A stretch of 64,000 nt of DNA from contig QKGM01000008.1 of the NCBI GenBank assembly GCA_003250395.1, positions 1 to 64,000 on the forward strand. Reading direction: 5' to 3'. Positions 1 to 64,000 of the stretch are shown here, piece by piece. The notes under the pieces were generated by a model, which was not told the origin of the DNA, did no database searches, and worked only from the letters and a program-made list of their open reading frames with translations. Numbering within the stretch: position 1 is the first letter of the stretch; every line of letters begins with the position of its first letter. This stretch comes from Bacteroidota bacterium. GTDB taxonomy: Bacteria; Bacteroidota; Bacteroidia; Bacteroidales; TTA-H9. Position numbers and translations under genes: made by a program.

Positions 1-440
1 TGTGTAACTCTGTGTAATAAGGCTTTGACATTGACTTTAACTTTAACCTTAACCTTGACTTTGATTTAAACATTGGCATTGCTTTGCTGGCGCGTGATGT
101 TTGCATCGCTATAGTTACACGGAGTACCACGGAGAGCCACAGAGAACCACAGAGTAAAGAATGAACTTTGAAATCAGATATGGATCTAAGGTCTCTATCC
201 AAAGCCAACCCCAAAGTCAACGCTATTAACATTGACTTGCCGGCCCGGAATATTGACGATGTGATTGTTTCACGGAGAACCAAGTAGAACCAAGGAGTGG
301 AAAAATTTCTTCTCTGTGTAACTCTGTGTCTTCTCTGTGTAGCTCTGTGTAATAAGGCTTTGACATTGACATTGACATTGACTTTAACATTGACTTGCCG
401 GCCCGGAATATTGACGATATGATTGTTTCACGGAGAACCA
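1..440. repeat. Hexanucleotide array with CACAGAG-type modules
   Basis: Runs of TTGACN/TTAACN hexamers (about 25-66 and 357-400) alternate with modules rich in CACAGAG/CTCTGTG (about 118-155 and 308-350). A module reading CTTGCCGGCCCGGAATATTGACGA-like sequence and then TTTCACGGAGAACCAA occurs twice, near 235 and near 393. The hexamers are imperfect and share only the pattern TTRRCN. Open reading frames here are by-products of the repeat. This looks like the same repeat family as at 2.8-3.8 kb and 7.7-8.75 kb. Confidence 0.75.
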
Positions 441-446
441 ATGAGG

Positions 447-818
447 TTAATATTTATATCTTTTAATTCCATTTTTAAGTATTGTCACATTAAAATTTAT
501 AAGTAGCCCTGTTTTCTTTGAGGCAAACTTCATATAAGTCAATATCTACGCTTCGTGAACCGGATTAAAACCATCAACTGTTTTTAATTCAATTACCACC
601 GCATCTTCGACCAGAATATCAATCCGGTATCCACAATCTAATTTGATATCTCTATAGACCACTGGAACCGCTACTTGTCTTTCTGTTTTTAATCCTTTGT
701 CCCTCAGTTCGAAAACCAGGCACTCTTCATACGCTGATTCCAAAAGCCCAGGACCAAGGTTTTTATGTACCTCTATTGCACAACCAATTATTATTTCTGT
801 GATTTGGTTTGTTTCCAT
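447..818 (-). pseudogene. GxxExxY protein gene interrupted by an amber codon
   Basis: The first 90 codons encode a GxxExxY-family protein (a PD-(D/E)xK-like fold of unknown role): the [13 protein letters not shown] signature is at residues 22-34 and the nuclease-like RIDILVED...VIELK segment follows. The open frame ends at TAG (546-548), exactly where the family normally has Gln after VHEA. Reading on in the same frame gives ILTYMKFASKKTGLLINFN and more, which is the expected family C-terminus, up to TAA at 447-449. That totals about 123 codons, the usual family length. One C-to-T change (CAG to TAG) therefore explains the truncation. The gene is either a recent pseudogene or is translated by suppression; I favour pseudogene. 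A hexamer/CACAGAG array lies directly downstream. Confidence 0.85.
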
Positions 819-848
819 ATCATTTTATTTATTACCCATAATTCATAT

Positions 849-2066
849 TTAATTTTGAGGAACTAATTTGTTTACTATCAATTTTTTCAAATAATCCGGA
901 TTCAGGTTGTCTGAATACTCATCCATACCGTTATCCGTCGCGTAGACCTTACCTTCCCTGGGTAAACCCTTGCCCCGATATTCCCAGGCAAAATTGCCGG
1001 CAGGTCGTATACGGATGCTGTGCTTTGTAGAATACCTCCGTGGAGGAAGTGGTACTTTGAAATTAAAACCCCCGTTCAGAACCCCGCCCGACCGAATCCC
1101 ATAAAATCCTATGGAGATTTCCCCTAATTGCCTGTACACATCGAACCGCCATCCTTTGTCTTTATCCAGAAACCTGCCGTAACCTGCCCTGAATGTCAGA
1201 TCGTATCTGGCCCAACGATAGCTTGCATCGGCAAACCATGTCAGGAGGCTTGCTTCTGTATAAGTCCATCGTCCATCCATAACACTGGCTTCTCCTGTAC
1301 ACCCGATTCGGAATCCTGCCGATACCTTACCATTATTGGTAAACTTTCTTGTTTCCAGATCAATTCCATAACGATTGCGGGTAAAATAACCTGCTGTTGC
1401 CGATGTGAAGATGTTAAATGGCAATCGTAAGGTCTGGGTGAGGGTCAATAATCCCGGCCTGATATAGTCACCTGCTTTTTCCAGATCATTTTGTAAAGGG
1501 ATGATGACCTGCGCGGTCAGATTCATCCCGTGCCAGAGTGATACATTCAAAGCTGGTGCAATATTTACCTGTGATTCGAGAGGATCGGAAAAGTTACCAA
1601 ACTGAGCATGAAATTGTGGATGAACAACTATATCAAATTTATTAAATGACGGGTTCTTCAACGTTGTCCTTAAGTATTGATGCTGATAATAGCTCACTTT
1701 TACTGCCGTTGAGAATTCATCCCTGTTTATTTCTCCGTTGATATACTGAAGGTAAGCTGATTTGCTGATCACACAGGTAATAACAGGAATCCCTTTTTTA
1801 TGGCCAATAAGACATAGAATGGTGCTGTCGGATAGTTGCCTCATGGTTTGATCTGTGATTTCAGCCATCGCGACAGCTTCCCAACGATAGACCCTGTTTT
1901 CGTAGCCGAGATACAGTGTGTCGTTTGCAAAACCAGCCGAAACATTTTCATAACCCAGATTTGTAAGCTTATTTCTTATGTCGGTAATATTGGGTATCGT
2001 ATCGGCAATACAGATGGTCGATAAAACGGTGGACAGGGTAATAGCTATTATCAGATTGATTCTCAT
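849..2066 (-). CDS. YjbH-like outer-membrane beta-barrel protein
   Basis: The 405-residue protein starts with a Sec signal peptide (about residues 1-21, ending near ICIAD). Alternating aromatic/polar strands and a final barrel-like section suggest an outer-membrane location. Two stretches resemble the YjbH (DUF940) family, which takes part in exopolysaccharide export or assembly in proteobacteria: RPGLLTLTQTLRLPFN near residues 200-215, and AGYGRFLDKDKG followed by a strand pair and a VPLPPRR segment. It is shorter than E. coli YjbH (about 700 residues). The exopolysaccharide cluster from 8.8 kb would suit such a role, but the Argonaute operon and repeats lie between. Family assignment is tentative; outer-membrane export is fairly safe. 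Confidence 0.6.
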   Translation of the reverse strand: MRINLIIAITLSTVLSTICIADTIPNITDIRNKLTNLGYENVSAGFANDTLYLGYENRVYRWEAVAMAEITDQTMRQLSDSTILCLIGHKKGIPVITCVISKSAYLQYINGEINRDEFSTAVKVSYYQHQYLRTTLKNPSFNKFDIVVHPQFHAQFGNFSDPLESQVNIAPALNVSLWHGMNLTAQVIIPLQNDLEKAGDYIRPGLLTLTQTLRLPFNIFTSATAGYFTRNRYGIDLETRKFTNNGKVSAGFRIGCTGEASVMDGRWTYTEASLLTWFADASYRWARYDLTFRAGYGRFLDKDKGWRFDVYRQLGEISIGFYGIRSGGVLNGGFNFKVPLPPRRYSTKHSIRIRPAGNFAWEYRGKGLPREGKVYATDNGMDEYSDNLNPDYLKKLIVNKLVPQN

Positions 2067-2809
2067 ATGTATTTGTATATCAGTGATCTTTAAATAGCCG
2101 TGATGTATATATATGCCTTTATCAATGGGTTTTACATTAGGAGTTTTGTTACCGGTCTTTTCGATTGCCCGAAGGATTTGATTAAGAGCTCAATGTTGGT
2201 GACTACCATTATAGGTTCTGGTTGCTAATAGAATGAATGTCATCTTGCTGGTAACCATGGTTCTGAAGAGCTGTGAGAAGTTGCTTTATACTTAATCGGG
2301 AGTTTGTATTCTCTTAAGTAAATACCTCCTTTTTTTGATCGTATTTTAGATTAATCAATATGGTTGATATCTACACGTGCTCTTAATTGCAATACATGGA
2401 ATTATGAATCGGTTTGCGAAGATGTAATAAAGTTTTTCCCATGCGCTGAGTCAATCTTAAGAATTGTCAGATATTGGAATCAAGGATGGTAGAATAAGGC
2501 TGATCTCTCCTGAAGTCAGGATTGTATCTCCATGTAGAAGTATGACATCAATAAAGAATTATCTGTCCGTTGCAGTATGGATGCTTCAGTTTAAATTGTC
2601 TGATTTGCAACATTTAAAATAAGAAGCTATCACCTATAGAATTCTCACATAATTAGAAGTGGCTCTAAAGATAGGTCAATTCCGGCTGAAAGTCAAGTGT
2701 TGTCTTTTGGAATTCAGTAATATAGTTACATATTATATATGTAGATGGGTTTGTTGTGTTGAGTTTTATAGCAGATGATGCGGTTATAACTACGAAGAAC
2801 CAAGAAGTA
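2067..2809. other. Gene-poor spacer, nothing recognised
   Basis: About 740 AT-rich bases upstream of the YjbH-like gene. I see no convincing coding sequence, RNA gene or repeat. The promoter of the 849-2066 gene should lie at its left edge on the minus strand, but no clear TAnnTTTG box was found. Confidence 0.5.
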
Positions 2810-3840
2810 TATAAATTCTCTCTTTGCACAACTCAAGGTAAAAAAGCTTTGACATTAACAATGACTTTGGCGTTGGCGATGGCATTGGCTTTACATTGAC
2901 TTTAACAATGACTTTGGCGTTGGCATTGGTATTGGCTTGCTGGCGCGTGATTTTAGCCGCATGATAATTTTACAGATTACCACATAGTTAAGAGTAATTT
3001 TGCTTGTAATCATATCTTGATCTATTGTTGCTATCAGAAGCCAAAGCTAAAGCTAATGCTATAGTTAAGGTCAAAGTCAAAGTCCCCCCATATTTATTAA
3101 CCTTGACATTAACAATGACTTTGGCGTTGGCATTGGCATTGGCTGGCTGGCGCGTGATTTTAGCCGCATGATAATTTTACAGATTACCACATAGTTAAGA
3201 GTATTTTTGCTTGTAATCATATCTTGATCTGTTGTTGCTATCAGAAGCCAAAGCCAAAGCTAATGCTATAGTTAAGGTCAAAGTCAAAGTCCCCCCATAT
3301 TTATTAACCTTAACATTAACATTGACTTTGGCGTTGGCATTGGCATTGGCTGGCGCAAGATGTTGGCAGCGCGATAGTTTCATAGAGAACAACAGAAAAC
3401 CATAGAGTTAAGAAAATATGCTTTGTGTGTTACAAATGAGTCGGTTGCGTGAGCTTTTCCCTGGGGCCTCTATAGCCAAAGCTAAAGCTAATGCTATAGT
3501 TAAGGTCAAAGTCAAAGTCCCCCCATATTTATTAACCTTGACATTAACAATGACTTTGGCGTTGGCATTGGCTTTGGCTCTATATTGACTTTAACTTTAA
3601 CAATGACTTTGGCGTTGGCATTGGCATTGGCTGGCTGGCGCGTGATTTTAGCCGCATGATAATTTTACAGATTACCACATAGTTAAGAGTAATTTTGCTT
3701 GTAATCATATCTTGATCTATTGTAGCTATCAGAAGCCAAGGCCAAAGCCAAAGCTAATGCCATAGTCAAGGTCATAGTCAAGGTCAAAGTCAAAGTCAAA
3801 GTCAACCTCAAAGCCACCGCCACCGCCATCTGCTCTCTTC
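2810..3840. repeat. Hexanucleotide inverted arrays with repeated spacer module
   Basis: Several composite units follow one another. Each has a GYYAAN array (AAAGCTAATGCTATAGTTAAGG...), a short centre CCCCCCATATTTATTAACC, then a TTRRCN array (TTGACATTAACAATGACTTTGG...), so the two halves are imperfect inverted repeats able to form a long G.U-rich hairpin. Between units is a module beginning TGGCGCGTGATTTTAGCCGC, at 2941, 3148 and 3636. A second module type (GCGCAAGATGTTG..., GAGTCGGTTGCGT) is near 3354-3470. The last array runs to within about 10 bp of the Argonaute stop codon, so it would lie in that gene's 3' untranslated region. Frames across it encode only dipeptide repeats and are not genes. 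Confidence 0.8.
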
Positions 3841-3844
3841 CCCT

Positions 3845-5929
3845 CTATAAAAACCACAACCTCGTTCTGCCGATTTCCTCATCCAGTGCTAACCGGCCGA
3901 GGAACGGAAAAACTGATAATAACAGGTCGGGCAGCTCAACCGATACCGGTAACCGTACCTGGTTCCTCATACGAAAGTTTATCAGGCAAAATTTGTAAAC
4001 CTGTTGTATTACCTCCCCGACTACTTTATTATCGAGATAACCTATACGGTTTGAGATGAGTTTTATCTTCAACTGAAGAGATGAAGATGTTTGATAACCA
4101 TGGTTTCCCGGATCGTTGCCATTAACAAACAGCAGGTAGGTGTTGGGTTTGATTTTTATATACGTACCGTCGGGTGGCAGGTACTGAGCATGGGCAGGGT
4201 TATGTATCCGGATCTTTTTCCCGCGGGGATGGCTGATGCCAACCAGCACAACCGGCAAATCATGTTCAACATCACCCAGGAAATCATCCAGCAGGTCGGA
4301 AATACGCCCTTTGATCTTCTTATGGTAATGGATCACCACCCTGCTTAAACGCGGGTACTCCTTCCTGTAATCGGTAATTGCTTCAAGAAGCGAGGCACGT
4401 AACAGCCAGTCGGGAGGATCGGGCCAAACATCAAACGACCGGCATACACCTGTCGTTTCAAATACAAAGACCGATGCTGCATCAGTGGAGGCAGTTTGTG
4501 ATAACCCTGTTTTGCTTGCTGACGGATTTGATGAAGTTGTGCCGGATGCCATTCCTACGACTATTTCCTTGTTTGCTGCAACAGGCAGGTGCCATGGAAT
4601 TCCACCCAGTTTAACAACAAGGGCAATAGCCATATCTGTGAGAACCTCTTCGGTGCGGGTGCTGTTTAATGATGCAATCTCGATGGTGTGCAAGGTAACA
4701 CCTCTTGTCAGGAGCTGTCCTGCCAGTTCGTAACGGAACGAAAATACCCCGTCTTTCCCGTTTGGCGATACTTGAGGTGCCAGGTACACTGCAAAGTAGG
4801 TCTGAGCGGGATCGGGTACCATTGGCTGAACCTCCCAGGCTGGTATTTCTTCCTGAGGTAACAGGTCGCTAAGAACGAGGTTGAGCGTCTGGTCCCATAC
4901 CATTGGAAGCCGGGTCAGCCTGGTGATTTGCTTTTGTCCTTCGGCGCAACAACACATCTTGATGAACTTTTCGGCCATTGCCTTATCTGACTGGTGACAG
5001 ATCACGAAGATACGAACATGACGGCAGGGCGGGAGAGAGGCAGGGCCGTATGACATTAGCCCGTGGAGGATATCAGTATCGGGATGGTTCTGTCCGAACC
5101 ACAGCGTTCGGTCATGGTTTTTAAGGATAAATTGCCGCGATCCCGGTACAGGCAGCCAGTGTCCGGTGTGTGGAATTATATTTCTGAAAGCCTGAGTGTT
5201 GAGGTATTTGCTGAAGAAATCATCAAGATGCCGGCCGACCCCGGCAGATGAAGAATCCTCCGGGTTTTCGTTTGGACTGATTCCCATTACTTCTCCCAGT
5301 CCCGGGTTATAAACCGGGAACACCTTCCTGAGACTATAGCGCACTTCTTCCGGTAACTCATCGTAACGGAGGACTTCATAGTTGTAGACTACCCACGTGA
5401 GACATCGCGGATCGAGTCTCCGCTCGTACACTAATCTCTCAACACTAATGCCTGCCAGCCACGTCCGCCCTTTGAAAATCACCCTGAGACGGGGTTTCCC
5501 ATGTTCATAGTCAGTTGCAACCTGTAACCTGAATCTGAGAAAACTGTGCAGATCAGGGGCACCCGGTGTCTTGCCCGCTGCAACCCAATATTCGTTACCG
5601 TGGTTCATGTCGGTTTTGTAAAACCTGACCAAAGGGGCAAGGTGTTCATGGATTTTATTGTGGTACCAGCACCGCATCAGTACAGGATAATGGACAGGTT
5701 CAAATTCAACCGGGAAGCCATCCTCCTGTGTACCGGAAAAATCAACCCAAATGAAAGGCGTCGCCCCGGAGAGGTTGGGAAATGCTTTCAGAATACTATG
5801 GGGCAGAAAGGAATAGTTTAATTGAACACCATTTTTGATTTTTTCCCCAAAGAGGTTTACTTTGATCAGGTGTTGCAAGTGGGCGAACGGTAGTTGGTTG
5901 CTGAAGAGAGGAGGGAGTGGTGTTGGCAT
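3845..5929 (-). CDS. Prokaryotic Argonaute (PIWI protein), probably catalytically inactive
   Basis: The 694-residue protein has an Argonaute C-terminal half. A MID-like region spans about residues 300-437. The hallmark KLGGIPWHLP comes next (440-449), then PIWI strands VVGMASG (457-463) and VVIHYHKK (531-538), and a C-terminal LPVSVELPDLL helix (660-670) with an aromatic/hydrophobic end (WFL). Residues 1-300 look like N/L1/L2 modules with little room for a full PAZ domain. The acidic residues expected in active PIWI domains are not visible: the first strand has no Asp (VVGMASG instead of the usual GxDxS) and the third reads IHYHKK instead of IHRDG. By family knowledge such proteins bind a guide and its target without cutting and signal through a partner. 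The partner here is presumably the HTH protein encoded 24 bp upstream on the same strand. Confidence 0.8.
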   Translation of the reverse strand: MPTPLPPLFSNQLPFAHLQHLIKVNLFGEKIKNGVQLNYSFLPHSILKAFPNLSGATPFIWVDFSGTQEDGFPVEFEPVHYPVLMRCWYHNKIHEHLAPLVRFYKTDMNHGNEYWVAAGKTPGAPDLHSFLRFRLQVATDYEHGKPRLRVIFKGRTWLAGISVERLVYERRLDPRCLTWVVYNYEVLRYDELPEEVRYSLRKVFPVYNPGLGEVMGISPNENPEDSSSAGVGRHLDDFFSKYLNTQAFRNIIPHTGHWLPVPGSRQFILKNHDRTLWFGQNHPDTDILHGLMSYGPASLPPCRHVRIFVICHQSDKAMAEKFIKMCCCAEGQKQITRLTRLPMVWDQTLNLVLSDLLPQEEIPAWEVQPMVPDPAQTYFAVYLAPQVSPNGKDGVFSFRYELAGQLLTRGVTLHTIEIASLNSTRTEEVLTDMAIALVVKLGGIPWHLPVAANKEIVVGMASGTTSSNPSASKTGLSQTASTDAASVFVFETTGVCRSFDVWPDPPDWLLRASLLEAITDYRKEYPRLSRVVIHYHKKIKGRISDLLDDFLGDVEHDLPVVLVGISHPRGKKIRIHNPAHAQYLPPDGTYIKIKPNTYLLFVNGNDPGNHGYQTSSSLQLKIKLISNRIGYLDNKVVGEVIQQVYKFCLINFRMRNQVRLPVSVELPDLLLSVFPFLGRLALDEEIGRTRLWFL

Positions 5930-5953
5930 TGAGTTCGGTATTGGTAATCGGAA

Positions 5954-6943
5954 TTAATTCTCAGGCTTTTTAAATCTGTTTATTACCTCAATCACCTCCT
6001 CTTTATTATACTCAAATCTTCGGCCTGTCTGGCGGCATTTCACCAGTAAACCGCTTGTTCGCCAATAGGTGAGTGTTGTACGGGCAATACCATAACGTTT
6101 AAGAATTTCTCCCGGGCGCAGGTATTGGGTGGTTGTTTCAGTTGAATTACTGCTCCTGCCAAGTTCAATAATCCCGTCCTTCAGTCTGGCCAGATCAAGT
6201 TTAACCTCATTGGCAATAGTCAGAAAATCTTCTGTCGAACAGATTTTGTTTTTCTCTCTAGACCGGCTTTCAGCAGCAGTGACCAGGGTTAGCAAACCGG
6301 CGAGTGCTTCGCGGGTATTTTCGACTCCTGCCGGCCAGTAATCCGGCATGTAGAGTCGTTTTAATGCCTCGTCTGCTGCATCTTTCATTTCGGTGGATTT
6401 TTGTTCTTTCGGCAGGGAGAGTGAGATTAACAGCAAAGCGAATGTGACGAACATATCGAAGTAAGTGAGGGTGGTCAGATATTCGTGATGTTGTATGGCT
6501 ATGTGAACCAGGTCGTGATGGTATTGGATCAGCCGGCGGGTTAACCTGTGGGTGTAGAGCAGGTAGAGTTCCCCTAAATAAATGTCTTTACGCGCCGATT
6601 CGAGGTGTGCCATCATTCGTTCAATGGTAAAGCCCATGATGAGAAAGGGGAGCCGTTCCGATTCCTTCTTTGGGGCACAGCAGAGAATCAGGTCGCGAAG
6701 CTTCCCTGATACTTTTTTTGAAGGAGGTGCCAGCGAAAATGCATGCCACTCGGCTAATAGTTTCGGTACAGCAGGAATTGATAAGGCCGCCATTCCCCGT
6801 GGAAGGTCGTGAAAAAAGATCTCCCCGGTAAGCGAAAAGTCGGACGGGAGTTGCCGGATGATGGTAAGCGGCCTGTATTCCGGTTTGAAAACATCCGTCC
6901 ATGGTGCAAGAGAACCGTAAAAGAGGTGTTGCAGGGTAATCAT
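5954..6943 (-). CDS. Argonaute-operon partner: unknown N-terminal domain plus excisionase/MerR-type HTH
   Basis: The 329-residue protein is first in the operon; its stop lies 24 bp before the Argonaute start. Residues about 273-325 form a helix-turn-helix of the excisionase/MerR type (YLRPGEILKRYGIARTTLTYW, then a GRRFEY wing), which predicts DNA binding. Residues 1-260 are mostly helical, with His-rich stretches (YHHDLVHIAIQHHEYL near 141-156) and a hydrophobic helix (about 159-177) that could be membrane-spanning or buried. I do not recognise this domain. It is not a TIR, SIR2, DREN-type nuclease or APAZ domain as far as I can see. It could be an effector, a guide-loading factor or an autoregulator. 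The gene call is strong; the function is unknown. Confidence 0.8.
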   Translation of the reverse strand: MITLQHLFYGSLAPWTDVFKPEYRPLTIIRQLPSDFSLTGEIFFHDLPRGMAALSIPAVPKLLAEWHAFSLAPPSKKVSGKLRDLILCCAPKKESERLPFLIMGFTIERMMAHLESARKDIYLGELYLLYTHRLTRRLIQYHHDLVHIAIQHHEYLTTLTYFDMFVTFALLLISLSLPKEQKSTEMKDAADEALKRLYMPDYWPAGVENTREALAGLLTLVTAAESRSREKNKICSTEDFLTIANEVKLDLARLKDGIIELGRSSNSTETTTQYLRPGEILKRYGIARTTLTYWRTSGLLVKCRQTGRRFEYNKEEVIEVINRFKKPEN

Positions 6944-6955
6944 ACTTCTATGATT

Positions 6956-7231
6956 TTAATAACCGACACTGAGAATCAATACAAAAATCGTGCTAACCTG
7001 AATTCTCGCTCTGGTGAAAGTTGATCTTAATACCGGTTTTGTAGCAGCAGATGAAGGGCGGTGCAGGGATTTATTCACAATTGTGAACCTGAGCCGACAA
7101 GCCACCTGAATTTCTGGTTTAACCTCGTTACAGGATGCAGGGAACTCCCTTTGGATATCGATCCCCACAACAGTCACGCTGGCTGGTTCACCTTTAACAT
7201 CCCCGGGGATGTTTTTTTTAATTTTACCCAT
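6956..7231 (-). CDS. Possible small protein upstream of the Argonaute operon
   Basis: A 91-codon frame starting at the MGKIKKNIPGD methionine ends 12 bp before the HTH gene start, on the same strand; an upstream start at 7327 would give 123 codons. The composition is balanced (VTVVGIDIQREFP, VACRLRFTIVNKSL) and not made of repeats, but no family is recognised. It could equally be leader sequence. Gene status is doubtful. Confidence 0.25.
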   Translation of the reverse strand: MGKIKKNIPGDVKGEPASVTVVGIDIQREFPASCNEVKPEIQVACRLRFTIVNKSLHRPSSAATKPVLRSTFTRARIQVSTIFVLILSVGY

Positions 7232-7329
7232 TGCTTTAAATTTTTGAGGTGAATAACTCAGTGAATTTCTGTGACCGGCTTTCGGGTATTCACCGGCCCA
7301 GGATCTCCTCTGGCAAATTCCTGGCAAAT

Positions 7330-7650
7330 GGGGAAAAATTGTTCGAACTGTTCAAAGATTAGTTCAATTTTCTTTAAAAATTTACATACGGCAAAATGAC
7401 CTGTATAATTGAATGTGTGGTATAAATATCAGTATGTAAGTAATTTATCACCCGGAATGAAAGATAAATGCACTCTGTGGCCTGAGATGGATTTTATCCT
7501 TTTGTTCGAACTTCGTTCAATGAATCCGAAAGAATCTCCTTTTTTGAAAGATTTCGTTCGAAATTCGTTCATTGGAGAAATAGTAACAAGAAGTCACGTT
7601 TAGAACAGGCTGATAATCAAGTGAAAGATAGACCAAAGATAGACCAAAGT
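7330..7650. repeat. GTTCGAAC-type dyads and a short 11-bp repeat
   Basis: Three clusters of GTTCGAA/TTCGAAC half-sites lie upstream of the Argonaute operon: 7341-7368, 7504-7521 (GTTCGAACTTC then GTTCAATGAAT, 11-bp spacing) and 7556-7572 (GTTCGAAATTC then GTTCATTGGAG, again 11 bp). At 7624-7645 the 11-mer AAAGATAGACC is repeated twice in tandem. They could be operator sites for the HTH protein or remains of a repeat family. No gene is convincing in 7330-7720. Confidence 0.5.
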
Positions 7651-7719
7651 TTTATCTGAGAGGGAGCGGAGCCTTTTGGCGGGTATCTTTTGGGCGGGTT
7701 TTCAGTAAGTTAGGGGAAG

Positions 7720-8023
7720 CATTGGCGATGGCTTTACGTTGACTTTAACATTGGCATTAACTTTAATATTGGCTTTGGCATTGGCATTGGCTATGGCTTT
7801 ACTTTGACTTTAACATTAACATTAACATTAACATTGGCATTGGCTTTGGCATTGGCTTGCTGGCGCGTGATTTTAGCCGCTTGATAATTTTAAAGATAAC
7901 CATATTGTTAAAAGTAATTTTGCTTGTAATCAGATATTTACCCATTAGTGGTTATCTGGAGCTAAAGCCAACGCCAAAGCCAAAGTTCCCCCATATTTAT
8001 TAACTTTGACATTAACCTTGACC
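7720..8023. repeat. Hexanucleotide arrays and a direct copy of the left-flank module
   Basis: TTRRCN hexamers run at about 7730-7858. A copy of the TGGCGCGTGATTTTAGCCGC module starts at 7861, in the same orientation as those at 2941, 3148 and 3636. GYYAAN hexamers and a CCCCCATATTTATTAAC centre follow. The Argonaute operon therefore sits between direct copies of one repeat unit. Confidence 0.75.
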
Positions 8024-8745
8024 GCTGGCGCAAGATGTTGTCAGCACGATTATTTAACAGAGAGCCACAGAGTTAAGAAAGAATCCTCAGTGTAATACGG
8101 ATGAGTCGGTTGCGTTGGCTTTTCCCGGGGGTCTCTTTAGCCAAAGCTAAAGCCAACGCCAATGTAGTAATTAACCTTGGCATTAGCTATGGCATTGGCT
8201 TGCTGACGCAAGATGTTGTCAGCGCGGTTATTTAACAGATAGCCATAGAGTTAAGAAAAAATCCTCAGTGAAACACGGCTGAGTCGGTTGCGTTGACTTT
8301 TCCCGGGAGCCTTTTAAAGCCAAAGCTAAAGCCAACGCCAATGTAGTAATTAACCTTGGCATTAGCTATGGCATTGGCTTGCTGACGCAAGATGTTGTCA
8401 GCGTGGTTATTTAACAGATAGCCATAGAGTTAAGAAAAAATCCTCAGTGAAACACGGCTGAGTCGGTTGCGTTGACTTTTCCCGGGGGTCTCTTTAGCCA
8501 AAGCTAAAGCCAACGCCAATGTAGTAATTAACCTTGGCATTAGCTATGGCATTGGCTTGCTGTCGCGTGATTTTAGCCATATGATAGTTTCAACGAGAAC
8601 CATGGAGATCCACAGAGAACCACAGAGTTAAGAAAGAATCCTCAGTGTAATACGGATGAGTCGGTTGCGTTGGCTTTTCCCGGGTGCCTTTTAAAGCCAA
8701 AGCTAATGCCAACGCCAATGTAGTAATTAACCTTGGCATTGGCTA
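8024..8745. repeat. Four tandem units of about 178 bp
   Basis: Units begin with GCTGRCGCAAGATGTTG-like sequence at 8024, 8202, 8381 and (variant GCTGTCGCGTGATTTTAGCC) 8559, spaced 178, 179 and 178 bp. Each has a CAGAGTTAAGAAA module, a GAGTCGGTTGCGT module, a TTTTCCCGGG centre, GYYAAN hexamers, TAGTAATTAACC, and TTRRCN hexamers. The second and third units are almost identical, which points to recent tandem duplication. No coding sequence is supported here. Confidence 0.8.
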
Positions 8746-8803
8746 ACAATATTAACTTTTACTTCTCACGGTAATCCGGCGAGGTTGGCTTTAGAAACTC
8801 TGT

Positions 8804-8811
8804 TAACTTTG
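8804..8811 (+). promoter_or_regulatory. Candidate -7 box TAACTTTG for the LegC-type gene
   Basis: TAACTTTG fits the Bacteroidota TAnnTTTG -7 element and lies 19 bp before the ATG at 8831, just beyond the repeat array. The -33 TTTG element is not clear. Confidence 0.4.
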
Positions 8812-8830
8812 CATTGCTAAATTTAGAACA

Positions 8831-10036
8831 ATGAAATCATACAGTAACATTGTCGATTTTGTCAGGGAAACCTATAATTTGCCTGAAGCATTCATTCCAT
8901 TGCATGATCCCCGGTTCATCGGCAATGAACGTAAGTATCTGAACGAGTGTATTGATACAAATTTTGTGAGTAGTGTTGGTGAGTTTGTCAGCCGGTTCGA
9001 AAAGTTGTGTGCCGATTATACGGGATCGCGGTATGCCGTAGCCGCGATGAATGGCACCGCTGCCCTGCACATGGCGCTTCACATCAATGGTGTAACAAGG
9101 GGTGATGAGGTTATTACCCAGTCGCTCACTTTTATTGCTACTGCCAATGCTATCAGCTACACGGGAGCACATCCGGTATTTCTGGATGTTGACCGTGACA
9201 CCATGGGGTTATCGCCGCAGGCTGTTGAAGCCTGGCTTGTTGAGAACGCTGAGATGAGAGCAACTGAAGGGAACACGCCTTCGGGCAGCGGTTCAAGATA
9301 TTCGGCTTATAATAAATATACCAACAGGCGTATAGCTGCCTGTGTGCCCATGCACTCTTTCGGGCATCCTGTCCGCATTGAAGAGTTGATGCTGGTTCTC
9401 GACCAGTATAACATACCATTGATTGAGGATGCCGCCGAGAGTCTGGGCAGCTTCATCGGCGAACGCCATACCGGAACTTTCGGAAGGTGCGGTATTCTCA
9501 GTTTTAATGGTAATAAGGTGATTACCACTGGTGGCGGAGGGATGATACTCACCAATGATGAATCACTGGCAAAAATGGCCAAACACCTGACTACTCAGGC
9601 AAAGGTTCCTCACAGGTGGGAATTCCGGCATGATTTCGTCGGGTATAATTATCGCCTCACCAATCTTGCTGCTGCTCTCGGATGTGCACAGATAGAAAGT
9701 CTGGATCATATACTTCGACTGAAAAGAGATCTTGCTAATAAATACAGGGACTGGTTTAACGATGCCCCCTGGCAGTTTTTTGCCGAACGTGAAGGAACAC
9801 GTGCCAATTACTGGCTCAATGTTATCCTTGCCAACAATCGGGAAGAGCGTGACGAAATCCTCCAATACACCAATGATCATGGTGTCATGACGCGACCTGT
9901 ATGGGAACTGATGACCGACCTGCCCATGTTTGAACAGTGCCAGCATGATGACCTGATAAATTCTAGATGGTTTGCCGACAGGGTGGTTAACCTGCCCAGC
10001 AGCGCGGTGATAGAAGGATATGGAAAAATGATGTAA
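8831..10036 (+). CDS. LegC-type nucleotide-sugar aminotransferase (DegT/DnrJ/EryC1)
   Basis: This 401-residue PLP-dependent aminotransferase belongs to the DegT/DnrJ/EryC1/StrS family. The Schiff-base lysine is K229 in SFNGNKVITTGGGG, and the PLP-contacting Asp is D200 in IEDAAES. AMNGTAALH (72-80) is the phosphate-binding loop. The IPLHDPRFIGNE N-terminus and SLTFIATANAI stretch are typical of the LegC branch, which aminates a UDP-4-keto-6-deoxy-HexNAc. It works with the dehydratase at 10554, so the pair should make a UDP-4-amino-4,6-dideoxy-HexNAc for a surface glycan. No NeuB/NeuA-like genes are in the window, so legionaminic acid itself is not implied. Confidence 0.88.
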   Translation: MKSYSNIVDFVRETYNLPEAFIPLHDPRFIGNERKYLNECIDTNFVSSVGEFVSRFEKLCADYTGSRYAVAAMNGTAALHMALHINGVTRGDEVITQSLTFIATANAISYTGAHPVFLDVDRDTMGLSPQAVEAWLVENAEMRATEGNTPSGSGSRYSAYNKYTNRRIAACVPMHSFGHPVRIEELMLVLDQYNIPLIEDAAESLGSFIGERHTGTFGRCGILSFNGNKVITTGGGGMILTNDESLAKMAKHLTTQAKVPHRWEFRHDFVGYNYRLTNLAAALGCAQIESLDHILRLKRDLANKYRDWFNDAPWQFFAEREGTRANYWLNVILANNREERDEILQYTNDHGVMTRPVWELMTDLPMFEQCQHDDLINSRWFADRVVNLPSSAVIEGYGKMM

Positions 10037-10039
10037 ACA

Positions 10040-10100
10040 TGTTTTATAATGGTTTTTAACCTTAACTATAACTTTGACCTTGACCTACAGACTTATGATG
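10040..10100. repeat. Short hexamer remnant before the four-helix-bundle gene
   Basis: TTTTAACCTTAACTATAACTTTGACCTTGACC at about 10051-10085 is a short TTRRCN array of the kind at 2.8-3.8 kb. A matching GYYAAN array lies just after the next gene (10490-10545), so the gene is bracketed by inverted arms. Confidence 0.6.
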
Positions 10101-10107
10101 TTATATT

Positions 10108-10470
10108 ATGAGGAATTTCAGAGATTACGATATTTGGAAAGAAGCAATTAATACTGCTAGAACTGTATATTTAATAACCAGGTTATTCCCTTCTCATGAG
10201 AGGTTTGGTCTGGCAGGTCAGATGCAACGGGCAAGTGTTTCAATTGGTTCTAATATAGCAGAAGGAGCATCGAGAAGCTCCCCGAAGGAATTTATTCGGT
10301 TTCTGGAAATGAGTGTTGGTTCCGCATTTGAACTGGAAACCCAAATGATGATTGCCTTTGAAATAGGTTATGTAGCTGATGAAGAGAAAGAAGAGTTTAT
10401 TGAGCCACTTCATAGACTTCAGAAACAGATTCATGGACTAATTGAATCTATAGCCCATAGCAAACCATGA
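10108..10470 (+). CDS. Four-helix-bundle protein (23S rRNA intervening-sequence family)
   Basis: The 120-residue protein matches the small S23/IVS four-helix-bundle family by its RDYDIWKEAI N-terminus, the QMQRASVSIGSNIAEG core (37-52) and SSPKEFIRFLEMSVGSAFELETQ. The fold is a helical bundle; the cellular role is unknown, and members also occur inside 23S rRNA intervening sequences. It interrupts the LegC/LegB gene pair and is bracketed by hexamer arrays, so it looks like a passenger of the repeat family and not part of the polysaccharide pathway. Confidence 0.85.
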   Translation: MRNFRDYDIWKEAINTARTVYLITRLFPSHERFGLAGQMQRASVSIGSNIAEGASRSSPKEFIRFLEMSVGSAFELETQMMIAFEIGYVADEEKEEFIEPLHRLQKQIHGLIESIAHSKP

Positions 10471-10487
10471 TTTGATATTCCCTATTC

Positions 10488-10550
10488 ATGTCAAAGTCAA
10501 AGTTAAGGTCAAAGTCAAAGTTAAAGTCAAGTCAACTCCAACGTCAAAAT
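10488..10550. repeat. GYYAAN hexamer array overlapping the apparent 5' end of the dehydratase frame
   Basis: ATGTCAAAGTCAAAGTTAAG and further GTCAAA/GTTAAG units form the other arm of the pair around the four-helix-bundle gene. Translated in frame it gives SKSKLRSKSKLKS, which is not part of the dehydratase fold. Confidence 0.7.
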
Positions 10551-10553
10551 CTT

Positions 10554-11762
10554 ATGCTAAACATTAATAAATTTATCTCCGATTCAATTACAAACAGAAA
10601 AGACAGCTTCTTTTCGGCAGATTTAGAGAAATTTCATGAAGAGTTATCAGGCAGCATCAGGAATAAATCTGTTTTGGTGATCGGGGGGGCTGGGACGATC
10701 GGATCGTCGTATATCCGGTCGGTTTTGAAATACAGGCCATCGAAACTCTATGTTGTTGATATTTCAGAAAACAGCCTGACAGAGCTGACGCGTGATTTGC
10801 GCAGCACGTCGGGCGGGTATGTTCCCGATGATTACAAAACTTATCCTGTCAATTACAACGATGATGTTTTTTACAGGATGCTGGGCAAGGAGGGGCCTTT
10901 CGACATTGTAGCGAATTTCTCGGCACACAAGCATGTTCGTAGCGAGAAAGACCATTACAGCATTACAGCTTTGCTTGAGAACAATGTGATACGGGCCGAG
11001 AAACTAATGAGGGTACTGGCCAAGAATCCACCTGAGCATTTTTTTTGTGTCTCAACCGATAAGGCGGCAAATCCTGTTAATATAATGGGAGCCAGTAAGA
11101 AAATGATGGAGGAGATGATCATGGCTTATGCCGGCAGTTTCCCGGTTACCACTGCCCGTTTTGCAAACGTGGCTTTCAGCAATGGCAGCCTGCTCGATGG
11201 TTTTATCCAGCGGATGATGAAAAGGCAACCATTTTCAGTTCCCACCGATGTGAAACGGTACTTTGTATCACCCGATGAGTCGGGGCAGATTTGTATGATG
11301 GCCTGCATGCTCGGACAGACAGGCGAGATCTTCTTCCCGAAACTTGAAGAGCATCAGTTAACTTCATTCAAAGATATTACAGAAGCTTTCGTGAAGTCGA
11401 TAGGCATGGAAGTGTTACCATTCGATTCGGAACAGGCCGCCCGGGAATATGCCGCCAAGATGCCTGAGGACACGAAATTCTGGCCGGTTTTTTATTTTAC
11501 TTCCGACACATCGGGTGAGAAATCGTTTGAAGAGTTTTTCACAGAAGGTGAAGCCCTTGACCTTGATACTTTTCACTCGCTGGGTGTAATCAGGAATGCT
11601 CCCCGTCGTTCGACAGCAGATGTACACCGGATGATCAGTGACCTGGAAAACGTTCTGTTACTTCCTGAAGTTAAGAAAGCCGACATAGTCAAGGTAATGC
11701 AGAAATTTCTCCCGAATTTTCATCATATAGAAACCGGGAAAAGCCTCGATCAAAAGATGTGA
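10554..11762 (+). CDS. UDP-HexNAc 4,6-dehydratase, LegB/CapD-like (SDR)
   Basis: The protein has 402 residues from the ATG at 10554. An upstream in-frame ATG at 10488 would only add repeat-coded residues, so I reject it. The Rossmann motif GGAGTIGSSY (44-53) binds NAD(P), and NFSAHKHVRSEKD matches the polysaccharide biosynthesis CapD/FlaA1 dehydratase family (PF02719). STDKAANPVNIMGASKK (167-183) carries the catalytic TDK and lysine in place of the usual SDR Tyr-x3-Lys. The reaction removes water from a UDP-HexNAc to give the 4-keto-6-deoxy sugar used by the LegC-type aminotransferase encoded 0.5 kb upstream. It is a short cytoplasmic form without the membrane domain of CapD. Confidence 0.87.
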   Translation: MLNINKFISDSITNRKDSFFSADLEKFHEELSGSIRNKSVLVIGGAGTIGSSYIRSVLKYRPSKLYVVDISENSLTELTRDLRSTSGGYVPDDYKTYPVNYNDDVFYRMLGKEGPFDIVANFSAHKHVRSEKDHYSITALLENNVIRAEKLMRVLAKNPPEHFFCVSTDKAANPVNIMGASKKMMEEMIMAYAGSFPVTTARFANVAFSNGSLLDGFIQRMMKRQPFSVPTDVKRYFVSPDESGQICMMACMLGQTGEIFFPKLEEHQLTSFKDITEAFVKSIGMEVLPFDSEQAAREYAAKMPEDTKFWPVFYFTSDTSGEKSFEEFFTEGEALDLDTFHSLGVIRNAPRRSTADVHRMISDLENVLLLPEVKKADIVKVMQKFLPNFHHIETGKSLDQKM

Positions 11763-11835
11763 GTCGGTATGTTTGTTTTGCAGGCTGTACTATTTATCTG
11801 TGTGATAACAAGGTTAACTGTGAATTTGTAAAATA

Positions 11836-12783
11836 TTGACTTCTTTCTATCAATCTTCTTACGGACAGCTCTTCTTTACTGAAGCTATGGGAAACAGGGT
11901 TCTCAGGATCAAGGCTACTGATGGATGTAGTTCAATCCTGGTACAACTTAGTGGAGGCAGGGGGGTATCACGTTTTTTGACCACCAAGGCAGTGATCTGG
12001 CATGGCCCGGCAGGAAAGCCTTCACCGGCTGTCTTTGATGAGATGCTTGTCGGGTTACATAAGGCTTTACCCTGGTACACCCTGTTTGTCCAATTTCGAA
12101 TGGCTGAAGAGATACCTGAACTGGAGGTGCCTTTCCGTTCTCATGGCTATCGCAGGGCTGACAGATTAAATCTCCTTATGTCGGTTAGTGATACCCGGAT
12201 AGCCTGGGACCAGATGAGCCCCAGCAGGCGGAGGGAGGTCAGGCGTTCTCAACAGGGAGGAATGACCACGTCAAACCGTCCTACAGAAGATCAGGTATAC
12301 GCGTTCTATGATTTGTTGAAAAAAAGATACCGGCAGGGAATTCATAAACCATTGCCCGGGCTTTCTTTTTTCAAATCGTTCAACGCGATGACAACCCAGG
12401 GTATCCTGCCAGGTTGTTTTATTGTTTGCTTGTGGAAGGGAAGGGTGGTTGGAGGAATTGTATGTCCGATGACGCCCGGAGATACTTTGTATGAACTGTA
12501 TGTAACAGGTCTTGATCAGGAACTGAGTAAGAATCATGTATACCCCTCCGTTATGGCTACCTGGGCTGCAATTGCTGAGGCTGGAAAAATGGGGTGTCAT
12601 ACATTTGATTTTATGGGAATGGGAGTCCCGGGGAAGCCATATGGTGTGAGAGATTTCAAGGCCCGTTTTGGAGGCCGGTGGATTAATCCCGGACGCTGGA
12701 ATAAAATATATAACCCTTTCCTCTACCATTTTACGGAACTGTTGTATAATCTGTATTTTTGGATTATGACACCATTGAGGTAA
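11836..12783 (+). CDS. FemAB/GNAT-like acyl- or aminoacyl-transferase
   Basis: This 315-residue protein has the double-GNAT architecture of FemAB-like proteins. An N-terminal half (KAVIWHGPAGKPSPAV, FVQFRMAEEIPELE) is followed by SPSRRREVRRSQQGG, and the C-terminal half ends in FDFMGMG...GVRDFKARFGG, the typical FemAB closing motif. The frame opens with TTG at 11836; an ATG at 11888 is the alternative. FemAB-like proteins occur in exosortase-linked polysaccharide clusters of proteobacteria, and an exosortase lies 4 kb downstream here. The substrate is unknown: peptidoglycan, glycan or a carrier lipid. Confidence 0.75.
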   Translation: MTSFYQSSYGQLFFTEAMGNRVLRIKATDGCSSILVQLSGGRGVSRFLTTKAVIWHGPAGKPSPAVFDEMLVGLHKALPWYTLFVQFRMAEEIPELEVPFRSHGYRRADRLNLLMSVSDTRIAWDQMSPSRRREVRRSQQGGMTTSNRPTEDQVYAFYDLLKKRYRQGIHKPLPGLSFFKSFNAMTTQGILPGCFIVCLWKGRVVGGIVCPMTPGDTLYELYVTGLDQELSKNHVYPSVMATWAAIAEAGKMGCHTFDFMGMGVPGKPYGVRDFKARFGGRWINPGRWNKIYNPFLYHFTELLYNLYFWIMTPLR

Positions 12784-13115
12784 TTTTTTGTCTTTTTGTG
12801 GAATTTAGGTTTTTTATAGTTATCTGTACCAGATTATGTGTTTGAATTAGAAGTATTTTTATAACCAGAACCCGATGTCATGCTGATATCTTTTTATCGT
12901 TACTAATATAATAGTACATGCTCTGTTTTGTAAAATAATTGTTTATCAAATTAAATTATTATAAAAGGCAATACCATAATGATGAAAAGAGCACTCCTGG
13001 ATAATTGTTTTTCTTGTGTAAGTCCCTAAGCATATGCAACAGATTTGAGCTGATTTGTATAGGATGAAAAATTCAGGGACCGGTAACTATTCTGAATATG
13101 AGCCATTGTTTTTGG
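12784..13115. other. AT-rich spacer, no gene seen
   Basis: About 330 bp between the FemAB-like gene and the sugar transferase. No coding sequence, RNA gene or repeat is visible. The right end leads into the candidate promoter of the sugar transferase. Confidence 0.5.
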
Positions 13116-13123
13116 TATCTTTG
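13116..13123 (+). promoter_or_regulatory. Candidate -7 box TATCTTTG for the sugar transferase
   Basis: TATCTTTG is a perfect TAnnTTTG match 38 bp before the ATG at 13162. A TTG lies upstream near 13106 but at poor spacing. Confidence 0.45.
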
Positions 13124-13161
13124 CCTTGCTTTAGGAAGAATGAGAAATATGTAACTTTAAA

Positions 13162-14709
13162 ATGCGAAATAGCAAAACAAGATTTAATAATGGGATTAAA
13201 GTAGGGGTAGACCTGGTGCTGCTTGTGGCTTCATTTTACCTGTTTGTTTACTTGAAAGCTGGACATCGTGAGACTCTTTTAGAGGCGTATCATGGTAATT
13301 TCTGGATTTTTACTGCTATCTGGGTGGTTGTAAGTATTTATTTCGATAAATATAATTTTAAAGATAAGCCTGGGATGAAGGCCTATCTTAAACCGGTTCT
13401 TGTCAGCAATTTTCTCATTGTCGGGCTAATTAGCATAGTTTTAGTATTGGTAGAGAAAATGGATATTTCAAGGTATCTTTTTTTCGGGACAACGGGTCTT
13501 GTAACCATACTTGAATTGATGCTTGCATTTCTGAGGGGTATAATATCAAAAACTTCGGCAGGCGGGTATTCGGTTGAATCGGATGATCTTCTTATTGATC
13601 CGGGAGTTTCGGGCTCCGATGTGATTAGGCCAGCACCGGATGTTTCAACGTCTGATTGTTTACCTGAGGATGTGATTTTTCAGGCTATTCTGGAGGAATC
13701 AGGAGAAAAAGTGTTGAAGTATTTGTGCGGGAACCTGAAGATTGCTGATCCTGCGACTACTGTGCTGGCTACCACAACACGATTTAATCTGGTCAATATT
13801 CCTCAGAATCGTTATTCTACAATCATTAATCTCAGGAAAATCAATAATATTCAGAGGATCAATAAGTTTTTCGAGACCATCAACACAAAGTTACCCGTTG
13901 GTGGTTTTTTCGCAGGTTGTGCAGAAACATATGTGATGCGAAAGACAAGAATTTTGAGAAGGTATCCACCAGGATTAAACTATATAATTTACACTTTGGA
14001 TTTTATTATTAACCGGATATGTCCTAAGCTGTATGTAACAAAGAATATCTATTTTATAATTACACGTGGCAGCAATAGATTGATTTCGAGAGCTGAAACT
14101 TTAGGGCGGTTGTATTCGTGTGGTTTTACGGTTGTAAAGACAGACTTTATCAACGGGTTATTCTATTTTATAGTCAAAAAGGTGTCAGATCCTGCATACG
14201 ATTTTCATCCAACCTATGGGCCACTCATCCGTTTGAAGCGTATCGGGAAGGGCGGAAAGATTATCGGTGTATACAAGATGAGAACCATGCACGCCTATTC
14301 AGAATACCTGCAAAAGTATGTCTTTGAGCAAAATAGCTTGCAGGAAGGTGGTAAGTTTGCTGATGATTTCAGGGTAACCACGCTGGGGAAGATTATGCGA
14401 AAGTTCTGGTTGGATGAACTCCCAATGATTTTTAACCTGTTGAAAGGGGATATGAAGCTGGTTGGTGTACGCCCCCTGAGTAAGCATTATTTTAGCCTCT
14501 ATACACCAGAATTGCAGGAGCTTCGTGTAAAATATAAACCAGGGCTGATTCCTCCTTTCTACGTTGATATGCCAAATACGCTTGATGAAATTATGGATTC
14601 AGAAAAGCGGTATTTGGAGGCGTACGGTAGAAATCCTTTTTTGACCGACTGGAAGTATTTCTGGAAGTCTTTTTTCAATATTGTTTTTCGAAAAGCCCGA
14701 AGCCGTTAG
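13162..14709 (+). CDS. Polyprenyl-phosphate sugar-phosphate transferase with atypical middle domain
   Basis: The 515-residue protein starts a surface glycan by moving a sugar phosphate to undecaprenyl phosphate at the inner membrane. Three or four membrane helices lie in residues 12-130. The C-terminal bacterial sugar transferase domain (PF02397) runs from about 350 to the end, with IGVYKMRTMH, TTLGKIMRKFWLDELPM, LLKGDMKLVGVRPL and KYKPGLIPP. It lacks the usual SVPFR-type entry helix directly before the domain. Between the two parts (about 170-340), where relatives have a CoA-binding-like Rossmann domain, this one has a segment ending in ISRAETLGRLYSCGFTVV...GLFYFIVKK that looks like a degenerate methyltransferase fold. 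It is followed by a Wzi-like and an exosortase gene. Confidence 0.8.
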   Translation: MRNSKTRFNNGIKVGVDLVLLVASFYLFVYLKAGHRETLLEAYHGNFWIFTAIWVVVSIYFDKYNFKDKPGMKAYLKPVLVSNFLIVGLISIVLVLVEKMDISRYLFFGTTGLVTILELMLAFLRGIISKTSAGGYSVESDDLLIDPGVSGSDVIRPAPDVSTSDCLPEDVIFQAILEESGEKVLKYLCGNLKIADPATTVLATTTRFNLVNIPQNRYSTIINLRKINNIQRINKFFETINTKLPVGGFFAGCAETYVMRKTRILRRYPPGLNYIIYTLDFIINRICPKLYVTKNIYFIITRGSNRLISRAETLGRLYSCGFTVVKTDFINGLFYFIVKKVSDPAYDFHPTYGPLIRLKRIGKGGKIIGVYKMRTMHAYSEYLQKYVFEQNSLQEGGKFADDFRVTTLGKIMRKFWLDELPMIFNLLKGDMKLVGVRPLSKHYFSLYTPELQELRVKYKPGLIPPFYVDMPNTLDEIMDSEKRYLEAYGRNPFLTDWKYFWKSFFNIVFRKARSR

Positions 14710-14874
14710 TTTAAAGTTATGAATACAATAGACTGTAATAATGCCTGTTGTTGAAAAATCTGTTTCCTGGTAATTATCCTGATGTTCATGATACCATGTG
14801 TCCAACAATCCCGATCCAAAATCATGTATGGTAGACAATACCAAAATGATTATCAGGATTAGTTTTTATTAATA

Positions 14875-16557
14875 ATGATGAAATCTATGAATAAATATCT
14901 GATAACAATAATTTTCGGATGTATAGTATGGCCAATAGCCGGCTGGTCGCAATACCTGCCGGAGCCAACAACGAATGAAGGAATCTATGAGTTTATCGAT
15001 GAAATAGCGACGATCGGACTGATTGATCCCAATTCGGCAATTAAACCATACGGCCGAGACCAGATAGCTGCCTGGCTTACCACTGCATTGAATGAGGAAC
15101 AAAGGCTTACGTCACGACAGAAGGCTGATCTGGAGTTTTATCTTAAAGAGTTTGTACCCGGATGGCAGGAAAAGCGCTACAAACTGTTTCCGGGGTATTT
15201 TAAATCTGTTTCGCTTTACCCGACATCATTGTCGGTTAGCTATTCCGATTCTCTTTTCCGGTTTAGCCTTCGCCCGATACTCAGCTATCAGTTAACACGA
15301 AACTCTGACGATAATCTGACCCGTAGCTATTGGGGTGCTGCTTTTTCTGCCACCTTTGGACGGAATTGGAGTGCATGGGCCAGCCTGCGCGATAACCATG
15401 AGAGTGAAGCTATCAGCAGACCCGGATATTTCATCAACAGGCCCGGTGTACCTCTTAAGAATAATCCAGGGGGTGGGGTTGATTTCAGCGAGATGAACGG
15501 TGGAATTGTATATTCGTGGAGTTGGGGCAGTTTCGGGTTGGTGAAAGATCACTTTACCTGGGGGAACAATCGTAACGGAAGCAATATCCTGAGCGGTAAC
15601 TCCCCCAGCTTTGCGCACATCGCGTTGAAGGTAAAGCCGGTCAGGTGGTTAGAACTTAACTATATTCATGGCTGGCTGGTGAGTAATGTAGTAGATAGTA
15701 CACGAAGTTTCTGGGACGACTATGTTTACCGGGTAGTCATGCGTTCAAAATATATTGCGGCTAACATGATTACCATTACCCCGTTGAGAAGGCTCGATAT
15801 TTCCTTTGGTAATTCTGTGATATACAGTGATCAGGGTGTTCATCCTGCTTATCTGATTCCGTTTTTCTTTTACAAATCTGTCGACCACACGCTCAATAAT
15901 ACCAATTCAACCGGAGAATCCGGACAAAATGCGCAATTATTTTTTGATATAAGCAGCCGACAAATTAACCACCTTCACCTGTTTATGTCAGCCTATTTTG
16001 ATGAGCTGCACATTAGCCGGATCAAAGAGGGGCTAATTCACAATTTCTTTAGTCTGAAACCCGGATTCAGGATTGACGGTTGGCCATTGAGCGGGCTTAG
16101 CCTGGAAGGGGAGTATACTCTTACCAAACCATTGACTTATCAGCATAAAATAAGCACAACAACATTTACCTCCAACGATTATAACCTTGGGCATTATCTG
16201 CGAGATAATTCAAAGGAACTTTATCTTGCTGTAAGGTACAAACCGGTAAGGGGACTCAGTCTTACTGCCTGGCTTACTGATGCTAAGCATTATAACAACT
16301 ATGTGTATAACAACCGGGTTGATGCTAGTGATGACAAACCCTTTGCCGACCTTACCTGGACTCAGGTTACCTATGGGTTGAAAGCGAACTGGGAATTTGT
16401 ATATAATGGATATCTATTTGCATCCATCAGCAGGTCGGAAACGAAAGGGTATGATGCAGATGGAATCACTGCCGAGCAGAACCTTAGTACATTTACTCCC
16501 ATGTTTTACAGAGGTGATCATACTTTGTTCAATGCAGGATTTGCTCTGGGGTTCTGA
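14875..16557 (+). CDS. Wzi-like capsule-assembly outer-membrane protein
   Basis: The 560-residue protein has a signal peptide (MNKYLITIIFGCIVWPIAGWS) and then a periplasmic helical part (EGIYEFIDEIATIGLIDPNSAIKPYGRDQIAAWL), the typical start of capsule-assembly Wzi proteins (PF14052). The rest is rich in alternating aromatic strands and ends on a C-terminal Phe (FALGF), as expected of an 18-strand-type outer-membrane barrel. Wzi proteins help anchor or order the capsule polymer at the cell surface. Two start codons (14875 and 14878) lie together; the third, MNKYL at 14887, suits the signal peptide best. Its place between a sugar transferase and an exosortase supports the glycan role. Confidence 0.82.
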   Translation: MMKSMNKYLITIIFGCIVWPIAGWSQYLPEPTTNEGIYEFIDEIATIGLIDPNSAIKPYGRDQIAAWLTTALNEEQRLTSRQKADLEFYLKEFVPGWQEKRYKLFPGYFKSVSLYPTSLSVSYSDSLFRFSLRPILSYQLTRNSDDNLTRSYWGAAFSATFGRNWSAWASLRDNHESEAISRPGYFINRPGVPLKNNPGGGVDFSEMNGGIVYSWSWGSFGLVKDHFTWGNNRNGSNILSGNSPSFAHIALKVKPVRWLELNYIHGWLVSNVVDSTRSFWDDYVYRVVMRSKYIAANMITITPLRRLDISFGNSVIYSDQGVHPAYLIPFFFYKSVDHTLNNTNSTGESGQNAQLFFDISSRQINHLHLFMSAYFDELHISRIKEGLIHNFFSLKPGFRIDGWPLSGLSLEGEYTLTKPLTYQHKISTTTFTSNDYNLGHYLRDNSKELYLAVRYKPVRGLSLTAWLTDAKHYNNYVYNNRVDASDDKPFADLTWTQVTYGLKANWEFVYNGYLFASISRSETKGYDADGITAEQNLSTFTPMFYRGDHTLFNAGFALGF

Positions 16558-16668
16558 TAATGCAGATATCAGACAGTGGGAATAATTGGCTTTACATGCG
16601 GAAGGTTACCCCTTTTTAACCTGAGGTGTACAGATGGATACGACAAAACAATTTAGTTGTAAATAGAA

Positions 16669-17229
16669 ATGTTGATAATTAAAAAGCTAAATGCGATTTA
16701 TGATAAAATTCCGGTCCCTGTCCGTAATGTAATTTTGTTTTCGGTAATTACCCTTGGATTTCATTTCCTTTACAGGGTTACTGTTTCAACAACACATTCA
16801 TGGGGATTCGTAATGTGGTTGAATGAAGGGTTGATGGAGAGTGTATTTGATTCATCTGCATGGTTTAACCGACACATTTTGCAACTTGAGTTTAATGTTG
16901 TCGATCCGCGTACAATGATTTTTCCCGGGGCAGGTTATGTTTCTGTTACAGCTGGTTGTAGTGGTCTTAAGCAGCTTTACCAGGTTTTGGTCTTGTTTCT
17001 GCTCTATCCCGGCCCGGTGAAGCAAAAATTCTGGTATATCCCTATGGTCATGCTTGCCATGCACCTGACCAACCTTTTCAGAATCATTAGTCTTTCGGTT
17101 ATTGTTATCTGGCAGCCACAGTATTGGCATTTTTCGCACGATTGGATACTTCGTCCGTTATTTTACGCAGTTCTTTTTGCTTTTTGGGTTATCTGGGTTG
17201 AAAAGTTTCAGCTTAAGAAAAAGGCCTGA
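16669..17229 (+). CDS. Exosortase/archaeosortase-family transpeptidase
   Basis: The 186-residue membrane protein has the exosortase catalytic triad in the right order: C97 in TAGCSGLKQ, R138 in HLTNLFRI, and H157 in FSHDW. Each lies beside a hydrophobic helix, and there are about five membrane segments in all. Exosortases cleave a C-terminal sorting tag (PEP-CTERM or a variant) at the inner membrane and probably hand the protein to a glycan or lipid. The small size is like the XrtF-type enzymes of Bacteroidota, but I do not assign a subfamily. No gene in the window ends in a recognisable exosortase tag (short motif, single helix, basic cluster), so its substrate is elsewhere or unrecognised. 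Confidence 0.87.
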   Translation: MLIIKKLNAIYDKIPVPVRNVILFSVITLGFHFLYRVTVSTTHSWGFVMWLNEGLMESVFDSSAWFNRHILQLEFNVVDPRTMIFPGAGYVSVTAGCSGLKQLYQVLVLFLLYPGPVKQKFWYIPMVMLAMHLTNLFRIISLSVIVIWQPQYWHFSHDWILRPLFYAVLFAFWVIWVEKFQLKKKA

Positions 17230-17405
17230 TGTTGTTATCAAAATCTGTTTAAACATTTCGGAATTAAACATGGGTATTGTATGATGACTCGTTATTTAGA
17301 CCAGAGAATTTTAGCCTTGATTTTATATTGTAGTATAAAGGCTTAGTTAGTCATGTATGGATTTGAATTTTGATTGAAATATTTAATAATTGAATCTCTG
17401 AATAA

Positions 17406-18554
17406 ATGAAAATTGATCTTATTGCCGGTGCACGGCCCAATTTTATGAAGATCGCGCCGATTATAGATGCGATCAGAAAAGCACAGGTAAATGGCGCTGA
17501 CATCAGCTACCGGCTTATCCATACCGGCCAGCATTATGACAGGAACATGAGCGGCAGCTTTTTTGAGGAATTGGGGATCCCTGAACCGGATGTAAACCTT
17601 GGGGCTGGTGGAGGTACACAGGCCGAGCAGACAGCCGCCATCATGATTGGATATGAGCGGCTGCTTATGCAGGAGAGGAGCGACCTTTGTCTGGTAGTTG
17701 GAGATGTGACTTCTACTATGGCTTGTGCAATCAGTGCTCAGAAGCTCCATGTAAAGGTTGCGCATGTTGAGGCAGGAATCCGTTCAGGTGACTGGACTAT
17801 GCCTGAGGAGATCAACCGTATGGTAACGGACAGTATTACCAACTATTTTTTTACCACCACAACGATTGCAGATGAGAGCCTCCGCCGATCCGGAGTATCA
17901 GACGATCGCATTTTCAGGGTAGGTAATACAATGATCGACACCCTGCTGCATCACCGTTCACGGTTTATGAAGCCACCTGTATGGGATGAGATTGGTTTGA
18001 AAGAAGGAGCGTACTTTGTAATGACCCTTCACCGTCCTGCTAATGTGGATGAAGAAGAGAAATTTCGCGAATTGTTGGGAGAGATTATTTACCATGCCCG
18101 AAATCTTCCGGTGGTTTTTCCGGTTCACCCCCGTACCGCTAAAATTATTCAGACGATCCTTTCAGGAACCAACAATGGCAGAGGTGAAGCTGATCAGATG
18201 AAGGCCCGCTCTACCATAGAATCTTCTAATCTGTTTATGATTGAACCGCTTGGGTATCTGGAGTTCAATTATCTGGTTGAGAGAAGCATGGCCGTTATTA
18301 CTGATTCGGGTGGAATTACAGAAGAGACAACCGTGATGGGTGTTCCCTGTATGACTTTGCGCGATAATACCGAGCGTCCCGAAACTATCACTATTGGAAC
18401 AAACGAGCTTATCGGCACCAACCCGAAAGCTATTGGTCCTGCCATGCAGCTCCTTTTCAGCGGACAATGGAAGAAGGGGGCAATACCAGAGTTATGGGAC
18501 GGCAATACTGCTGAACGTATCGTGGATGTATTAATAAAACTGGGAGATTTTTAG
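17406..18554 (+). CDS. wecB: UDP-N-acetylglucosamine 2-epimerase, non-hydrolysing
   Basis: The 382-residue enzyme interconverts UDP-GlcNAc and UDP-ManNAc in the cytoplasm. Family marks are the GARPNFMKIAPII start, HTGQHYD (37-43), VEAGIRSGDWTMPEE (about 123-137), TLHRPANVDE, and ITDSGGITEETTVMGVP, the UDP-binding part. Length fits the family. It is the third sugar-nucleotide enzyme of this cluster and implies a ManNAc-derived residue in the glycan. Confidence 0.93.
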   Translation: MKIDLIAGARPNFMKIAPIIDAIRKAQVNGADISYRLIHTGQHYDRNMSGSFFEELGIPEPDVNLGAGGGTQAEQTAAIMIGYERLLMQERSDLCLVVGDVTSTMACAISAQKLHVKVAHVEAGIRSGDWTMPEEINRMVTDSITNYFFTTTTIADESLRRSGVSDDRIFRVGNTMIDTLLHHRSRFMKPPVWDEIGLKEGAYFVMTLHRPANVDEEEKFRELLGEIIYHARNLPVVFPVHPRTAKIIQTILSGTNNGRGEADQMKARSTIESSNLFMIEPLGYLEFNYLVERSMAVITDSGGITEETTVMGVPCMTLRDNTERPETITIGTNELIGTNPKAIGPAMQLLFSGQWKKGAIPELWDGNTAERIVDVLIKLGDF

Positions 18555-18754
18555 TCGCTTTATCAATCAAAAGTTGAATGCATCTGAAAAACTTTGTAGT
18601 ATTGGCTCCCGGGAAACCAGTACGTCGAATATTAAAACCTGATTATTTATTGAAAAGAACAGGTCTCTGCTGCTTGAGAATAACGGAAAGGAAGTGAGCT
18701 TAAAATAAAACTGATATAGTAATGAGTAGTTTTGACCCTTCTTAATTTTTAACG

Positions 18755-19156
18755 ATGCAGCCTACAAGGTCCCCGCTTTTCGATCAGCGAACTGTCATAC
18801 AACGTCTGGTTTTCTTTATTTATGTGGTGTTGATTACACTGTTAAGTCTATTGCCCGGTAGCGATTTACCATCGGTTAAATTGTTCAGACATGCCGACAA
18901 ATTGGTGCATATGTGTATGTACGCCGGGTTTACTTTTTTGTTGTTGAGGGGGTGGCCCCGTTTCTTTCGGGGAAGCGTACAATGGTTGCCGTTATTCTTA
19001 GTATTGTTCTGGGGGATGACTATGGAAATATTGCAGGATTTAGGCCATTACGGCCGCTCATTTGAGATATACGACATAGTTGCTAATGTTTCCGGTTTTT
19101 TCCCCGGATGGTTTGCCTGGCGGGTGTTGAGATGGTATAAACAGAGAAAGGGGTAA
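18755..19156 (+). CDS. VanZ-like membrane protein
   Basis: The 133-residue protein has four hydrophobic segments and VanZ-family marks: LSLLPGSDLP after helix 1, HADKLVHMCMYAGFTFLLL, and GMTMEILQDLGHYGRSFEIYDIVANVSG. Despite the name (teicoplanin resistance), most VanZ-like proteins have no known role. They recur in exosortase/EPS gene clusters, which fits its position at the end of this one. Confidence 0.8.
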   Translation: MQPTRSPLFDQRTVIQRLVFFIYVVLITLLSLLPGSDLPSVKLFRHADKLVHMCMYAGFTFLLLRGWPRFFRGSVQWLPLFLVLFWGMTMEILQDLGHYGRSFEIYDIVANVSGFFPGWFAWRVLRWYKQRKG

Positions 19157-19280
19157 TCCAGGATAGCAGGTTTGTTTTAAAATCAGATTTTCAGATTGGA
19201 TGCAATTTTGGTATTAATTGTCCGGTGATTCTTGTCCTGGCAGGGAAGTGTGTTAATCTGTAACCTGTTGAAATGCAAAA

Positions 19281-19303
19281 ACCTCCCTTATGAGGAGGCT
19301 TAG
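19281..19303 (-). terminator. Rho-independent terminator behind tRNA-Glu
   Basis: On the minus strand a CCTCC/GGAGG stem with a seven-base loop is followed by TTTTTGC, directly downstream of the tRNA gene. Confidence 0.65.
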
Positions 19304-19307
19304 TACG

Positions 19308-19379
19308 TAGCCCGTAGGGGAATCGAACCCCTGTTACCAGGATGAAAACCTGACGTCCTAACCCCTAGACGAACGGGCC
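19308..19379 (-). tRNA. tRNA-Glu (anticodon TTC)
   Basis: The minus strand folds as a 72-nt tRNA. Acceptor GGCCCGT pairs with ACGGGCT (first pair G-U). The D-arm contains TCTAGGGGTTAGGA, the anticodon loop reads TTTTCAT (anticodon TTC), and the T-arm is CAGGGGTTCGATTCCCCTA. The discriminator is A, and CCA is not encoded. The body is canonical for tRNA-Glu. Confidence 0.95.
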
Positions 19380-19864
19380 ATTTTTTGAAGAACTACCGTG
19401 TGGTTAACGGGTGTGCAAAAGTACTTCTTTTTTTGAAAATACCAAACAGTGATTGCAAAATATTCAAAAATTCCGGATAAAAAATGGTTGAACAAAGAGC
19501 AGGATTGATTTTCAATAGTCTTGGAGAGTAACTCAGACCAGGTTTTTTCCCGATGTATATAAAATTGAATATAGCAGAACCTGGCTTTTGATTTCTGTTT
19601 TTATTGCATCATCGGTAAAATTTTTGTAACAGAATAATTTAGTGCTATCAGAAATACAGGAATAATTGGATTTATTATTATCTGGTTGTATTAATCATGC
19701 GTGACCGCAATCAATACAAAATATCTTAGAAGTAATTTTCCTAAATTTACCAGTTATCTGCCAAAGCAGAATGACAAAGAATTGTGAGAGATGTCATATG
19801 TGGTTTGGTTAATATTGCTGTCATAAACGGGCATGATACAAAAGCCTGAATTAAGTTCTGTAAT
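19380..19864. other. AT-rich spacer, no gene seen
   Basis: About 485 bp between tRNA-Glu and the antiporter gene. It should carry the tRNA promoter (minus strand, left end) and the antiporter promoter (plus strand, right end). No clear coding sequence or repeat is visible. Confidence 0.5.
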
Positions 19865-21571
19865 ATGGATATCCCCATTTTGAAAAGTGTCATTATTTTA
19901 TTCGCCATTGCGGTCGTGGTGATTCTGATAAGTAAGAGGTTGCGGGTACCTGTCATTATCGGTTACCTGTTGACCGGAATGGTAGCAGGTCCTCATGGAT
20001 TAGGCCTTGTGAACAATCTCCATGAAATCGACATGTTGGCGGAGATTGGTATTATTCTGCTGTTGTTTTCTATTGGCATCGAGTTTTCGCTCCAGAAGTT
20101 TATCAGAATGAAGGCAATGGTACTTGGTGGTGGAATGATTCAGGTTGTACTCACTGTATGCCTTGTATTTCTGGTAGCTGGTGTTGCCGGAAGCCGGAAC
20201 AATGAAGCATGGTTTATTGGTATGTTGCTGGCACTTAGCAGTACAGCTATTGTCATCAGAGTGATTCAGGAATCGGGGGCCATTGATAGTCCCCGGGGCC
20301 GTACTTCGCTTTCTATTCTGATATTTCAGGATCTGGCAATTATTCCTATGATCCTGGTTTTACCAATACTGGCGGGAAAGTCGTCAGGTAGCCTGAAAGA
20401 AATATCTGTACTGATTATTAAGGTTATTAGCGTGACAGTAGTAGTAATTGTAGGAGCACGAAAACTGGTGCCGTTAACCTTATTGAAAGTGGCCAGGACA
20501 CAAAGCAACGAATTGTTTTTGCTTACTGTTATCGTGATCGCTTTCGCAGTCGCCTGGCTTACCTCGCTTGTAGGACTGTCATTGGCTCTCGGAGCATTCA
20601 TGGCAGGACTTATTATTTCAGAGTCAGAATTCAGCGAACATGCCCTTGGTAATATACTTCCCTTTATAAGCGTGTTCACGAGTTTCTTTTTTATCTCGGT
20701 AGGAATGCTGCTCGATTTAAGGTTTTTAATGACAAACATTGGACTCGTGATACTAGTGACAACGATTGTCTTGATGATCAAAACATTGACCGGAACCATC
20801 CCGGTTGTGATGATGGGTTATCCTCTAAGGGTGGCGTTGATGACAGGTATAACGATTAGTCAGGTGGGGGAATTCTCATTCATACTTAGCAGGATGGGGG
20901 TAAATGAAGGAATACTTTCTGCCGGTAATTATCAACTATTTCTAAGTGTTTCAGTACTAACAATGGCATTGACTCCCATGTTGGCAAATAGAGCACACTA
21001 TGCTGCAGATCTTGTTGTAAAGCTTCCTTTTCCTGTGTGGTTGAAAAATGGCGGCAGAAAAGAAGACATCCCTTATAAAGATGATGAAGTGTCTGATCAT
21101 CTTATCATAATCGGATATGGTATTAATGGGCGAAATGTAGCAACTGCAGCGAGAAAGGCGGGTATACGTTACCGTGTACTCGAGATGAATCCTGAAACGG
21201 TAAGGGTTGAAGCTTCAAAAGGGATTCCTATCGCCTTTGGAGATGCTACTCAGGAAGGGGTTCTCAAACATGCCGGTATCATGAGGGCAAGGGTGCTTGT
21301 TGTTACGATCGCTCACCCAAATGGTATCAGGCAGATTACAAGCCTGGCAAGGCGTATGAATACAGGTATACACATCATTATCCGGACCCGGTTTATTGCC
21401 AATATAAAACCGTTGTTTCTGCTTGGTGCCAATGAAGTGATTCCGGAGGAATTCGAAACCAGTATTGAGATTTTCGTAAGGGTTCTGATACATTATGAGG
21501 TCGATCAAAGTAAAATAGACGGAATGGTTAGTGAAATTCGAGCCAATAGCTATCAGTTTTTGAGAAATTAA
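19865..21571 (+). CDS. Monovalent cation:proton antiporter CPA2 (Kef-type) with RCK/TrkA-N domain
   Basis: The 568-residue inner-membrane protein has a Na+/H+-exchanger domain with about 12 helices (residues 1-390), marked by VPVIIGYLLTGMVAGPHGLGLV, GLSLALGAFMAGLIISES and SVGMLLDL. A cytoplasmic TrkA-N (NAD-binding) domain follows from about 415 (HLIIIGYGINGRNVATAARKAGI), with FGDATQEGVLKHAGI typical of nucleotide gating. Domain order fits KefB/KefC/YbaL. No ancillary KefF/G gene is adjacent. The exact ion (K+ or Na+) cannot be told. Confidence 0.9.
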   Translation: MDIPILKSVIILFAIAVVVILISKRLRVPVIIGYLLTGMVAGPHGLGLVNNLHEIDMLAEIGIILLLFSIGIEFSLQKFIRMKAMVLGGGMIQVVLTVCLVFLVAGVAGSRNNEAWFIGMLLALSSTAIVIRVIQESGAIDSPRGRTSLSILIFQDLAIIPMILVLPILAGKSSGSLKEISVLIIKVISVTVVVIVGARKLVPLTLLKVARTQSNELFLLTVIVIAFAVAWLTSLVGLSLALGAFMAGLIISESEFSEHALGNILPFISVFTSFFFISVGMLLDLRFLMTNIGLVILVTTIVLMIKTLTGTIPVVMMGYPLRVALMTGITISQVGEFSFILSRMGVNEGILSAGNYQLFLSVSVLTMALTPMLANRAHYAADLVVKLPFPVWLKNGGRKEDIPYKDDEVSDHLIIIGYGINGRNVATAARKAGIRYRVLEMNPETVRVEASKGIPIAFGDATQEGVLKHAGIMRARVLVVTIAHPNGIRQITSLARRMNTGIHIIIRTRFIANIKPLFLLGANEVIPEEFETSIEIFVRVLIHYEVDQSKIDGMVSEIRANSYQFLRN

Positions 21572-21659
21572 CCGTTTACCTTTCCAATAGTCGTATGATT
21601 AGCCATCGCTAAGTAAATACGAGTAATTTTGTCTTACTCTAATTTTCTGTGAACTAACT

Positions 21660-22670
21660 ATGTTACATAAAAGCAATTTCTTCTGTATTTTCATTGTGGC
21701 TATTTCAGTCACATCGTGTGTTACAACTCATAAAGTTGATTTTGAGGTTATGTGGCCCGCTAAAGTGCAGGTTCCTGCCAACATCAGGCATCTTACCCTT
21801 GTAAACAATTGCCTGCTTACGCAATCTGACAGTATGGGAACATATTATGGATTTCAGAATAATCTTTATTACGACACTACCCGTATTGATACAATGTTAT
21901 CGATGTCGGCACTTGACGGGCTGGCTGCTAAAATTACAGAAACGGGGCGATATACTTTGTCGGCTGAACCTGTCATTGTTCCGCTAAAGGATACCTCTGA
22001 AATCAGAAAACCACTTATGCCTGAGATGCTGGATCTCATAACACCCGATGAGACCGATGGGGTTGTTGTACTAGAAAGTATTAGTACTTACGATCAGGTT
22101 GATTATTATTATGGGTTTAACGATGTGGTGAATGCGCAGCTTACGGTGCTCGCAGCAACTGCCTGGCGTATGTATGATTTGACAGAGAAAAAGGTCATTG
22201 ACCGGTGGATTTATATAGATACCCTTCAGTTTTATGGAGATGGTTATACAGTGAGTAGTGCTCTGAGTCCGTTGCCCGACAGGTATGAGTCATTGCGGCG
22301 GGTTGCTCTTGCAGCGGGAGAAAGGTATGGCAGCCAGATTTCCCCATATTGGAAGTCTGTCAGCCGCATTTATCTGAGCGATAATAGTGAAGCAATGGAG
22401 AAGGCTCGGCAGGCAGCGGCAGCTGATCATTGGGAGACTGCAGCAGCTGAATGGCAAAAACTGACGGAAGGTAAAAATCAAAGACGTGCAGCCATGGCCT
22501 GCTTAAATATGGCAGTTGCTTCCGAAGTGCTTGGTAATCTGGAAATGGCTCGATATTGGCTCAATCAGTCTATCTCCCGAAAGCAGTTGCCTCAGGCTGT
22601 AAGATATAACTCAGTACTTAAAACAAGGGAGAAGAGGCTGGAAGTGTTAAAATCGCAGTTTGGAGAATAA
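21660..22670 (+). CDS. DUF6340-like lipoprotein
   Basis: The 336-residue protein carries a lipoprotein signal (FIVAISVTSCVTTHK, lipobox Cys near residue 20). The VPANIRHLTLVNN segment, DGLAAKITETGRYTL and a C-terminal two-TPR section (AAADHWETAAAEWQKL...RAAMACLNMAVASEVLGNLEMARYWL) agree with the Bacteroidota DUF6340 family. Role unknown; an outer- or inner-membrane lipid-anchored periplasmic position is likely. Confidence 0.75.
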   Translation: MLHKSNFFCIFIVAISVTSCVTTHKVDFEVMWPAKVQVPANIRHLTLVNNCLLTQSDSMGTYYGFQNNLYYDTTRIDTMLSMSALDGLAAKITETGRYTLSAEPVIVPLKDTSEIRKPLMPEMLDLITPDETDGVVVLESISTYDQVDYYYGFNDVVNAQLTVLAATAWRMYDLTEKKVIDRWIYIDTLQFYGDGYTVSSALSPLPDRYESLRRVALAAGERYGSQISPYWKSVSRIYLSDNSEAMEKARQAAAADHWETAAAEWQKLTEGKNQRRAAMACLNMAVASEVLGNLEMARYWLNQSISRKQLPQAVRYNSVLKTREKRLEVLKSQFGE

Positions 22671-22736
22671 GTTTATGTTGTAATGATTTACGGGTAAGGT
22701 CTCGATAATATATTGTATTTAATATTTTACAATGTG

Positions 22737-24131
22737 TTAAGAGTTATTAAGTCTGGCTGTTTCTAATTCGGCTGTTTGCCCTTTCAGGAAGATAGCTCCC
22801 GCGGCAAGTCCAATGGCGATGATGCCGCAAATAGTAAATGCCATTCCGAATCCGCCACCTGTTTTAGAGGGAGAGGCCGCAATTGCTCCTATCATGGAGG
22901 CTCCTGTCAGTTGTCCGAGGCTTATAAAAATCATTAGAAGGCCTTGTGCTGATGCCCGGTCGCGTCGATCAGCCTCGCTAAGCATGATGTAATTCAGAGA
23001 GCTACGCATACTGAATCCAACTCCTATCAGCGCTCCGGCAAGGTAAAACACCCATTTCTCATGAGGAAGGGTTCCGGTTAGAAGTAGTCCTGAAGCCGCA
23101 AGAATCAATCCGGTCAGGATAACTGCACGGCTGCCTTTCCAGTCGGTCACTCGGCCGGCAATTGGAGCCGCTATGGCACTCCCGGCGATGACTGGAATCA
23201 GCATAAAACCTGCTGAAGATTCATTAACCCTGAAGAGAGAAATGATTAATTGCGGTACGAATACAAACGATGCCTGAAACAGGCCAAGCCCAAAAGCCAT
23301 CAGGCCAACCAGCCGAACTTGTTTGTTGAACAGAAATTCAATTTTTACAACCGGATACGGTTCCTGTCGTTCAATGGCGATCAGGAGGATGATGGAAAGG
23401 GTTGCAGAGGCAAACCAAATAAGCGTGACCGGGTTGAAAAGCGAATGAAAGAAAAATTCCGGCTTCAGATTACTGATCCCTAATGTTACAAAAATAAGTC
23501 CGGCTGTTAGTGTTATGATGCCCCTTATGTCAATGTCGTCAGCAGAAGCTACCACTTTGGAAGGCAATCTTCGAAGGCTGGCCAGTATAAGAATAATACT
23601 GACCGGGACATTGATGAAGAAGAGGGTATTCCATTGAAAGAAGTGCAAAACTGTACCAGCCAGAACAGGCCCAATGATGAATGCTACACCAAAAACAGCA
23701 CCTATTAAGCCAAGCATCCTTCCACGTTTCTCAGGGGGGTATATATCACCAATGACTGCTGAAGCAACTGGTAGTATTCCGCTGACTCCGAAACCCTGGA
23801 TGCCTCTTCCTATCATAAGAACAATATAATTATCCGTCAGCGAAACAACCAATGATCCAAGGCCAAAGATGCCGACTGCCGTGATATATATATTACGGCG
23901 TCCGAATACATCAGATAGCCGCGACATGAGAGGTATTCCCGCAAGGGAAGCCAGTACGTATACTGAAAATATCCAAGACAGGTATAAGGGATCCATCCAC
24001 AGTGTGCGTTCTATTGAAGGTAATGCAGGCCCAACGATTGAAATATCAAGTGCTCCCATCAAGACTCCAATGATCAGAACCGTCATAACTGACTTTCTGC
24101 TCGCTTCATCAGTCGTATTTTTCGGTATCAT
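22737..24131 (-). CDS. MFS multidrug exporter, DHA2 (EmrB/QacA) type
   Basis: The 464-residue membrane protein has 12-14 helices. It shows the DHA2 start MGALDISIVGPALPSIERTL, motif A LSDVFGRRNIY (about 73-83), and motif C-like GAVFGVAFIIGPVLAG (about 143-158). It is probably a proton-driven drug or metabolite exporter. No EmrA-type partner or regulator lies beside it, and it is divergent from the histidine kinase with 93 bp between starts. Confidence 0.87.
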   Translation of the reverse strand: MIPKNTTDEASRKSVMTVLIIGVLMGALDISIVGPALPSIERTLWMDPLYLSWIFSVYVLASLAGIPLMSRLSDVFGRRNIYITAVGIFGLGSLVVSLTDNYIVLMIGRGIQGFGVSGILPVASAVIGDIYPPEKRGRMLGLIGAVFGVAFIIGPVLAGTVLHFFQWNTLFFINVPVSIILILASLRRLPSKVVASADDIDIRGIITLTAGLIFVTLGISNLKPEFFFHSLFNPVTLIWFASATLSIILLIAIERQEPYPVVKIEFLFNKQVRLVGLMAFGLGLFQASFVFVPQLIISLFRVNESSAGFMLIPVIAGSAIAAPIAGRVTDWKGSRAVILTGLILAASGLLLTGTLPHEKWVFYLAGALIGVGFSMRSSLNYIMLSEADRRDRASAQGLLMIFISLGQLTGASMIGAIAASPSKTGGGFGMAFTICGIIAIGLAAGAIFLKGQTAELETARLNNS

Positions 24132-24190
24132 TTTCCGAGCAATCGTTTTGTTAGTTTTTAAATAAATTGTTTATCTCCCTGAAAAATCTC

Positions 24191-24198
24191 TATCTTCG
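24191..24198 (+). promoter_or_regulatory. Candidate -7 element TATCTTCG for the histidine kinase
   Basis: TATCTTCG (one mismatch from TAnnTTTG) lies 26 bp before the ATG at 24225, with a TTG about 21 bp upstream in the -33 position. It sits in the divergent spacer shared with the MFS gene. Confidence 0.35.
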
Positions 24199-24224
24199 TT
24201 TCCGGATTTCCAAGTTCAACATTC

Positions 24225-26822
24225 ATGCAGCACTTTGGTTCACGTCCCGGACATCTCTTTTACAGGTTAGTTTTCCAGAGCCTGCTGGTTCTGGTTATAG
24301 CAGCCTGTACATCCCGTACAGGTATAGAAAAGAATGAGTCACCAGGAGAAACAGTTAGCCTGGCTGATTCACTTGTTGAAAGCGGTAACTTTCCTTTAAC
24401 GGAAGAGTTGTTTGGATATTTCAGGATTATTCATTCTACACGTGATGGTAAAGATAAGGCACTTGAACGCACTTATGCTGCTCTTGCTCTTTTTTATCAT
24501 TACAAAGCAAAATCAGAAATTCCCGAGGCAATACAATATGGTAACTTCATTTATCATAATGCTCCCGATGGTTTTCCTGATAAGCGAAGGGCATACTTTT
24601 ATGACGATATCGGATTTTGTTACGCCATGGCTGGAAAATTTGATTCTGCTCTTCTTAATGTAAAGCTGAGTATCCCTCTTCTTGAGAAATTGAATGACAG
24701 TACAAAGCTTGCCTGGTCTTTTAATGCCTTGGGAAATATCCATCTGATGATGAAAAACCTGCCTGAAGCAAGAAGAGAGTACTTAAAAGCAATGCATATC
24801 AACAGGGGGCAGAACAATCTGAATGGTCTTGCTCTTAATATGCTTAACATAGCATCGATTCAGGAAGATGAGAAACAACCCGATTCGGCTCTTCTTACTC
24901 TTGGACAGGCATTGCCACTGGCACTTAGGGCAGATGCAAAGAAGGCTGCGTTGGATATTGCAAATAACATGGGTGGTATCCTTTTCCAGCGTAAACAATA
25001 TGATTCAGCATACAGGTATTATAAACTGGCGCAATCATTAAAACTCTCCACAGGAACTTATAATGAAGTAAACCTTGCGCTTAACCTGGCTTTATGTGAA
25101 GCCCTCATGGGGCATATGCCTGCCGCCAGAAAAGCATTTGATAGTTTGCTGGTAGTTTCCAGGGAGCAGGGCTATGGTAAGCAGATGACCATCATTTACG
25201 GCTTTATGTCGGAGTTATATCAGCGACAAGGCAGGATAGATCTTGCCCTGCAATTCGAGAAAAAATCCGGTGCAATCAAAGATAGTCTGATTGCAATGAA
25301 TTGGGAGAAAGAGATGAAGGAATCGGTCGAGAAGACTGATATCAGCGAGAAGGAGTTCAACCGGCAACTCCAGAATAGCCTGGCACTTGAGAAAGTGAAA
25401 CAGACGCGGAATATGCTGATTTATATTATTGTATTTACTCTGGTGTTGTCGGTATTTATGTTTGTTGCACTGCGAAAACAGAGGCTTACCAGCAGGGAAC
25501 TGATTAAGACATCAGATGATCTGAAGGAGGCCAATCAGAATATTGTCAGGATCAGTGAGATTGGTCAGGATATAATTTCTCATACAGGTAGTTCCGATAT
25601 CATCAGGCACCTATACAGTCATCTTCAAAATCTGATGCCCTGCAATATTCTTGCTATTGGAATGTATGACCAAACTGATGATTCGCTTACCTTCTCAGAT
25701 GCCATAGAGAACAACGAGATACTTCCTGTATTCTCCTATAACAGCTCCGATAAAAACAGCTTTCCGGTACTTTGCTTCAATAACCAGAAACCGATTGTGG
25801 TTAATAGCATGCGGGAGGAGGTTGGTTTATGGTTTCCCTCCGATTCATTAACAGAGCCAAAGACATCTGTTGTTGCTCAGGCAAGAGTATATATTCCATT
25901 AACAGTGAGCCGGAACAGAATCGGCGTTTTTACAGTCCAGAGCTATGAACCTTGGGTCTATAACAACCACCATGTTTCCATTCTGCATAGTATCGGGATT
26001 TATCTGGCTATTGCCCTTCAAAATACTTTAAACTATGAATCAGTTGCAAGGCAACGTGATGAACGGGATAGAGCTTTGGAGCAGTTGAAACTGAGAGAGG
26101 AACAGCTTCGTGAAACCAATGCGGCAAAGGATAAGTTTTTTAGTATCATTGCTCACGACCTTAAGAATCCATTCAGCTCTATATTGGGATTCAGTGATGT
26201 TTTGACGCGTGAATGGGATAACTTTGATGAAAAGGCAAAGCATACTTTTATCAGGAGCATAAGTCTTGCCTCCCAGAGTACCTATCGTTTACTGGAAAAC
26301 CTGTTGATGTGGTCCCGTACCCAGACCGGCGGACTCCGTTTTAATCCTGAAGTAATCGATTTGAGTAATATAGCACTGGAGTCCATCAGAGTAGTAACCG
26401 GGCAGGCTGAAGCAAAAAAAGTACAGGTGATAAGTTATATCCCGTTCAATACCGCGGTATTGGCTGATGAAAACATGCTTCAGACGGTGTTTAGAAACCT
26501 GCTGACCAACGCGATTAAATTTAGCTTCCAGGGGGGAGTGGTGTCAATGTCGGCATACAATGATGGAGATTGGTGCCGTATTGAAATTTCAGATAATGGT
26601 ATTGGTATTACTATTGAAGACCAGGTTAACCTATTCAGAATTGATCGAAGTGTAAAACAACCCGGTACCGATAACGAAACAGGTTCAGGTCTTGGCCTTC
26701 TGTTATGCCATGAATTAATCAATCAGCATGGCGGAAAAATATGGGTAGAGAGTGAACCCGGAAGAGGCAGCCGTTTTAGTTTTATCCTACCCATTCACAA
26801 TGAAAATAAAGTTGAAGCATGA
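24225..26822 (+). CDS. TPR-GAF hybrid sensor histidine kinase
   Basis: The 865-residue kinase begins with a signal/lipobox (VIAACTS, Cys 28). A TPR sensor region covers about residues 80-350, and a membrane helix lies at 397-416. A GAF domain (about 445-600) and a coiled linker (605-636) follow, then HisKA with H644 in FFSIIAHDLKNPFSS. The HATPase has N762 (NLLTNAIKF), DNGIG (790-794) and GSGLGL (820-825). There is no receiver domain, so an external response regulator is expected; none is adjacent. Its stop overlaps the next start by four bases (ATGA), so translation of the following two genes is probably coupled to it. The signal is unknown. Confidence 0.9.
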   Translation: MQHFGSRPGHLFYRLVFQSLLVLVIAACTSRTGIEKNESPGETVSLADSLVESGNFPLTEELFGYFRIIHSTRDGKDKALERTYAALALFYHYKAKSEIPEAIQYGNFIYHNAPDGFPDKRRAYFYDDIGFCYAMAGKFDSALLNVKLSIPLLEKLNDSTKLAWSFNALGNIHLMMKNLPEARREYLKAMHINRGQNNLNGLALNMLNIASIQEDEKQPDSALLTLGQALPLALRADAKKAALDIANNMGGILFQRKQYDSAYRYYKLAQSLKLSTGTYNEVNLALNLALCEALMGHMPAARKAFDSLLVVSREQGYGKQMTIIYGFMSELYQRQGRIDLALQFEKKSGAIKDSLIAMNWEKEMKESVEKTDISEKEFNRQLQNSLALEKVKQTRNMLIYIIVFTLVLSVFMFVALRKQRLTSRELIKTSDDLKEANQNIVRISEIGQDIISHTGSSDIIRHLYSHLQNLMPCNILAIGMYDQTDDSLTFSDAIENNEILPVFSYNSSDKNSFPVLCFNNQKPIVVNSMREEVGLWFPSDSLTEPKTSVVAQARVYIPLTVSRNRIGVFTVQSYEPWVYNNHHVSILHSIGIYLAIALQNTLNYESVARQRDERDRALEQLKLREEQLRETNAAKDKFFSIIAHDLKNPFSSILGFSDVLTREWDNFDEKAKHTFIRSISLASQSTYRLLENLLMWSRTQTGGLRFNPEVIDLSNIALESIRVVTGQAEAKKVQVISYIPFNTAVLADENMLQTVFRNLLTNAIKFSFQGGVVSMSAYNDGDWCRIEISDNGIGITIEDQVNLFRIDRSVKQPGTDNETGSGLGLLLCHELINQHGGKIWVESEPGRGSRFSFILPIHNENKVEA

Positions 26823-27361
26823 ACCAGTTATCACCAGGAACCCGGATTGACCATGATCGTTATGGCCTGGGTGTCGTAAGTCTAGTGAATCTCACAACTG
26901 TAGAAGTTTTTTTTGAAAGAGGCGGGCGAGTTGAATTGGCAAAAAATAATCTGAATGCCAAAATTCTTAGCCAACCTGAGAGTAATAATAAGTCTGAATC
27001 CCAGATAGATGTTCAGCAATTGGCTGCAGCTATTGAGGATGTATTGGAGCGTTACGGAGCCCTCCAGAAAAACATAGAGCTTGGACGAAAGTGGGAGGGA
27101 GGTACCATGTTGTTACAACCTGCCAATTTAAACCTTAAGCCCAAAGAGGTTCCGATAGAAGTCTTTTTTCATAAAATCGTGATGGCCCGTGACAGGCTTA
27201 GGGTGCTTGAACAAAATATCAACAGCCATCCGGTACTCACTGACGAAGAAAAAGTTAATCTTCAGCAATATATTACCAGGATATACGGCTCCTTTACGAC
27301 GTTCAATATTTTATTCGAGAACAAGGAGGACTTCTTTAGCGGGGGAGGTAAAGCCGACTAA
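26819..27361 (+). CDS. Conserved hypothetical protein with KOW-like N-terminus
   Basis: The 180-residue protein has a small beta-barrel-like start (GTRIDHDRYGLGVVSLVNLTTVEVFFERGG, residues 6-36), recalling KOW/CarD-type or UvrD-C-terminal Tudor modules that touch RNA polymerase or nucleic acid. The rest is helical with acidic segments. The gene overlaps the kinase gene by 4 bp and shares one base of its stop with the next start, so all three are one transcription unit. Function unknown. Confidence 0.7.
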   Translation: MNQLSPGTRIDHDRYGLGVVSLVNLTTVEVFFERGGRVELAKNNLNAKILSQPESNNKSESQIDVQQLAAAIEDVLERYGALQKNIELGRKWEGGTMLLQPANLNLKPKEVPIEVFFHKIVMARDRLRVLEQNINSHPVLTDEEKVNLQQYITRIYGSFTTFNILFENKEDFFSGGGKAD

Positions 27362-28374
27362 TGGAAAGTGCGAACAGGGTGGCTATCGTTAACCTGAACC
27401 AATGTCGTGTGCTGGGATTACATTTGTCTACGGTTACTTTCAGACCTGAATTCCTCAGACGACCTTTTCTTGTTTCGTACATGCCACATGAGCTTCGCGG
27501 GCGGATGTTCTATTTTGCAGTTGCTATCTGTCATCAGACGTATGCCCTTGAAAACAGAGCTTTGAACCTGTATGGCTGGGATTATCTTGAAGCCGGATTT
27601 TTGAAAATGGCAGGGTTGAATCCGCGAATTCTCGATCCGGCTTATTTGGTTGATTTAACTACCAGTAGACTTGCCGATGAACTTGCACCGTATTTCAGTG
27701 CTGACGGCTCGTCTGATTTATCGACTCTCGACCGGAGAGAAGAGAGGGCTACACTAATGAAGCAGGCGGCCTTTTTTATCCATAAGTTTTACAGAGGTTC
27801 TTTCAGCGATTTTCTGGCTTCGACCGGAGGATGCCTGAAAGGCAGGCCGGAAGCTTATTATGAACAACTGAAACAGGTGTCTCCATTTGCTGATCCCCTT
27901 TATAAAAAATCAACTTTTCTGCTGAAGCTTCTCGTCGATGCAAGGCTATTCAATGTATCAGATGTTGAGAATATAGTCCCTGTGATGGATTACCATATGC
28001 AGAGAGTTTTGCTTCGGACAGGATGCGTAGAGATTCCAGACAGAATGTTGTTTGATAATCTTACGAACCGTCGGGAGCTACCTGATGATAAGGAAGTCAG
28101 GGAGGCTTCAGTCGATGCAATGAAGATTATTGCCGGTTTTTCGGGCCTTAATCCTTTGCTGATGAACGATGTATTTTATATGTTAGGACGAAGTTGCTGT
28201 CTGGATGAGCCCATGTGCGTTTCGCATCATTGTGCAAAGGAGCCCTGTAGTCTGACACTGACCCTTCTCCTGCAGCCACACGACAAATGCCTGTTCACTT
28301 CTTTATGTCGTGGTGAAGCCGATGAAGCATACCGGAAACTGTGGCATCCTGTTGTAGCAACCCATTACTATTAA
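27361..28374 (+). CDS. Unknown protein with Cys-rich C-terminus, DNA-glycosylase/queuosine-salvage flavour
   Basis: The 337-residue protein has no signal peptide. The middle, FADPLYKKSTFLLKLLVDA (176-194) and VMDYHMQRVLLRTGCVEI (208-225), recalls the helix-hairpin-helix core and DY/DxH active-site region of HhH DNA glycosylases and of DUF2419 queuosine-salvage hydrolases. D210 would be the candidate catalytic acid. The C-terminus has cysteines 279, 280, 286, 291, 296, 310 and 316 with histidines (MCVSHHCAKEPC), a probable Fe-S or zinc site. I do not recognise a named family. The frame is tightly coupled to the 180-residue protein and the kinase. Confidence 0.6.
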   Translation: MESANRVAIVNLNQCRVLGLHLSTVTFRPEFLRRPFLVSYMPHELRGRMFYFAVAICHQTYALENRALNLYGWDYLEAGFLKMAGLNPRILDPAYLVDLTTSRLADELAPYFSADGSSDLSTLDRREERATLMKQAAFFIHKFYRGSFSDFLASTGGCLKGRPEAYYEQLKQVSPFADPLYKKSTFLLKLLVDARLFNVSDVENIVPVMDYHMQRVLLRTGCVEIPDRMLFDNLTNRRELPDDKEVREASVDAMKIIAGFSGLNPLLMNDVFYMLGRSCCLDEPMCVSHHCAKEPCSLTLTLLLQPHDKCLFTSLCRGEADEAYRKLWHPVVATHYY

Positions 28375-28395
28375 TGCCACCAGTGAGGTAATTCG

Positions 28396-28403
28396 TACCT
28401 TTG
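28396..28403 (+). promoter_or_regulatory. Candidate -7 box TACCTTTG for the DUF364 gene
   Basis: TACCTTTG matches TAnnTTTG and lies four bases before the ATG at 28408, which would give an almost leaderless message. No clear -33 element is present. Confidence 0.3.
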
Positions 28404-28407
28404 ATCC

Positions 28408-29121
28408 ATGAAAACAAACGTTTATTCCGATCCTTTGATGTTGTTAGCTGAAGAGGCTGCTGTTAACGGTATGGTTTTTAACCGGATTGTATTTGGAGAA
28501 AGGTACTGTGCTGTGATGCTGCCTGATGGAAGGTGCGGGGTATGTGCCACATTGGGGGTCGCTCCTCCAGCGAAACTTCCCCATGTTTTTACAACTGATT
28601 ATAGAACACCTGCCGGACGGGTTATCATGCAGGCTACCTTGAATGCTGCGCTCAATCTGTATGACTTTGAATATGATCAGGTGGATGTTGGCTCCGCGAT
28701 TGTTGCTTCTGGTTATCGTACGATGGTAATGATTGGCTGCTTCTACCCGTTGGTAAAACCTATACGGGATGCGGGGATTGAATTGAAGATATTTGATCCG
28801 GCTGCTGACCAGACACTGGTAAGGCCACCGGAAGAACTTGCTGAAGCTATATCCAGCTGCCAGCTTTTGATGATTACAGCTACCTCAATTACCAATAATA
28901 CGTTTGTGCCTCTCATGGAGTTAGTCAGTAAAGGGACAGAAGTGTGGCTGACTGGCCCTTCTGCTCCTTTTAGCCGGCTGATGTTCAGTGAATATCCTGT
29001 GACCCGCCTGTTCGGTACCCGGTTTGCCCCAGGTAATAATACTTTGCTGAAACTTGTTGAAGAGGGAAAAGGAACCAGAGGTTTCAGCCATACAGGAGAA
29101 AAGGTGATGATTATTGGATAA
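28408..29121 (+). CDS. DUF364 family protein
   Basis: The 237-residue cytoplasmic protein ends in a Rossmann-like DUF364 domain. GYRTMVMIGCFYPLVKPIRDAG, then CQLLMITATSITNNTFVPLMEL and VWLTGPSAPFSRLMF are the usual family segments. The family is annotated as putative heavy-metal chelation, without proof; some members are near metal or cofactor transport genes. No such neighbours are seen here. Confidence 0.8.
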   Translation: MKTNVYSDPLMLLAEEAAVNGMVFNRIVFGERYCAVMLPDGRCGVCATLGVAPPAKLPHVFTTDYRTPAGRVIMQATLNAALNLYDFEYDQVDVGSAIVASGYRTMVMIGCFYPLVKPIRDAGIELKIFDPAADQTLVRPPEELAEAISSCQLLMITATSITNNTFVPLMELVSKGTEVWLTGPSAPFSRLMFSEYPVTRLFGTRFAPGNNTLLKLVEEGKGTRGFSHTGEKVMIIG

Positions 29122-29215
29122 TAAGACAAGGTGCAAGGTGTTTGGTTTGATGTTATTCCTGGTAGCAGGCATTCGAATTTAAACTCCTCAACATTAGCAA
29201 TTACATACAAAATTA

Positions 29216-30262
29216 ATGAAACATCCCTGGCTTCGTATTATTGGATTTATGTTGCTGTTTTACCTGATTATCCGGGGTGTTTTGTATTTAATGGTATCAA
29301 ACGTGGGGGGTGACAACAGGTCGTCGGGTCGACAAAGCACCGTATACATTATCAACCCGGATGATAACGGGAAGAGATTTGTTGATGAACTGTTTGTTCT
29401 TCTGGAGAATCAGCCGGCTTTTAAGGTACAGATTATAGATCCGGAAGTTTTCATGAATCTGCCTTTGTCTCCTGACGCGAAGGTTGTTGTTCCTCCGGCC
29501 GGTGATCAGTATTTCTGGAACTATATAGGTGACCCGGTGATAACCCGGTTATTCAATTGGGTTGATACAGGCTCCTTGGTTTTAACTTTTAATATGGTGC
29601 CAAAGAGGCCGGTGTCATCAAAAGATATTCCTTTGATTAATCAGGGTTATTATTTGGTGAAGTTCCCGGGCCAGACAGACAGTACCGTGTTATGGATAAA
29701 TGAGACAGGTATCGATTCTGCAGGAATCGGAGAGGAGATAAATGCAACAGTCAAGGTAAAGAACCGTGATTTACCTGTCATTGGTACCACGAGAAAAGGC
29801 AGGGGAAAACTGATAACCTGTCTGGCCCGCCCTCAGGTAACTGCAGGTGCAGAAAGTCTGGTGAACATTCTGCTCAACATCAAAGATAGTGTTCCTCTCC
29901 CCTTGATGAATAAATCTGAAATATTGCCGATTGTTTTCGATTCGCTATTGATCAGTCGGGTTAACGGCCAGCTTCAGACCTTATTGACTGGTTCCCCATC
30001 TTCTCAGGTTGCTGCAATCAACTGGCTGGCAGAATACCGGTACCCTGTGGCAAGGTATGCCATCGTTCCCTTACTGTTCAGTAACGATCAAAAAGTTGTA
30101 TTTGCTGCTGCCGAAGCCCTTGTTCAGTTACGTGCTTTTAATGCCCTTGAACCCCTGAAAATCGCGATACAATTGCAAAAGGCTGAATTGAAACCTCTTC
30201 TGCGTAAGGCTGAACAGACTCTAACAAGTTACGCTCAAGGGAGAGATGAGCAGGTCAGGTGA
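29216..30262 (+). CDS. Membrane-anchored hypothetical protein with C-terminal HEAT-like repeats
   Basis: The 348-residue protein has one N-terminal membrane helix (about residues 6-27, IIGFMLLFYLIIRGVLYLMV). A DUF4350-like alpha/beta region follows (YIINPDDNGKRFVDELFVLLENQ, VVVPPAGDQ, GRGKLITCLARPQ). Two HEAT/PBS-like helix pairs come at about 265-335 (VAAINWLAEYRYPVARYAIVPLLF, VVFAAAEALVQLRAFNALEPL). The soluble part is probably periplasmic. Function unknown. Confidence 0.65.
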   Translation: MKHPWLRIIGFMLLFYLIIRGVLYLMVSNVGGDNRSSGRQSTVYIINPDDNGKRFVDELFVLLENQPAFKVQIIDPEVFMNLPLSPDAKVVVPPAGDQYFWNYIGDPVITRLFNWVDTGSLVLTFNMVPKRPVSSKDIPLINQGYYLVKFPGQTDSTVLWINETGIDSAGIGEEINATVKVKNRDLPVIGTTRKGRGKLITCLARPQVTAGAESLVNILLNIKDSVPLPLMNKSEILPIVFDSLLISRVNGQLQTLLTGSPSSQVAAINWLAEYRYPVARYAIVPLLFSNDQKVVFAAAEALVQLRAFNALEPLKIAIQLQKAELKPLLRKAEQTLTSYAQGRDEQVR

Positions 30263-30323
30263 TATTAAGCCACCAGGGATTTACACTGTTAACTAAAATT
30301 TATCAGATAAAAGAATACAGAAA

Positions 30324-30980
30324 ATGATATTAAATATACTTCATCACCCTTTCGCCGGTTTACCGATGCAGGAATGGATCGGTTATCTGGCATCCCTGAT
30401 GATCCTTATAGGGATGACGATGAACTCCGTTCGCAGGCTGCGCTGGATCAACCTGGGTGGCAATGTCCTGTTTGCTTGTTATGGTTTCCTGATTGGCAGT
30501 TTACCTGTCGGTTTTATGAATACACTGATAGGGATGGTAAATATTTATTATCTGTTGAAGCTATACAATAAAAAAGAATCTTTCCGCCTGTTGCCTGTCC
30601 GGTTAAATAACCGCTATCTAAAAGCATTCCTGGAGTTCTATCACGATGATATCAGGAAATTCTTCCCCGGATTCAGCTTTGACCCTGAGATGTATGACCG
30701 GGCCTATATAGTCCTTCGCGATATGACAGTAGCCTCAGTCATTCTGGGAAATAGTACTGAACCGGGTACTTTGCGGATTGAACTTGATTATGCCATTGCT
30801 GCATATCGTGACATGAAGCCTGGTGTATATGCCTTTGGCTATGCAAATGGCGGCCTTTATGCCGAAGGTTTCAGTCTGGTTCAGGCAATTGCATTGACAA
30901 AGGCTCACGAGAAATATCTGAAAAAATGCGGTTTTACTTTAGACGCGGATAAAAAGTATTGGCAACGGGTAATTGGCTGA
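30324..30980 (+). CDS. YgjV-like inner-membrane protein with extra C-terminal domain
   Basis: In this 218-residue protein, residues 10-85 form three helices with the YgjV-type pattern (EWIGYLASLMILIGMTM, RLRWINLGGNVLFACYGFLIGSLPVGFMNTLIGMVNIYYL). The remaining 120 residues look like a soluble alpha/beta domain (YDRAYIVLRDMTVASVILG...AIAAYRDMKPGVYAFG), perhaps a degenerate acyltransferase fold. The role of the family is unknown. Confidence 0.7.
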   Translation: MILNILHHPFAGLPMQEWIGYLASLMILIGMTMNSVRRLRWINLGGNVLFACYGFLIGSLPVGFMNTLIGMVNIYYLLKLYNKKESFRLLPVRLNNRYLKAFLEFYHDDIRKFFPGFSFDPEMYDRAYIVLRDMTVASVILGNSTEPGTLRIELDYAIAAYRDMKPGVYAFGYANGGLYAEGFSLVQAIALTKAHEKYLKKCGFTLDADKKYWQRVIG

Positions 30981-31346
30981 TTCTTTGTCTCAGTGTTTTA
31001 TCGGGTATTTCTTTCTGTCATGTTGGGAAATAATCTCCAATTGAAGGTCGGTTGTTCTTCAGTATGAATACGCTATGTAAACAATCCTGAATATGGTATC
31101 ATTGTTGAGATTCTAATACCATAGTTTACAAGTTTTAAATGCATTTTGGTTAGTATCTGGAAAAGCAGGGAGATATTTCATCAGATATCAACTCAACCAG
31201 ACAGACCCGACAAACTACTTTCCTTTCAACTTCTCTTCTCTTTTTGCCAAATCCATAGAATGGTTTAATAAATCTGGCAGATGTTGCCCCTTTTACTTTT
31301 CAGATTTTGAATCAGTGTATCACTATTTGATGCAAACCGCAGAAAA

Positions 31347-31390
31347 ACCGTAGTTCAATCGTAGTTCAACCGTAGATTAACCGTACGGTC
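31347..31390. repeat. Four 11-bp tandem units (ACCGTAGTTCA type)
   Basis: Consecutive 11-mers ACCGTAGTTCA, ATCGTAGTTCA, ACCGTAGATTA and ACCGTACGGTC keep an exact 11-bp period with the core CCGTA. The same period is seen at 60077-60120 and 7624-7645 with other sequences. Confidence 0.7.
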
Positions 31391-31567
31391 AGGGTCGGTT
31401 CAGGATTGATTCCCGGTTGGTTTTTGCTTTATGTTCTATTCTTCGCATATCTTGATACAACAACTATTGTACCATGATAGATCCCCTGTTTTTAAAAAAC
31501 CGGTTGAGAATTGGTTTCTTAGAAATCTTTGGTGTCAGAGTTTGAAAGCCATGTTCCCCCGAGTCAA

Positions 31568-31584
31568 TTCCATTGTCAATGGAA
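31568..31584. promoter_or_regulatory. Perfect 17-bp dyad TTCCATTGTCAATGGAA
   Basis: Eight-base arms around one central base make an operator-like palindrome in the spacer downstream of prmC. No gene starts nearby, so a regulatory role is uncertain. Confidence 0.3.
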
Positions 31585-31681
31585 CTGAAGCCTGCTGAAA
31601 AGAAAGTTCAATAATATGACAAAGCAGGTGATATAGGTAAATTTGAAATTTCAGGAACATTCCTGTCGCCGGGTGGTCGGG

Positions 31682-32542
31682 TTATCTTATCCCTTTGACC
31701 ATCCTGTTTCGTTGTTGCATGTCATTTCTAAGCTCAATATTGCAGAAACCTAAATTATTGAGCAATTCAACAGTAGCCTGGCCAAAGGCTTCATTAATTT
31801 CAAATAGTAGTATCCCTCCAGTTTTCAGCGCATCAAGTGCATATTCTCCAATCCTGCGGTAAAATCTGAGCGGATCTTCATCAGGTACAAACAATGCCAG
31901 ACCAGGTTCATGATTTAATACATTGGAGTGCATCTGTAATTTCTCGCTTTCCCTGACATAAGGCGGGTTTGAAACGATTAAATCGAATTGTTTTTCCATC
32001 TTGCTACCAGAGAGATGGAAAATGTCGGCCTGGATGAAATCCACACCGGCTGAATGAAGCTCCGCGTTCCGACGACCTGTTTCTACGGCTTCATCGGAAA
32101 TATCAACCGCAACAACAGAAAGGTCAGGTTTTTCAAGCTTTAGCGTGATTGCTATACAACCACTTCCTGAACCAACATCAAGTATCCGATGGCCCTTTTC
32201 AGCCAGATCCAGGGCCCAGGAAACCAGTTCCTCTGTTTCACGGCGTGGAATTAAAACAGAGGGAGATACGCTGAATGGACGACCATAGAACCATCCTTTC
32301 CCAAGGACATACTGAACAGGTTCAAATCCGGCAATCCGCTTGAAAGCAAAATGAATGGAAAGTAATTCAGATTCGCTTAACCTGTAATTACCTTCGGTTT
32401 GCATCTTTAGCCTGCTGATGCCCAGTTTCTCTTCAATTACCCATTCTACAAGAGTTGCTGATTCAGACTTGTCGAATTGTGGCTGAAGATACTGACGATA
32501 ATAGGAAACGACATCTGAAAGCCGGTTTGATGCTACCTGCAT
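31682..32542 (-). CDS. prmC: Peptide chain release factor N5-glutamine methyltransferase
   Basis: The 286-residue enzyme methylates the GGQ glutamine of release factors RF1/RF2. The N-terminal helical domain ends near VQYVLGKGWFYGRPFSVSPSVLIPRRETEEL (about 75-106). The SAM-binding DVGSGSGCIAITL (122-134) and the catalytic SNPPYVRESE (about 189-198) follow. Length and order are typical. It is divergent from the THEP1-like gene. Confidence 0.93.
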   Translation of the reverse strand: MQVASNRLSDVVSYYRQYLQPQFDKSESATLVEWVIEEKLGISRLKMQTEGNYRLSESELLSIHFAFKRIAGFEPVQYVLGKGWFYGRPFSVSPSVLIPRRETEELVSWALDLAEKGHRILDVGSGSGCIAITLKLEKPDLSVVAVDISDEAVETGRRNAELHSAGVDFIQADIFHLSGSKMEKQFDLIVSNPPYVRESEKLQMHSNVLNHEPGLALFVPDEDPLRFYRRIGEYALDALKTGGILLFEINEAFGQATVELLNNLGFCNIELRNDMQQRNRMVKGIR

Positions 32543-32574
32543 TGATACTTCTGTATTTAATGGCGCTAAATTAC

Positions 32575-32582
32575 TACCTTTA
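32575..32582 (+). promoter_or_regulatory. Candidate -7 element TACCTTTA for the THEP1-like gene
   Basis: TACCTTTA differs in one base from TAnnTTTG and lies 31 bp before the preferred ATG at 32614, in the divergent spacer with prmC. Confidence 0.3.
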
Positions 32583-32613
32583 TCCCGTATTTAATACTTC
32601 CAGTCAAAACGGG

Positions 32614-33153
32614 ATGAACCCTACAACCATTCATATTATTGCAGGGGATCAGGGTTCGGGGAAAAGTACCCTGATGGTTCAACTGCTTCAGGAGGCCCGC
32701 TTGCAACAATTGCGTTGCGGAGGGTTTCTGGCCAAAGGCTACTGGCATTGTAACAAGAGATCTGGTTTCGATCTCCAGCTTATCGATTCGGGACGCGTGT
32801 TTCCGTTTTGTCGTGATAAACAGTTACCGGGCTGGCAACCATTACGCCGTTTTTTTTTCTCTCAGGATGCACTTCAGGCCGGGATCATTGAAATGACTTC
32901 GATCCGCGAACATAAAATAGACTTGTGGCTGATTGATGAGATTGGGCCAATTGAGCTCAAGGGAGGTTTATGGCATGATCTGTTCGCTGATCTGGTTAAG
33001 AATCATGAGGCGCCGATGGTAGTCAGCATGAGACCTGACTTAGCTGAAGAGATATGCAGGTACTTTGAAATAAAGGATTACTTAATTCATCCGGTCGGGG
33101 AAACATCAGCCTCGAAGCTATTAGCTGATATTACATATCGGGTTGATGATTAG
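32614..33153 (+). CDS. THEP1-like nucleoside-triphosphatase
   Basis: The protein has 179 residues from the ATG at 32614 (MNPTTIHIIAGDQGSGKST). An earlier start at 32455 would overlap prmC and add residues unlike the family. The Walker A motif is GDQGSGKST, and the Walker B-like LWLIDEIGPIELKGG matches the THEP1 signature DEIGxxEL. The protein hydrolyses NTPs in vitro in relatives; its cellular role is unclear. GGFLAKGY and the loop after it also fit. Confidence 0.8.
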   Translation: MNPTTIHIIAGDQGSGKSTLMVQLLQEARLQQLRCGGFLAKGYWHCNKRSGFDLQLIDSGRVFPFCRDKQLPGWQPLRRFFFSQDALQAGIIEMTSIREHKIDLWLIDEIGPIELKGGLWHDLFADLVKNHEAPMVVSMRPDLAEEICRYFEIKDYLIHPVGETSASKLLADITYRVDD

Positions 33154-33292
33154 TTTTTTATGGTATAAATTTAGTGCCGTTTACCAACCTGATACCTGGT
33201 TTCGTTCGGAAATAAACAAATTACTAAAGGGATCCTGTTCCGGGCAAAGATATTTTAAACATAGAGAAATACAGATATTTCGGAACACGGAA

Positions 33293-34423
33293 TCAACCTT
33301 CCATTAACCCTCTGCCAGTTTTGGTAATTTGTCCGGCAGCTTTCAGATCAGTTACCAGACGATCAAGTACACCATTCACAAACATTTTACTGTTAGGCGA
33401 GCTGTATATCTTGGTGAGTTCAATGTACTCGTTCATGGTAACTTTAATCGGAATAGAGTTAAACTCTGTAAGTTCGCACAGAGCCATCTGAAGAATAAGG
33501 ATGTCCATGATAGAGATGCGATCAGCTTCCCAGTTCTCGGCACGTTCTGCAATCTGTACCAGATAAGACTGACGGTTAACCAATACTTTACGGAACAGGC
33601 GAATGAGGTAATCGCGGTCATCATCCTGATGTGTAGAGTCGGTTTTCAGCATCGATGGTAAGGGTGCAAATTCATCCCATTCCGGAGTCATCTCCCGCAG
33701 GTAGCGGTCGGTAACATAGGCAGCCATGTAATAGTCACTTTCGTGGAACATGATTGATTCTTCACAGGTTACTTCCATTTCACCCTGGTTATCGGCTACA
33801 TAATGGTACATCCTGCCTATCACATCCTTGTCTATAAAACGGAACAGCTCATTGTTTTCAAACGATTCACTGCCGGTGATGGTAATAGTCTCTGTCTGAC
33901 TGTCGGTTGCCCAAAATATATTCTTTTCTTCGAAAAGAAACTGAACAACAGGCATCGGGAAAATGATGCTGTTGAAGAGCTGACGGACAACATCACGATG
34001 TTCGTTGAACCCTGGCTCAGGCGCTGACATGTATTTTTTGTAAAAATCAGCTTCCCGTAATTTGTTGTATATTTTTCTGATTACATCATCATGGTCACGC
34101 CACGAAATTTTCAACTGATCGATACTTCTGTTGATGGCTCTGTTAGCACGCAGGCTTCCAATGAACGGGTTCTCGATAAATCGAAGGTTGGGATTGAGGT
34201 CCTCGGCAGTGGGAAGGTGCTTTTGTTTCCCTTCATCAATTCTTTTCTCTGCAAAATCTACAACTTCAAAAAGCAGTGAAAAGTGGTGAACAGTCAGTTC
34301 GAGAATCCGATCGATACTTTGGAGTAACTGGCGTTCTGCCTGATCCATACGATCGTTTTCTGATTGAATAAAGGCGTACAGAGATTGCAACACCTTGATT
34401 CGGAGATGACGGCGACTAAGCAT
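33293..34423 (-). CDS. nusB: Long NusB-family antitermination factor
   Basis: The 376-residue protein starts with the NusB helix MLSRRHLRIKVLQSLYAF. It ends with the RNA- and S10-binding part RISIMDILILQMALCELTEFNSIPIKVTMNEYIELTKIYSSPNSKMFVNGVLDRLV. Classical NusB is about 140 residues; Bacteroidota forms carry a large inserted helical section, as here (residues about 60-270). It should act in rRNA antitermination. Confidence 0.9.
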   Translation of the reverse strand: MLSRRHLRIKVLQSLYAFIQSENDRMDQAERQLLQSIDRILELTVHHFSLLFEVVDFAEKRIDEGKQKHLPTAEDLNPNLRFIENPFIGSLRANRAINRSIDQLKISWRDHDDVIRKIYNKLREADFYKKYMSAPEPGFNEHRDVVRQLFNSIIFPMPVVQFLFEEKNIFWATDSQTETITITGSESFENNELFRFIDKDVIGRMYHYVADNQGEMEVTCEESIMFHESDYYMAAYVTDRYLREMTPEWDEFAPLPSMLKTDSTHQDDDRDYLIRLFRKVLVNRQSYLVQIAERAENWEADRISIMDILILQMALCELTEFNSIPIKVTMNEYIELTKIYSSPNSKMFVNGVLDRLVTDLKAAGQITKTGRGLMEG

Positions 34424-34781
34424 AAGCGACGAAGGAACGTTAATAAAATGGAGTGCAAAAGTAAGAAAATTACAGGTGCCCGGAGCTGTTTTACAATACG
34501 AACTCGACCGGAAAGGTGAAATTAATTTATGGATTTAGAGTATTGTTCTGGTTTCTAGTGTATTGAAATGCAAGAGAAGGATGTTATTTACATTGTTTCC
34601 AAAGGAAGTTCCGGAAACCTGAATTTCATGGGTAAGTTTTCGGGAAGATCTTTCATCAAGCCTGAAATAATGATAGGAACCTGCTAAGGTTTAATGGAAT
34701 CACGTATAATATGTTTGAAATTTGAGATTAAAGTGTTTGTTCTTTTTTTGTTATATGAATGAGGGCTGCTTTATAAAGTTG
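34424..34781. other. Divergent spacer between nusB and parA
   Basis: About 360 bp with no convincing gene. It holds both promoters; the right end carries the TACCTTTG box of parA. Confidence 0.5.
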
Positions 34782-34789
34782 TACCTTTG
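34782..34789 (+). promoter_or_regulatory. Candidate -7 box TACCTTTG for parA
   Basis: A full TAnnTTTG match lies 26 bp before the parA ATG at 34816. The -33 element is not clear at the expected 19-21 bp spacing. Confidence 0.45.
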
Positions 34790-34815
34790 TCCCGAAGTTA
34801 CGATTAAACTGTTTT

Positions 34816-35604
34816 ATGGGAAAAGTAATCGCTATTGCGAATCAAAAAGGCGGTGTCGGAAAAACCACCACTGCCATCAACCTGGGCGCCAGTCTGGCTG
34901 TTCTTGAATACCGTACACTCCTTGTGGATGCAGATCCTCAGGCTAATGCTACTTCTGGTGTGGGTTTTGATCCTAAAAACATCAAAACCAGTATCTATGA
35001 ATGTATAATAGACAATGCCGATCCGAAACAGATAATTCTGCAGACCACCACCCCCAATCTTGACATTATTCCGGCACATATCGACCTCGTTGGTGCTGAA
35101 ATTGAAATGATTGGCCTTCCCAACCGTGAGTTCATGATGAAGAAGGTGATTGATCAGGTGAAAGATGAGTACGACTTCGTGATTATTGATTGTTCTCCTT
35201 CGCTGGGTTTGATTACTGTGAACTCGTTGACTGCTGCCGACTCGGTAATTGTACCAGTACAGTGCGAGTACTTTGCTTTGGAAGGATTGGGGAAATTACT
35301 GAATACCATAAAAATTGTTCAGTCAAGGTTGAATACAACCCTCGATATAGAAGGAATTCTTCTGACTATGTACGACAGCCGGCTTCGTCTTTCAAAGCAG
35401 GTGGTTGAAGAGGTGAAAACACACTTCCAGCAGATTGTCTTTGATACACTGATAACAAGAAATACCCGTTTGAGTGAGGCTCCAAGTTATGGTGAAACTA
35501 TCATCATGTTCGATGCCAACAGTACCGGGGCTATTAATCATCTGAATCTGGCACGCGAGATTCTTCAGAAAAATAATCTTGCCAATACAAAACAGCCGAA
35601 CTAG
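34816..35604 (+). CDS. parA: Chromosome-partitioning ATPase ParA/Soj
   Basis: The 262-residue protein has the deviant Walker A KGGVGKTTTAINL (10-22), the VDADPQANAT signature (about 40-49) and Walker B VIIDCSPSLGLITVNSL. It drives origin segregation with ParB, whose gene starts four bases after the stop. The parA-parB-DUF5683 order is common in Bacteroidota. Confidence 0.95.
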   Translation: MGKVIAIANQKGGVGKTTTAINLGASLAVLEYRTLLVDADPQANATSGVGFDPKNIKTSIYECIIDNADPKQIILQTTTPNLDIIPAHIDLVGAEIEMIGLPNREFMMKKVIDQVKDEYDFVIIDCSPSLGLITVNSLTAADSVIVPVQCEYFALEGLGKLLNTIKIVQSRLNTTLDIEGILLTMYDSRLRLSKQVVEEVKTHFQQIVFDTLITRNTRLSEAPSYGETIIMFDANSTGAINHLNLAREILQKNNLANTKQPN

Positions 35605-35608
35605 AACC

Positions 35609-36508
35609 ATGACATCGATGAAACCAAAAAAAAATGCACTTGGAAGAGGCTTAAGTGCCATCCTTGAAAGCCCCGAAACTGATATCACCTCGAAAGATAT
35701 ATCTGGTGAATTTGTAGTTGGTGCTGTTGCTTCAATTGAAATAGAAAAAATAGAAGCCAATCCCTTTCAACCCAGGAATGAGTTTGAAGAGCTCGCGCTG
35801 CAGGAACTCTGTGATTCAATCAAACAGCAGGGCATAATTCAGCCGGTCACGGTACGGAAGCTTGGATATGACAAGTATCAGCTTATTAGTGGTGAAAGAC
35901 GTCTCAGGGCTTCAAAAATGGCCGGGTTAATTGAAATCCCCGCCTATATACGTATTGCTGATGATCAGCAAATGCTTGAAATGGCGTTGATCGAAAATAT
36001 CCATCGTGAAGACCTGAACGCGATCGAGATAGGTATCAGCTACCAGCGCCTGATGGAGGAGTGTAGCCTTTCTGTTAACGATATGGCAGAACGGATCGGG
36101 CAAAATCGTTCCACTATCACGAATTATATTCGCTTGTTGAAACTTCCTCCTGAAATTCAGGTAGCCATCCGCGACCGCCAGATCACTATGGGGCATGCCC
36201 GCGCATTGATCACCGTCGAGAGTATGGAGCAGCAACTAATGCTGCTGCGTGATGTGATTGAAAAAGATTTGTCGGTTCGAGATATCGAGAGCAGAGTGAA
36301 GGAGATAAATCAACCAGCGTTGAGGGCATTTAAGCAACCAGTTGATAAATTGCTGCTTCCTGAAAAGTTTGTTGAGGCACGGAACAGATTAAGTGAAAAA
36401 ACTGGTACAAAAATTGAAATTAAACGAAATCAGCGTGGTAAAGGGGCTATAACCATCTCTTTCAGAAGTGACGATGAGTTTAATCGCATTCTTTCACTAT
36501 TTCAATGA
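35609..36508 (+). CDS. parB: Chromosome-partitioning protein ParB/Spo0J
   Basis: The protein has 299 residues from ATG 35609 (MTSMKPKKNALGRGLSAIL); a longer TTG-started frame overlapping parA is less likely. Domains are an N-terminal ParA-contact peptide (LGRGLSAIL), a CTPase/ParB-N domain with NPFQPRNEF and ISGERRLRASKMAG, the ENIHREDLNAIE motif, and an HTH (SVNDMAERIGQNRSTITNYIRLL). A C-terminal dimer domain follows. It binds parS; no parS 16-mer was seen in the window. It overlaps the next gene by 4 bp. Confidence 0.94.
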   Translation: MTSMKPKKNALGRGLSAILESPETDITSKDISGEFVVGAVASIEIEKIEANPFQPRNEFEELALQELCDSIKQQGIIQPVTVRKLGYDKYQLISGERRLRASKMAGLIEIPAYIRIADDQQMLEMALIENIHREDLNAIEIGISYQRLMEECSLSVNDMAERIGQNRSTITNYIRLLKLPPEIQVAIRDRQITMGHARALITVESMEQQLMLLRDVIEKDLSVRDIESRVKEINQPALRAFKQPVDKLLLPEKFVEARNRLSEKTGTKIEIKRNQRGKGAITISFRSDDEFNRILSLFQ

Positions 36509-37197
36509 CCGTCAAGCGTTGTATTCCTTTCTTTGTTTCTGTCCTGATGATGATTGCTGGCTCAGTGACTGCACAGGTTACTGAAGTTGTAAAAGGTGAT
36601 TCCTCAGCAGGAAACAGCGGGGTAGCCCCGGTGGTGGTTCAGGATACCAGTACTTTGTCCTCAGTTGTAATTAAACGTAAAAGGACGGGTTCGGGAACGG
36701 GGGATACAACAGTAGTCAAGGTACATTCACCCAAACGTGCAACCCTCTATTCTATGGTTTTGCCTGGATTGGGGCAGGCCTATAACAGAAAGTACTGGAA
36801 GATACCTGTTATTTATACGGGTATTGGCGGACTATTATACATGGGTATACAGAATGGCAATGAGTATCAGAAGTGGCATGAGGCATACCTTTATAAGGTT
36901 AATCAGTATACCTATCCCATTAACAATGAGCTTATAGATAAATATGATGCAGCGCAGCTCAAGAGCCAAAGCGATTATTACCGACGTAATATGGAGCTTA
37001 CCTATATTCTAGGTTCACTGCTTTATATACTCAATTTGGTTGATGCTACCGTTGATGCCCACCTGTTTAACTACGACATTTCTGATGATCTCTCTTTACG
37101 TTTTATTCAGACTCCACAGGAGCAACAGGTACTGACACCCCACTTTACACAGCCGCTTCCACCGGTTCAGGGTCTGACTTTCACCTGGCGCTTCTGA
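36505..37197 (+). CDS. DUF5683 membrane protein
   Basis: The 230-residue protein has a signal peptide (MTVKRCIPFFVSVLMMIAGSVTAQ), a Ser/Thr/Val-rich stretch, then the DUF5683 core: SPKRATLYSMVLPGLGQAYNRKYWKIPVIY, a second helix, and LGSLLYILNLVDATVDAHLFNYDIS. Function unknown. The ATGA overlap with parB places it in the par operon, as in many Bacteroidota. Confidence 0.85.
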   Translation: MTVKRCIPFFVSVLMMIAGSVTAQVTEVVKGDSSAGNSGVAPVVVQDTSTLSSVVIKRKRTGSGTGDTTVVKVHSPKRATLYSMVLPGLGQAYNRKYWKIPVIYTGIGGLLYMGIQNGNEYQKWHEAYLYKVNQYTYPINNELIDKYDAAQLKSQSDYYRRNMELTYILGSLLYILNLVDATVDAHLFNYDISDDLSLRFIQTPQEQQVLTPHFTQPLPPVQGLTFTWRF

Positions 37198-37225
37198 ACT
37201 ATCATCGTTTATCATTTTCAAGTTT

Positions 37226-39121
37226 ATGAATCTTCTGCTGGCCGAAAATCTGACACATACCGTCGGAGAGAAAACATTATTCCGAAACATTACCTTTGGT
37301 ATTGACCAGGGACAGAAAACCGCATTGATTGCACGAAATGGAACCGGAAAAACGACGCTGCTTAATCTGCTTGCCGGATTGGAGTCTCCGGATGAAGGGC
37401 TGGTATCAAAACGTAATGGGCTTCGGATGGCCTACTTGTCTCAGAATCCTCCTATTCCTGCGGGCATAACAGTTGCAGAATATCTGTTTTCAGGAGATCA
37501 CCCCGCAACAGCAGCCATGCAACGATATGAGATTTGCTTAGAACTCTACCGTAAAGAGCATACACCAGAAACTGAAAAAGCACTCGAAGAGGCCACTACG
37601 CTGATGGATATTAATCAGGCCTGGGACTTCGAAAGCAGGGCAAGGGAGGTTGCAGACAGGTTAGGAATCACTCAGTTTGATCAATTGGCTGATAATCTTT
37701 CCGGGGGGCAACGAAAGAAGATTGCACTGGCAGCTGTTTTGTTGGCAGAAGCTGAATTCCTGATCCTGGATGAACCAACCAATCATCTCGATATCGAAAT
37801 GACCCAGTGGCTTGAGAATTTCCTGACACGTGAAAAAATGACAATTTTGGTTGTCACCCATGATCGCTATTTTCTTGATGCTGTCTGTAATGATTTAATA
37901 GAACTGGATGGTGGGAGGATATACCGATATAAAGGTGGATATAGTGAATATCTTGTCCGGCGTGAAGAACGGATGGCATTAGATGCTGCATGGCGTGAAA
38001 AGGCATTGAATCTTTATCGGACAGAATTGGAATGGATGCGCAGAATGCCACAGGCACGAGCCACAAAAGCACGTTCGCGTGAAGATGCTTTTTATGATCT
38101 GGAAGAGAAGTTACAGCGTCAGGGCGACAAGCATTCCGACAAGGGGTTCGCTGTCAATATGCAGCGTATGGGGCGCAAGATATTGGAAATGAATAGTGTG
38201 AGTAAGTCTTTTGGTGATCTTGTAATTCTCGATAGATTCTCTTATACCTTTAAACGCGGGGATAAAATTGGTGTTGTTGGTCGTAATGGGGCCGGTAAAA
38301 CAACTTTGTTGAGAATGATCATGGGGAAACTGGCTCAGGACAGTGGAACAATAGAAGCTGGAGAAACTGTTGCTTTCGGTTATTTTGAACAGGATGGTTT
38401 GAAGTTTCCTTCGCATGAAAGAGTCATTGATCTCGTGAAGGCTATAGCCGAGGAGGTGAAAACCATTGATGGATCAATGGCGGCTCCTCAGTTTTTGAAT
38501 TATTTCGGATTCGGTTATGATGTTCAATATGCACCATACTCGCAGTTAAGCGGAGGAGAGCGCAGAAAACTCAGCCTGCTGATTACCCTCATGCAGAATC
38601 CTAATTTTTTGATCCTTGATGAGCCGACAAATGATCTCGATATTCAGACACTGAATTTACTTGAAGATTTTCTTTTAGGGTTTCAAGGTTGCGTTTTGGT
38701 AGTATCGCATGATCGTTATTTTCTGGATCGCGTGGCTGATCACCTTTTTGTTCTTGACGGAGAAGGCGCTCTTAAGGATTTTCCTGGTAATTATAGTGGA
38801 TACCGTGAATGGAAAAGGGAGCAGGAGCGGTTGGCTGCTGAAGAACTGAAAACTCAATTAAAAAAATCTGAGACAGGTGCAGTTCGTCAGGTGCGGCAAG
38901 TTAGTAAACCAACCTGGGCTGAGAAGAAAGAGTATGAACAGCTTACTGTTGATATTGCGCGTTTGGAAAAGAGAAAACAAGAATTGTCGGAATGGATGAA
39001 TAATGGAACCGGTTCGCCTGATGAGTTGACAGAATGGTCTATGATTTATGGAGAGATTACTGCCGAGTTAGATGTATATGAACTGCGTTGGTTAGAATTG
39101 GATGAGAAGATATCGGGATAA
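37226..39121 (+). CDS. ABC-F family ATPase
   Basis: The 631-residue soluble protein has two ABC domains and no membrane part. Domain 1 has ARNGTGKTTLLN, LSGGQRKKIAL and LDEPTNHLD; domain 2 has GRNGAGKTTLLR, LSGGERRKLSL and LDEPTNDLD. The interdomain linker carries the arm-like LEWMRRMPQARATKARSR of the ABC-F P-site tRNA-interaction motif, and a C-terminal coiled coil ends the protein (Uup/EttA-like). It probably acts on ribosomes, in translation or antibiotic protection. Confidence 0.93.
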   Translation: MNLLLAENLTHTVGEKTLFRNITFGIDQGQKTALIARNGTGKTTLLNLLAGLESPDEGLVSKRNGLRMAYLSQNPPIPAGITVAEYLFSGDHPATAAMQRYEICLELYRKEHTPETEKALEEATTLMDINQAWDFESRAREVADRLGITQFDQLADNLSGGQRKKIALAAVLLAEAEFLILDEPTNHLDIEMTQWLENFLTREKMTILVVTHDRYFLDAVCNDLIELDGGRIYRYKGGYSEYLVRREERMALDAAWREKALNLYRTELEWMRRMPQARATKARSREDAFYDLEEKLQRQGDKHSDKGFAVNMQRMGRKILEMNSVSKSFGDLVILDRFSYTFKRGDKIGVVGRNGAGKTTLLRMIMGKLAQDSGTIEAGETVAFGYFEQDGLKFPSHERVIDLVKAIAEEVKTIDGSMAAPQFLNYFGFGYDVQYAPYSQLSGGERRKLSLLITLMQNPNFLILDEPTNDLDIQTLNLLEDFLLGFQGCVLVVSHDRYFLDRVADHLFVLDGEGALKDFPGNYSGYREWKREQERLAAEELKTQLKKSETGAVRQVRQVSKPTWAEKKEYEQLTVDIARLEKRKQELSEWMNNGTGSPDELTEWSMIYGEITAELDVYELRWLELDEKISG

Positions 39122-39360
39122 AGAGATTCAGTACTTTTTTGATGATGTTCTACCGGGCAAAAAACTATTATTTATTCCCCGGCTGATATACAACATAGTT
39201 TTAATTATAGCCGGGACACTTTTCACGGATATAGGTGTTTATTAAATCTTGGAATTAATAAACTGGTGTGTGGTTATTAACAGCTTTAACTAGTCAGTTT
39301 AAGGATTAATTATGCCTGAAGTGTGTTTTCCCGGAATGTGATATAAATAGAACGTACAAT

Positions 39361-39396
39361 AAAAAAGGCCGCTAAATTGAATTGCGGCCTTTTTTA
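39361..39396. terminator. Bidirectional terminator between convergent ABC-F and porV genes
   Basis: AAAAAAGGCCGC and GCGGCCTTTTTT form a stem with an 11-base loop, giving a T-run on either strand. It serves the ABC-F gene (plus) and porV (minus). Confidence 0.85.
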
Positions 39397-39417
39397 TTGT
39401 ATCCGGGGATACAACTT

Positions 39418-40620
39418 TTATTTTGATTCTTGAGCTTTAAAAGCATCCATATCGAATGTGAGACTGAAACGCAGAGTATTGTCGAGAGGATTACGTTGAT
39501 CAGTACTTACAAGATATGAGAAATCAAGTCCGAATACATTGTAGCGTAATCCAGCACCGAAAGTAAAAAATTTGCGATCACCTTTTTCGGCACTTTCATG
39601 ATGATAACCACCTCTGATAGCAAATTGTTTATTATACCAGTATTCAACACCGAGAGCCCAGGTAATTTCTTTCAACTCTTCACTGAAACCATCAGGAGCA
39701 TCGTAAAATGACTGCAACATTCCCTGAAAAACAGAAACATTGTCATCCATTCCCCTAAGGATAGGAGTTTTGTTATTAACAGTTGTCCCTGTATCATAAA
39801 TAGGAGGTGTTGGGACAAGTAATTTGGTGAATTCAACTGTTCCGGTAATCGAATTATAGGAGTCGATGTTGTAAGTGAAAGCAGGGCCAATACGTAACTG
39901 GGTGGGGATAAAGTCTTTTTCGACATCGCTGGTATAGCTTATCTTTTCACCAATATTGGCAATGTTGACACCGAGAGCAAACTGTCCTGACTGTCCTGAT
40001 GAAAAGTCAATTGGTTTACGGTAATAAATAGAAACATCAGCGGCAATGGATGTTCCGGCATGAGTTTCTACATTTCCTGATCCTACAGATTGACCCTGAG
40101 TCAGATTAGAGTAAATGAACTTTGCTGAAACGGCACCAGAAAGATGTTCTGTAAACAACCGTGAGTAAGTTCCCTGAATAGAGAATTCGTTGGGTTTGTA
40201 AATTCCTTTATTGTGTCCTTCTACGTCAGTAAATTGAATTTCCCCGAGAGAGAAATATCTTAATGATCCGGCAATGGTCTGACGTTTATCTATTTTGTAA
40301 TAACCAGTCAGATAACCTAGTCCGATGTCATCGACGAGTTCTTTTAACCAGGGGCTGTAAGAGACCGAAAAACCCATTTGTTTGTCAATAAATGCATATT
40401 TTGCCGGGTTCCAATGCATAGAGTTTACATCGGGATCAGTAGCTACACCGGTTTCACCCATTGAGCCACCTCGGGCATCAGGTGCAATCAGCATGAAAGG
40501 TACTGCAGTGGTTATGGCCAGGGGGCGATAAACATTCGATTCCTGGGCCCGGACCATTTGGCTGTTCAGGGAAAGACCGGCTATCAGAGCCAATGAGAGA
40601 AATTTCAGTTTGAAACGCAT
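39418..40620 (-). CDS. porV: T9SS outer-membrane protein PorV (LptO)
   Basis: The 400-residue barrel protein of the FadL-like PorV family has a signal peptide (MRFKLKFLSLALIAGLSLNSQMVRAQ). The family start is present: TAVPFMLIAPDARGGSMGETGVATDPDVNSMHWNPAKYAF. It binds T9SS cargo and delivers it from the translocon to the PorU sortase. It follows two porU genes on the same strand, 132 bp after the second. Confidence 0.94.
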   Translation of the reverse strand: MRFKLKFLSLALIAGLSLNSQMVRAQESNVYRPLAITTAVPFMLIAPDARGGSMGETGVATDPDVNSMHWNPAKYAFIDKQMGFSVSYSPWLKELVDDIGLGYLTGYYKIDKRQTIAGSLRYFSLGEIQFTDVEGHNKGIYKPNEFSIQGTYSRLFTEHLSGAVSAKFIYSNLTQGQSVGSGNVETHAGTSIAADVSIYYRKPIDFSSGQSGQFALGVNIANIGEKISYTSDVEKDFIPTQLRIGPAFTYNIDSYNSITGTVEFTKLLVPTPPIYDTGTTVNNKTPILRGMDDNVSVFQGMLQSFYDAPDGFSEELKEITWALGVEYWYNKQFAIRGGYHHESAEKGDRKFFTFGAGLRYNVFGLDFSYLVSTDQRNPLDNTLRFSLTFDMDAFKAQESK

Positions 40621-40752
40621 AGGATTATTTGTTTTCCTCTTAGAGATGTGTTTGTACGGTTATTAACGTAGTGATTTCAAAAAAGTATGCAAAACTAAGG
40701 AATAATTTGAAAAAATCGTTTTTAACAGTGATATTCACTCTTTAAGATGGGG

Positions 40753-43700
40753 TTAAGGTGTAATAGCTTTAATGAGTTTAAATCCTGTAGAAACAGAATT
40801 GCCTTCTTTGTCAATCAGTATGATACGTGCTGGATATACACCAAAGGGCAGCAGTGCATTGGAATTGTTTTTTCCATTCCAGGTTATACTAACGACCTTT
40901 CCGTTAATGGACTGCGGCGAAGTTGAGTTAGAGTATACAAGTCTGCCTGATAGATCATATACCTGCAATGTGGCGTTAATTTCAGTATCGTTACTGGTAA
41001 CATTGAAACTAATTGTAGTTGATTCAGTGAATGGATTGGGCCTAACTGTCATGTCAGAAACAGAAATCCCGGAAGAAGTCTCACCAACATAAAAACTTAG
41101 GGTAATGGAGGCAGCATTATTATTAATATCGAAGGCTCTGAGTACAAGAGTATGAGCTCCACTGCTTAAAGAAGGGAGCATAATGCTGAGATTTCCTGAA
41201 CGTGAGTCATCGATGGTAGGTTGAAAATAGTTGTTCAGTATGATTGTTTCAGAAGATTCATTGTCGATTACAGCAGTTATATCATGGCCAAAACCTAAGC
41301 CAGAAAAATTTATACCTAGATTGTCACTTATTTCAGCTATCAGCAATGGTGTTTCACTGACTTTGTCTCCATTTTTGAATGTACGATTCTCAAGCCAGGC
41401 TTTAATAACCGGAGGTTGGTCATCCGCCAGGCCCTGAGTATCTGAGCCTTCGAAGAATAGCCCTTTTTCATACCCGGTAGCATCCACCGTCGAATCGGTT
41501 GCGTAGAGGCTTAATAGTGGGTAACCACCAGCCATTTGCATGTCACGGGGAGCTATGAATGAGAAGTTAAATTTTCCATTCTCAACCGAAGCTCTTCCGT
41601 TGAGTAGCTGCTGGTTTGTCACCGGGAAGGTAAAGGGTTTGGACTTAGGATCGTTGACAAGGGTTGTAACATTCATTGGCTTATCGAAAAGCTTGTAGGA
41701 GAGTGTACCATTAAAATCATTGAGCAGACTGGCTGAAGCCGATATTACTACTCCTTCAATATGAATTTCTGACAGGGCTTTGAGCGTACTTTGGAAATCA
41801 TTAACTTGTGTTCCGTTTACTTTAGTTATACGGATTCGATTTACAGGGTAACTTGGTTTTAATGCCGGATCACCCAATAATGTAATATTGCGCATCTTTG
41901 TGTCGTTGTCATTGGCATTTTTTGACAACCTAATAATGTCACCGAATGTATAATCATTTGGTCTTCCGTTGGCAAACCAAATCAGGTAGAGCGATTCGTT
42001 CAGATAGAAGTTGATGGTCGAGTATGCCAGTCTGGTAGTTGTAATAAGTCCAATGCCGCCTCCATTAGGGTTTAGTAGGACTCTTTCTCCTGCTGAGAGA
42101 AGTCCGGGATCATCGAATCGACTAAATTCACAAGTGGCTGTAATGAACAGTGGTAATCCGTTAAAGTTTTCCCAGGCTTCAATATCCGGGATCTCAAGAA
42201 CTTTTTCTTCACTCCATCCCAACTCCCCACCGTGTCCTGTGTAATTTACGATTTGACAACCATGATTAACATACTGATTAAGTGATGACTTCGCTCCCGG
42301 GTATCTGTTACCTGAAGGTGTTGATGTCTGAACAAAGGCATCGAGATATACTTTATTTATTACCTGACCCGGTAGTAAGGTATCAACAGCCATTGCTAAT
42401 TTGTGGGATTGAATGATATGGGTGTTACTGTCTTCATCATCAGCCACAAAAGTAAACTGGTTGCGCCAGTCACCGAAGGTCTCAGGTTGTTGAGTGAGAT
42501 AATATTCAATTTTATCAACCACAGTTTTACTTTGGCGAAGCGTTGATACAGGAAATCTTCCAATCCCTATGTCGAGTGTCCCGTTAGCAGAATTACCTTC
42601 TCCATAATCCAGTACGCCAAAGAAATCATCAGTTACATAGCTTGCACCAAGGTTGAATGATTCAATCGATTCGTATGCCGGGATGAGATTCTGGTTGTTG
42701 GGAATTCGGTTGAGCGGATCATAACTTCCATCTCCAAAAAGCAAGAGATATTTTGGTGCACTTCCGTTTGAAAGTCCACGATCGTATAGCATCCGCATAA
42801 AGCCTCTGATGGCCATTGGGTCTGCAATCCCCCCTCCAAATTCATTGATTATCTGTTGAATAGATATTATGTGGCAGGTGAGATGGCTGTAATTGCGATG
42901 CAGGTCAGCCAGACGTTCAGCTTCACTAATAAGTGAATCAGGGGCAATAATGATGTAGTCGGCGGGTTGGAGTGAGTGAAGGTTTTGATTTGGTACGGAC
43001 TGATCGAATTCAGGAGTTAATTCGTCTCCATCTTCAAAAACAACGAAGCGGTGAAAAGTTGAAGTATTCATTCTGACACGGCCTAAATTCAGGTCATTGT
43101 CGAAGACGTAATTACACTTGAAAGTGGAGTCAGAATTAGTAACATCCCAGATATGTTGACTGCCTGTCAGGTTGGAAAATATCATTTCCGGTGTTATTAA
43201 AGATTCACGCTCCGGACCATAAAAAACAGGCATTTGTCCATCAGTATATTGAAGCTTACGAACTAATTGAAGTGAAAAATACTCAAGGTAACCAACTGGA
43301 TTTGAACCAACCATATCATACCAGATTGAAACGTTGATGTTGTCTGAAGAAGGGAAGAAACCCTGCGACTTTGTAGTTTTTGTTGCAGTGTTATAAATAA
43401 GCTCATTACCTGTCAGTTTCCTGATCGAGGCTTTGATTAGTTGTGACCCATTTACACCTGCGTAGAAGTAACTGGCCATATTTGACCAACCAGCAACGGA
43501 GATTTCAAGCGAAGCAGCTGACGTCGATACAATATTTGGGAAATTCATAACAAAATGATGGGGTTCGGTGCTTCTAAATGGTACCTTGCTAACCCAAATT
43601 CGTCCTGTTCTGCTAACCGATACGCTGTCGGGTTTAAAATATTGGAAATCCGGGAAAGTCGTAACCTGATGTGTAGGGCTGTTCGTTACATTATTTCTGA

Positions 43701-44589
43701 TCATTACCCTTGAAGGTGCAGTATCATTGATATTAAGGAAATATGGAATCTGAACCGCATAAGGGTTTTTATTTTCTTTAAACTTTTTTGAACTGATATT
43801 GTATGTCCACCGCTTTGGCCCGTTCGCCCAAAAGCGAATGTAATCGCCTTGATCAAAATGACCATCTTCCCCTCCTATAATCTCTATTCCTACTGCAATC
43901 ATATCATCTGGGAATGTATTTCCGTTAGTTTCACTAATAGTTTCTCCTCCATTGCTATACAATCCTATTTTTGCAGGATCGATGACTGAAGGATTAATAC
44001 CCCAGGTTGCAAAATCATTGTAAGTTATTTTGTAAATACCATCAGAGGGGATTAAGAGTTTATACCAGGTGCCAGTGGCTAATATTGACTGCTCTTTCCA
44101 AATGACACTGGTTGTTTGTTTTAATTCAACATCATTTTTAATAGTATCAATGACCAGATCAAATGATTTGATCAGTAATATTTTTCCATCAGAATTTTTT
44201 ATAATTGGAATGAATCCGAATTCCACTTTATGGTTACCCCGTTCAATACTACGCTTTATGACGGGAGTCACATGATCAGACAAAAGGGAAGAATCTTTTG
44301 GAGTTAAGGTAACATTTGCAACAGGTTCTATCAGAACAATGTTTTCAACGCGAGCGCTATAGTTTGTATGTGGTGCTATATTATCTATTTGCCATGTGAA
44401 AACGGGAAGTGTTTCCGCATAATCACGGACGACAAATCCTGTAAAAACAGGTAATTCTGTATTAATAATTGTTGCGTCTGATTGATAACTCCAGGTAAGT
44501 GTTTTGCTGATTTTTAATTCAGTAGCAGAAGTTCCTGTTGTTAGTATTATATAGAATAATAGAGAAAAGTACCGATAGATTTTTTTCAT
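40753..44589 (-). CDS. porU: T9SS sortase PorU, copy A (next to porV)
   Basis: The 1278-residue C25 (gingipain-like) peptidase removes the C-terminal signal from T9SS cargo and transfers the cargo to A-LPS. A signal peptide (residues 1-22) and a beta-rich N-terminal part come first. The caspase-like domain (about 540-915) carries catalytic His786 in NYTGHGGELGW and Cys820 in TATCEFSRFDDP. Ig-like domains follow, then a C-terminal T9SS-type domain (NPFTESTTISF, YDLSGRLVYS, GVYPARI, residues about 1185-1278). It lies 151 bp behind a paralogue of exactly the same length. Confidence 0.92.
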   Translation of the reverse strand: MKKIYRYFSLLFYIILTTGTSATELKISKTLTWSYQSDATIINTELPVFTGFVVRDYAETLPVFTWQIDNIAPHTNYSARVENIVLIEPVANVTLTPKDSSLLSDHVTPVIKRSIERGNHKVEFGFIPIIKNSDGKILLIKSFDLVIDTIKNDVELKQTTSVIWKEQSILATGTWYKLLIPSDGIYKITYNDFATWGINPSVIDPAKIGLYSNGGETISETNGNTFPDDMIAVGIEIIGGEDGHFDQGDYIRFWANGPKRWTYNISSKKFKENKNPYAVQIPYFLNINDTAPSRVMIRNNVTNSPTHQVTTFPDFQYFKPDSVSVSRTGRIWVSKVPFRSTEPHHFVMNFPNIVSTSAASLEISVAGWSNMASYFYAGVNGSQLIKASIRKLTGNELIYNTATKTTKSQGFFPSSDNINVSIWYDMVGSNPVGYLEYFSLQLVRKLQYTDGQMPVFYGPERESLITPEMIFSNLTGSQHIWDVTNSDSTFKCNYVFDNDLNLGRVRMNTSTFHRFVVFEDGDELTPEFDQSVPNQNLHSLQPADYIIIAPDSLISEAERLADLHRNYSHLTCHIISIQQIINEFGGGIADPMAIRGFMRMLYDRGLSNGSAPKYLLLFGDGSYDPLNRIPNNQNLIPAYESIESFNLGASYVTDDFFGVLDYGEGNSANGTLDIGIGRFPVSTLRQSKTVVDKIEYYLTQQPETFGDWRNQFTFVADDEDSNTHIIQSHKLAMAVDTLLPGQVINKVYLDAFVQTSTPSGNRYPGAKSSLNQYVNHGCQIVNYTGHGGELGWSEEKVLEIPDIEAWENFNGLPLFITATCEFSRFDDPGLLSAGERVLLNPNGGGIGLITTTRLAYSTINFYLNESLYLIWFANGRPNDYTFGDIIRLSKNANDNDTKMRNITLLGDPALKPSYPVNRIRITKVNGTQVNDFQSTLKALSEIHIEGVVISASASLLNDFNGTLSYKLFDKPMNVTTLVNDPKSKPFTFPVTNQQLLNGRASVENGKFNFSFIAPRDMQMAGGYPLLSLYATDSTVDATGYEKGLFFEGSDTQGLADDQPPVIKAWLENRTFKNGDKVSETPLLIAEISDNLGINFSGLGFGHDITAVIDNESSETIILNNYFQPTIDDSRSGNLSIMLPSLSSGAHTLVLRAFDINNNAASITLSFYVGETSSGISVSDMTVRPNPFTESTTISFNVTSNDTEINATLQVYDLSGRLVYSNSTSPQSINGKVVSITWNGKNNSNALLPFGVYPARIILIDKEGNSVSTGFKLIKAITP

Positions 44590-44614
44590 GACAGATAGGT
44601 TATAACAATGGATT

Positions 44615-44622
44615 CAAAGATA
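44615..44622 (-). promoter_or_regulatory. Candidate -7 box TATCTTTG for porU copy A
   Basis: On the minus strand TATCTTTG lies 25 bp before the ATG at 44589, so copy A may be transcribed separately from copy B. Confidence 0.4.
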
Positions 44623-44740
44623 CTGATTTCTTGTCCGGTAATAATTTGGTTATAATATTTGGTTGTATTCCATTCTTATTGAATATGGTTTTATAACTGG
44701 TTTATAATTATAAGGTTCAATATAAAATGTAAAGACTTCC

Positions 44741-47700
44741 TCAGAATACCTTGCCAGTTTTTATCAGTCGACCAGTGCCTTCAATGATAGCACCATCAGA
44801 CGCAGTTGCCCTGATACGATAAATATAAAATCCGCCAGCGATAGTTTGTCCATTTTCTCCTCTGCCATCCCATTCTATAGGAGGAGTATGGAATCCACCA
44901 GAAGGAATTTTACGTTGAATAAGAGCCATGCGTTGTCCAGTCAGATTAATAATCTCTATTTCTACATTAAGATCAGAATTCTGGCTATTATGTTCAAATA
45001 CAAAGTTTGTGATATCTGTAAAAGGATTTGGGTAATTTGAAACATTTTCCATAACAAGCGTCCCGGAAGGATTAACAACAAAAGAGATCGTTGACGATGC
45101 CGGATTATTCTGGACGTCCCAGGCAGTTACTTTAATCGTATGTAATCCTGGTGTTAGGTTGTACAACGGGTAGCTAATCATACCACTCTTGTATGTATTT
45201 ACGTTTGCACGGTAGAAGTCATTTAGTATATAGGGTGAATCAGTCTTGTTATCTAGTACGGCAGTAATGTCGTGACCTATTCCAGCCCCTGAAACGTTGA
45301 TCCCGCTCTCGTCACTCATGTATGCAAGCAAGACTGGATTTTCATCGGTAATTCCTCCATTGGTGAAATTATTATCGTTCATGAATAAAGAAATAACTGG
45401 TGGTTGGTCGTCCTCGATAAAGTTTTTGCTGTACCCTCCAACGACGAAATCGTGATTCCATCCCGTAGCGTCAGTTTCAGATGAACGGGCATAAAGACTC
45501 AGACGACCAGTACCATATCTGAATTCAATATCACGGGGTACGATGAATGAAAATTCAAATTCTCCATTGGTCACATCGGTTTCTCCTTTGTAAAGTGCAT
45601 TTTTTTGAATAGAAAATGAATAGTGAGGACTATCAGGATCGTTGCTTAAAGTCGTAATGTTTTGGGCTTTATCGAAAACGGTAGGGAACACTTCACCATT
45701 AAAACTAGTAATAGTCTCACCTGAAGCATCTGTAATTTTTCCTTTGATAACGATTTCATCAAGTGCACTGATTGTATCGGCCGGAAGCCCAGAACGTCCA
45801 TATTCGATTGATGTAGTTTCAGTATAATATTCTGGGAATGCAAGCTTCATAGCAGGGTCACCAATAAGAATGAATTTTCTTCCATTCAGGTTGCTTCCGT
45901 TAAGCTGTTTTGATTTAAGGACAGCTTCACCTAGAGTGAGGTATCCCTCAGATGTACGGGTAAGCAGAACAGAAAGAAATGCTCTGTTAAGAGATTCATT
46001 TGAACCGCTGTACGTCAGTCGTGAGGTTGTAAATAATCCAATCCCGCCCCCATTTGGGTTAGTAAATACTTTTTCACCTGCTGATTCTCTGAGTGGATCG
46101 TCATAGCGGCTAAATTCACAGGTAGCAGTGATAAAAAACGGCAAATTATTGAGATTACGCCAGCTGTTAATATCGCTTATTTGAAGAACCCGTTCATGTG
46201 CCCATCCCATTTCCCCGCCGTGTCCGGTATAATTGATAATGAGAGCTCCGTTTTCCACACGCCGGTTAATTGCATCGGAAACTTCCGGATAACGTTGCCC
46301 TCCTGGAGCTGACACCTGTGTATAAGCATCGAAATATATTTTGTCAATATTCATCTGCCGATATGTTGTGTCAATCATTTTGGCCATGTTATCGCTTTGT
46401 TTAACATGTGTATCGCTGTCCTGATCATCGGCAACAAAACAGATTACATTACGCCAATCCCTCATATTCTCATGGGTCAATGCATGGTAGCCGATAATTT
46501 TGTTGACCATCGATTGTGCTTCCTCACTACTTTTGGCCAATAAACGGCCAATACCAATGTCAAGATAACCATTGCAGTCTTGTCCTTCTGTAATATCAAA
46601 TAAGCCAAAAAAGTCGTCAGTTGCATAAGAATTGGAAGGGCTGAGCGAAATGGTTGATTGCCATGTAGGGACAAAGTTGTGGTTTACTTCTAGTCTGTTA
46701 AGGTAGTCGTATGAAGCATCTCCCAACATGAGTACCCATCTGAGTTGATGTCCTCGTCCACCACGTTGATATACCATCCTGAGAAAGTCTCTGATGGCTG
46801 ATAAATCTTGGTTCCCTGATGAAAATTCATTGTAGATTAATTCCGGTGTGGTGACCTTTACAGATAATCCTTGGTTACGATGAAAATCAGCTAGTTGGTT
46901 AGCTTGTTCGATGAAACCTGGGTAACTGATAATAATGTAATCGATTTCAGATGTAGCATGCAAATTTTGATTGTTTACTCTTTGCCATCCTGTACCATTC
47001 AGGAAGCCAGAGCCATCGAAAGCGATATAGGTTCTAAGAGTATCAGAGAAATCATTAAAAGAGGCTGTCTGTCCTGATATTTGTAAGGGTACCTTCTTTG
47101 GTTTCTGAGGTAGTGTTACATCCCATACCTGTATTTCTGAGGATGCATTTGAAATATTATATCTGGCAACTGTTCCTGATTCCACCCCGGTGGGATTAGA
47201 GAATGTAAGCCATGGGGAGGTATATGAAAGTAAACGCCGGTAATTGATTTCGAAATAATCGAGCCATCCTTCAGAAGATGTAGATGCTCTATTGTATTCG
47301 TATTTCAGAGTTGGTTGAGAACTGGTGAGATAGAATTTGCAAGTGTCAAATCTGTCGAGAGCATAACTTGTCTCGAGAGAAGTGCTGGTAATAATCCCAA
47401 TTGGTTGTGTGAGGATTCTGGTATCGTCCAATGATATATAGAAACGGCTAGAAGAATAAGCTCTACCGGCAACAGATGAGCTGAGAATTGCCTGAGAAGG
47501 GATGACAGGATTTACAATTGTAAGCGGAAATTCTTTCTCATTGTATAAGCTAAAAACCTCACCAAACCATTGTCGTCCCGTCCCAATTAGATTACTTTGA
47601 TTAGTCTCATGGGCAAAGAAATCAACAAACCAGTTAAGATTAGAATTTGGGGTGCTGGTAGGTGGAGTTTTTTGCGAAATCCTTTGTCCTGCTTCTCCAT

Positions 47701-48577
47701 CCCAGGTTACGAAAAACGTTGAAGAAACGGCATAGGGATTTTGGATTCTGATATATCGTTTTGCTGAGGCATTATAGTTCCATTTTTCATGCCCGGGATT
47801 ATAAAATAATACATAATCGCTAACATCAAACTTTCCATCACCTCCATCCGAAATATATAGTTGATTTTCAGGGAGGTCATAATCTCGGACTTTACTATTC
47901 GCTTCTGGGAGAAGTGCGCCTCCAGAACCAAAAACCCTGATCATAGCTGGATTTACAGTTGACAAATCTACGCCTGCTGATTGTAAATCAGCTCCTGAAA
48001 CCTTTACTATACCCTGTCCGGTAACATTAAATTTAAGCCAGCTTCCAGATGAAAGTACAGAATTTTCTGGCCAGTCTGCCACTTCATTAGCGATTTTAAA
48101 GTTTTTATCTATTTGCCAGTCTATGGATAGGTTAAATTGGGTAAGTAATTCAGGGAAGCCACTTATTGTATTTATTTTGACAGGAATTAGAAGTACTTCG
48201 ACAAACCATTCCCCTTTTTGAAGAAAAGTCGATGAATTGATCTCATAATTATTACTAATCCACTCAAATCCACTAATATTTGAGTGAGGAAATTCTTCAG
48301 ATAATGCATTTTCTATAGTGACCAAGGGTTTGAGGCCTTGTTCGGGAAGAGGTATAATAAAACGATAAAGGGGAAGATTATGACCTCCCTGATCAACGTC
48401 TCCTTCAATGAACCGAAGGTAATACAGGGAAGTATTTAGTACAGAGTCGTAACGAAATTGTGGTTCCCAGCGTAAAACTACCCGTTTTGTTACCTTCTCA
48501 TTCGATGAAAAAGAAAAAAAAGTATTTATCAGCAGGAAAATTGTGAGATAAGTACGAAAATGTTTTAAAGTGGTCAT
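44741..48577 (-). CDS. porU: T9SS sortase PorU paralogue, copy B
   Basis: Also 1278 residues, this copy has the same architecture as copy A: N-terminal signal helix (about 8-24), beta-rich region, and C25 domain with His786 (NYTGHGGEMGW) and Cys820 (TATCEFSRYDDP) at the identical residue numbers. It ends in a C-terminal domain (NYPNPFTDITNFVF, EWDGRGENG, GGFYIYRI). Outside the catalytic core, similarity to copy A is low by eye, so the duplication is old. It may process another cargo class or be the main sortase. I see no way from sequence to decide which copy is orthologous to P. gingivalis PorU. Confidence 0.9.
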   Translation of the reverse strand: MTTLKHFRTYLTIFLLINTFFSFSSNEKVTKRVVLRWEPQFRYDSVLNTSLYYLRFIEGDVDQGGHNLPLYRFIIPLPEQGLKPLVTIENALSEEFPHSNISGFEWISNNYEINSSTFLQKGEWFVEVLLIPVKINTISGFPELLTQFNLSIDWQIDKNFKIANEVADWPENSVLSSGSWLKFNVTGQGIVKVSGADLQSAGVDLSTVNPAMIRVFGSGGALLPEANSKVRDYDLPENQLYISDGGDGKFDVSDYVLFYNPGHEKWNYNASAKRYIRIQNPYAVSSTFFVTWDGEAGQRISQKTPPTSTPNSNLNWFVDFFAHETNQSNLIGTGRQWFGEVFSLYNEKEFPLTIVNPVIPSQAILSSSVAGRAYSSSRFYISLDDTRILTQPIGIITSTSLETSYALDRFDTCKFYLTSSQPTLKYEYNRASTSSEGWLDYFEINYRRLLSYTSPWLTFSNPTGVESGTVARYNISNASSEIQVWDVTLPQKPKKVPLQISGQTASFNDFSDTLRTYIAFDGSGFLNGTGWQRVNNQNLHATSEIDYIIISYPGFIEQANQLADFHRNQGLSVKVTTPELIYNEFSSGNQDLSAIRDFLRMVYQRGGRGHQLRWVLMLGDASYDYLNRLEVNHNFVPTWQSTISLSPSNSYATDDFFGLFDITEGQDCNGYLDIGIGRLLAKSSEEAQSMVNKIIGYHALTHENMRDWRNVICFVADDQDSDTHVKQSDNMAKMIDTTYRQMNIDKIYFDAYTQVSAPGGQRYPEVSDAINRRVENGALIINYTGHGGEMGWAHERVLQISDINSWRNLNNLPFFITATCEFSRYDDPLRESAGEKVFTNPNGGGIGLFTTSRLTYSGSNESLNRAFLSVLLTRTSEGYLTLGEAVLKSKQLNGSNLNGRKFILIGDPAMKLAFPEYYTETTSIEYGRSGLPADTISALDEIVIKGKITDASGETITSFNGEVFPTVFDKAQNITTLSNDPDSPHYSFSIQKNALYKGETDVTNGEFEFSFIVPRDIEFRYGTGRLSLYARSSETDATGWNHDFVVGGYSKNFIEDDQPPVISLFMNDNNFTNGGITDENPVLLAYMSDESGINVSGAGIGHDITAVLDNKTDSPYILNDFYRANVNTYKSGMISYPLYNLTPGLHTIKVTAWDVQNNPASSTISFVVNPSGTLVMENVSNYPNPFTDITNFVFEHNSQNSDLNVEIEIINLTGQRMALIQRKIPSGGFHTPPIEWDGRGENGQTIAGGFYIYRIRATASDGAIIEGTGRLIKTGKVF

Positions 48578-48895
48578 ATTGTATAATTTGTACTCTAATT
48601 TCTAAATAAAGTATGTTCGATCCAATACCGATTTAAGTATATTAAGGAGTAAAAGAGCCTGACGGACAATAAATATTTTAAAATGGTTGTTTGGTTAGTT
48701 TAAAAATGCAACCTATATTTGTCAGCCGAGTATAAGTACTCACATTTTAAATGAACTTACGGCGGATCGCTTTCGGGCAAACGGTCAATAGCGGGAATTA
48801 TTGTCACCAGACCCAAAATCCTTCTGCATGATGGCTTGAAAAATTGTTGTAATATTGTTCTTGAATCTTCACCTATTATCGGCTAAGCTACCGTT
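48578..48895. other. Divergent spacer between porU copy B and porP
   Basis: About 320 bp with no gene. It must carry both promoters of the T9SS locus. No good TAnnTTTG box was seen for either direction. Confidence 0.5.
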
Positions 48896-49900
48896 ATGTC
48901 AAGACGAGTTTTTACATTTCTTCTAACCCTGAGTATTTCACTCACCGTATCGGTTGTTAAAGGGCAGGATCCTGCATTTTCTCAGTTCTATGCTAATCCT
49001 CTCTATCTTAATCCGGCACTTACCGGCGCAGCTTTTGCCCCTCGGCTTATTCTTAACTATCGGAATCAATGGCCGAGCCTGCCTGCAAACTTTGTAACAT
49101 ATAATGCCTCTTACGATCAGTATGTGCCGAATATTTCCAGTAGCTTTGGTGTATTGTTTAATACTGATCGTGCTGGTGATGGAATTTTGACAACTACCAG
49201 TTTTAGTGGAATTTACAGTTATTCATTACCGGTTGGCCGAAAAACGTTTGTAAATGCTGGCCTTCAGGCTTCGTTTTACCAACGTAAATTGGATTGGTAT
49301 AGCCTTTTATTCGAGGACCAGATTGATCCTATCAGAGGATTTGTTAAACCAACCAACGAGCGTGCACCTGATAATCTTAGTGTTTCTTTTTTAGATTTCT
49401 CTGCCGGGTTGGCAATTAGTCACGATGACTTTTTGTATGCTGGTCTTGCTGTTCACCACCTGACCGAACCTTTCGACGGTTTTTATAATGATAATAATTC
49501 CAAAATGAATATGAAAATTACTTTTCATGCCGGTGGAATTATCGATCTGGAGCCCAGAGTAAGGAATCGTAGGTCACAAACTGGAATGAGCCTTTCACCG
49601 AATATTCTTTATCAGCAACAACAGAATTTTAAGCAGTTAAATATTGGATTATATTTTAACAAGTATCCTTTCGTTGTAGGTACTTGGTTTCGCCACAATA
49701 TCGAAAACCCAGATGCGTTTATATTTCTGCTGGGTTTCCAGCACAATTCGTTCAGAGTTGGATATAGCTATGATGTGACTGTGTCAAAGTTGAAAAACGT
49801 AACCGGAGGAGCTCATGAAATCTCATTCGGTTTCCAATTCGACAACAACAGGTTTAATAACCGTAAAAATAAAGGGCCGATCCCTTGTCCCAGTTTCTGA
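48896..49900 (+). CDS. PorP/SprF-family T9SS outer-membrane protein
   Basis: The 334-residue barrel protein has a signal peptide (ending VVKGQ) and the family start DPAFSQFYANPLYLNPALTGAA. A run of strand pairs and a C-terminal FGFQF-like segment follow. PorP/SprF proteins take part in T9SS assembly or anchor rotating/secreted filaments. The gene is immediately followed by gldJ. Confidence 0.92.
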   Translation: MSRRVFTFLLTLSISLTVSVVKGQDPAFSQFYANPLYLNPALTGAAFAPRLILNYRNQWPSLPANFVTYNASYDQYVPNISSSFGVLFNTDRAGDGILTTTSFSGIYSYSLPVGRKTFVNAGLQASFYQRKLDWYSLLFEDQIDPIRGFVKPTNERAPDNLSVSFLDFSAGLAISHDDFLYAGLAVHHLTEPFDGFYNDNNSKMNMKITFHAGGIIDLEPRVRNRRSQTGMSLSPNILYQQQQNFKQLNIGLYFNKYPFVVGTWFRHNIENPDAFIFLLGFQHNSFRVGYSYDVTVSKLKNVTGGAHEISFGFQFDNNRFNNRKNKGPIPCPSF

Positions 49901-49940
49901 TTGAACCGTATATTTGCACCCTGAAAATTATCAGAGAAAA

Positions 49941-51650
49941 ATGACGCGATTGAGCAAACTATTTCTGTACTTTACACTCCTGACGTTTCTGTCAGGTGTT
50001 ACTTCATCCTGCAGCGTTTTCAAGAAAGGCAAAGAGTCGTCTGCTGCGACTGGCTGGAATTATAACGATCCTGAGCAGGGTGGTTTTGAGAAATTTGAAT
50101 TCACAGGCCAAGATAATGGCCCCGGTTTGATTCTGGTTGAAGGCGGATCTTTCCTGATGGGTTCCACACAGGATTATCTCATCATGGAACAGGATAATGA
50201 GCCCCGTCGGGTTACAGTCAGATCTTTTTACATGGATCAAACCGAAGTCAGTAACCTGCATTATCTTGAATTCCTTCACTGGATGAAGAAGGTATTCTAT
50301 ACGCAGGCTACCATGGACTATCAACAATATTATCTCAGCCAGTTACCTGATACATTGGTTTGGCGTTCCCAGCTGGCCTATAATGAGCCCCTTGTTAACT
50401 TATATCTGAGGCATCCAGCCTACAGGGATTATCCGGTTGTTGGAGTAAGCTGGCTTCAGGCCAATGAATTTTGCCGCTGGCGTACTGACCGTGTAAATGA
50501 GATCAGGTTATTCGGGAAGGGTATTTATGCTCTTGATATTCAACCTGATGCTAATGATTTCTTTACAACTGATGCCTATCTGACCAATCAGTTTATTAAA
50601 GGTGATCAGCAACCAGGAACTAACGAACGCCTGGGTCTTCCTGATATAGGAGCCAACGTCGGACAAGGAAACTCCGGTAATGGCGGTGGACAACAAGCAC
50701 TAAGGCATGCGCGTATAGAAGATGGAATTATCTTGCCAGCCTATAGACTTCCTACTGAAGCCGAGTGGGAGTTTGCTGCCCTTGGACTCCTTGGGAACAG
50801 CGAATTTGAGAATATCCGTGAGCGCCGAATTTATCCTTGGGATGGTAACTTTACCCGTAGTAGTAATGCAAACGATGGTGAAATTGGTCGTTTTATGGCT
50901 AATTTTAAACGTGGTAGAGGTGATTATATGGGTATTGCAGGAAGCCTTAATGATGGTGCTGATGTTCCAGCTCCGGTGATCTCTTACTACCCTAATGATT
51001 ATGGTTTATACAATATGGCAGGAAATGTTGCAGAGTGGGTAGCTGACGTTTATCGCAGGGAATCTCCATTTGATGTCTCTGATATGAATCCTTTCAGAGG
51101 AAACCTTTTTACTGCCCCTGTTCCTACCAGTAGTGGATCCCAACAGATTGACAATAGTCGTCAACCTGATACTACTTATGTTAGTCCTAAAACTGTATAT
51201 GATATTTCTACTCAGACTTATAAGGAAGAGAAATCATATAATCCTGATTATCGTCGTATAAAACGAACTGCCGTTAATCCTTCAGTTGATCCTACATTGC
51301 CTTTCCGTCGTAATTATCGCACTGCCGATAATCGTAATTACCTCGATGGAGATTGGGCTAGTCATGTTGATTTTCAAGGTAACGACTGGAAGAAACAGGG
51401 TGATAATAAGGAAGCCACTCAGTTTATGTATAACAATGGAAACTGGACAGGAGGAATAGCTGGTGATGGTGCATCTACACTTATTACTGATCGTACCCGT
51501 GTTTATAAAGGTGGATCTTGGAAAGATGGAGCTTATTTCATGAGCCCCGGGCAAAGACGTTTTCTTGAGGAAAATCTTTCATCCGACTTTATTGGTTTCA
51601 GATGCGCTATGGATCGGGTAGGTACATCTTTTGATGGTCAGGCATATTAA
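49941..51650 (+). CDS. gldJ: Gliding-motility/T9SS lipoprotein GldJ
   Basis: The protein has 569 residues from ATG 49941; the frame could open at a TTG at 49914, which lacks the lipoprotein start. The lipobox is GVTSSCS (Cys24). A sulfatase-modifying-factor (FGE-like) domain starts at GPGLILVEGGSFLMGS and ends at YKGGSWKDGAYFMSPGQRRFLEE...IGFRCAMD. The segments ATGWNYNDPEQGG, MDQTEVSNLHYLEFLHWM and PVVGVSWLQANEFCRWRTDRVNE are specific to GldJ. It stabilises the T9SS ring protein GldK/PorK. GldK-GldN genes are not in the window. Confidence 0.9.
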   Translation: MTRLSKLFLYFTLLTFLSGVTSSCSVFKKGKESSAATGWNYNDPEQGGFEKFEFTGQDNGPGLILVEGGSFLMGSTQDYLIMEQDNEPRRVTVRSFYMDQTEVSNLHYLEFLHWMKKVFYTQATMDYQQYYLSQLPDTLVWRSQLAYNEPLVNLYLRHPAYRDYPVVGVSWLQANEFCRWRTDRVNEIRLFGKGIYALDIQPDANDFFTTDAYLTNQFIKGDQQPGTNERLGLPDIGANVGQGNSGNGGGQQALRHARIEDGIILPAYRLPTEAEWEFAALGLLGNSEFENIRERRIYPWDGNFTRSSNANDGEIGRFMANFKRGRGDYMGIAGSLNDGADVPAPVISYYPNDYGLYNMAGNVAEWVADVYRRESPFDVSDMNPFRGNLFTAPVPTSSGSQQIDNSRQPDTTYVSPKTVYDISTQTYKEEKSYNPDYRRIKRTAVNPSVDPTLPFRRNYRTADNRNYLDGDWASHVDFQGNDWKKQGDNKEATQFMYNNGNWTGGIAGDGASTLITDRTRVYKGGSWKDGAYFMSPGQRRFLEENLSSDFIGFRCAMDRVGTSFDGQAY

Positions 51651-51672
51651 GATAATTACATAGAATAATGAA

Positions 51673-51705
51673 AAGGCTGGCAGGTTTTCCTGACAGCCTT
51701 TTTGT
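51673..51705 (+). terminator. Terminator behind gldJ
   Basis: AGGCTG.CAGG / CCTG.CAGCCT stem with one mismatch, a TTTT loop and a following TTTTTGTTTGTTT. Confidence 0.75.
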
Positions 51706-52064
51706 TTGTTTATTAAATAACCAGTAAATAAATATTGCAACGATAGTAAACGTTCGTATTATTATGTATCTGGATCTTTCTGAAGGTTTTATTTGTTCAT
51801 TATCTTACATTAACGTTCTTAGATTTTAGAAGTACCAGTCTTAAGCCAGGCATGATATTTTTCAATTTTGAAAGGGTATTGATAAGGTGATTGATTATTG
51901 CTTTCTGATCAGGAACATCTATGTTATTATTATAAGATTTAATTAAATTAGTAATCCTAACTATTATTGGGTTTCACCGGTGAATGTGTAGCACATTTAA
52001 AAGTATATCAGAAACAATATTATTACCCCTGGTCTTTGTTAACTTTGCAGGAATATTTTTTACT
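51706..52064. other. Leader region of dapD with candidate promoter
   Basis: No gene is seen. TAACTTTG at 52040-52047 fits the -7 consensus and lies 18 bp before the chosen dapD ATG at 52065. No riboswitch fold was recognised. Confidence 0.4.
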
Positions 52065-52880
52065 ATGCATAATTTGAGAAATACAATTGAACGTGCCTGG
52101 GAAGACTCTTCTTATCGTTCAGAATCATGTGTACACGATGCAGTTAATAAGGTGATAAGTCTTCTTAATATTGGTGAAGTCCGGGTTGCAGAACCAATTG
52201 GAGATTCATGGAGAGTGAATGACTGGGTTAAAAAAGCTGTCCTGCTTTATTTTCCATTACAAAAAATGCATACTACCCATTGCGGACCGTTGGAATTCCA
52301 TGATAAGATTCCATTGAAGTCGGATTATGCAAAACAGGGGGTTAGGGTAGTCCCTCATGCTATTGCCAGATATGGAGCATTTATTTCCCAAGGCGTTATT
52401 TTAATGCCATCCTATATTAACATTGGAGCCTGGATTGGTTGTGATACTATGGTTGATACATGGGCTACTGTTGGATCATGTGCCCAAATAGGTGCTGGTG
52501 TTCATTTGAGTGGCGGGGTAGGTATCGGGGGTGTTCTTGAACCTGTACAGGCTGCGCCTGTCATCGTTGAGGATGGTTGTTTCCTGGGATCAAGATGTAT
52601 TGTTGTTGAAGGAGCGCATATTGGAAAAGAGGCGGTGCTTGGTGCTAATGTTGTTATCACTGCTTCTACTCATATTATTGATGTTACCGGAAATAATCCG
52701 GTAGAATACAAAGGATTTGTTCCTCCGCGTTCAGTTGTAATTCCCGGCAGCTACCCTAAGAGATTTCCTTCAGGTGAATATAATGTTCCCTGTGCCTTGA
52801 TTATTGGAAAGAGAAAGTCGGCTACTGACCTTAAAACGAGTCTGAATAATGCCTTACGTGAATTTGACGTTGCAATCTGA
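52065..52880 (+). CDS. dapD: Tetrahydrodipicolinate N-succinyltransferase
   Basis: The enzyme has 271 residues from ATG 52065; an earlier start at 51984 adds residues foreign to the family. It has an N-terminal helical domain (KVISLLNIGEVRVAEP) and a left-handed beta-helix of hexapeptide repeats (IGAWIGCDTMVDTWATVGSCAQIGAGVHLSGG and after), and ends in KTSLNNALREFDVAI. It uses succinyl-CoA in the lysine/diaminopimelate pathway. Other dap genes are not adjacent. Confidence 0.94.
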   Translation: MHNLRNTIERAWEDSSYRSESCVHDAVNKVISLLNIGEVRVAEPIGDSWRVNDWVKKAVLLYFPLQKMHTTHCGPLEFHDKIPLKSDYAKQGVRVVPHAIARYGAFISQGVILMPSYINIGAWIGCDTMVDTWATVGSCAQIGAGVHLSGGVGIGGVLEPVQAAPVIVEDGCFLGSRCIVVEGAHIGKEAVLGANVVITASTHIIDVTGNNPVEYKGFVPPRSVVIPGSYPKRFPSGEYNVPCALIIGKRKSATDLKTSLNNALREFDVAI

Positions 52881-53015
52881 ACGAACTAATAAGCTTGAGC
52901 ATTTGTTACAATTATCGTTATTCCGTAACTAAAATTAAGCTCTTTCTTAGATTATTGTCTTAGTACAGTTTCGTTTGCGATGTCAATTTGTTACTATGGT
53001 GCTTTATATTAAGAA

Positions 53016-54002
53016 ATGAAAAAAATCCTCATCATACAAACAGCTTCTATTGGTGATGTGATATTGGCAACTCCAGTCATCGAAAAATGGCATCAATACT
53101 ATCCGGATGATGCCATTGATATGTTGGTAAAAAAAGGGAATGAACAGCTTTTTACCGGACATCCCTTTTTGAGGCATGTTATTGCATGGGAAAAACAGAG
53201 AGATAAATACAGGAACCTTCTTGGTATACTTCGTTTTATTCAAAGTGAAAGATATAGTCTGATTATTAACCTTCAAAGATTTGCATCTTCGGGATTTCTG
53301 ACAGCTTTCAGTCGTGCGGAAATGACCAGAGGTTTCCGGAAGAATCCGTTCTCTGTTTTTTTTTCTAAGCGTTTTCCGCATAAAACAGATGGAATACATG
53401 AAGTGGAGCGCAATCTATCATTGATTTCCGGACTTGTTCCTGAAGGAACTGCACCTATGAAACTTTATCCACAACCTGATTCATTTGCAAGGGTATCGCA
53501 ATTCAAAACCAGGTCATATCTGACTGTTGCACCAGCTTCGTTATGGGCTACCAAACAGTTTCCTCCGGAGAAATGGGTTGACTTTATTAAGCTGGTAAGA
53601 GAACATCACGTTTTATTAATTGGTGGTAAGGCTGATGTTAAATTATGTGATTCCATCGTATCTGGAGTCGACGGGCACAATGTACTTAACCTTGCCGGGA
53701 AACTATCGTTGATGGATACTGCCGCGTTGATGCGGGATGCTGTCATGAATTATGTGAATGATTCTGCCCCAATGCATATCGCCTCTGCTATGAATGCTCC
53801 TGTTACGGCTATTTATTGCAGTACAGTTCCCCGGTTTGGATTTGGCCCTCGAAGTGAAGACTCCTTAATTATCGAAACAAGTGAATCTCTGGATTGCCGT
53901 CCTTGTGGGTTGCATGGGTATTCCGAGTGCCCTGAGAAACATTTTCGATGTGCAAAAACGATTGATATTAATAAACTTTTAAGCAGATTAAATAATGAAT
54001 GA
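53016..54002 (+). CDS. Glycosyltransferase family 9 (heptosyltransferase-like)
   Basis: In this 328-residue GT-B protein, the N-terminal Rossmann half opens with KKILIIQTASIGDVILATPVIE. The C-terminal half contains PASLWATKQFPPEKWVDF and NDSAPMHIASAMNAPVTAIY, the family's donor-binding segments. Such enzymes add heptose or another sugar to the LPS core at the inner membrane. The last eight bases overlap the YrdC-like gene, so they form an operon. Confidence 0.9.
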   Translation: MKKILIIQTASIGDVILATPVIEKWHQYYPDDAIDMLVKKGNEQLFTGHPFLRHVIAWEKQRDKYRNLLGILRFIQSERYSLIINLQRFASSGFLTAFSRAEMTRGFRKNPFSVFFSKRFPHKTDGIHEVERNLSLISGLVPEGTAPMKLYPQPDSFARVSQFKTRSYLTVAPASLWATKQFPPEKWVDFIKLVREHHVLLIGGKADVKLCDSIVSGVDGHNVLNLAGKLSLMDTAALMRDAVMNYVNDSAPMHIASAMNAPVTAIYCSTVPRFGFGPRSEDSLIIETSESLDCRPCGLHGYSECPEKHFRCAKTIDINKLLSRLNNE

Positions 54003-54573
54003 GGAACTGATCAATGCCGACCTTGATCAGTCGGTTGAATTTTTGAAAAAAGGTTGTATAATTCTATATCCTACCGACACGATTTGGGGATTAGGTTGTG
54101 ATGCTACCAATGGTAAAGCTATAGAAAAAATATACGCTATCAAGAAACGCAATGAGGGTAAGAGTCTCATCATTTTGGTTGATGGTGAAGAGATGTTAAC
54201 CCATTATGTTCAGTCTGTGCCGGCAATTGTTCATGATCTCGTAGAACAGTACGACAGACCTCTTACAATTATTTACCCGGAAGCCCGTAATCTTCCTAAA
54301 AACCTTGTAGCTCCTGATGGTAGTATAGCCATTCGTATCGTTCGACATGCTTTTTGTAGCCGTTTGATTTCTCAATTTGGCAAACCAATTACTTCTACCT
54401 CAGCAAATGTGTCAGGCCTCCCTTCCCCGGCTTCATATCATGCAATCCCTGATGAGGTTAAACAGATGGTTGATTATTCTGTTATACTGGGGCGTGATGA
54501 CCTGAAAGCTGCATCCCCTTCAACTATTATACGGATTGATATTAATGGAGAATTTGAAATCATCAGGAACTGA
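53995..54573 (+). CDS. L-threonylcarbamoyladenylate synthase (Sua5/YrdC type)
   Basis: The 192-residue enzyme makes threonylcarbamoyl-AMP for the t6A37 modification of tRNAs. Marks are ILYPTDTIWGLGCDATN (38-54), KRNEGKSLIILV, the ATP-site IRIVRHAFCSRLI, and the GKPITSTSANVSGLPSP loop. Length fits the short YrdC form, without the Sua5 C-terminal domain. It overlaps both neighbours. Confidence 0.92.
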   Translation: MNEELINADLDQSVEFLKKGCIILYPTDTIWGLGCDATNGKAIEKIYAIKKRNEGKSLIILVDGEEMLTHYVQSVPAIVHDLVEQYDRPLTIIYPEARNLPKNLVAPDGSIAIRIVRHAFCSRLISQFGKPITSTSANVSGLPSPASYHAIPDEVKQMVDYSVILGRDDLKAASPSTIIRIDINGEFEIIRN

Positions 54574-55381
54574 AGCCCTAAGTCCAACTGTAGCTTTAGT
54601 TCAGTTTGCCCCTCTTCTGGGCAATATTGAATCAAATATCAATAGTCTGTGTCATTTGCTGAAAGCTGTAAAAGCAGATGTGATTGTTCTTCCGGAACTT
54701 GCATCTACAGGATACGCTTTTTCCAATAGAAGCGACGCTTTTCAATGTGCTGAATCTGTCGATAATTCTTCTTACATCAGGTTTTTAACTTCGCAAGCTG
54801 CCAGTCTGAATTGTTTCATTGTTTCGGGATTTAATGAAAGAGATGAGAACAATTTGTATAACTCAGCCATACTCGTCGGACCTTCAGGTTTTATCGGGAA
54901 ATATCGTAAAATTCATCTTTTCTGGAACGAATCAGATATTTTTGAGCCGGGTGATCTGGGGTTGCCGGTGTTTGAAGTTGCCGGACTTAAACTAGGGCTA
55001 TTGGTCTGCTTTGACTGGATGTTCCCTGAGGTCTGGCGTATCCTTGCATTGAAGGATGTTGATCTGGTGGCTCATCCTTCAAACCTTGTTTTGCCTTTCT
55101 GTCAACAGGCCGTAGCGGTACATGCTCTGTGTAACCGTTTTTATATTGCAACTGCCAACCGGATCGGAAGTGAAGGCAGTCTGCATTTTACCGGTGGATC
55201 GGTTCTTGTTTCTCCACTTGGAGAAACTATTATCAGAGGGTCTGTGGAAGAACCATTTGTCGGGAGCCATACGATTGACCTATCATTAAGCCGTAACAAG
55301 AATATCACTCCGCGAAATACACTTAAAGAGAGCAGACGGCCTGAGTGTTATACCTTTCTTACTACTGTGGAAAAGAAATGA
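54545..55381 (+). CDS. Carbon-nitrogen hydrolase (nitrilase superfamily)
   Basis: The protein has 278 residues from ATG 54545; a TTG at 54536 is possible. The Glu-Lys-Cys triad is present: VLPELASTGYAF, YRKIHLFW, and LLVCFDWMFPEVWR. Such enzymes hydrolyse omega-amides, carbamoyl or acyl-amide compounds; the substrate here is not clear. The start lies inside the end of the YrdC-like gene (29 bp overlap), so translation is coupled. Confidence 0.88.
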   Translation: MENLKSSGTEALSPTVALVQFAPLLGNIESNINSLCHLLKAVKADVIVLPELASTGYAFSNRSDAFQCAESVDNSSYIRFLTSQAASLNCFIVSGFNERDENNLYNSAILVGPSGFIGKYRKIHLFWNESDIFEPGDLGLPVFEVAGLKLGLLVCFDWMFPEVWRILALKDVDLVAHPSNLVLPFCQQAVAVHALCNRFYIATANRIGSEGSLHFTGGSVLVSPLGETIIRGSVEEPFVGSHTIDLSLSRNKNITPRNTLKESRRPECYTFLTTVEKK

Positions 55382-55425
55382 AGGTGCCTGATATGGTGCT
55401 CCGGCTTTTCCTTCTGATTACCGGA

Positions 55426-55460
55426 AATAAAAACGCTCTGCAAACATCGTTTGCAGAGCG
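55426..55460 (-). terminator. Terminator behind the large T9SS cargo gene
   Basis: CGCTCTGCAAAC-ATC-GTTTGCAGAGCG is a perfect 12-bp stem. On the minus strand it is followed by TTTTTATTT. Confidence 0.85.
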
Positions 55461-55483
55461 GTCTGGTTGAATCACACCAGTCC

Positions 55484-58400
55484 TTACCGTGCTATGGTAA
55501 GTTTTTTAATAAAAGTTGTTCCCGTGCTTGTTTTAAGTCTCAGGATGTAAACTCCTGATGATATTGTTGATGTATTTAACTTCAATACTCCGGAAGATTG
55601 TCGGAGCTTTTTGAAGAATACTTCGTTGCCTAATGTGGAAACCAAACTTAATCTGGCATCTTGTTCTTCTGCAATTTGCCATTTGATTTCGGTATACTGA
55701 TTTGCCGGATTAGGATTTACATTGAAAAAAAGGACTGCGTTTTGTTCCTGGTATCCGATTGTAATATCGCTCAGAACTTCGTTGCTCATATCAGATTCAC
55801 AATCCCCATCATGTATTGCTGATACTGTATAATAATGTACCTGATCAAATCCGGGTGCATCGAAATAGAAGGTGTCAGCAACGGGTGAAGTGGTGAGAAG
55901 CTCTCCGTCACGGTATACATTGTATCCAATCACAGATCGGATTTCATCATCAGCCGATTTCCAGATTGAATTATTATCGGGTAACATGCTATGGCTTGAA
56001 ATTCCGGACAGAATTATGACATTGGAATCGGATGATAAGGTCATCAGGCCTGTTGTTTCTCCAATTGGAATGGCCTTCAGTGCTAATTTACCATTAACCC
56101 GCCATTCAGTGCCATGGGAAGGATTTATTTCTATCCAGCCCTCTGAAATTGGTACTGTAATGTTGATCGTGTCCTGTATGTCAATATCTTCTGAAGATGA
56201 TACAATTAAAGAATAGTTTTCGCTTTCCCCCCTGCCGGCATTATATAATTTCAAAGATGAAAGTTTGTTTTCAGCGGTTGAAGTTAATGGAATGCTGGCC
56301 TCGTTCACCCTTGAATCAGTCGCAATTCCATTCCACGTGTGGATAAAGAGGGGTCGAGATTTTCCGGCAAGGCATTCAGGGCTGTACCAGTGAAGGGTTA
56401 AACCATCTGTCTTTTGATTCAGTGTTAGTCCGGAAGCTGCTTTGCAAACGGGATCTATTCTGATGTTATCGATCATCCAGGAACCCAGTAACGACGAATT
56501 ATTACCCCAGGCTCTGAATCGTAGACGAAACGGCTGATTATACCAAAGGGTTATATCTGCGGATACGGGTGTCCATTCAAACGATCCCTGTGCCTGATAC
56601 TGATGAAGAGGTATCCACTGGCCACCTGCATTGATATCTATTTCCATATAGTTTTCAGTCGATCCATTGCTGAGAAGCTTAAGGTCGAACGAAAGAAGGA
56701 TGTCAGCGCAATCGAATCTGGAAGCCGTGAAGTAAGGGCTTACCAAGGCGTAACTATAATCGTTGAAAACAGGTGTACCATTAAAGGCGGCACAGAACCC
56801 ACTCTTGCCGTATGTTGGTGTTATAGACCAGTTCCCCTGTGCAGGATCAAATGCCCATTCGTTTTCTTCGAACGACATTGCGGACCAATCTTCCAAAAAT
56901 GGAATTGCCAATGCATCGGAATTCTGAACGGTATCACAGAGTACCATGTCAGATCTGAGTGTATCTCCCCCCGGAGATGTGTTATAGCAGACGGTAACTC
57001 CGTATATAAGAGCAGTATCGGGAATGCCTTCATCGGTGTACCCAATGGCCGACGGATCAGCAAATGAGATCAGAGTATCATTTCTAACCACTTCATATCC
57101 AATTTTGTTAAGTGTTGAACCAGGAAGGAGAGGGGGTGGTATCCATCCGATATACCCTGTCCCTTCTGTAGCGGTTGCCCATGCCTGATCAACCGGGGGC
57201 AGGTACCCGGAAGTGAATGTAAGCGACGCGCAGGCTGAATCACCGGGATACATGGCGCAAACCGTGGCAGTGTGTTCTGTGCCATAGGCAAGCAACGATG
57301 ACGGGAGTATACAGGAGGTGTCCTGAGTAGTAAGAATATAATTGCCGTCGAGAGAAACATTGTAACCCCCGAGACAGGTTGATTGGGCAAAATAATATGC
57401 ATCAATTGTTATATTGTCGATGTACCAGTAATTGATATCATTGCTATTGACACCCCGTGCAACGAATGAGAGATCGTATGTAAAGTATTCGTAATCGGTA
57501 ATAATACTTTCATGACGCCAGCCAAAACTTCCGTTTAGGTTCGAATATGTAGCCAATGTTGAAGTATTGTTCCCGTATATTTCTACGGCCATTGTATTCT
57601 CATTTGTCGTCGCGTAATTATCGAGCTTTATGTCATAGCTGATTCTGATTTTATTTATATTTAAATAAATGCCGGGATTATCGACTTTAAATTTAATTCT
57701 TGATTCATAATTTGTAAGTTGAGGTGTCCAGCTAAATCTGGCAGACAGTGAATCTTGTCCTGTTTGTTCAATACTCCAGTTAACTTCATGGTCGACACAG
57801 GATGCTGGCCAGTTTCCCGAATTGAAGTTCACCTGTAATAAGGTATCAACATATAAAGGTGGAATATTCCATGCCAATCTGGCGGTTGCTGTATCAATTT
57901 TTATTTCTCCGGGCGAAAGCTTCAATAACTGTGGAAAGAGATTGACAATCGTATCGTTATAAATAGCAATTGTATCTGTAATCAGGCCATAGTTGATATT
58001 ATACGCGTATAATAAATAGTTTCCGTTCCAGATAATCGGAAATGTTAACTGATTACCCGATGAGCTTAGATAATAAATTGAATCGTAAAGAGTATTAATT
58101 AGAGTAATGTAAAAGTTTGAAGTATCGGAATTGCATGCCCTGTTGTATATAAAAGTAACCGGGTCATGCCAGTTTTTACCCACAACCGATGAATATGAAT
58201 AATCTGATTTTCTGTTCATGGAATATACTACCCTGTTTACCCAGCGATAACCACCGTCTGTTAGCTGTGGCCAGGTGGTATCTGCAAAAACCAGGGTATC
58301 CGACTCCCCAAGAAAAGTATAAAGAGCGGGATAGCCTTCATCTCCCTGTTCTAACCTGTAATATTCGAAGCTAAGGGGCCCAACCGGACTACTCCCGCCT

Positions 58401-59776
58401 GGTGAAGGGTGTAAATCAGTTGTATTGCAGGTTGCCCTGATAAGAAAATTTCCTCCTGAATAGGGCTGCCAGCCATTAACATCGTCATATATATAGCTGC
58501 GGCCACTCGATGAATGATCCACCCCGATTTTAACGTTAAAATTGGCGGGTACCTCCAGGGCTATACAATAATCGCCTTCATATTCTTCATGAAGATTATT
58601 TAGTATAACAGAATGCCATTTCTCTATCCCTATAATAAATAGTTTAGATAACATCATTTGATTAACGGGTAGGCCTGTTGAATTGTCGATAGGGAGCAGA
58701 TGAGCATAACATTCCTGGTTATAATTGTCATTATGAAACAAACTGATTTTCGCCGGGATAATCTTCTCATTGGAGATGAGGCTGTCGAAGAAAACAGCAT
58801 ATAGTTTTCCCGGTTCCATGGTTATATATGATTCGGCCGTACCATCATCGTGAATGAATTCAACCTCTTTTTCAGACGATCTCCAACTGGTTCTGACTTC
58901 TGCCTGATCAGGAGAAAGAGCTGCGTACCCAAAACTGCACGGGGTAGTTGATTCCAGCATGGTAAAGTTATGGGCTACTGGTTGTCCGTTGGGAAAGTTC
59001 AGGCTGATCGTCAAATCCTCATAACCTGGTTTTTGAATCCGAACCTCATTCTGACCTGATGGAATATTGCCGAAAGCAAATGCTCCATCGGGAGTTGTCC
59101 ATTCTGAGACTGAAGGGTTGCCCGGTAAACTTCCTGTTCCGGGAAAGTAAATTTTGGCACCAGGTATAGGCGCATGGGTAACGGAATCGTAAACGAATCC
59201 TGAGAAAGAACAGTTACCTATTAAAATTCCAATGTTTGGTCTGTAGTTTAACAATACCGTTCCTCCTGAATAACAATCATTAAAAACTGGATGCGATGTC
59301 TGGCCTGAAACGGATGTTGCCCTGACCATGGAGGCGGAACCTGGGATCGCTACCTGTGGACAGAAATTTATCAATAGATTTTTACTCCCGCTCCAGTAAA
59401 AGTTCCCGTTGAATGGGATACTCAATTCTCCCTGTGTCCCTGCAACAATTGTTTTAACTATTGACTTACTCCCTTCAGAAAAATAGGCCGAAGCTGCTGT
59501 TGAGGCATTTGTGTTCCCAATCTCGACCGACAAGGTGATATCTGTGTTGGCAGGAGAAGAAAGAAACAATCTGATTTCAGATATATACCCAGCGGTTCCT
59601 CCTGAAGCAAAGATCTCTTCCTTTTTGATTAAAACGGTAGTTGCTTTTTGGGTACCGTTGGTTGTGTAAAGCGGGTATTCGGTCTCGTAATTTCCGTTTC
59701 CAATCCAAAAGATATTTTGCGCATTTAAGGAAAGAGAAAATAATAAGGTTGTCAGGAAAAAAAGCAGGTGTCTCAT
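55484..59776 (-). CDS. Large secreted T9SS cargo protein (1430 residues)
   Basis: A signal peptide (MRHLLFFLTTLLFSLSLNAQ) is followed by a beta-sandwich region. A carboxypeptidase-regulatory-like domain (CSFSGFVYDSVTHAPIPGAKIYFPG, about 193-275) comes next. There are at least two choice-of-anchor-J/MAM-like domains (WYIDNITIDAYYF near 790; WMIDNIRIDP near 1110), and fibronectin-III-like segments (VIGYNVYRDGELL...). A type A T9SS C-terminal sorting domain closes the protein (NVNPNPANQYTEIKW ... SSGVYILRLKT ... FIKKLTIAR, about 1350-1430). It should cross the outer membrane and be processed by a PorU encoded 10-15 kb upstream in the window. No catalytic motif is recognised; an adhesin or matrix protein is possible. 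Confidence 0.88.
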   Translation of the reverse strand: MRHLLFFLTTLLFSLSLNAQNIFWIGNGNYETEYPLYTTNGTQKATTVLIKKEEIFASGGTAGYISEIRLFLSSPANTDITLSVEIGNTNASTAASAYFSEGSKSIVKTIVAGTQGELSIPFNGNFYWSGSKNLLINFCPQVAIPGSASMVRATSVSGQTSHPVFNDCYSGGTVLLNYRPNIGILIGNCSFSGFVYDSVTHAPIPGAKIYFPGTGSLPGNPSVSEWTTPDGAFAFGNIPSGQNEVRIQKPGYEDLTISLNFPNGQPVAHNFTMLESTTPCSFGYAALSPDQAEVRTSWRSSEKEVEFIHDDGTAESYITMEPGKLYAVFFDSLISNEKIIPAKISLFHNDNYNQECYAHLLPIDNSTGLPVNQMMLSKLFIIGIEKWHSVILNNLHEEYEGDYCIALEVPANFNVKIGVDHSSSGRSYIYDDVNGWQPYSGGNFLIRATCNTTDLHPSPGGSSPVGPLSFEYYRLEQGDEGYPALYTFLGESDTLVFADTTWPQLTDGGYRWVNRVVYSMNRKSDYSYSSVVGKNWHDPVTFIYNRACNSDTSNFYITLINTLYDSIYYLSSSGNQLTFPIIWNGNYLLYAYNINYGLITDTIAIYNDTIVNLFPQLLKLSPGEIKIDTATARLAWNIPPLYVDTLLQVNFNSGNWPASCVDHEVNWSIEQTGQDSLSARFSWTPQLTNYESRIKFKVDNPGIYLNINKIRISYDIKLDNYATTNENTMAVEIYGNNTSTLATYSNLNGSFGWRHESIITDYEYFTYDLSFVARGVNSNDINYWYIDNITIDAYYFAQSTCLGGYNVSLDGNYILTTQDTSCILPSSLLAYGTEHTATVCAMYPGDSACASLTFTSGYLPPVDQAWATATEGTGYIGWIPPPLLPGSTLNKIGYEVVRNDTLISFADPSAIGYTDEGIPDTALIYGVTVCYNTSPGGDTLRSDMVLCDTVQNSDALAIPFLEDWSAMSFEENEWAFDPAQGNWSITPTYGKSGFCAAFNGTPVFNDYSYALVSPYFTASRFDCADILLSFDLKLLSNGSTENYMEIDINAGGQWIPLHQYQAQGSFEWTPVSADITLWYNQPFRLRFRAWGNNSSLLGSWMIDNIRIDPVCKAASGLTLNQKTDGLTLHWYSPECLAGKSRPLFIHTWNGIATDSRVNEASIPLTSTAENKLSSLKLYNAGRGESENYSLIVSSSEDIDIQDTINITVPISEGWIEINPSHGTEWRVNGKLALKAIPIGETTGLMTLSSDSNVIILSGISSHSMLPDNNSIWKSADDEIRSVIGYNVYRDGELLTTSPVADTFYFDAPGFDQVHYYTVSAIHDGDCESDMSNEVLSDITIGYQEQNAVLFFNVNPNPANQYTEIKWQIAEEQDARLSLVSTLGNEVFFKKLRQSSGVLKLNTSTISSGVYILRLKTSTGTTFIKKLTIAR

Positions 59777-60500
59777 TTTATGAACAACGTTTCGTGTCTG
59801 TCAACTTGGTCGTATTTAGTTATCCAGACTTTGTAAATATGTTTTGGTTGCCTGTAATTCAAATTATTTAAGAAATTATCATTTTAGATGTTCCCCCTGA
59901 AGAAATTCAATATTCCTCTCTGTCGTGATCTTTAATTCGGGAAAAACAGGATAATGATAGTTTACAGGTTGTGTAAGCTGAGGATTAATTCGAAAAGCAA
60001 CAAAAAAACCACATTATTCTACCACAAACCACAAAATATTTAATATACTGAAAAACAGTAGCTAAACATAGTGTCGCTTCGAAGTAGCTTCGAAGTAGCT
60101 TCGAAGCAGTTTCGAAGCAGTTTCGTTTTCATACGAACAGATAACGAAGGAGTATTGAAACTGTTTCGAACCGGATATAATCAGGGTATAAACAAAATTT
60201 TGTTAAGGCAGGGAATAATTTGAGCTGGCCAGATGTAGGGGAATTAGTTCTGTGTATGTACCGGTTAACAGCGAACAGCCTGACTCTGGAATCCTTTAAT
60301 TTTCACAGGGTTGTTTTATCCGGAATGGAAAGCATGCTGAAAGATGGAGATTACAAGGATGTTTGATATCTGGTCACAACCTGACCTGTTTATTAGAATC
60401 TGTCTGGTTAGCTGGTTATATATCGACTGGATGAGCTGTTGGTTCAATACAGACCTCTTCTATATTCTGTGTCTCTGATGGTATATTATATCAAACGAAC
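59777..60500. other. Gene-poor spacer with a short repeat array
   Basis: About 720 bp upstream of the cargo gene with no convincing coding sequence. It holds the 11-bp array at 60077-60120 and a further TTCGAA dyad near 60155-60172. Confidence 0.55.
60077..60120. repeat. Four 11-bp tandem units (CTTCGAAGTAG type)
   Basis: CTTCGAAGTAG occurs twice, then CTTCGAAGCAG and TTTCGAAGCAG, with an exact 11-bp period; TTTCG begins a fifth. Each unit contains the palindrome CTTCGAAG or a near copy. Confidence 0.85.
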
Positions 60501-60502
60501 AG

Positions 60503-60541
60503 AAAAAAGAAGCGCCCTGCTTCGTGGTTAGCAGGACGCAT
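60503..60541 (-). terminator. Terminator behind murF-anmK
   Basis: On the minus strand GCGTCCTGC/GCAGGGCGC forms a stem with one mismatch, followed by TTCTTTTTTCTG, about 100 bp after the anmK stop. Confidence 0.65.
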
Positions 60542-60640
60542 ACATTAAATTCGGATGTCTGTTAAACTAAAATGTTGTGAAGCTTATGTTGATATAAAGA
60601 CTGTATTTTTAGCATAAAGTTGCCTGAGTGTTGAAAATTT

Positions 60641-61702
60641 TTATGGCAGGTAAACGGCTCCCCCGCATGAAGCCCTTGAGGCTCCTGTTACATCGGCAAT
60701 TATGTTGTTTCTGCGTTCCATCCTTAACAGACCCAGGAAAGCAAAGATTAGCGCTTCTTTGAAATCCACAATAGGACGGTCGGGTATCTTTAATGTAAGT
60801 TGCGTGTGAGAACTGATCTCTTCAACCAGGTAGCTGTTAAGGGCACCGCCTCCTGTAATCAGAACAGTTCCATGCTCCCTGTCGGGGAAGGCAGCCGCGA
60901 TGGTTCGCGCAATCCATCTGGTAAGCGTGTGAAGCAGGTTTTCTGGTTGAGATTGCCACGGTATAATCAATGGTAAAAAATGATTGGTAAACCACTCTCT
61001 CCCCAGCGATTTTGGAGGCGCAAGTGCAAACCAGTGCAAATTTGACAATTGGGCAGCCAAACCGGGAATTTCAGTTCCATTTCTGGCAATTGTTCCATTC
61101 AAATCCATTGTCAGCCCCAACCACCCGGCAACCATATTAAGCGCCATATTGGCGGGACAAATATCCCAGGCCAAACGTTGGCCTGCCATCCTTAAAGATA
61201 GATTGGCAATTCCCCCAATATTGAGGCATACAGTATATTGTCCGAAAAGCCATTCATCACCGATAGGTACGAGTGGCGCACCTTGTCCTCCCAGAGCAAC
61301 ATCGGTTGATCTGAAATCGCAAACCACGGGTAATCCGGTTATGGCAGCCAATGAGGCGCCAGAGCCTAACTGGAATGTGAATCCTTTTTGAGGATCATGA
61401 AAAATGGTGTGGCCATGTGAAGCAATGAATGAGGGATTTACTTGATGCTGTTTGATAAATTTTTTAACCATTTTCCCTGTTTCTGATCCATAGGTAGCAT
61501 GCCTCAGTGCAAGTTCAGCAGCAGTTCCCTGCATCAGGGATGTAATTTCTTCAGCCCACCCTTCCGGGTATGTATAGGTTTCGGCAGCTTCTATCTCAAA
61601 ATGCCACTTTTGATCAAACCAGAACCGGCAACAGGCAATATCAAGCCCGTCCATTGATGAGCCCGACATAAGGCCCAGTACTCTTACAGGCTTGTGTATC
61701 AT
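60641..61702 (-). CDS. anmK: Anhydro-N-acetylmuramic acid kinase
   Basis: The 353-residue ASKHA-fold kinase converts recycled 1,6-anhydroMurNAc to MurNAc-6-phosphate. Motifs are GLMSGSSMDGLDIACCRF (10-27), ASHGHTIFHDP, CLNIGGIANLS and ITGGGALNSYL. Its start overlaps the murF stop by 4 bp, so synthesis and recycling of wall precursors are co-expressed. Confidence 0.94.
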   Translation of the reverse strand: MIHKPVRVLGLMSGSSMDGLDIACCRFWFDQKWHFEIEAAETYTYPEGWAEEITSLMQGTAAELALRHATYGSETGKMVKKFIKQHQVNPSFIASHGHTIFHDPQKGFTFQLGSGASLAAITGLPVVCDFRSTDVALGGQGAPLVPIGDEWLFGQYTVCLNIGGIANLSLRMAGQRLAWDICPANMALNMVAGWLGLTMDLNGTIARNGTEIPGLAAQLSNLHWFALAPPKSLGREWFTNHFLPLIIPWQSQPENLLHTLTRWIARTIAAAFPDREHGTVLITGGGALNSYLVEEISSHTQLTLKIPDRPIVDFKEALIFAFLGLLRMERRNNIIADVTGASRASCGGAVYLP

Positions 61703-62976
61703 AACAGGGGAAGAATAGTTTCGAGATGGTTCCCGTGTGATCCTTTAACCAGAATGAGCGATTGAGTAATGGGTTTTGAGCTCAGTGCTGAAATAAGAGC
61801 ATCTGTATCGGCAAACCAGTTCTCATGCATCCCTTTGAATTCATCTCCTACCAGAAAAATGCAGTCAGGCTGCATATTCTTTGCTTTTTCAAGGATGTTG
61901 TGGTGTTCCTGTTGCGATTCATTGCCTAATTCACGCATGCCGCCAAGTATCAACACCCTGGGTCTTTTGGTTTCAATGGCTGCAAAGACTCCCAGTGCTG
62001 CCTCCATACTTGATGGATTTGCATTGTAAGCGTCCATAACCACCTGGTTGGTCTCGGTAGTTATCCATTGCGACCGGTGATTTGAGGGAAGATAATTTTC
62101 AATTGCCGATACAATGTTCTCTGGGGTAACTCCAAATGTTAGCCCAACAGCGACTGCTGCCATTACATTGTCGAAGTTATAGTGACCTATCAGGTGGGTC
62201 CTGATTTTGTATTCATTGTCAAGATAATTGAAAACCAGTGTCAGTTCCGGACCATCTGTCAATATCCGCCCTCTGAATTCAGCTTCTTTGGAGACTCCAT
62301 AGGTTAGTTGATTTATGCCTTCAGCATTATTCACTAATAGTTGGTTGTCGATATTTATGAAAGCCTTACCATTTCTGTTTTTCAAATGCTTATATAGCTC
62401 TGTCTTAGCTTTTACTACTCCTTCAAATCCACCAAATCCACCAAGATGAGCCCTCCCGATGTTGGTAATGAGTCCGTAATCGGGATTGGCAATTGCACAG
62501 AGTTGGGCAATTTCACCCTGATGATTTGCACCCATTTCAATAACGGCCATTTCATGATCTGAATTGACTGATAGAAGGGTTAATGGAACTCCAATATGGT
62601 TGTTCAGGTTTCCACGGGTAAAGCTGGTATTGAAGCGTTGTGAAAGTACTGCGGCTATCAGTTCTTTGGTTGTTGTCTTTCCGTTTGATCCTGTGATACC
62701 AATAAATGGTATTGAGAGATGCAAACGATGATAATGTGCAAGTTGCTGTAGCTCAGAAAGGACATTGTTTACCAATAAACATTTGTGGTCGGAAGAATAT
62801 TGCGGGTTATCTACTACTGCACAAATTGCACCTGCTTCTATTGCTTTCATTGCATAACGGTTTCCATCGAAATTGTCACCCCGCAAAGCAAAGAAAAGAG
62901 ATCCCGGTATAACACTTCTGGAATCGGTACAGATAACAGGATGTTGTTGAAAGAGTTGATACAGAAGTTCAGTCAT
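61699..62976 (-). CDS. murF: UDP-N-acetylmuramoyl-tripeptide-D-alanyl-D-alanine ligase
   Basis: The 425-residue Mur ligase adds D-Ala-D-Ala to the UDP-MurNAc-tripeptide. The N-terminal domain has TDSRSVIPGSLFFALRGDNFDGN. The ATP loop is GITGSNGKTTTKELI (about 113-127), the central part has EMGANHQGEIAQLC and TNIGRAHLGGFGG, and the C-terminal part has DAYNANPSSMEAAL and LVKGSHGNHLE. It is the first gene of the murF-anmK pair. Confidence 0.95.
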   Translation of the reverse strand: MTELLYQLFQQHPVICTDSRSVIPGSLFFALRGDNFDGNRYAMKAIEAGAICAVVDNPQYSSDHKCLLVNNVLSELQQLAHYHRLHLSIPFIGITGSNGKTTTKELIAAVLSQRFNTSFTRGNLNNHIGVPLTLLSVNSDHEMAVIEMGANHQGEIAQLCAIANPDYGLITNIGRAHLGGFGGFEGVVKAKTELYKHLKNRNGKAFINIDNQLLVNNAEGINQLTYGVSKEAEFRGRILTDGPELTLVFNYLDNEYKIRTHLIGHYNFDNVMAAVAVGLTFGVTPENIVSAIENYLPSNHRSQWITTETNQVVMDAYNANPSSMEAALGVFAAIETKRPRVLILGGMRELGNESQQEHHNILEKAKNMQPDCIFLVGDEFKGMHENWFADTDALISALSSKPITQSLILVKGSHGNHLETILPLL

Positions 62977-63040
62977 ATTAAATTGAATTGGTGGTATAAA
63001 GGTAGAGAATAGCGGTGATAGCTCAATGGTGAATACAATA

Positions 63041-63069
63041 AAAAAAATACCGGAACTACTTCCGGTATT
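63041..63069 (-). terminator. Terminator behind the NhaD gene
   Basis: AATACCGGAA-CTAC-TTCCGGTATT forms a 10-bp stem. On the minus strand it is followed by at least five T residues, about 75 bp after the NhaD stop. Confidence 0.85.
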
Positions 63070-63142
63070 CTTTTATTAATGGGTGATAATCTCAATAAAA
63101 AGGTAATACGTATACTCTTTAGTTTGATTATTCAATCCGATA

Positions 63143-64000
63143 TTAATGACCTCCGGGGGAGCTACTCCATTCAATACCTAATCCATTGACAGCACTGGTA
63201 TCTTCCTGGTATAGTTTTCTGTCGCCTGTCAGGTAATAGTTAACACCCTGGATATGCAATTTCACTTTATCGCCTAAAGGTTCAATGATCATTGAGGCTG
63301 GAATCATTTTAATTGATTCGTATTTTCCTTCCGGGCTGTTTATGAAGTTTTTAACTCCGGTAAACGTCTTGTTATCTTCCATGAACTCAAAGAAATGGCG
63401 GGTTGTTGTTCCTGATTCCTGACTGTTAGTAAATTCAACAGATGTAAGGTAATCTCTGATGTTGTTCCGGTTGGTCAGGTCTATTGAGCTGATCTGCTGA
63501 GCTTCTGTATGTAATATGCCAGATTCTTCCTGAGCAATATATACAAGGCCACCGGCAATATATCCGGTCAATGCAAGTAAACTAATTTTTTTCAGGTACC
63601 AGATGAAGTCGATCTTCTCCATCCCCATAACAGCTACACCGGCAGCTGATCCTATAATAAGGATACTTCCGCCTGTTCCGGCACAATAGGCAAGAAATTC
63701 CCAAAAGTAGTGGTCGGCAGGAAAACTTGTAGCATACATCCCCATAGCTCCGGCTACCAATGGAACATTATCGACGATACTGGATAAAACGCCTATTATA
63801 AGATTAATTACGTAAAGATTTCCAACGTTATCATTCAGGAATCCCGAAAGCAGGGTCAGGTGGCCGGCAACCTGAAGTGCAGCTACAGCTATCAGAATGC
63901 CAAGGAAGAACAGAATACTTGGTACATCAATTTTCCGTAAAACCCCAACAATGGTAAGATGTGCCTTGTCTTCATCGTTTTTAGATTTATGCAGTATCTC
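63143..64000 (-). CDS. nhaD: NhaD-type Na+/H+ antiporter, 5' part outside the window
   Basis: The frame is open to the window edge. It reads ...DVPSILFFLGILIAV...GVLSSIVDNVPLVAGAMGMY... The SSIVDN(V)PL motif is the ion-site signature of NhaD. Further helices follow (FLAYCAGTGGSILIIGSAAGVAVMGME, ISLLALTGYIAGGLVYI). The last helix is followed by about 125 hydrophilic residues (HTEAQQISSIDLTNRNN...SSSPGGH) that NhaD proteins usually do not have. The inner-membrane sodium/proton exchange role is clear; the extension is unexplained. Confidence 0.88.
   Translation of the reverse strand, partial: EILHKSKNDEDKAHLTIVGVLRKIDVPSILFFLGILIAVAALQVAGHLTLLSGFLNDNVGNLYVINLIIGVLSSIVDNVPLVAGAMGMYATSFPADHYFWEFLAYCAGTGGSILIIGSAAGVAVMGMEKIDFIWYLKKISLLALTGYIAGGLVYIAQEESGILHTEAQQISSIDLTNRNNIRDYLTSVEFTNSQESGTTTRHFFEFMEDNKTFTGVKNFINSPEGKYESIKMIPASMIIEPLGDKVKLHIQGVNYYLTGDRKLYQEDTSAVNGLGIEWSSSPGGH

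What the first reader, a model, noticed from the sequence alone, without database searches (positions are those of the whole stretch)
2810..3840. Hexanucleotide arrays arranged as long imperfect hairpins
GYYAAN arrays are joined to TTRRCN arrays through a CCCCCCATATTTATTAACC centre, so each unit is a degenerate inverted repeat that keeps the six-base phase and pairing class while single bases drift. The conserved phase suggests selection for structure or a special copying mechanism. One array is directly downstream of the Argonaute stop, so the hairpin would be transcribed with it; a link to guide supply is only a thought.
Basis: partly seen in the sequence, partly recalled or inferred. Interest (0 to 1): 0.58.

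Follow-up and report, generated by a model that had tools for sequence, protein, structure and literature searches.

The report
Hexamer hairpins resembling rRNA intervening sequences
Degenerate six-base repeats near an Argonaute gene form inverted arms around a short conserved core, and look like the arms that in many bacteria flank genes for a small "23S intervening-sequence" protein of unknown function.

Summary
In detail: 10 GYYAAN and 15 NTTRRC arrays in the window, none in 5 Markov controls; genome-wide 261 pattern hits against 0 in the backwards control. They belong to a genus-level interspersed repeat: outer GTY hexamers grading to GCC, a conserved ~55-bp core, often a second inverted arm. 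The hairpins fold far better than base shuffles, but only 2 of 14 beat hexamer-order shuffles: class and orientation are kept, not base-by-base pairing.

The lead: the only array-type four-helix-bundle (S23/IVP, PF05635) gene found in this genome sits between inverted hexamer arms in the window. Across Bacteroidota, flanks of such genes carry degenerate 6-8-base arrays (22/43 and 26/43 sites; controls 1-4/43), usually inverted; 16 plasmid loci, 14 cyanobacterial, agree. One orthologous site is filled, empty, or holds an array hairpin without the gene. I read the window arrays as mostly gene-less, period-6 relatives of intervening-sequence elements, outside rRNA. RNA processing and mobility are inferred. 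Against: most hexamer arrays here have no such gene nearby and many lack an inverted partner. Nothing supports an Argonaute guide role.

The parts
24..77 (+). NTTRRC array (9 units), left edge of window
359..394 (+). NTTRRC array (6 units), beside a GxxExxY gene
459..806 (-). GxxExxY gene (PF13366, PDDEXK_3) with one in-frame TAG
   Evidence: E 6.5e-42; TIGR04256, open part only
2848..3081 (+). Gene-less element 1: NTTRRC arms 2848-2936, core 2937-3039, GYYAAN arm 3040-3081
3084..3102 (+).
3096..3288 (+). Gene-less element 2: NTTRRC arm 3096-3143, core 3144-3246, GYYAAN arm 3247-3288
3303..3516 (+). Gene-less element 3: NTTRRC arm 3303-3350, core 3351-3474, GYYAAN arm 3475-3516
3531..3830 (+). 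Gene-less element 4: NTTRRC arms 3531-3578 and 3584-3631, core 3632-3734, GYYAAN arm 3735-3830
3845..5929 (-). Prokaryotic Argonaute gene; neighbour, not part of the element
7732..7984 (+). Gene-less element 5: NTTRRC arms 7732-7856, core 7857-7960, GYYAAN arm 7961-7984
7999..8719 (+). Gene-less elements 6-9 in tandem (7999-8163, 8170-8342, 8349-8520, 8527-8719), unit about 179 bp
10055..10084 (+). NTTRRC arm upstream of the four-helix-bundle gene
10108..10470 (+). Four-helix-bundle (S23/IVP) gene, PF05635 / TIGR02436
10490..10531 (+). GYYAAN arm downstream of the four-helix-bundle gene

Best explanation
The hexamer arrays are the arms of intervening-sequence-like (IVS-like) elements that live outside rRNA. 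The full form is: degenerate short-period array, gene for a four-helix-bundle (S23/IVP, PF05635) protein, inverted array; one such element lies at 10055-10531. Nine gene-less elements at 2848-3830 and 7732-8719 keep the arms around a conserved core instead of the gene, and have multiplied by tandem duplication and dispersal within this genus. Proposed working (inferred): when transcribed with neighbouring genes the two arms pair into a long imperfect stem, as in 23S rRNA IVSs, which RNase III would cut; this tolerates drift because only repeat class and phase matter. Shown here: the arrays, their polarity, the core, the inverted arms, the link of short-period, mostly inverted arrays to PF05635 genes within the phylum and on plasmids of other phyla, and the filled / empty / gene-less states of one orthologous site. 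Not shown: transcription, cleavage, mobility, or any role of the protein.
For: The window's PF05635 gene is flanked by inverted hexamer arms 23 nt upstream and 19 nt downstream. 43 site clusters from 111 PF05635 loci: tandem structure in 22 (upstream) and 26 (downstream) of 43 against 2, 4, 4 and 1 of 43 in four control windows; inverted match beats direct in 33 of 43 and cross-site pairs in 35 of 43, Wilcoxon 1e-7. Arms have a median of 4.4 and 5.6 units and the upstream strand is AG-rich (AG:CT 268:158, control 200:187). Named plasmids, 16 of 24 records read: 12 and 13 of 16 significant, 14 of 16 more inverted than direct, control 0 of 16. Site A (18 orthologue rows): 11 gene plus arms, 3 empty without arrays, 2 array hairpin without the gene, 2 other neighbourhood; both gene-less hairpins fold below all 200 shuffles. 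Conserved core in 16 aligned own-genome copies and 9 places in G134; GCC ends face the core. Coxiella 23S IVS has an S23p ORF, tandem heptamers before it and a 28-bp stem cut by RNase III (PMC4990558).
Against: In this genus the link rests on one gene: the other PF05635 gene of G000 has no arrays, and G134 has cores and arrays but only one weak PF05635 gene of the array-less kind. 5 of 8 other own-genome stretches have arrays in one orientation only. Pairing is no better than hexamer-order shuffles in 12 of 14 pairs, and arms of one species are not better matched to each other than to another species' arms at the same site (own best in 7 of 38, 7 expected). Some PF05635 flanks are direct repeats or bare (L119; Pseudanabaena, Nostoc HK-01, Calothrix PCC 7716). 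PF05635 flanks use mostly period 7, here 6. The PF05635 sample is the top of a score list.
Confidence: 0.5

Rival explanations
1. A genus-specific interspersed and tandem repeat without function: microsatellite-like arrays growing by slippage, attached to a core that spreads by recombination or gene conversion; the four-helix-bundle gene merely lies among them.
For: Near-identical tandem units of 207-228 and about 179 bp; most arrays far from any PF05635 gene and often unpaired; no base-specific pairing; only 2 of 9 family genomes carry the polar arrays.
Against: Free drift should hit G1 and A4 as often as the C/T positions, but they are kept at 97 and 98% (detector bias noted). Polarity towards the core is kept across arrays. 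Short-period arrays around PF05635 genes recur independently in other families and phyla.
Confidence: 0.3
2. Arrays are binding platforms: the S23/IVP protein, a pentameric ring in solved structures, or another oligomer contacts one repeat unit per subunit on DNA or RNA, so phase and a few bases per unit are kept while the rest drifts.
For: Median 4.4 and 5.6 units per arm; solved relatives 2gsc and 2rld have five chains each (pentamer and toroid are stated in PMC4990558); conserved class without exact pairing.
Against: Window arms have 4 to 16 units, not five; the inverted arrangement is not explained; arrays persist without the gene. No binding data.
Confidence: 0.12
3. A MITE- or REP-like DNA element mobilised by a transposase in trans; arms and core are its ends.
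For: Dispersed core with inverted arms, intergenic, gene-less copies.
Against: Core shows no conserved hairpin; arm length and sequence vary widely, unlike defined transposon ends; no target-site duplication or transposase was identified (not searched genome-wide).
Confidence: 0.06
4. The array downstream of Argonaute supplies guides to it.
For: Adjacency only: 14 nt from the stop codon.
Against: Same arrays in at least 10 contigs, beside unrelated genes.
Confidence: 0.02

Closest known systems
23S rRNA intervening sequences with the S23p/IVP ORF (Coxiella burnetii IVS, PMC4990558; abstract, introduction, discussion and passages read)
   Same: Same protein family (PF05635 carries its name); inverted-repeat stem enclosing the ORF; tandem heptamers (GACAGAT) next to the ORF that vary in number.
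   Different: Window elements lie outside rRNA, have hexamers with long arms, and are mostly gene-less around a core; RNase III cutting is shown for Coxiella in vitro, not here.
GGGNATC heptamer repeats of Xanthomonas and Nostoc (PMC4692102; abstract and passages read)
   Same: Degenerate short-period intergenic arrays, many transcribed; 70 and 75 inverted pairs in two Xanthomonas genomes.
   Different: Period 7, G-quadruplex interpretation, and no link to S23 proteins in the text ('S23' and 'four-helix' do not occur).
TAACTGA heptamer repeats of Beggiatoaceae, Cyanobacteria and some Bacteroidetes (PMC4679880; abstract, one section and passages read)
   Same: Intergenic heptamer arrays; relatives with a shorter spacer lacking repeats.
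   Different: Mostly direct repeats upstream of start codons, read as regulator sites; 'S23' does not occur in the text.
Degenerate heptanucleotide repeats of the Nostoc tRNA-Leu intron P6b stem (PMC3488679; passages read)
   Same: Degenerate tandem repeats on two sides that base pair into one hairpin and vary in copy number.
   Different: Inside a group I intron, period 7, no protein gene.
Cyanobacterial STRR heptamers (recalled; only listings seen)
   Same: Degenerate heptamers, intergenic, multicopy.
   Different: Not compared in sequence here; the link of such heptamers to S23 genes on cyanobacterial plasmids is.

Membership tests
rRNA intervening sequence (IVS) | Lies inside a 16S or 23S rRNA gene | tested here: not met
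   Elements lie between protein genes; no rRNA model match in window 1-11000 at E<=1
rRNA intervening sequence (IVS) | Terminal inverted repeats forming a stem | tested here: met
   12 of 14 window arm pairs fold below all base shuffles
rRNA intervening sequence (IVS) | S23p/IVP ORF between the arms (in some IVSs) | tested here: met
   Met for 1 element (10055-10531); the nine other window elements have no PF05635 ORF
rRNA intervening sequence (IVS) | Excision by RNase III | not testable with these tools
   No transcript data
Array-flanked PF05635 element outside rRNA (the class described here) | Degenerate 6-8-base tandem arrays inverted on both sides of the gene | tested here: met
   10055-10084 / 10490-10531: period 6, 5.2 and 6.8 units, inverted
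REP / REPIN | Short conserved palindrome | tested here: not met
   22 cores: RNAalifold consensus of 2 pairs, no covariation
MITE | Fixed terminal inverted repeats with target-site duplication | not tested
   Ends vary in length; target duplications were not searched
Simple sequence repeat (microsatellite) | Head-to-tail short unit expanding by slippage | tested here: inconclusive
   Head-to-tail hexamers met, but degenerate and polar towards a core; slippage itself not observed

The most novel reading that the evidence does not exclude
Many unexplained 6-10-base repeat arrays of bacterial intergenic regions are arms of one general class of IVS-like elements outside rRNA, carrying either a four-helix-bundle (S23) or a GxxExxY protein, with gene-less derivatives; the protein ring or the enclosed RNA stem reads the repeat class and phase rather than exact sequence, which lets arms drift while staying in register.
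Probability: 0.3. Interest if true: 0.82.

Novelty: new variant of a known kind. Interest (0 to 1): 0.6.

Why it matters
S23/IVP proteins have no known function (PMC4990558), and short-period bacterial repeat arrays have been described several times without a settled role (PMC4692102, PMC4679880). A systematic link between the two, seen here in Bacteroidota, Cyanobacteriota and one alphaproteobacterium, would turn two open questions into one testable system: is the array a processed RNA stem, a protein-binding platform, or a mobility signal?

Tried and rejected
Arm-to-arm compensatory change: rejected. Core hairpin: GCTGAC..GTCAGC looked promising by eye, but RNAalifold finds 2 pairs and no covariation. 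Coding repeat: one strand reads [AV][KN] dipeptides, but the arrays lie mostly between genes and no long ORF explains them (judged by reading). Known RNA family: nothing at E<=1 in window 1-11000 except a sub-threshold lncRNA model outside the arrays. Promoter- or terminator-like sites at 2700-4000: no clear excess over shuffles. Phage carriers of the window's 4HB protein: no match. Pattern scan of 84,980 species genomes: 43 stretches, by their titles mostly from unrelated phyla and perhaps coding repeats (not checked); no 4HB gene in any of the 43 fetched stretches, so the hexamer word is not a marker of the element outside the genus. A first alignment test of flanks was weak because its controls included homologous flanks; it was replaced. 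De novo scan of 400 kb of one genome (20 stretches of G268): at score 10, 7 noncoding segments of period 7-8, 3 of them within 150 nt of the seven 4HB genes there; a gene-less small hairpin is seen near L303:3543.

Rows left out: 4 of 115 PF05635 loci cut by contig ends; 1 of 30 GxxExxY loci; of 25 genomes searched for the PaaI-like protein 18 with a clear orthologue were read, 2 of which (G311, G322) have other neighbours; 8 of 24 plasmid records were not read. PF05635 loci come from the top of the score list and several were fetched twice; site clustering collapses these.

Full report
What was checked. The window carries 10 GYYAAN and 15 NTTRRC arrays of at least four units, and five first-order Markov versions of the window carry none. 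In the 2.98-Mb, 76%-complete own genome the class pattern occurs 243 times against 3 control hits and 261 against 0, in at least ten contigs. Among 198 genomes of the order, 7 have five consecutive units; in several of these the array is a near-perfect repeat of one word, while degenerate arrays are seen in the own genome, one genome of the same genus (G134) and, as a single place, one genome of another family. In the family 2 of 9 genomes have the polar pattern.

Anatomy. Unique arrays from the first 11 kb of the window and seven other stretches of the genome (51 arrays, 393 hexamers; detection favours GYYAAN, and paralogous copies are not independent) have G1 in 97%, A4 in 98%, only C or T at position 2, A or T in nearly all at position 5 and any base at position 6. 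Position 2 falls from 85% C at one end to 27% C at the other (permutation p 0.0005). The GCC end faces a conserved core, about GCTGGCGCAAGATGTTGKCAGCGCGATTATTTCACAGAGA, in 16 aligned own-genome copies and 9 places of G134. The three junction units are recent tandem copies. Of eight other stretches fetched from this genome, five have arrays in one orientation only, two in both, one has none: the hairpin is the rule in the window but not obligatory elsewhere.

Folding. RNA folding of 14 arm pairs: 12 lie below every base shuffle, but against shuffles of hexamer order only two reach a fraction of 0.05 or less (0.02 and 0.03), both pairing through the core. Pairing follows from class and orientation; there is no sign of base-by-base selection. 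The same holds elsewhere: at seven orthologous site clusters the two arms of one species are not better matched than arms mixed between species (own best in 7 of 38, 7 expected).

The link to S23/IVP proteins. At 10108-10470 lies a four-helix-bundle gene (PF05635 '23S rRNA-intervening sequence protein', E 5.4e-34; TIGR02436) with an NTTRRC array 23 nt upstream and a GYYAAN array 19 nt downstream. PF05635 genes are common in the phylum (157 of 198 genomes, up to 16 copies). Of 115 loci fetched 111 were used, in 43 site clusters. Upstream and downstream 100-nt windows have degenerate tandem structure in 22 and 26 of 43 sites, nearly always of period 7 or 8; windows 200-400 nt away in 2, 4 and 4 of 43, inside the gene in 1. 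The two sides match as inverted rather than direct repeats (33 of 43) and better than sides taken from other sites (35 of 43, Wilcoxon 1e-7). Nine loci of a weaker PF05635 subfamily, fixed beside one conserved gene, show no arrays by eye. On plasmids 16 of 24 records were read (14 cyanobacterial, one Azospirillum, one Riemerella): 12 and 13 of 16 flanks are significant, 14 of 16 more inverted than direct, inside-gene control 0 of 16. Exceptions: direct arrays in Pseudanabaena and Nostoc HK-01, none in Calothrix PCC 7716.

One site in three states. Between a PaaI-like thioesterase gene and a thiolase gene (names by recall of the sequences; 18 orthologue rows out of 25 genomes searched) 11 genomes have the 4HB gene with arms, three have spacers of 25 to about 40 bp without arrays, two have an array hairpin with no gene, and two have other neighbours. 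The two hairpins fold below all 200 dinucleotide shuffles. Gene-less array hairpins thus occur where relatives have the gene-bearing element, which is the reading I apply to the window.

A second family. GxxExxY genes (PF13366) show a similar pattern with mostly 9-10-base repeats such as CACAGAGAAC/CTCTGTGGTT: 9 and 7 of 29 flanks significant, controls 2 and 3 of 29; inverted median 15 against direct 9; rank p<=0.05 in 10 of 29. The window has one such gene (459-806) with an in-frame stop, and the decamer lies inside the hexamer element's core. Two repeat systems are nested here.

Interpretation and limits. Coxiella's 23S IVS carries an S23p ORF, tandem heptamers before it and a 28-bp terminal stem, and is cut by RNase III in vitro (PMC4990558). 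The window elements resemble it, outside rRNA and with hexamers. They fail the defining location of an IVS and are therefore called IVS-like only. Against the reading: in this genus one gene carries the link; G134 has cores and arrays with only one weak PF05635 gene; many arrays elsewhere in the genome are unpaired. A plain repeat family remains possible (0.3). Whether anything is transcribed, cut or mobile was not testable. In ten searches of the paper library I found no paper linking flanking short-period arrays to these genes outside rRNA; most subscription journals and preprints are not held.

Argonaute. The neighbour is a pAgo by PADLOC. The arrays occur in many places without it, so I find no support for a guide role.

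Noticed in passing
window 459-806 (-); L231-L259: GxxExxY (PF13366) genes are flanked by inverted 9-10-base arrays (CACAGAGAAC/CTCTGTGGTT) in part of the loci; the window's copy has an in-frame TAG.
   Followed up: partly
L347, L354, L355: Array-flanked four-helix-bundle genes sit inside CRISPR operons of cyanobacterial plasmids, between cas6 and cas4 (two records) and between cas10 and a cmr3-family gene (one record).
   Followed up: no
window 5954-6943 (-): Gene next to the pAgo has only a weak PADLOC hit near its C-terminus (mad1, E 3.3e-6) and no Pfam or NCBIfam hit.
   Followed up: no
window 40753-44589 and 44741-48577 (-): Two neighbouring ORFs of equal length (1278 aa); the first is a C25 peptidase.
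   Followed up: no
L068:436-2118 and 2757-4439: A gene and its flanking NTTRRC arrays are duplicated in tandem (two 560-aa ORFs with similar sequence; arrays repeat with a spacing of about 2310 bp).
   Followed up: no
L119, L122: In genomes of the same family four-helix-bundle genes carry long heptamer arrays (CCACTCC; CAGCCGC/CAGTAGC) that are partly in direct, not inverted, orientation.
   Followed up: partly

Follow-up and report, generated by a model that had tools for sequence, protein, structure and literature searches.

A predicted inactive long-B Argonaute with an altered guide pocket and an upstream winged-helix partner in a Bacteroidota genome

The stretch of Bacteroidota DNA analyzed here (64,000 nucleotides, referred to below as the window) encodes a prokaryotic Argonaute (pAgo) of the long-B type in which both PIWI catalytic residues and the MID residues that usually contact the 5'-phosphate of the guide have been replaced, together with a dedicated partner gene whose product ends in a winged helix. 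The reading that we favor, at a probability of roughly 0.55, is a two-gene system consisting of the dead long-B Argonaute and its upstream winged-helix partner, with the response going through the partner. Coordinates of the features on which this reading is built, and of the repeats that surround them, are collected in Table 1.

Table 1. Features of the pAgo locus, in window coordinates
Feature	Position	Strand	Basis or remark
pAgo gene, long-B type, 694 aa, predicted catalytically inactive PIWI	3845..5929	-	ORF, PADLOC, AlphaFold2, TtAgo alignment
MID 5'-phosphate pocket, residues 399-440	4610..4735	-	Homologue table; register to RsAgo Y463/K467/Q478/K506
PIWI strand 1, VVGMASG, residues 457-463; catalytic D1 (TtAgo D478) aligns with A461	4541..4561	-	
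Ser/Thr/Ala-rich insertion after PIWI strand 1, residues 466-481	4487..4534	-	Disordered in model
PIWI strand 3, IHYHKK, residues 533-538; catalytic D3 (TtAgo D546) aligns with H536	4316..4333	-	
Fourth tetrad position, D668 (TtAgo D660)	3926..3928	-	Sole acidic tetrad residue aligning; E in L002
Partner gene, 329 aa, 24 bp upstream of pAgo, same strand	5954..6943	-	Helical N-terminal part predicted, C-terminal winged HTH
N-terminal signature LFYGSLAP, partner residues 7-14	6902..6925	-	Common to pAgo partners at other loci
MerR/HTH_17/excisionase-like winged helix, partner residues 272-325	5969..6130	-	Profile and fold matches
Tandem ~180-207 bp hairpin-forming repeats, far side of pAgo gene	2849..3831	.	
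Tandem ~180 bp repeats, same superfamily, upstream of partner gene	7713..8745	.	

The pAgo open reading frame is intact and the PADLOC pAgo model PDLC02385 matches residues 8-694 of its product with E 4.6e-90; the Pfam Piwi model by itself scores the protein below threshold. An AlphaFold2 model, built from 26 homologues and with a mean pLDDT of 80.9, takes up the N-L1-PAZ/L2-MID-PIWI fold over the full length, residues 2-694 matching the RsAgo and TtAgo chains with Z of about 28-29. Fold matches including RsAgo, TtAgo and CpAgo run over all residues at Z 28-31, that to RsAgo (6d8a) comprising 622 residues along the whole length (Z 28.6, rmsd 5.2), and MpAgo (5i4a) is also among them. When a family profile is compared with the PDB the top match is inactive AfAgo, a truncated long-B protein (4e-33), with the long-B proteins EcAgo (1e-24) and RsAgo (7e-24) next, while the long-A proteins AaAgo (2e-10), CbAgo (1e-8) and KmAgo (1e-7) score lower; by these profile scores the window pAgo lies nearer to RsAgo, EcAgo and AfAgo, its closest solved relatives, than to the long-A Argonautes. 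The same genome, which is 76% complete, yielded no second Argonaute, and no plasmid, phage or viral-contig copies of the window proteins were found; one distant pAgo relative does sit on a viral contig. The closest counterpart used in what follows is a pAgo 65% identical to that of the window from Bacteroidetes bacterium GWE2_42_24 (locus L002), and the Ser/Thr/Ala-rich insertion is specific to this lineage, being present only in these two proteins.

It had originally been predicted, from the letters of the window alone, that the PIWI domain had lost its catalytic residues, strand 1 reading VVGMASG with no Asp and strand 3 reading IHYHKK in place of the His/Asp-Gly pattern of active enzymes. 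Both strings are indeed present, and in an alignment with TtAgo, taken from plasmid pTT27 and aligned together with the homologues, the positions of D478 and D546 are occupied by A461 and H536, D660 corresponding to D668. The loop that carries the 'glutamate-finger' E512 of TtAgo is 8 residues shorter in the window protein, and the E512 position is not placeable. Of the four tetrad positions at least two are thus lost, which supports catalytic inactivity as judged from the alignment. A tetrad of Asp/Glu residues offset from these strands, the outcome that had been named as speaking against the prediction, is not recovered in the TtAgo alignment and was rejected. Asp is absent at tetrad positions 1 and 3 in all ~50 relatives collected, where G and Y/F are mostly found, and PIWI* variants with substituted catalytic residues are reported for all long-B pAgos (Ryazansky et al., PMC6299218); RsAgo itself shows the same inactivation pattern (VGMG and FHAH, as compared with VGMA and IHYH in the window protein). 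Since Asp is missing from both of these positions throughout the relatives and the profile is closest to inactive AfAgo, EcAgo and RsAgo, the alignments indicate that the loss of catalysis is ancestral and ordinary for the clade, rather than special to the window protein.

The MID domain presents a different situation. In RsAgo the 5'-phosphate pocket is made up of Y463, K467, Q478 and K506 together with T and N (PMC6299218). With the register to RsAgo fixed by the match of the family profile to the PDB, the canonical Y-K-Q-T-N-K becomes R399-A403-H414-V429-D432-K440 in the window pAgo, that is, R-A-H-K where RsAgo keeps its four residues. The segment LHTIEI, noted from the outset as lacking the usual Gln, spans residues 413-418 with H414 at the Gln position. 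The same RAHVDK pocket is found in L002, and because identical residues recur in a sister protein of only 65% identity the substitutions are not due to chance. In all other relatives covering the region, L152 and L153 included, Y and K are kept, and so is Q with the exception of L034. A long branch is not by itself enough to account for these changes, since the comparably long L034/L038 clade (1.93, versus 2.18 for the window lineage) nevertheless retains Y and K. Nearly half of the columns that are near-invariant in 32 core relatives (28 of 59) are changed in the window pAgo, across both MID and PIWI, and three of the four pocket residues are among them. Long-B pAgos are described as 'almost exclusively YK' for the 5'-phosphate motif, a usual rather than strictly defining property (PMC6299218); the window protein departs from the YK(Q..K) motif and fits the MID* description of the same work. 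The altered pocket is carried by two genomes only, both of one genus; pocket loss, unlike tetrad loss, is unusual for the long-B class. Canonical 5'-phosphate guide binding by the window pAgo is doubtful but not disproved, because part of the positive charge of the pocket is retained in the basic residues R399, H414 and K440.

Both genes are nevertheless under constraint. Between the window and L002 the pAgo has a dN/dS of 0.24 and the partner one of 0.21 (dS about 0.9), as compared with 0.15 for the neighboring yjbH-like gene, values that indicate maintenance of the window pAgo by purifying selection and no free decay. Guide binding is regarded as a core property of Argonautes, and a selected lineage in which tetrad and 5'-phosphate residues have both been replaced makes function without canonical guide anchoring directly testable.

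The C-terminus of the partner matches MerR_1 (E 0.0012, below the curated cut-off), the PHROG 66 excisionase profile (7.8e-5) and the MADS Mad1 model (3.3e-6). In the structural model pLDDT is about 80-90 over this domain and the remainder is poorly modeled, being predicted as helical with low confidence (mean pLDDT 48); the domain shows the HTH plus wing topology of the MerR/HTH_17 winged helices, with fold matches of Z 6-7 across 50-64 residues and a likeness over the C-terminal ~55 residues to BldC, SoxR, Xis and MADS Mad1. Proteins of the MerR/HTH_17/excisionase kind are mostly small or differently built, whereas here the domain ends a protein of 329 residues. For the other 270 residues no match was found: searches of Pfam, NCBIfam, PADLOC and PHROGs returned no effector family, only HTH families and chance-level matches, and the window partner showed no signature of a nuclease, SIR2 or TIR effector and no clear one of a membrane effector. 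A hydrophobic stretch at residues 159-177 has a mean hydropathy of 1.88, and a conserved transmembrane effector was considered and rejected, as a notable stretch of this kind occurs in the window and L002 partners only; a HEPN-type RNase was likewise rejected, the Arg-x-His spacings varying across partners. In L002 similarity to the partner breaks off at a TAG some 85 bp short of the contig end (L002 1-102) with no recognizable N-terminus, which may equally be a truncation or an assembly edge, the two being indistinguishable.

Similarly placed partner-type genes occur at ten further long-B pAgo loci. In seven of these (L002, L024, L026, L034, L038, L152 and L153) the partner lies directly upstream of the pAgo. 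It is also upstream in L030, at a greater distance, and in L120, where four genes separate the two, and in L127 it directly follows the pAgo; in L153 the two genes overlap, suggesting that their products are made together. A partner profile was seeded on L024, L026 and L030; in a search of 92 genomes from one family it found the three seeds again and gave two new strong matches, L152 and L153, both beside a pAgo, and a weak match (G274, E 1e-3) to a stand-alone HTH_17 gene. An N-terminal signature, [LIVMF][LIVMFY][FYHS]G.[LWYMF].P, was scanned over 759 ORFs from all loci and matched nine, every one a pAgo partner (9 of the 11 partners), the coverage of most of these being by design as the pattern was written after they had been seen. 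The partner of L120, left out in deriving the signature, matches it, and the other 750 ORFs are without it; the exceptions among partners are L024, which has no Pro, and L002, whose N-terminus is cut by the contig end. The L120 partner is matched over its N-terminal part, and no HTH was detected in it. Whole-length homology of the window partner to the other partner families was sought with hhalign and HMM searches, which were not significant; that it belongs to the same family as the distant partners is a hypothesis supported by architecture, position and the short motif. The HTH-partner pAgos cluster on the tree, where branches are long, and may or may not form a single clade.

Two further observations concern the surroundings of these loci. 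Between the partner-like gene and the long-B pAgo of L120 (2779-6272) lie a VirE-type gene (BT4734-like_N), a DUF3987/PriCT_2 gene and two HTH_17 genes, resembling either the og_54 association, VirE-type proteins forming this long-B-associated group (PMC10620215), or an inserted mobile element. A DUF6266 gene is present within the fetched region of 7 of the 11 HTH-partner loci (L026, L030, L034, L038, L127, L152 and L153) and of 3 of the 64 other loci (Fisher p 1.7e-5, genome kinship ignored), and a scan of the first 12 kb of the window detected no such gene; DUF6266 could be a third component or part of a shared mobile context.

The nearest analogy for how such a pair might operate is provided by BPAN, BPAS and BPAM, in which a long-B pAgo is combined with a PD-(D/E)XK nuclease, a SIR2 or a transmembrane protein (Song et al. 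2023, PMC10620215). As in the window, a full-length inactive long-B Argonaute adjoins a dedicated gene in a small operon; in those systems, however, the pAgo is upstream of its effector, whereas the window partner precedes the pAgo, shows a winged HTH and a helical part, and is accompanied by a non-canonical MID pocket. By this analogy pAgo and partner would form a complex, probably through the N-terminal region of the partner, the pAgo would recognize, but not cut, foreign nucleic acid, and the partner would mediate the response, either by binding DNA itself or through its helical part; the partner is a plausible effector. In the window lineage a guide, if there is one, would not be held by the usual 5'-phosphate contacts. 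The original prediction had seen in an inactive pAgo a bind-and-signal mode of action, and of this the inactivity stands, as the tetrad indicates, but with the canonical pocket lost the usual guide chemistry cannot be assumed. A bolder proposal, that the window pAgo is a guide-independent or unconventionally guided sensor with a winged-HTH partner and represents one lineage of a wider, undescribed long-B class marked by the N-terminal partner motif, we put forward tentatively and consider rather unlikely. In the open-access literature we came across no account of a long-B pAgo partner with an HTH tail beyond a general mention of HTH orthogroups, and some of these genes may already figure as an unnamed orthogroup in supplementary tables; the recurring HTH-tailed partner is a candidate class to be added to the nuclease, SIR2 and membrane effectors of inactive long pAgos.

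Other explanations must be weighed against a response through the partner. The partner might be an ordinary transcriptional regulator, perhaps of its own operon, with the pAgo needing no partner; it might, for instance, block invading DNA or cooperate with a nuclease whose gene lies elsewhere. The winged helix is after all the sole recognizable partner domain, pAgo operons often include HTH proteins (PMC6299218) and an operon figure of PMC10620215 labels a putative HTH regulator. However, a simple operon repressor would hardly need the other 270 residues, the signature is located outside the HTH and is matched by the L120 partner, where the HTH goes undetected, and the overlapping genes of L153 point to co-production, so that we regard this account as unlikely.

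The state of the MID domain invites two more proposals. Were the pAgo a decaying relic, catalysis would have been lost ancestrally and guide binding would now be going too, and the many changed family-invariant columns and the long branch of the window lineage are what one might then see. Yet both window genes and the L002 pAgo are intact, the dN/dS values are low and identical pocket substitutions are kept in both species, which makes decay quite improbable. The pocket could instead have acquired a new, MpAgo-like specificity, for a 5'-OH or some other 5' end, in a protein that is otherwise guide-directed. Among long-A pAgos both MID* variants and a MID-OH clade that binds 5'-OH have been described (PMC6299218), MpAgo is among the fold matches, MpAgo-like proteins also depart from the canonical 5'-phosphate motif, and the basic R399 and K440 remain. 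MpAgo, though, is a long-A protein from a CRISPR locus with a hydrophobic 5'-OH pocket, MID-OH pockets in general being described as hydrophobic and CRISPR-linked (PMC6299218), none of which was seen for the window pAgo, no CRISPR genes having been seen among the adjacent genes examined, and the change of N to D432 brings in a negative charge; a new specificity of this sort we consider the most improbable of the readings.

The genes adjoining the window operon are YjbH-like, PDDEXK_3 and polysaccharide-synthesis genes, and the order partner, pAgo, yjbH-like, PDDEXK_3 is identical in L002. Arrays of tandem repeats bracket the operon, with further copies at 86-445. The ends of the repeat unit are rich in hexamers, of the TTGGCA type at one end and the AAAGCC type at the opposite one, and pair to form a long hairpin, with folding z values of -3.5 and -5.5. 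An Rfam search returned nothing but a tRNA. Long repeat matches in the genome are almost confined to the operon flanks, those elsewhere being mostly short hexamer matches, and in L002 the copies are weaker, one lying between the partner and pAgo genes. The association of repeats and operon is positional, and any functional link is putative. Finally, the PDDEXK_3 gene (GxxExxY-type; window 546-818, minus strand) is terminated by an in-frame TAG after 90 aa, while its L002 counterpart, 97% identical, continues to 123 aa; its dS of 0.23, as compared with about 0.92 for adjacent genes, suggests recent exchange.
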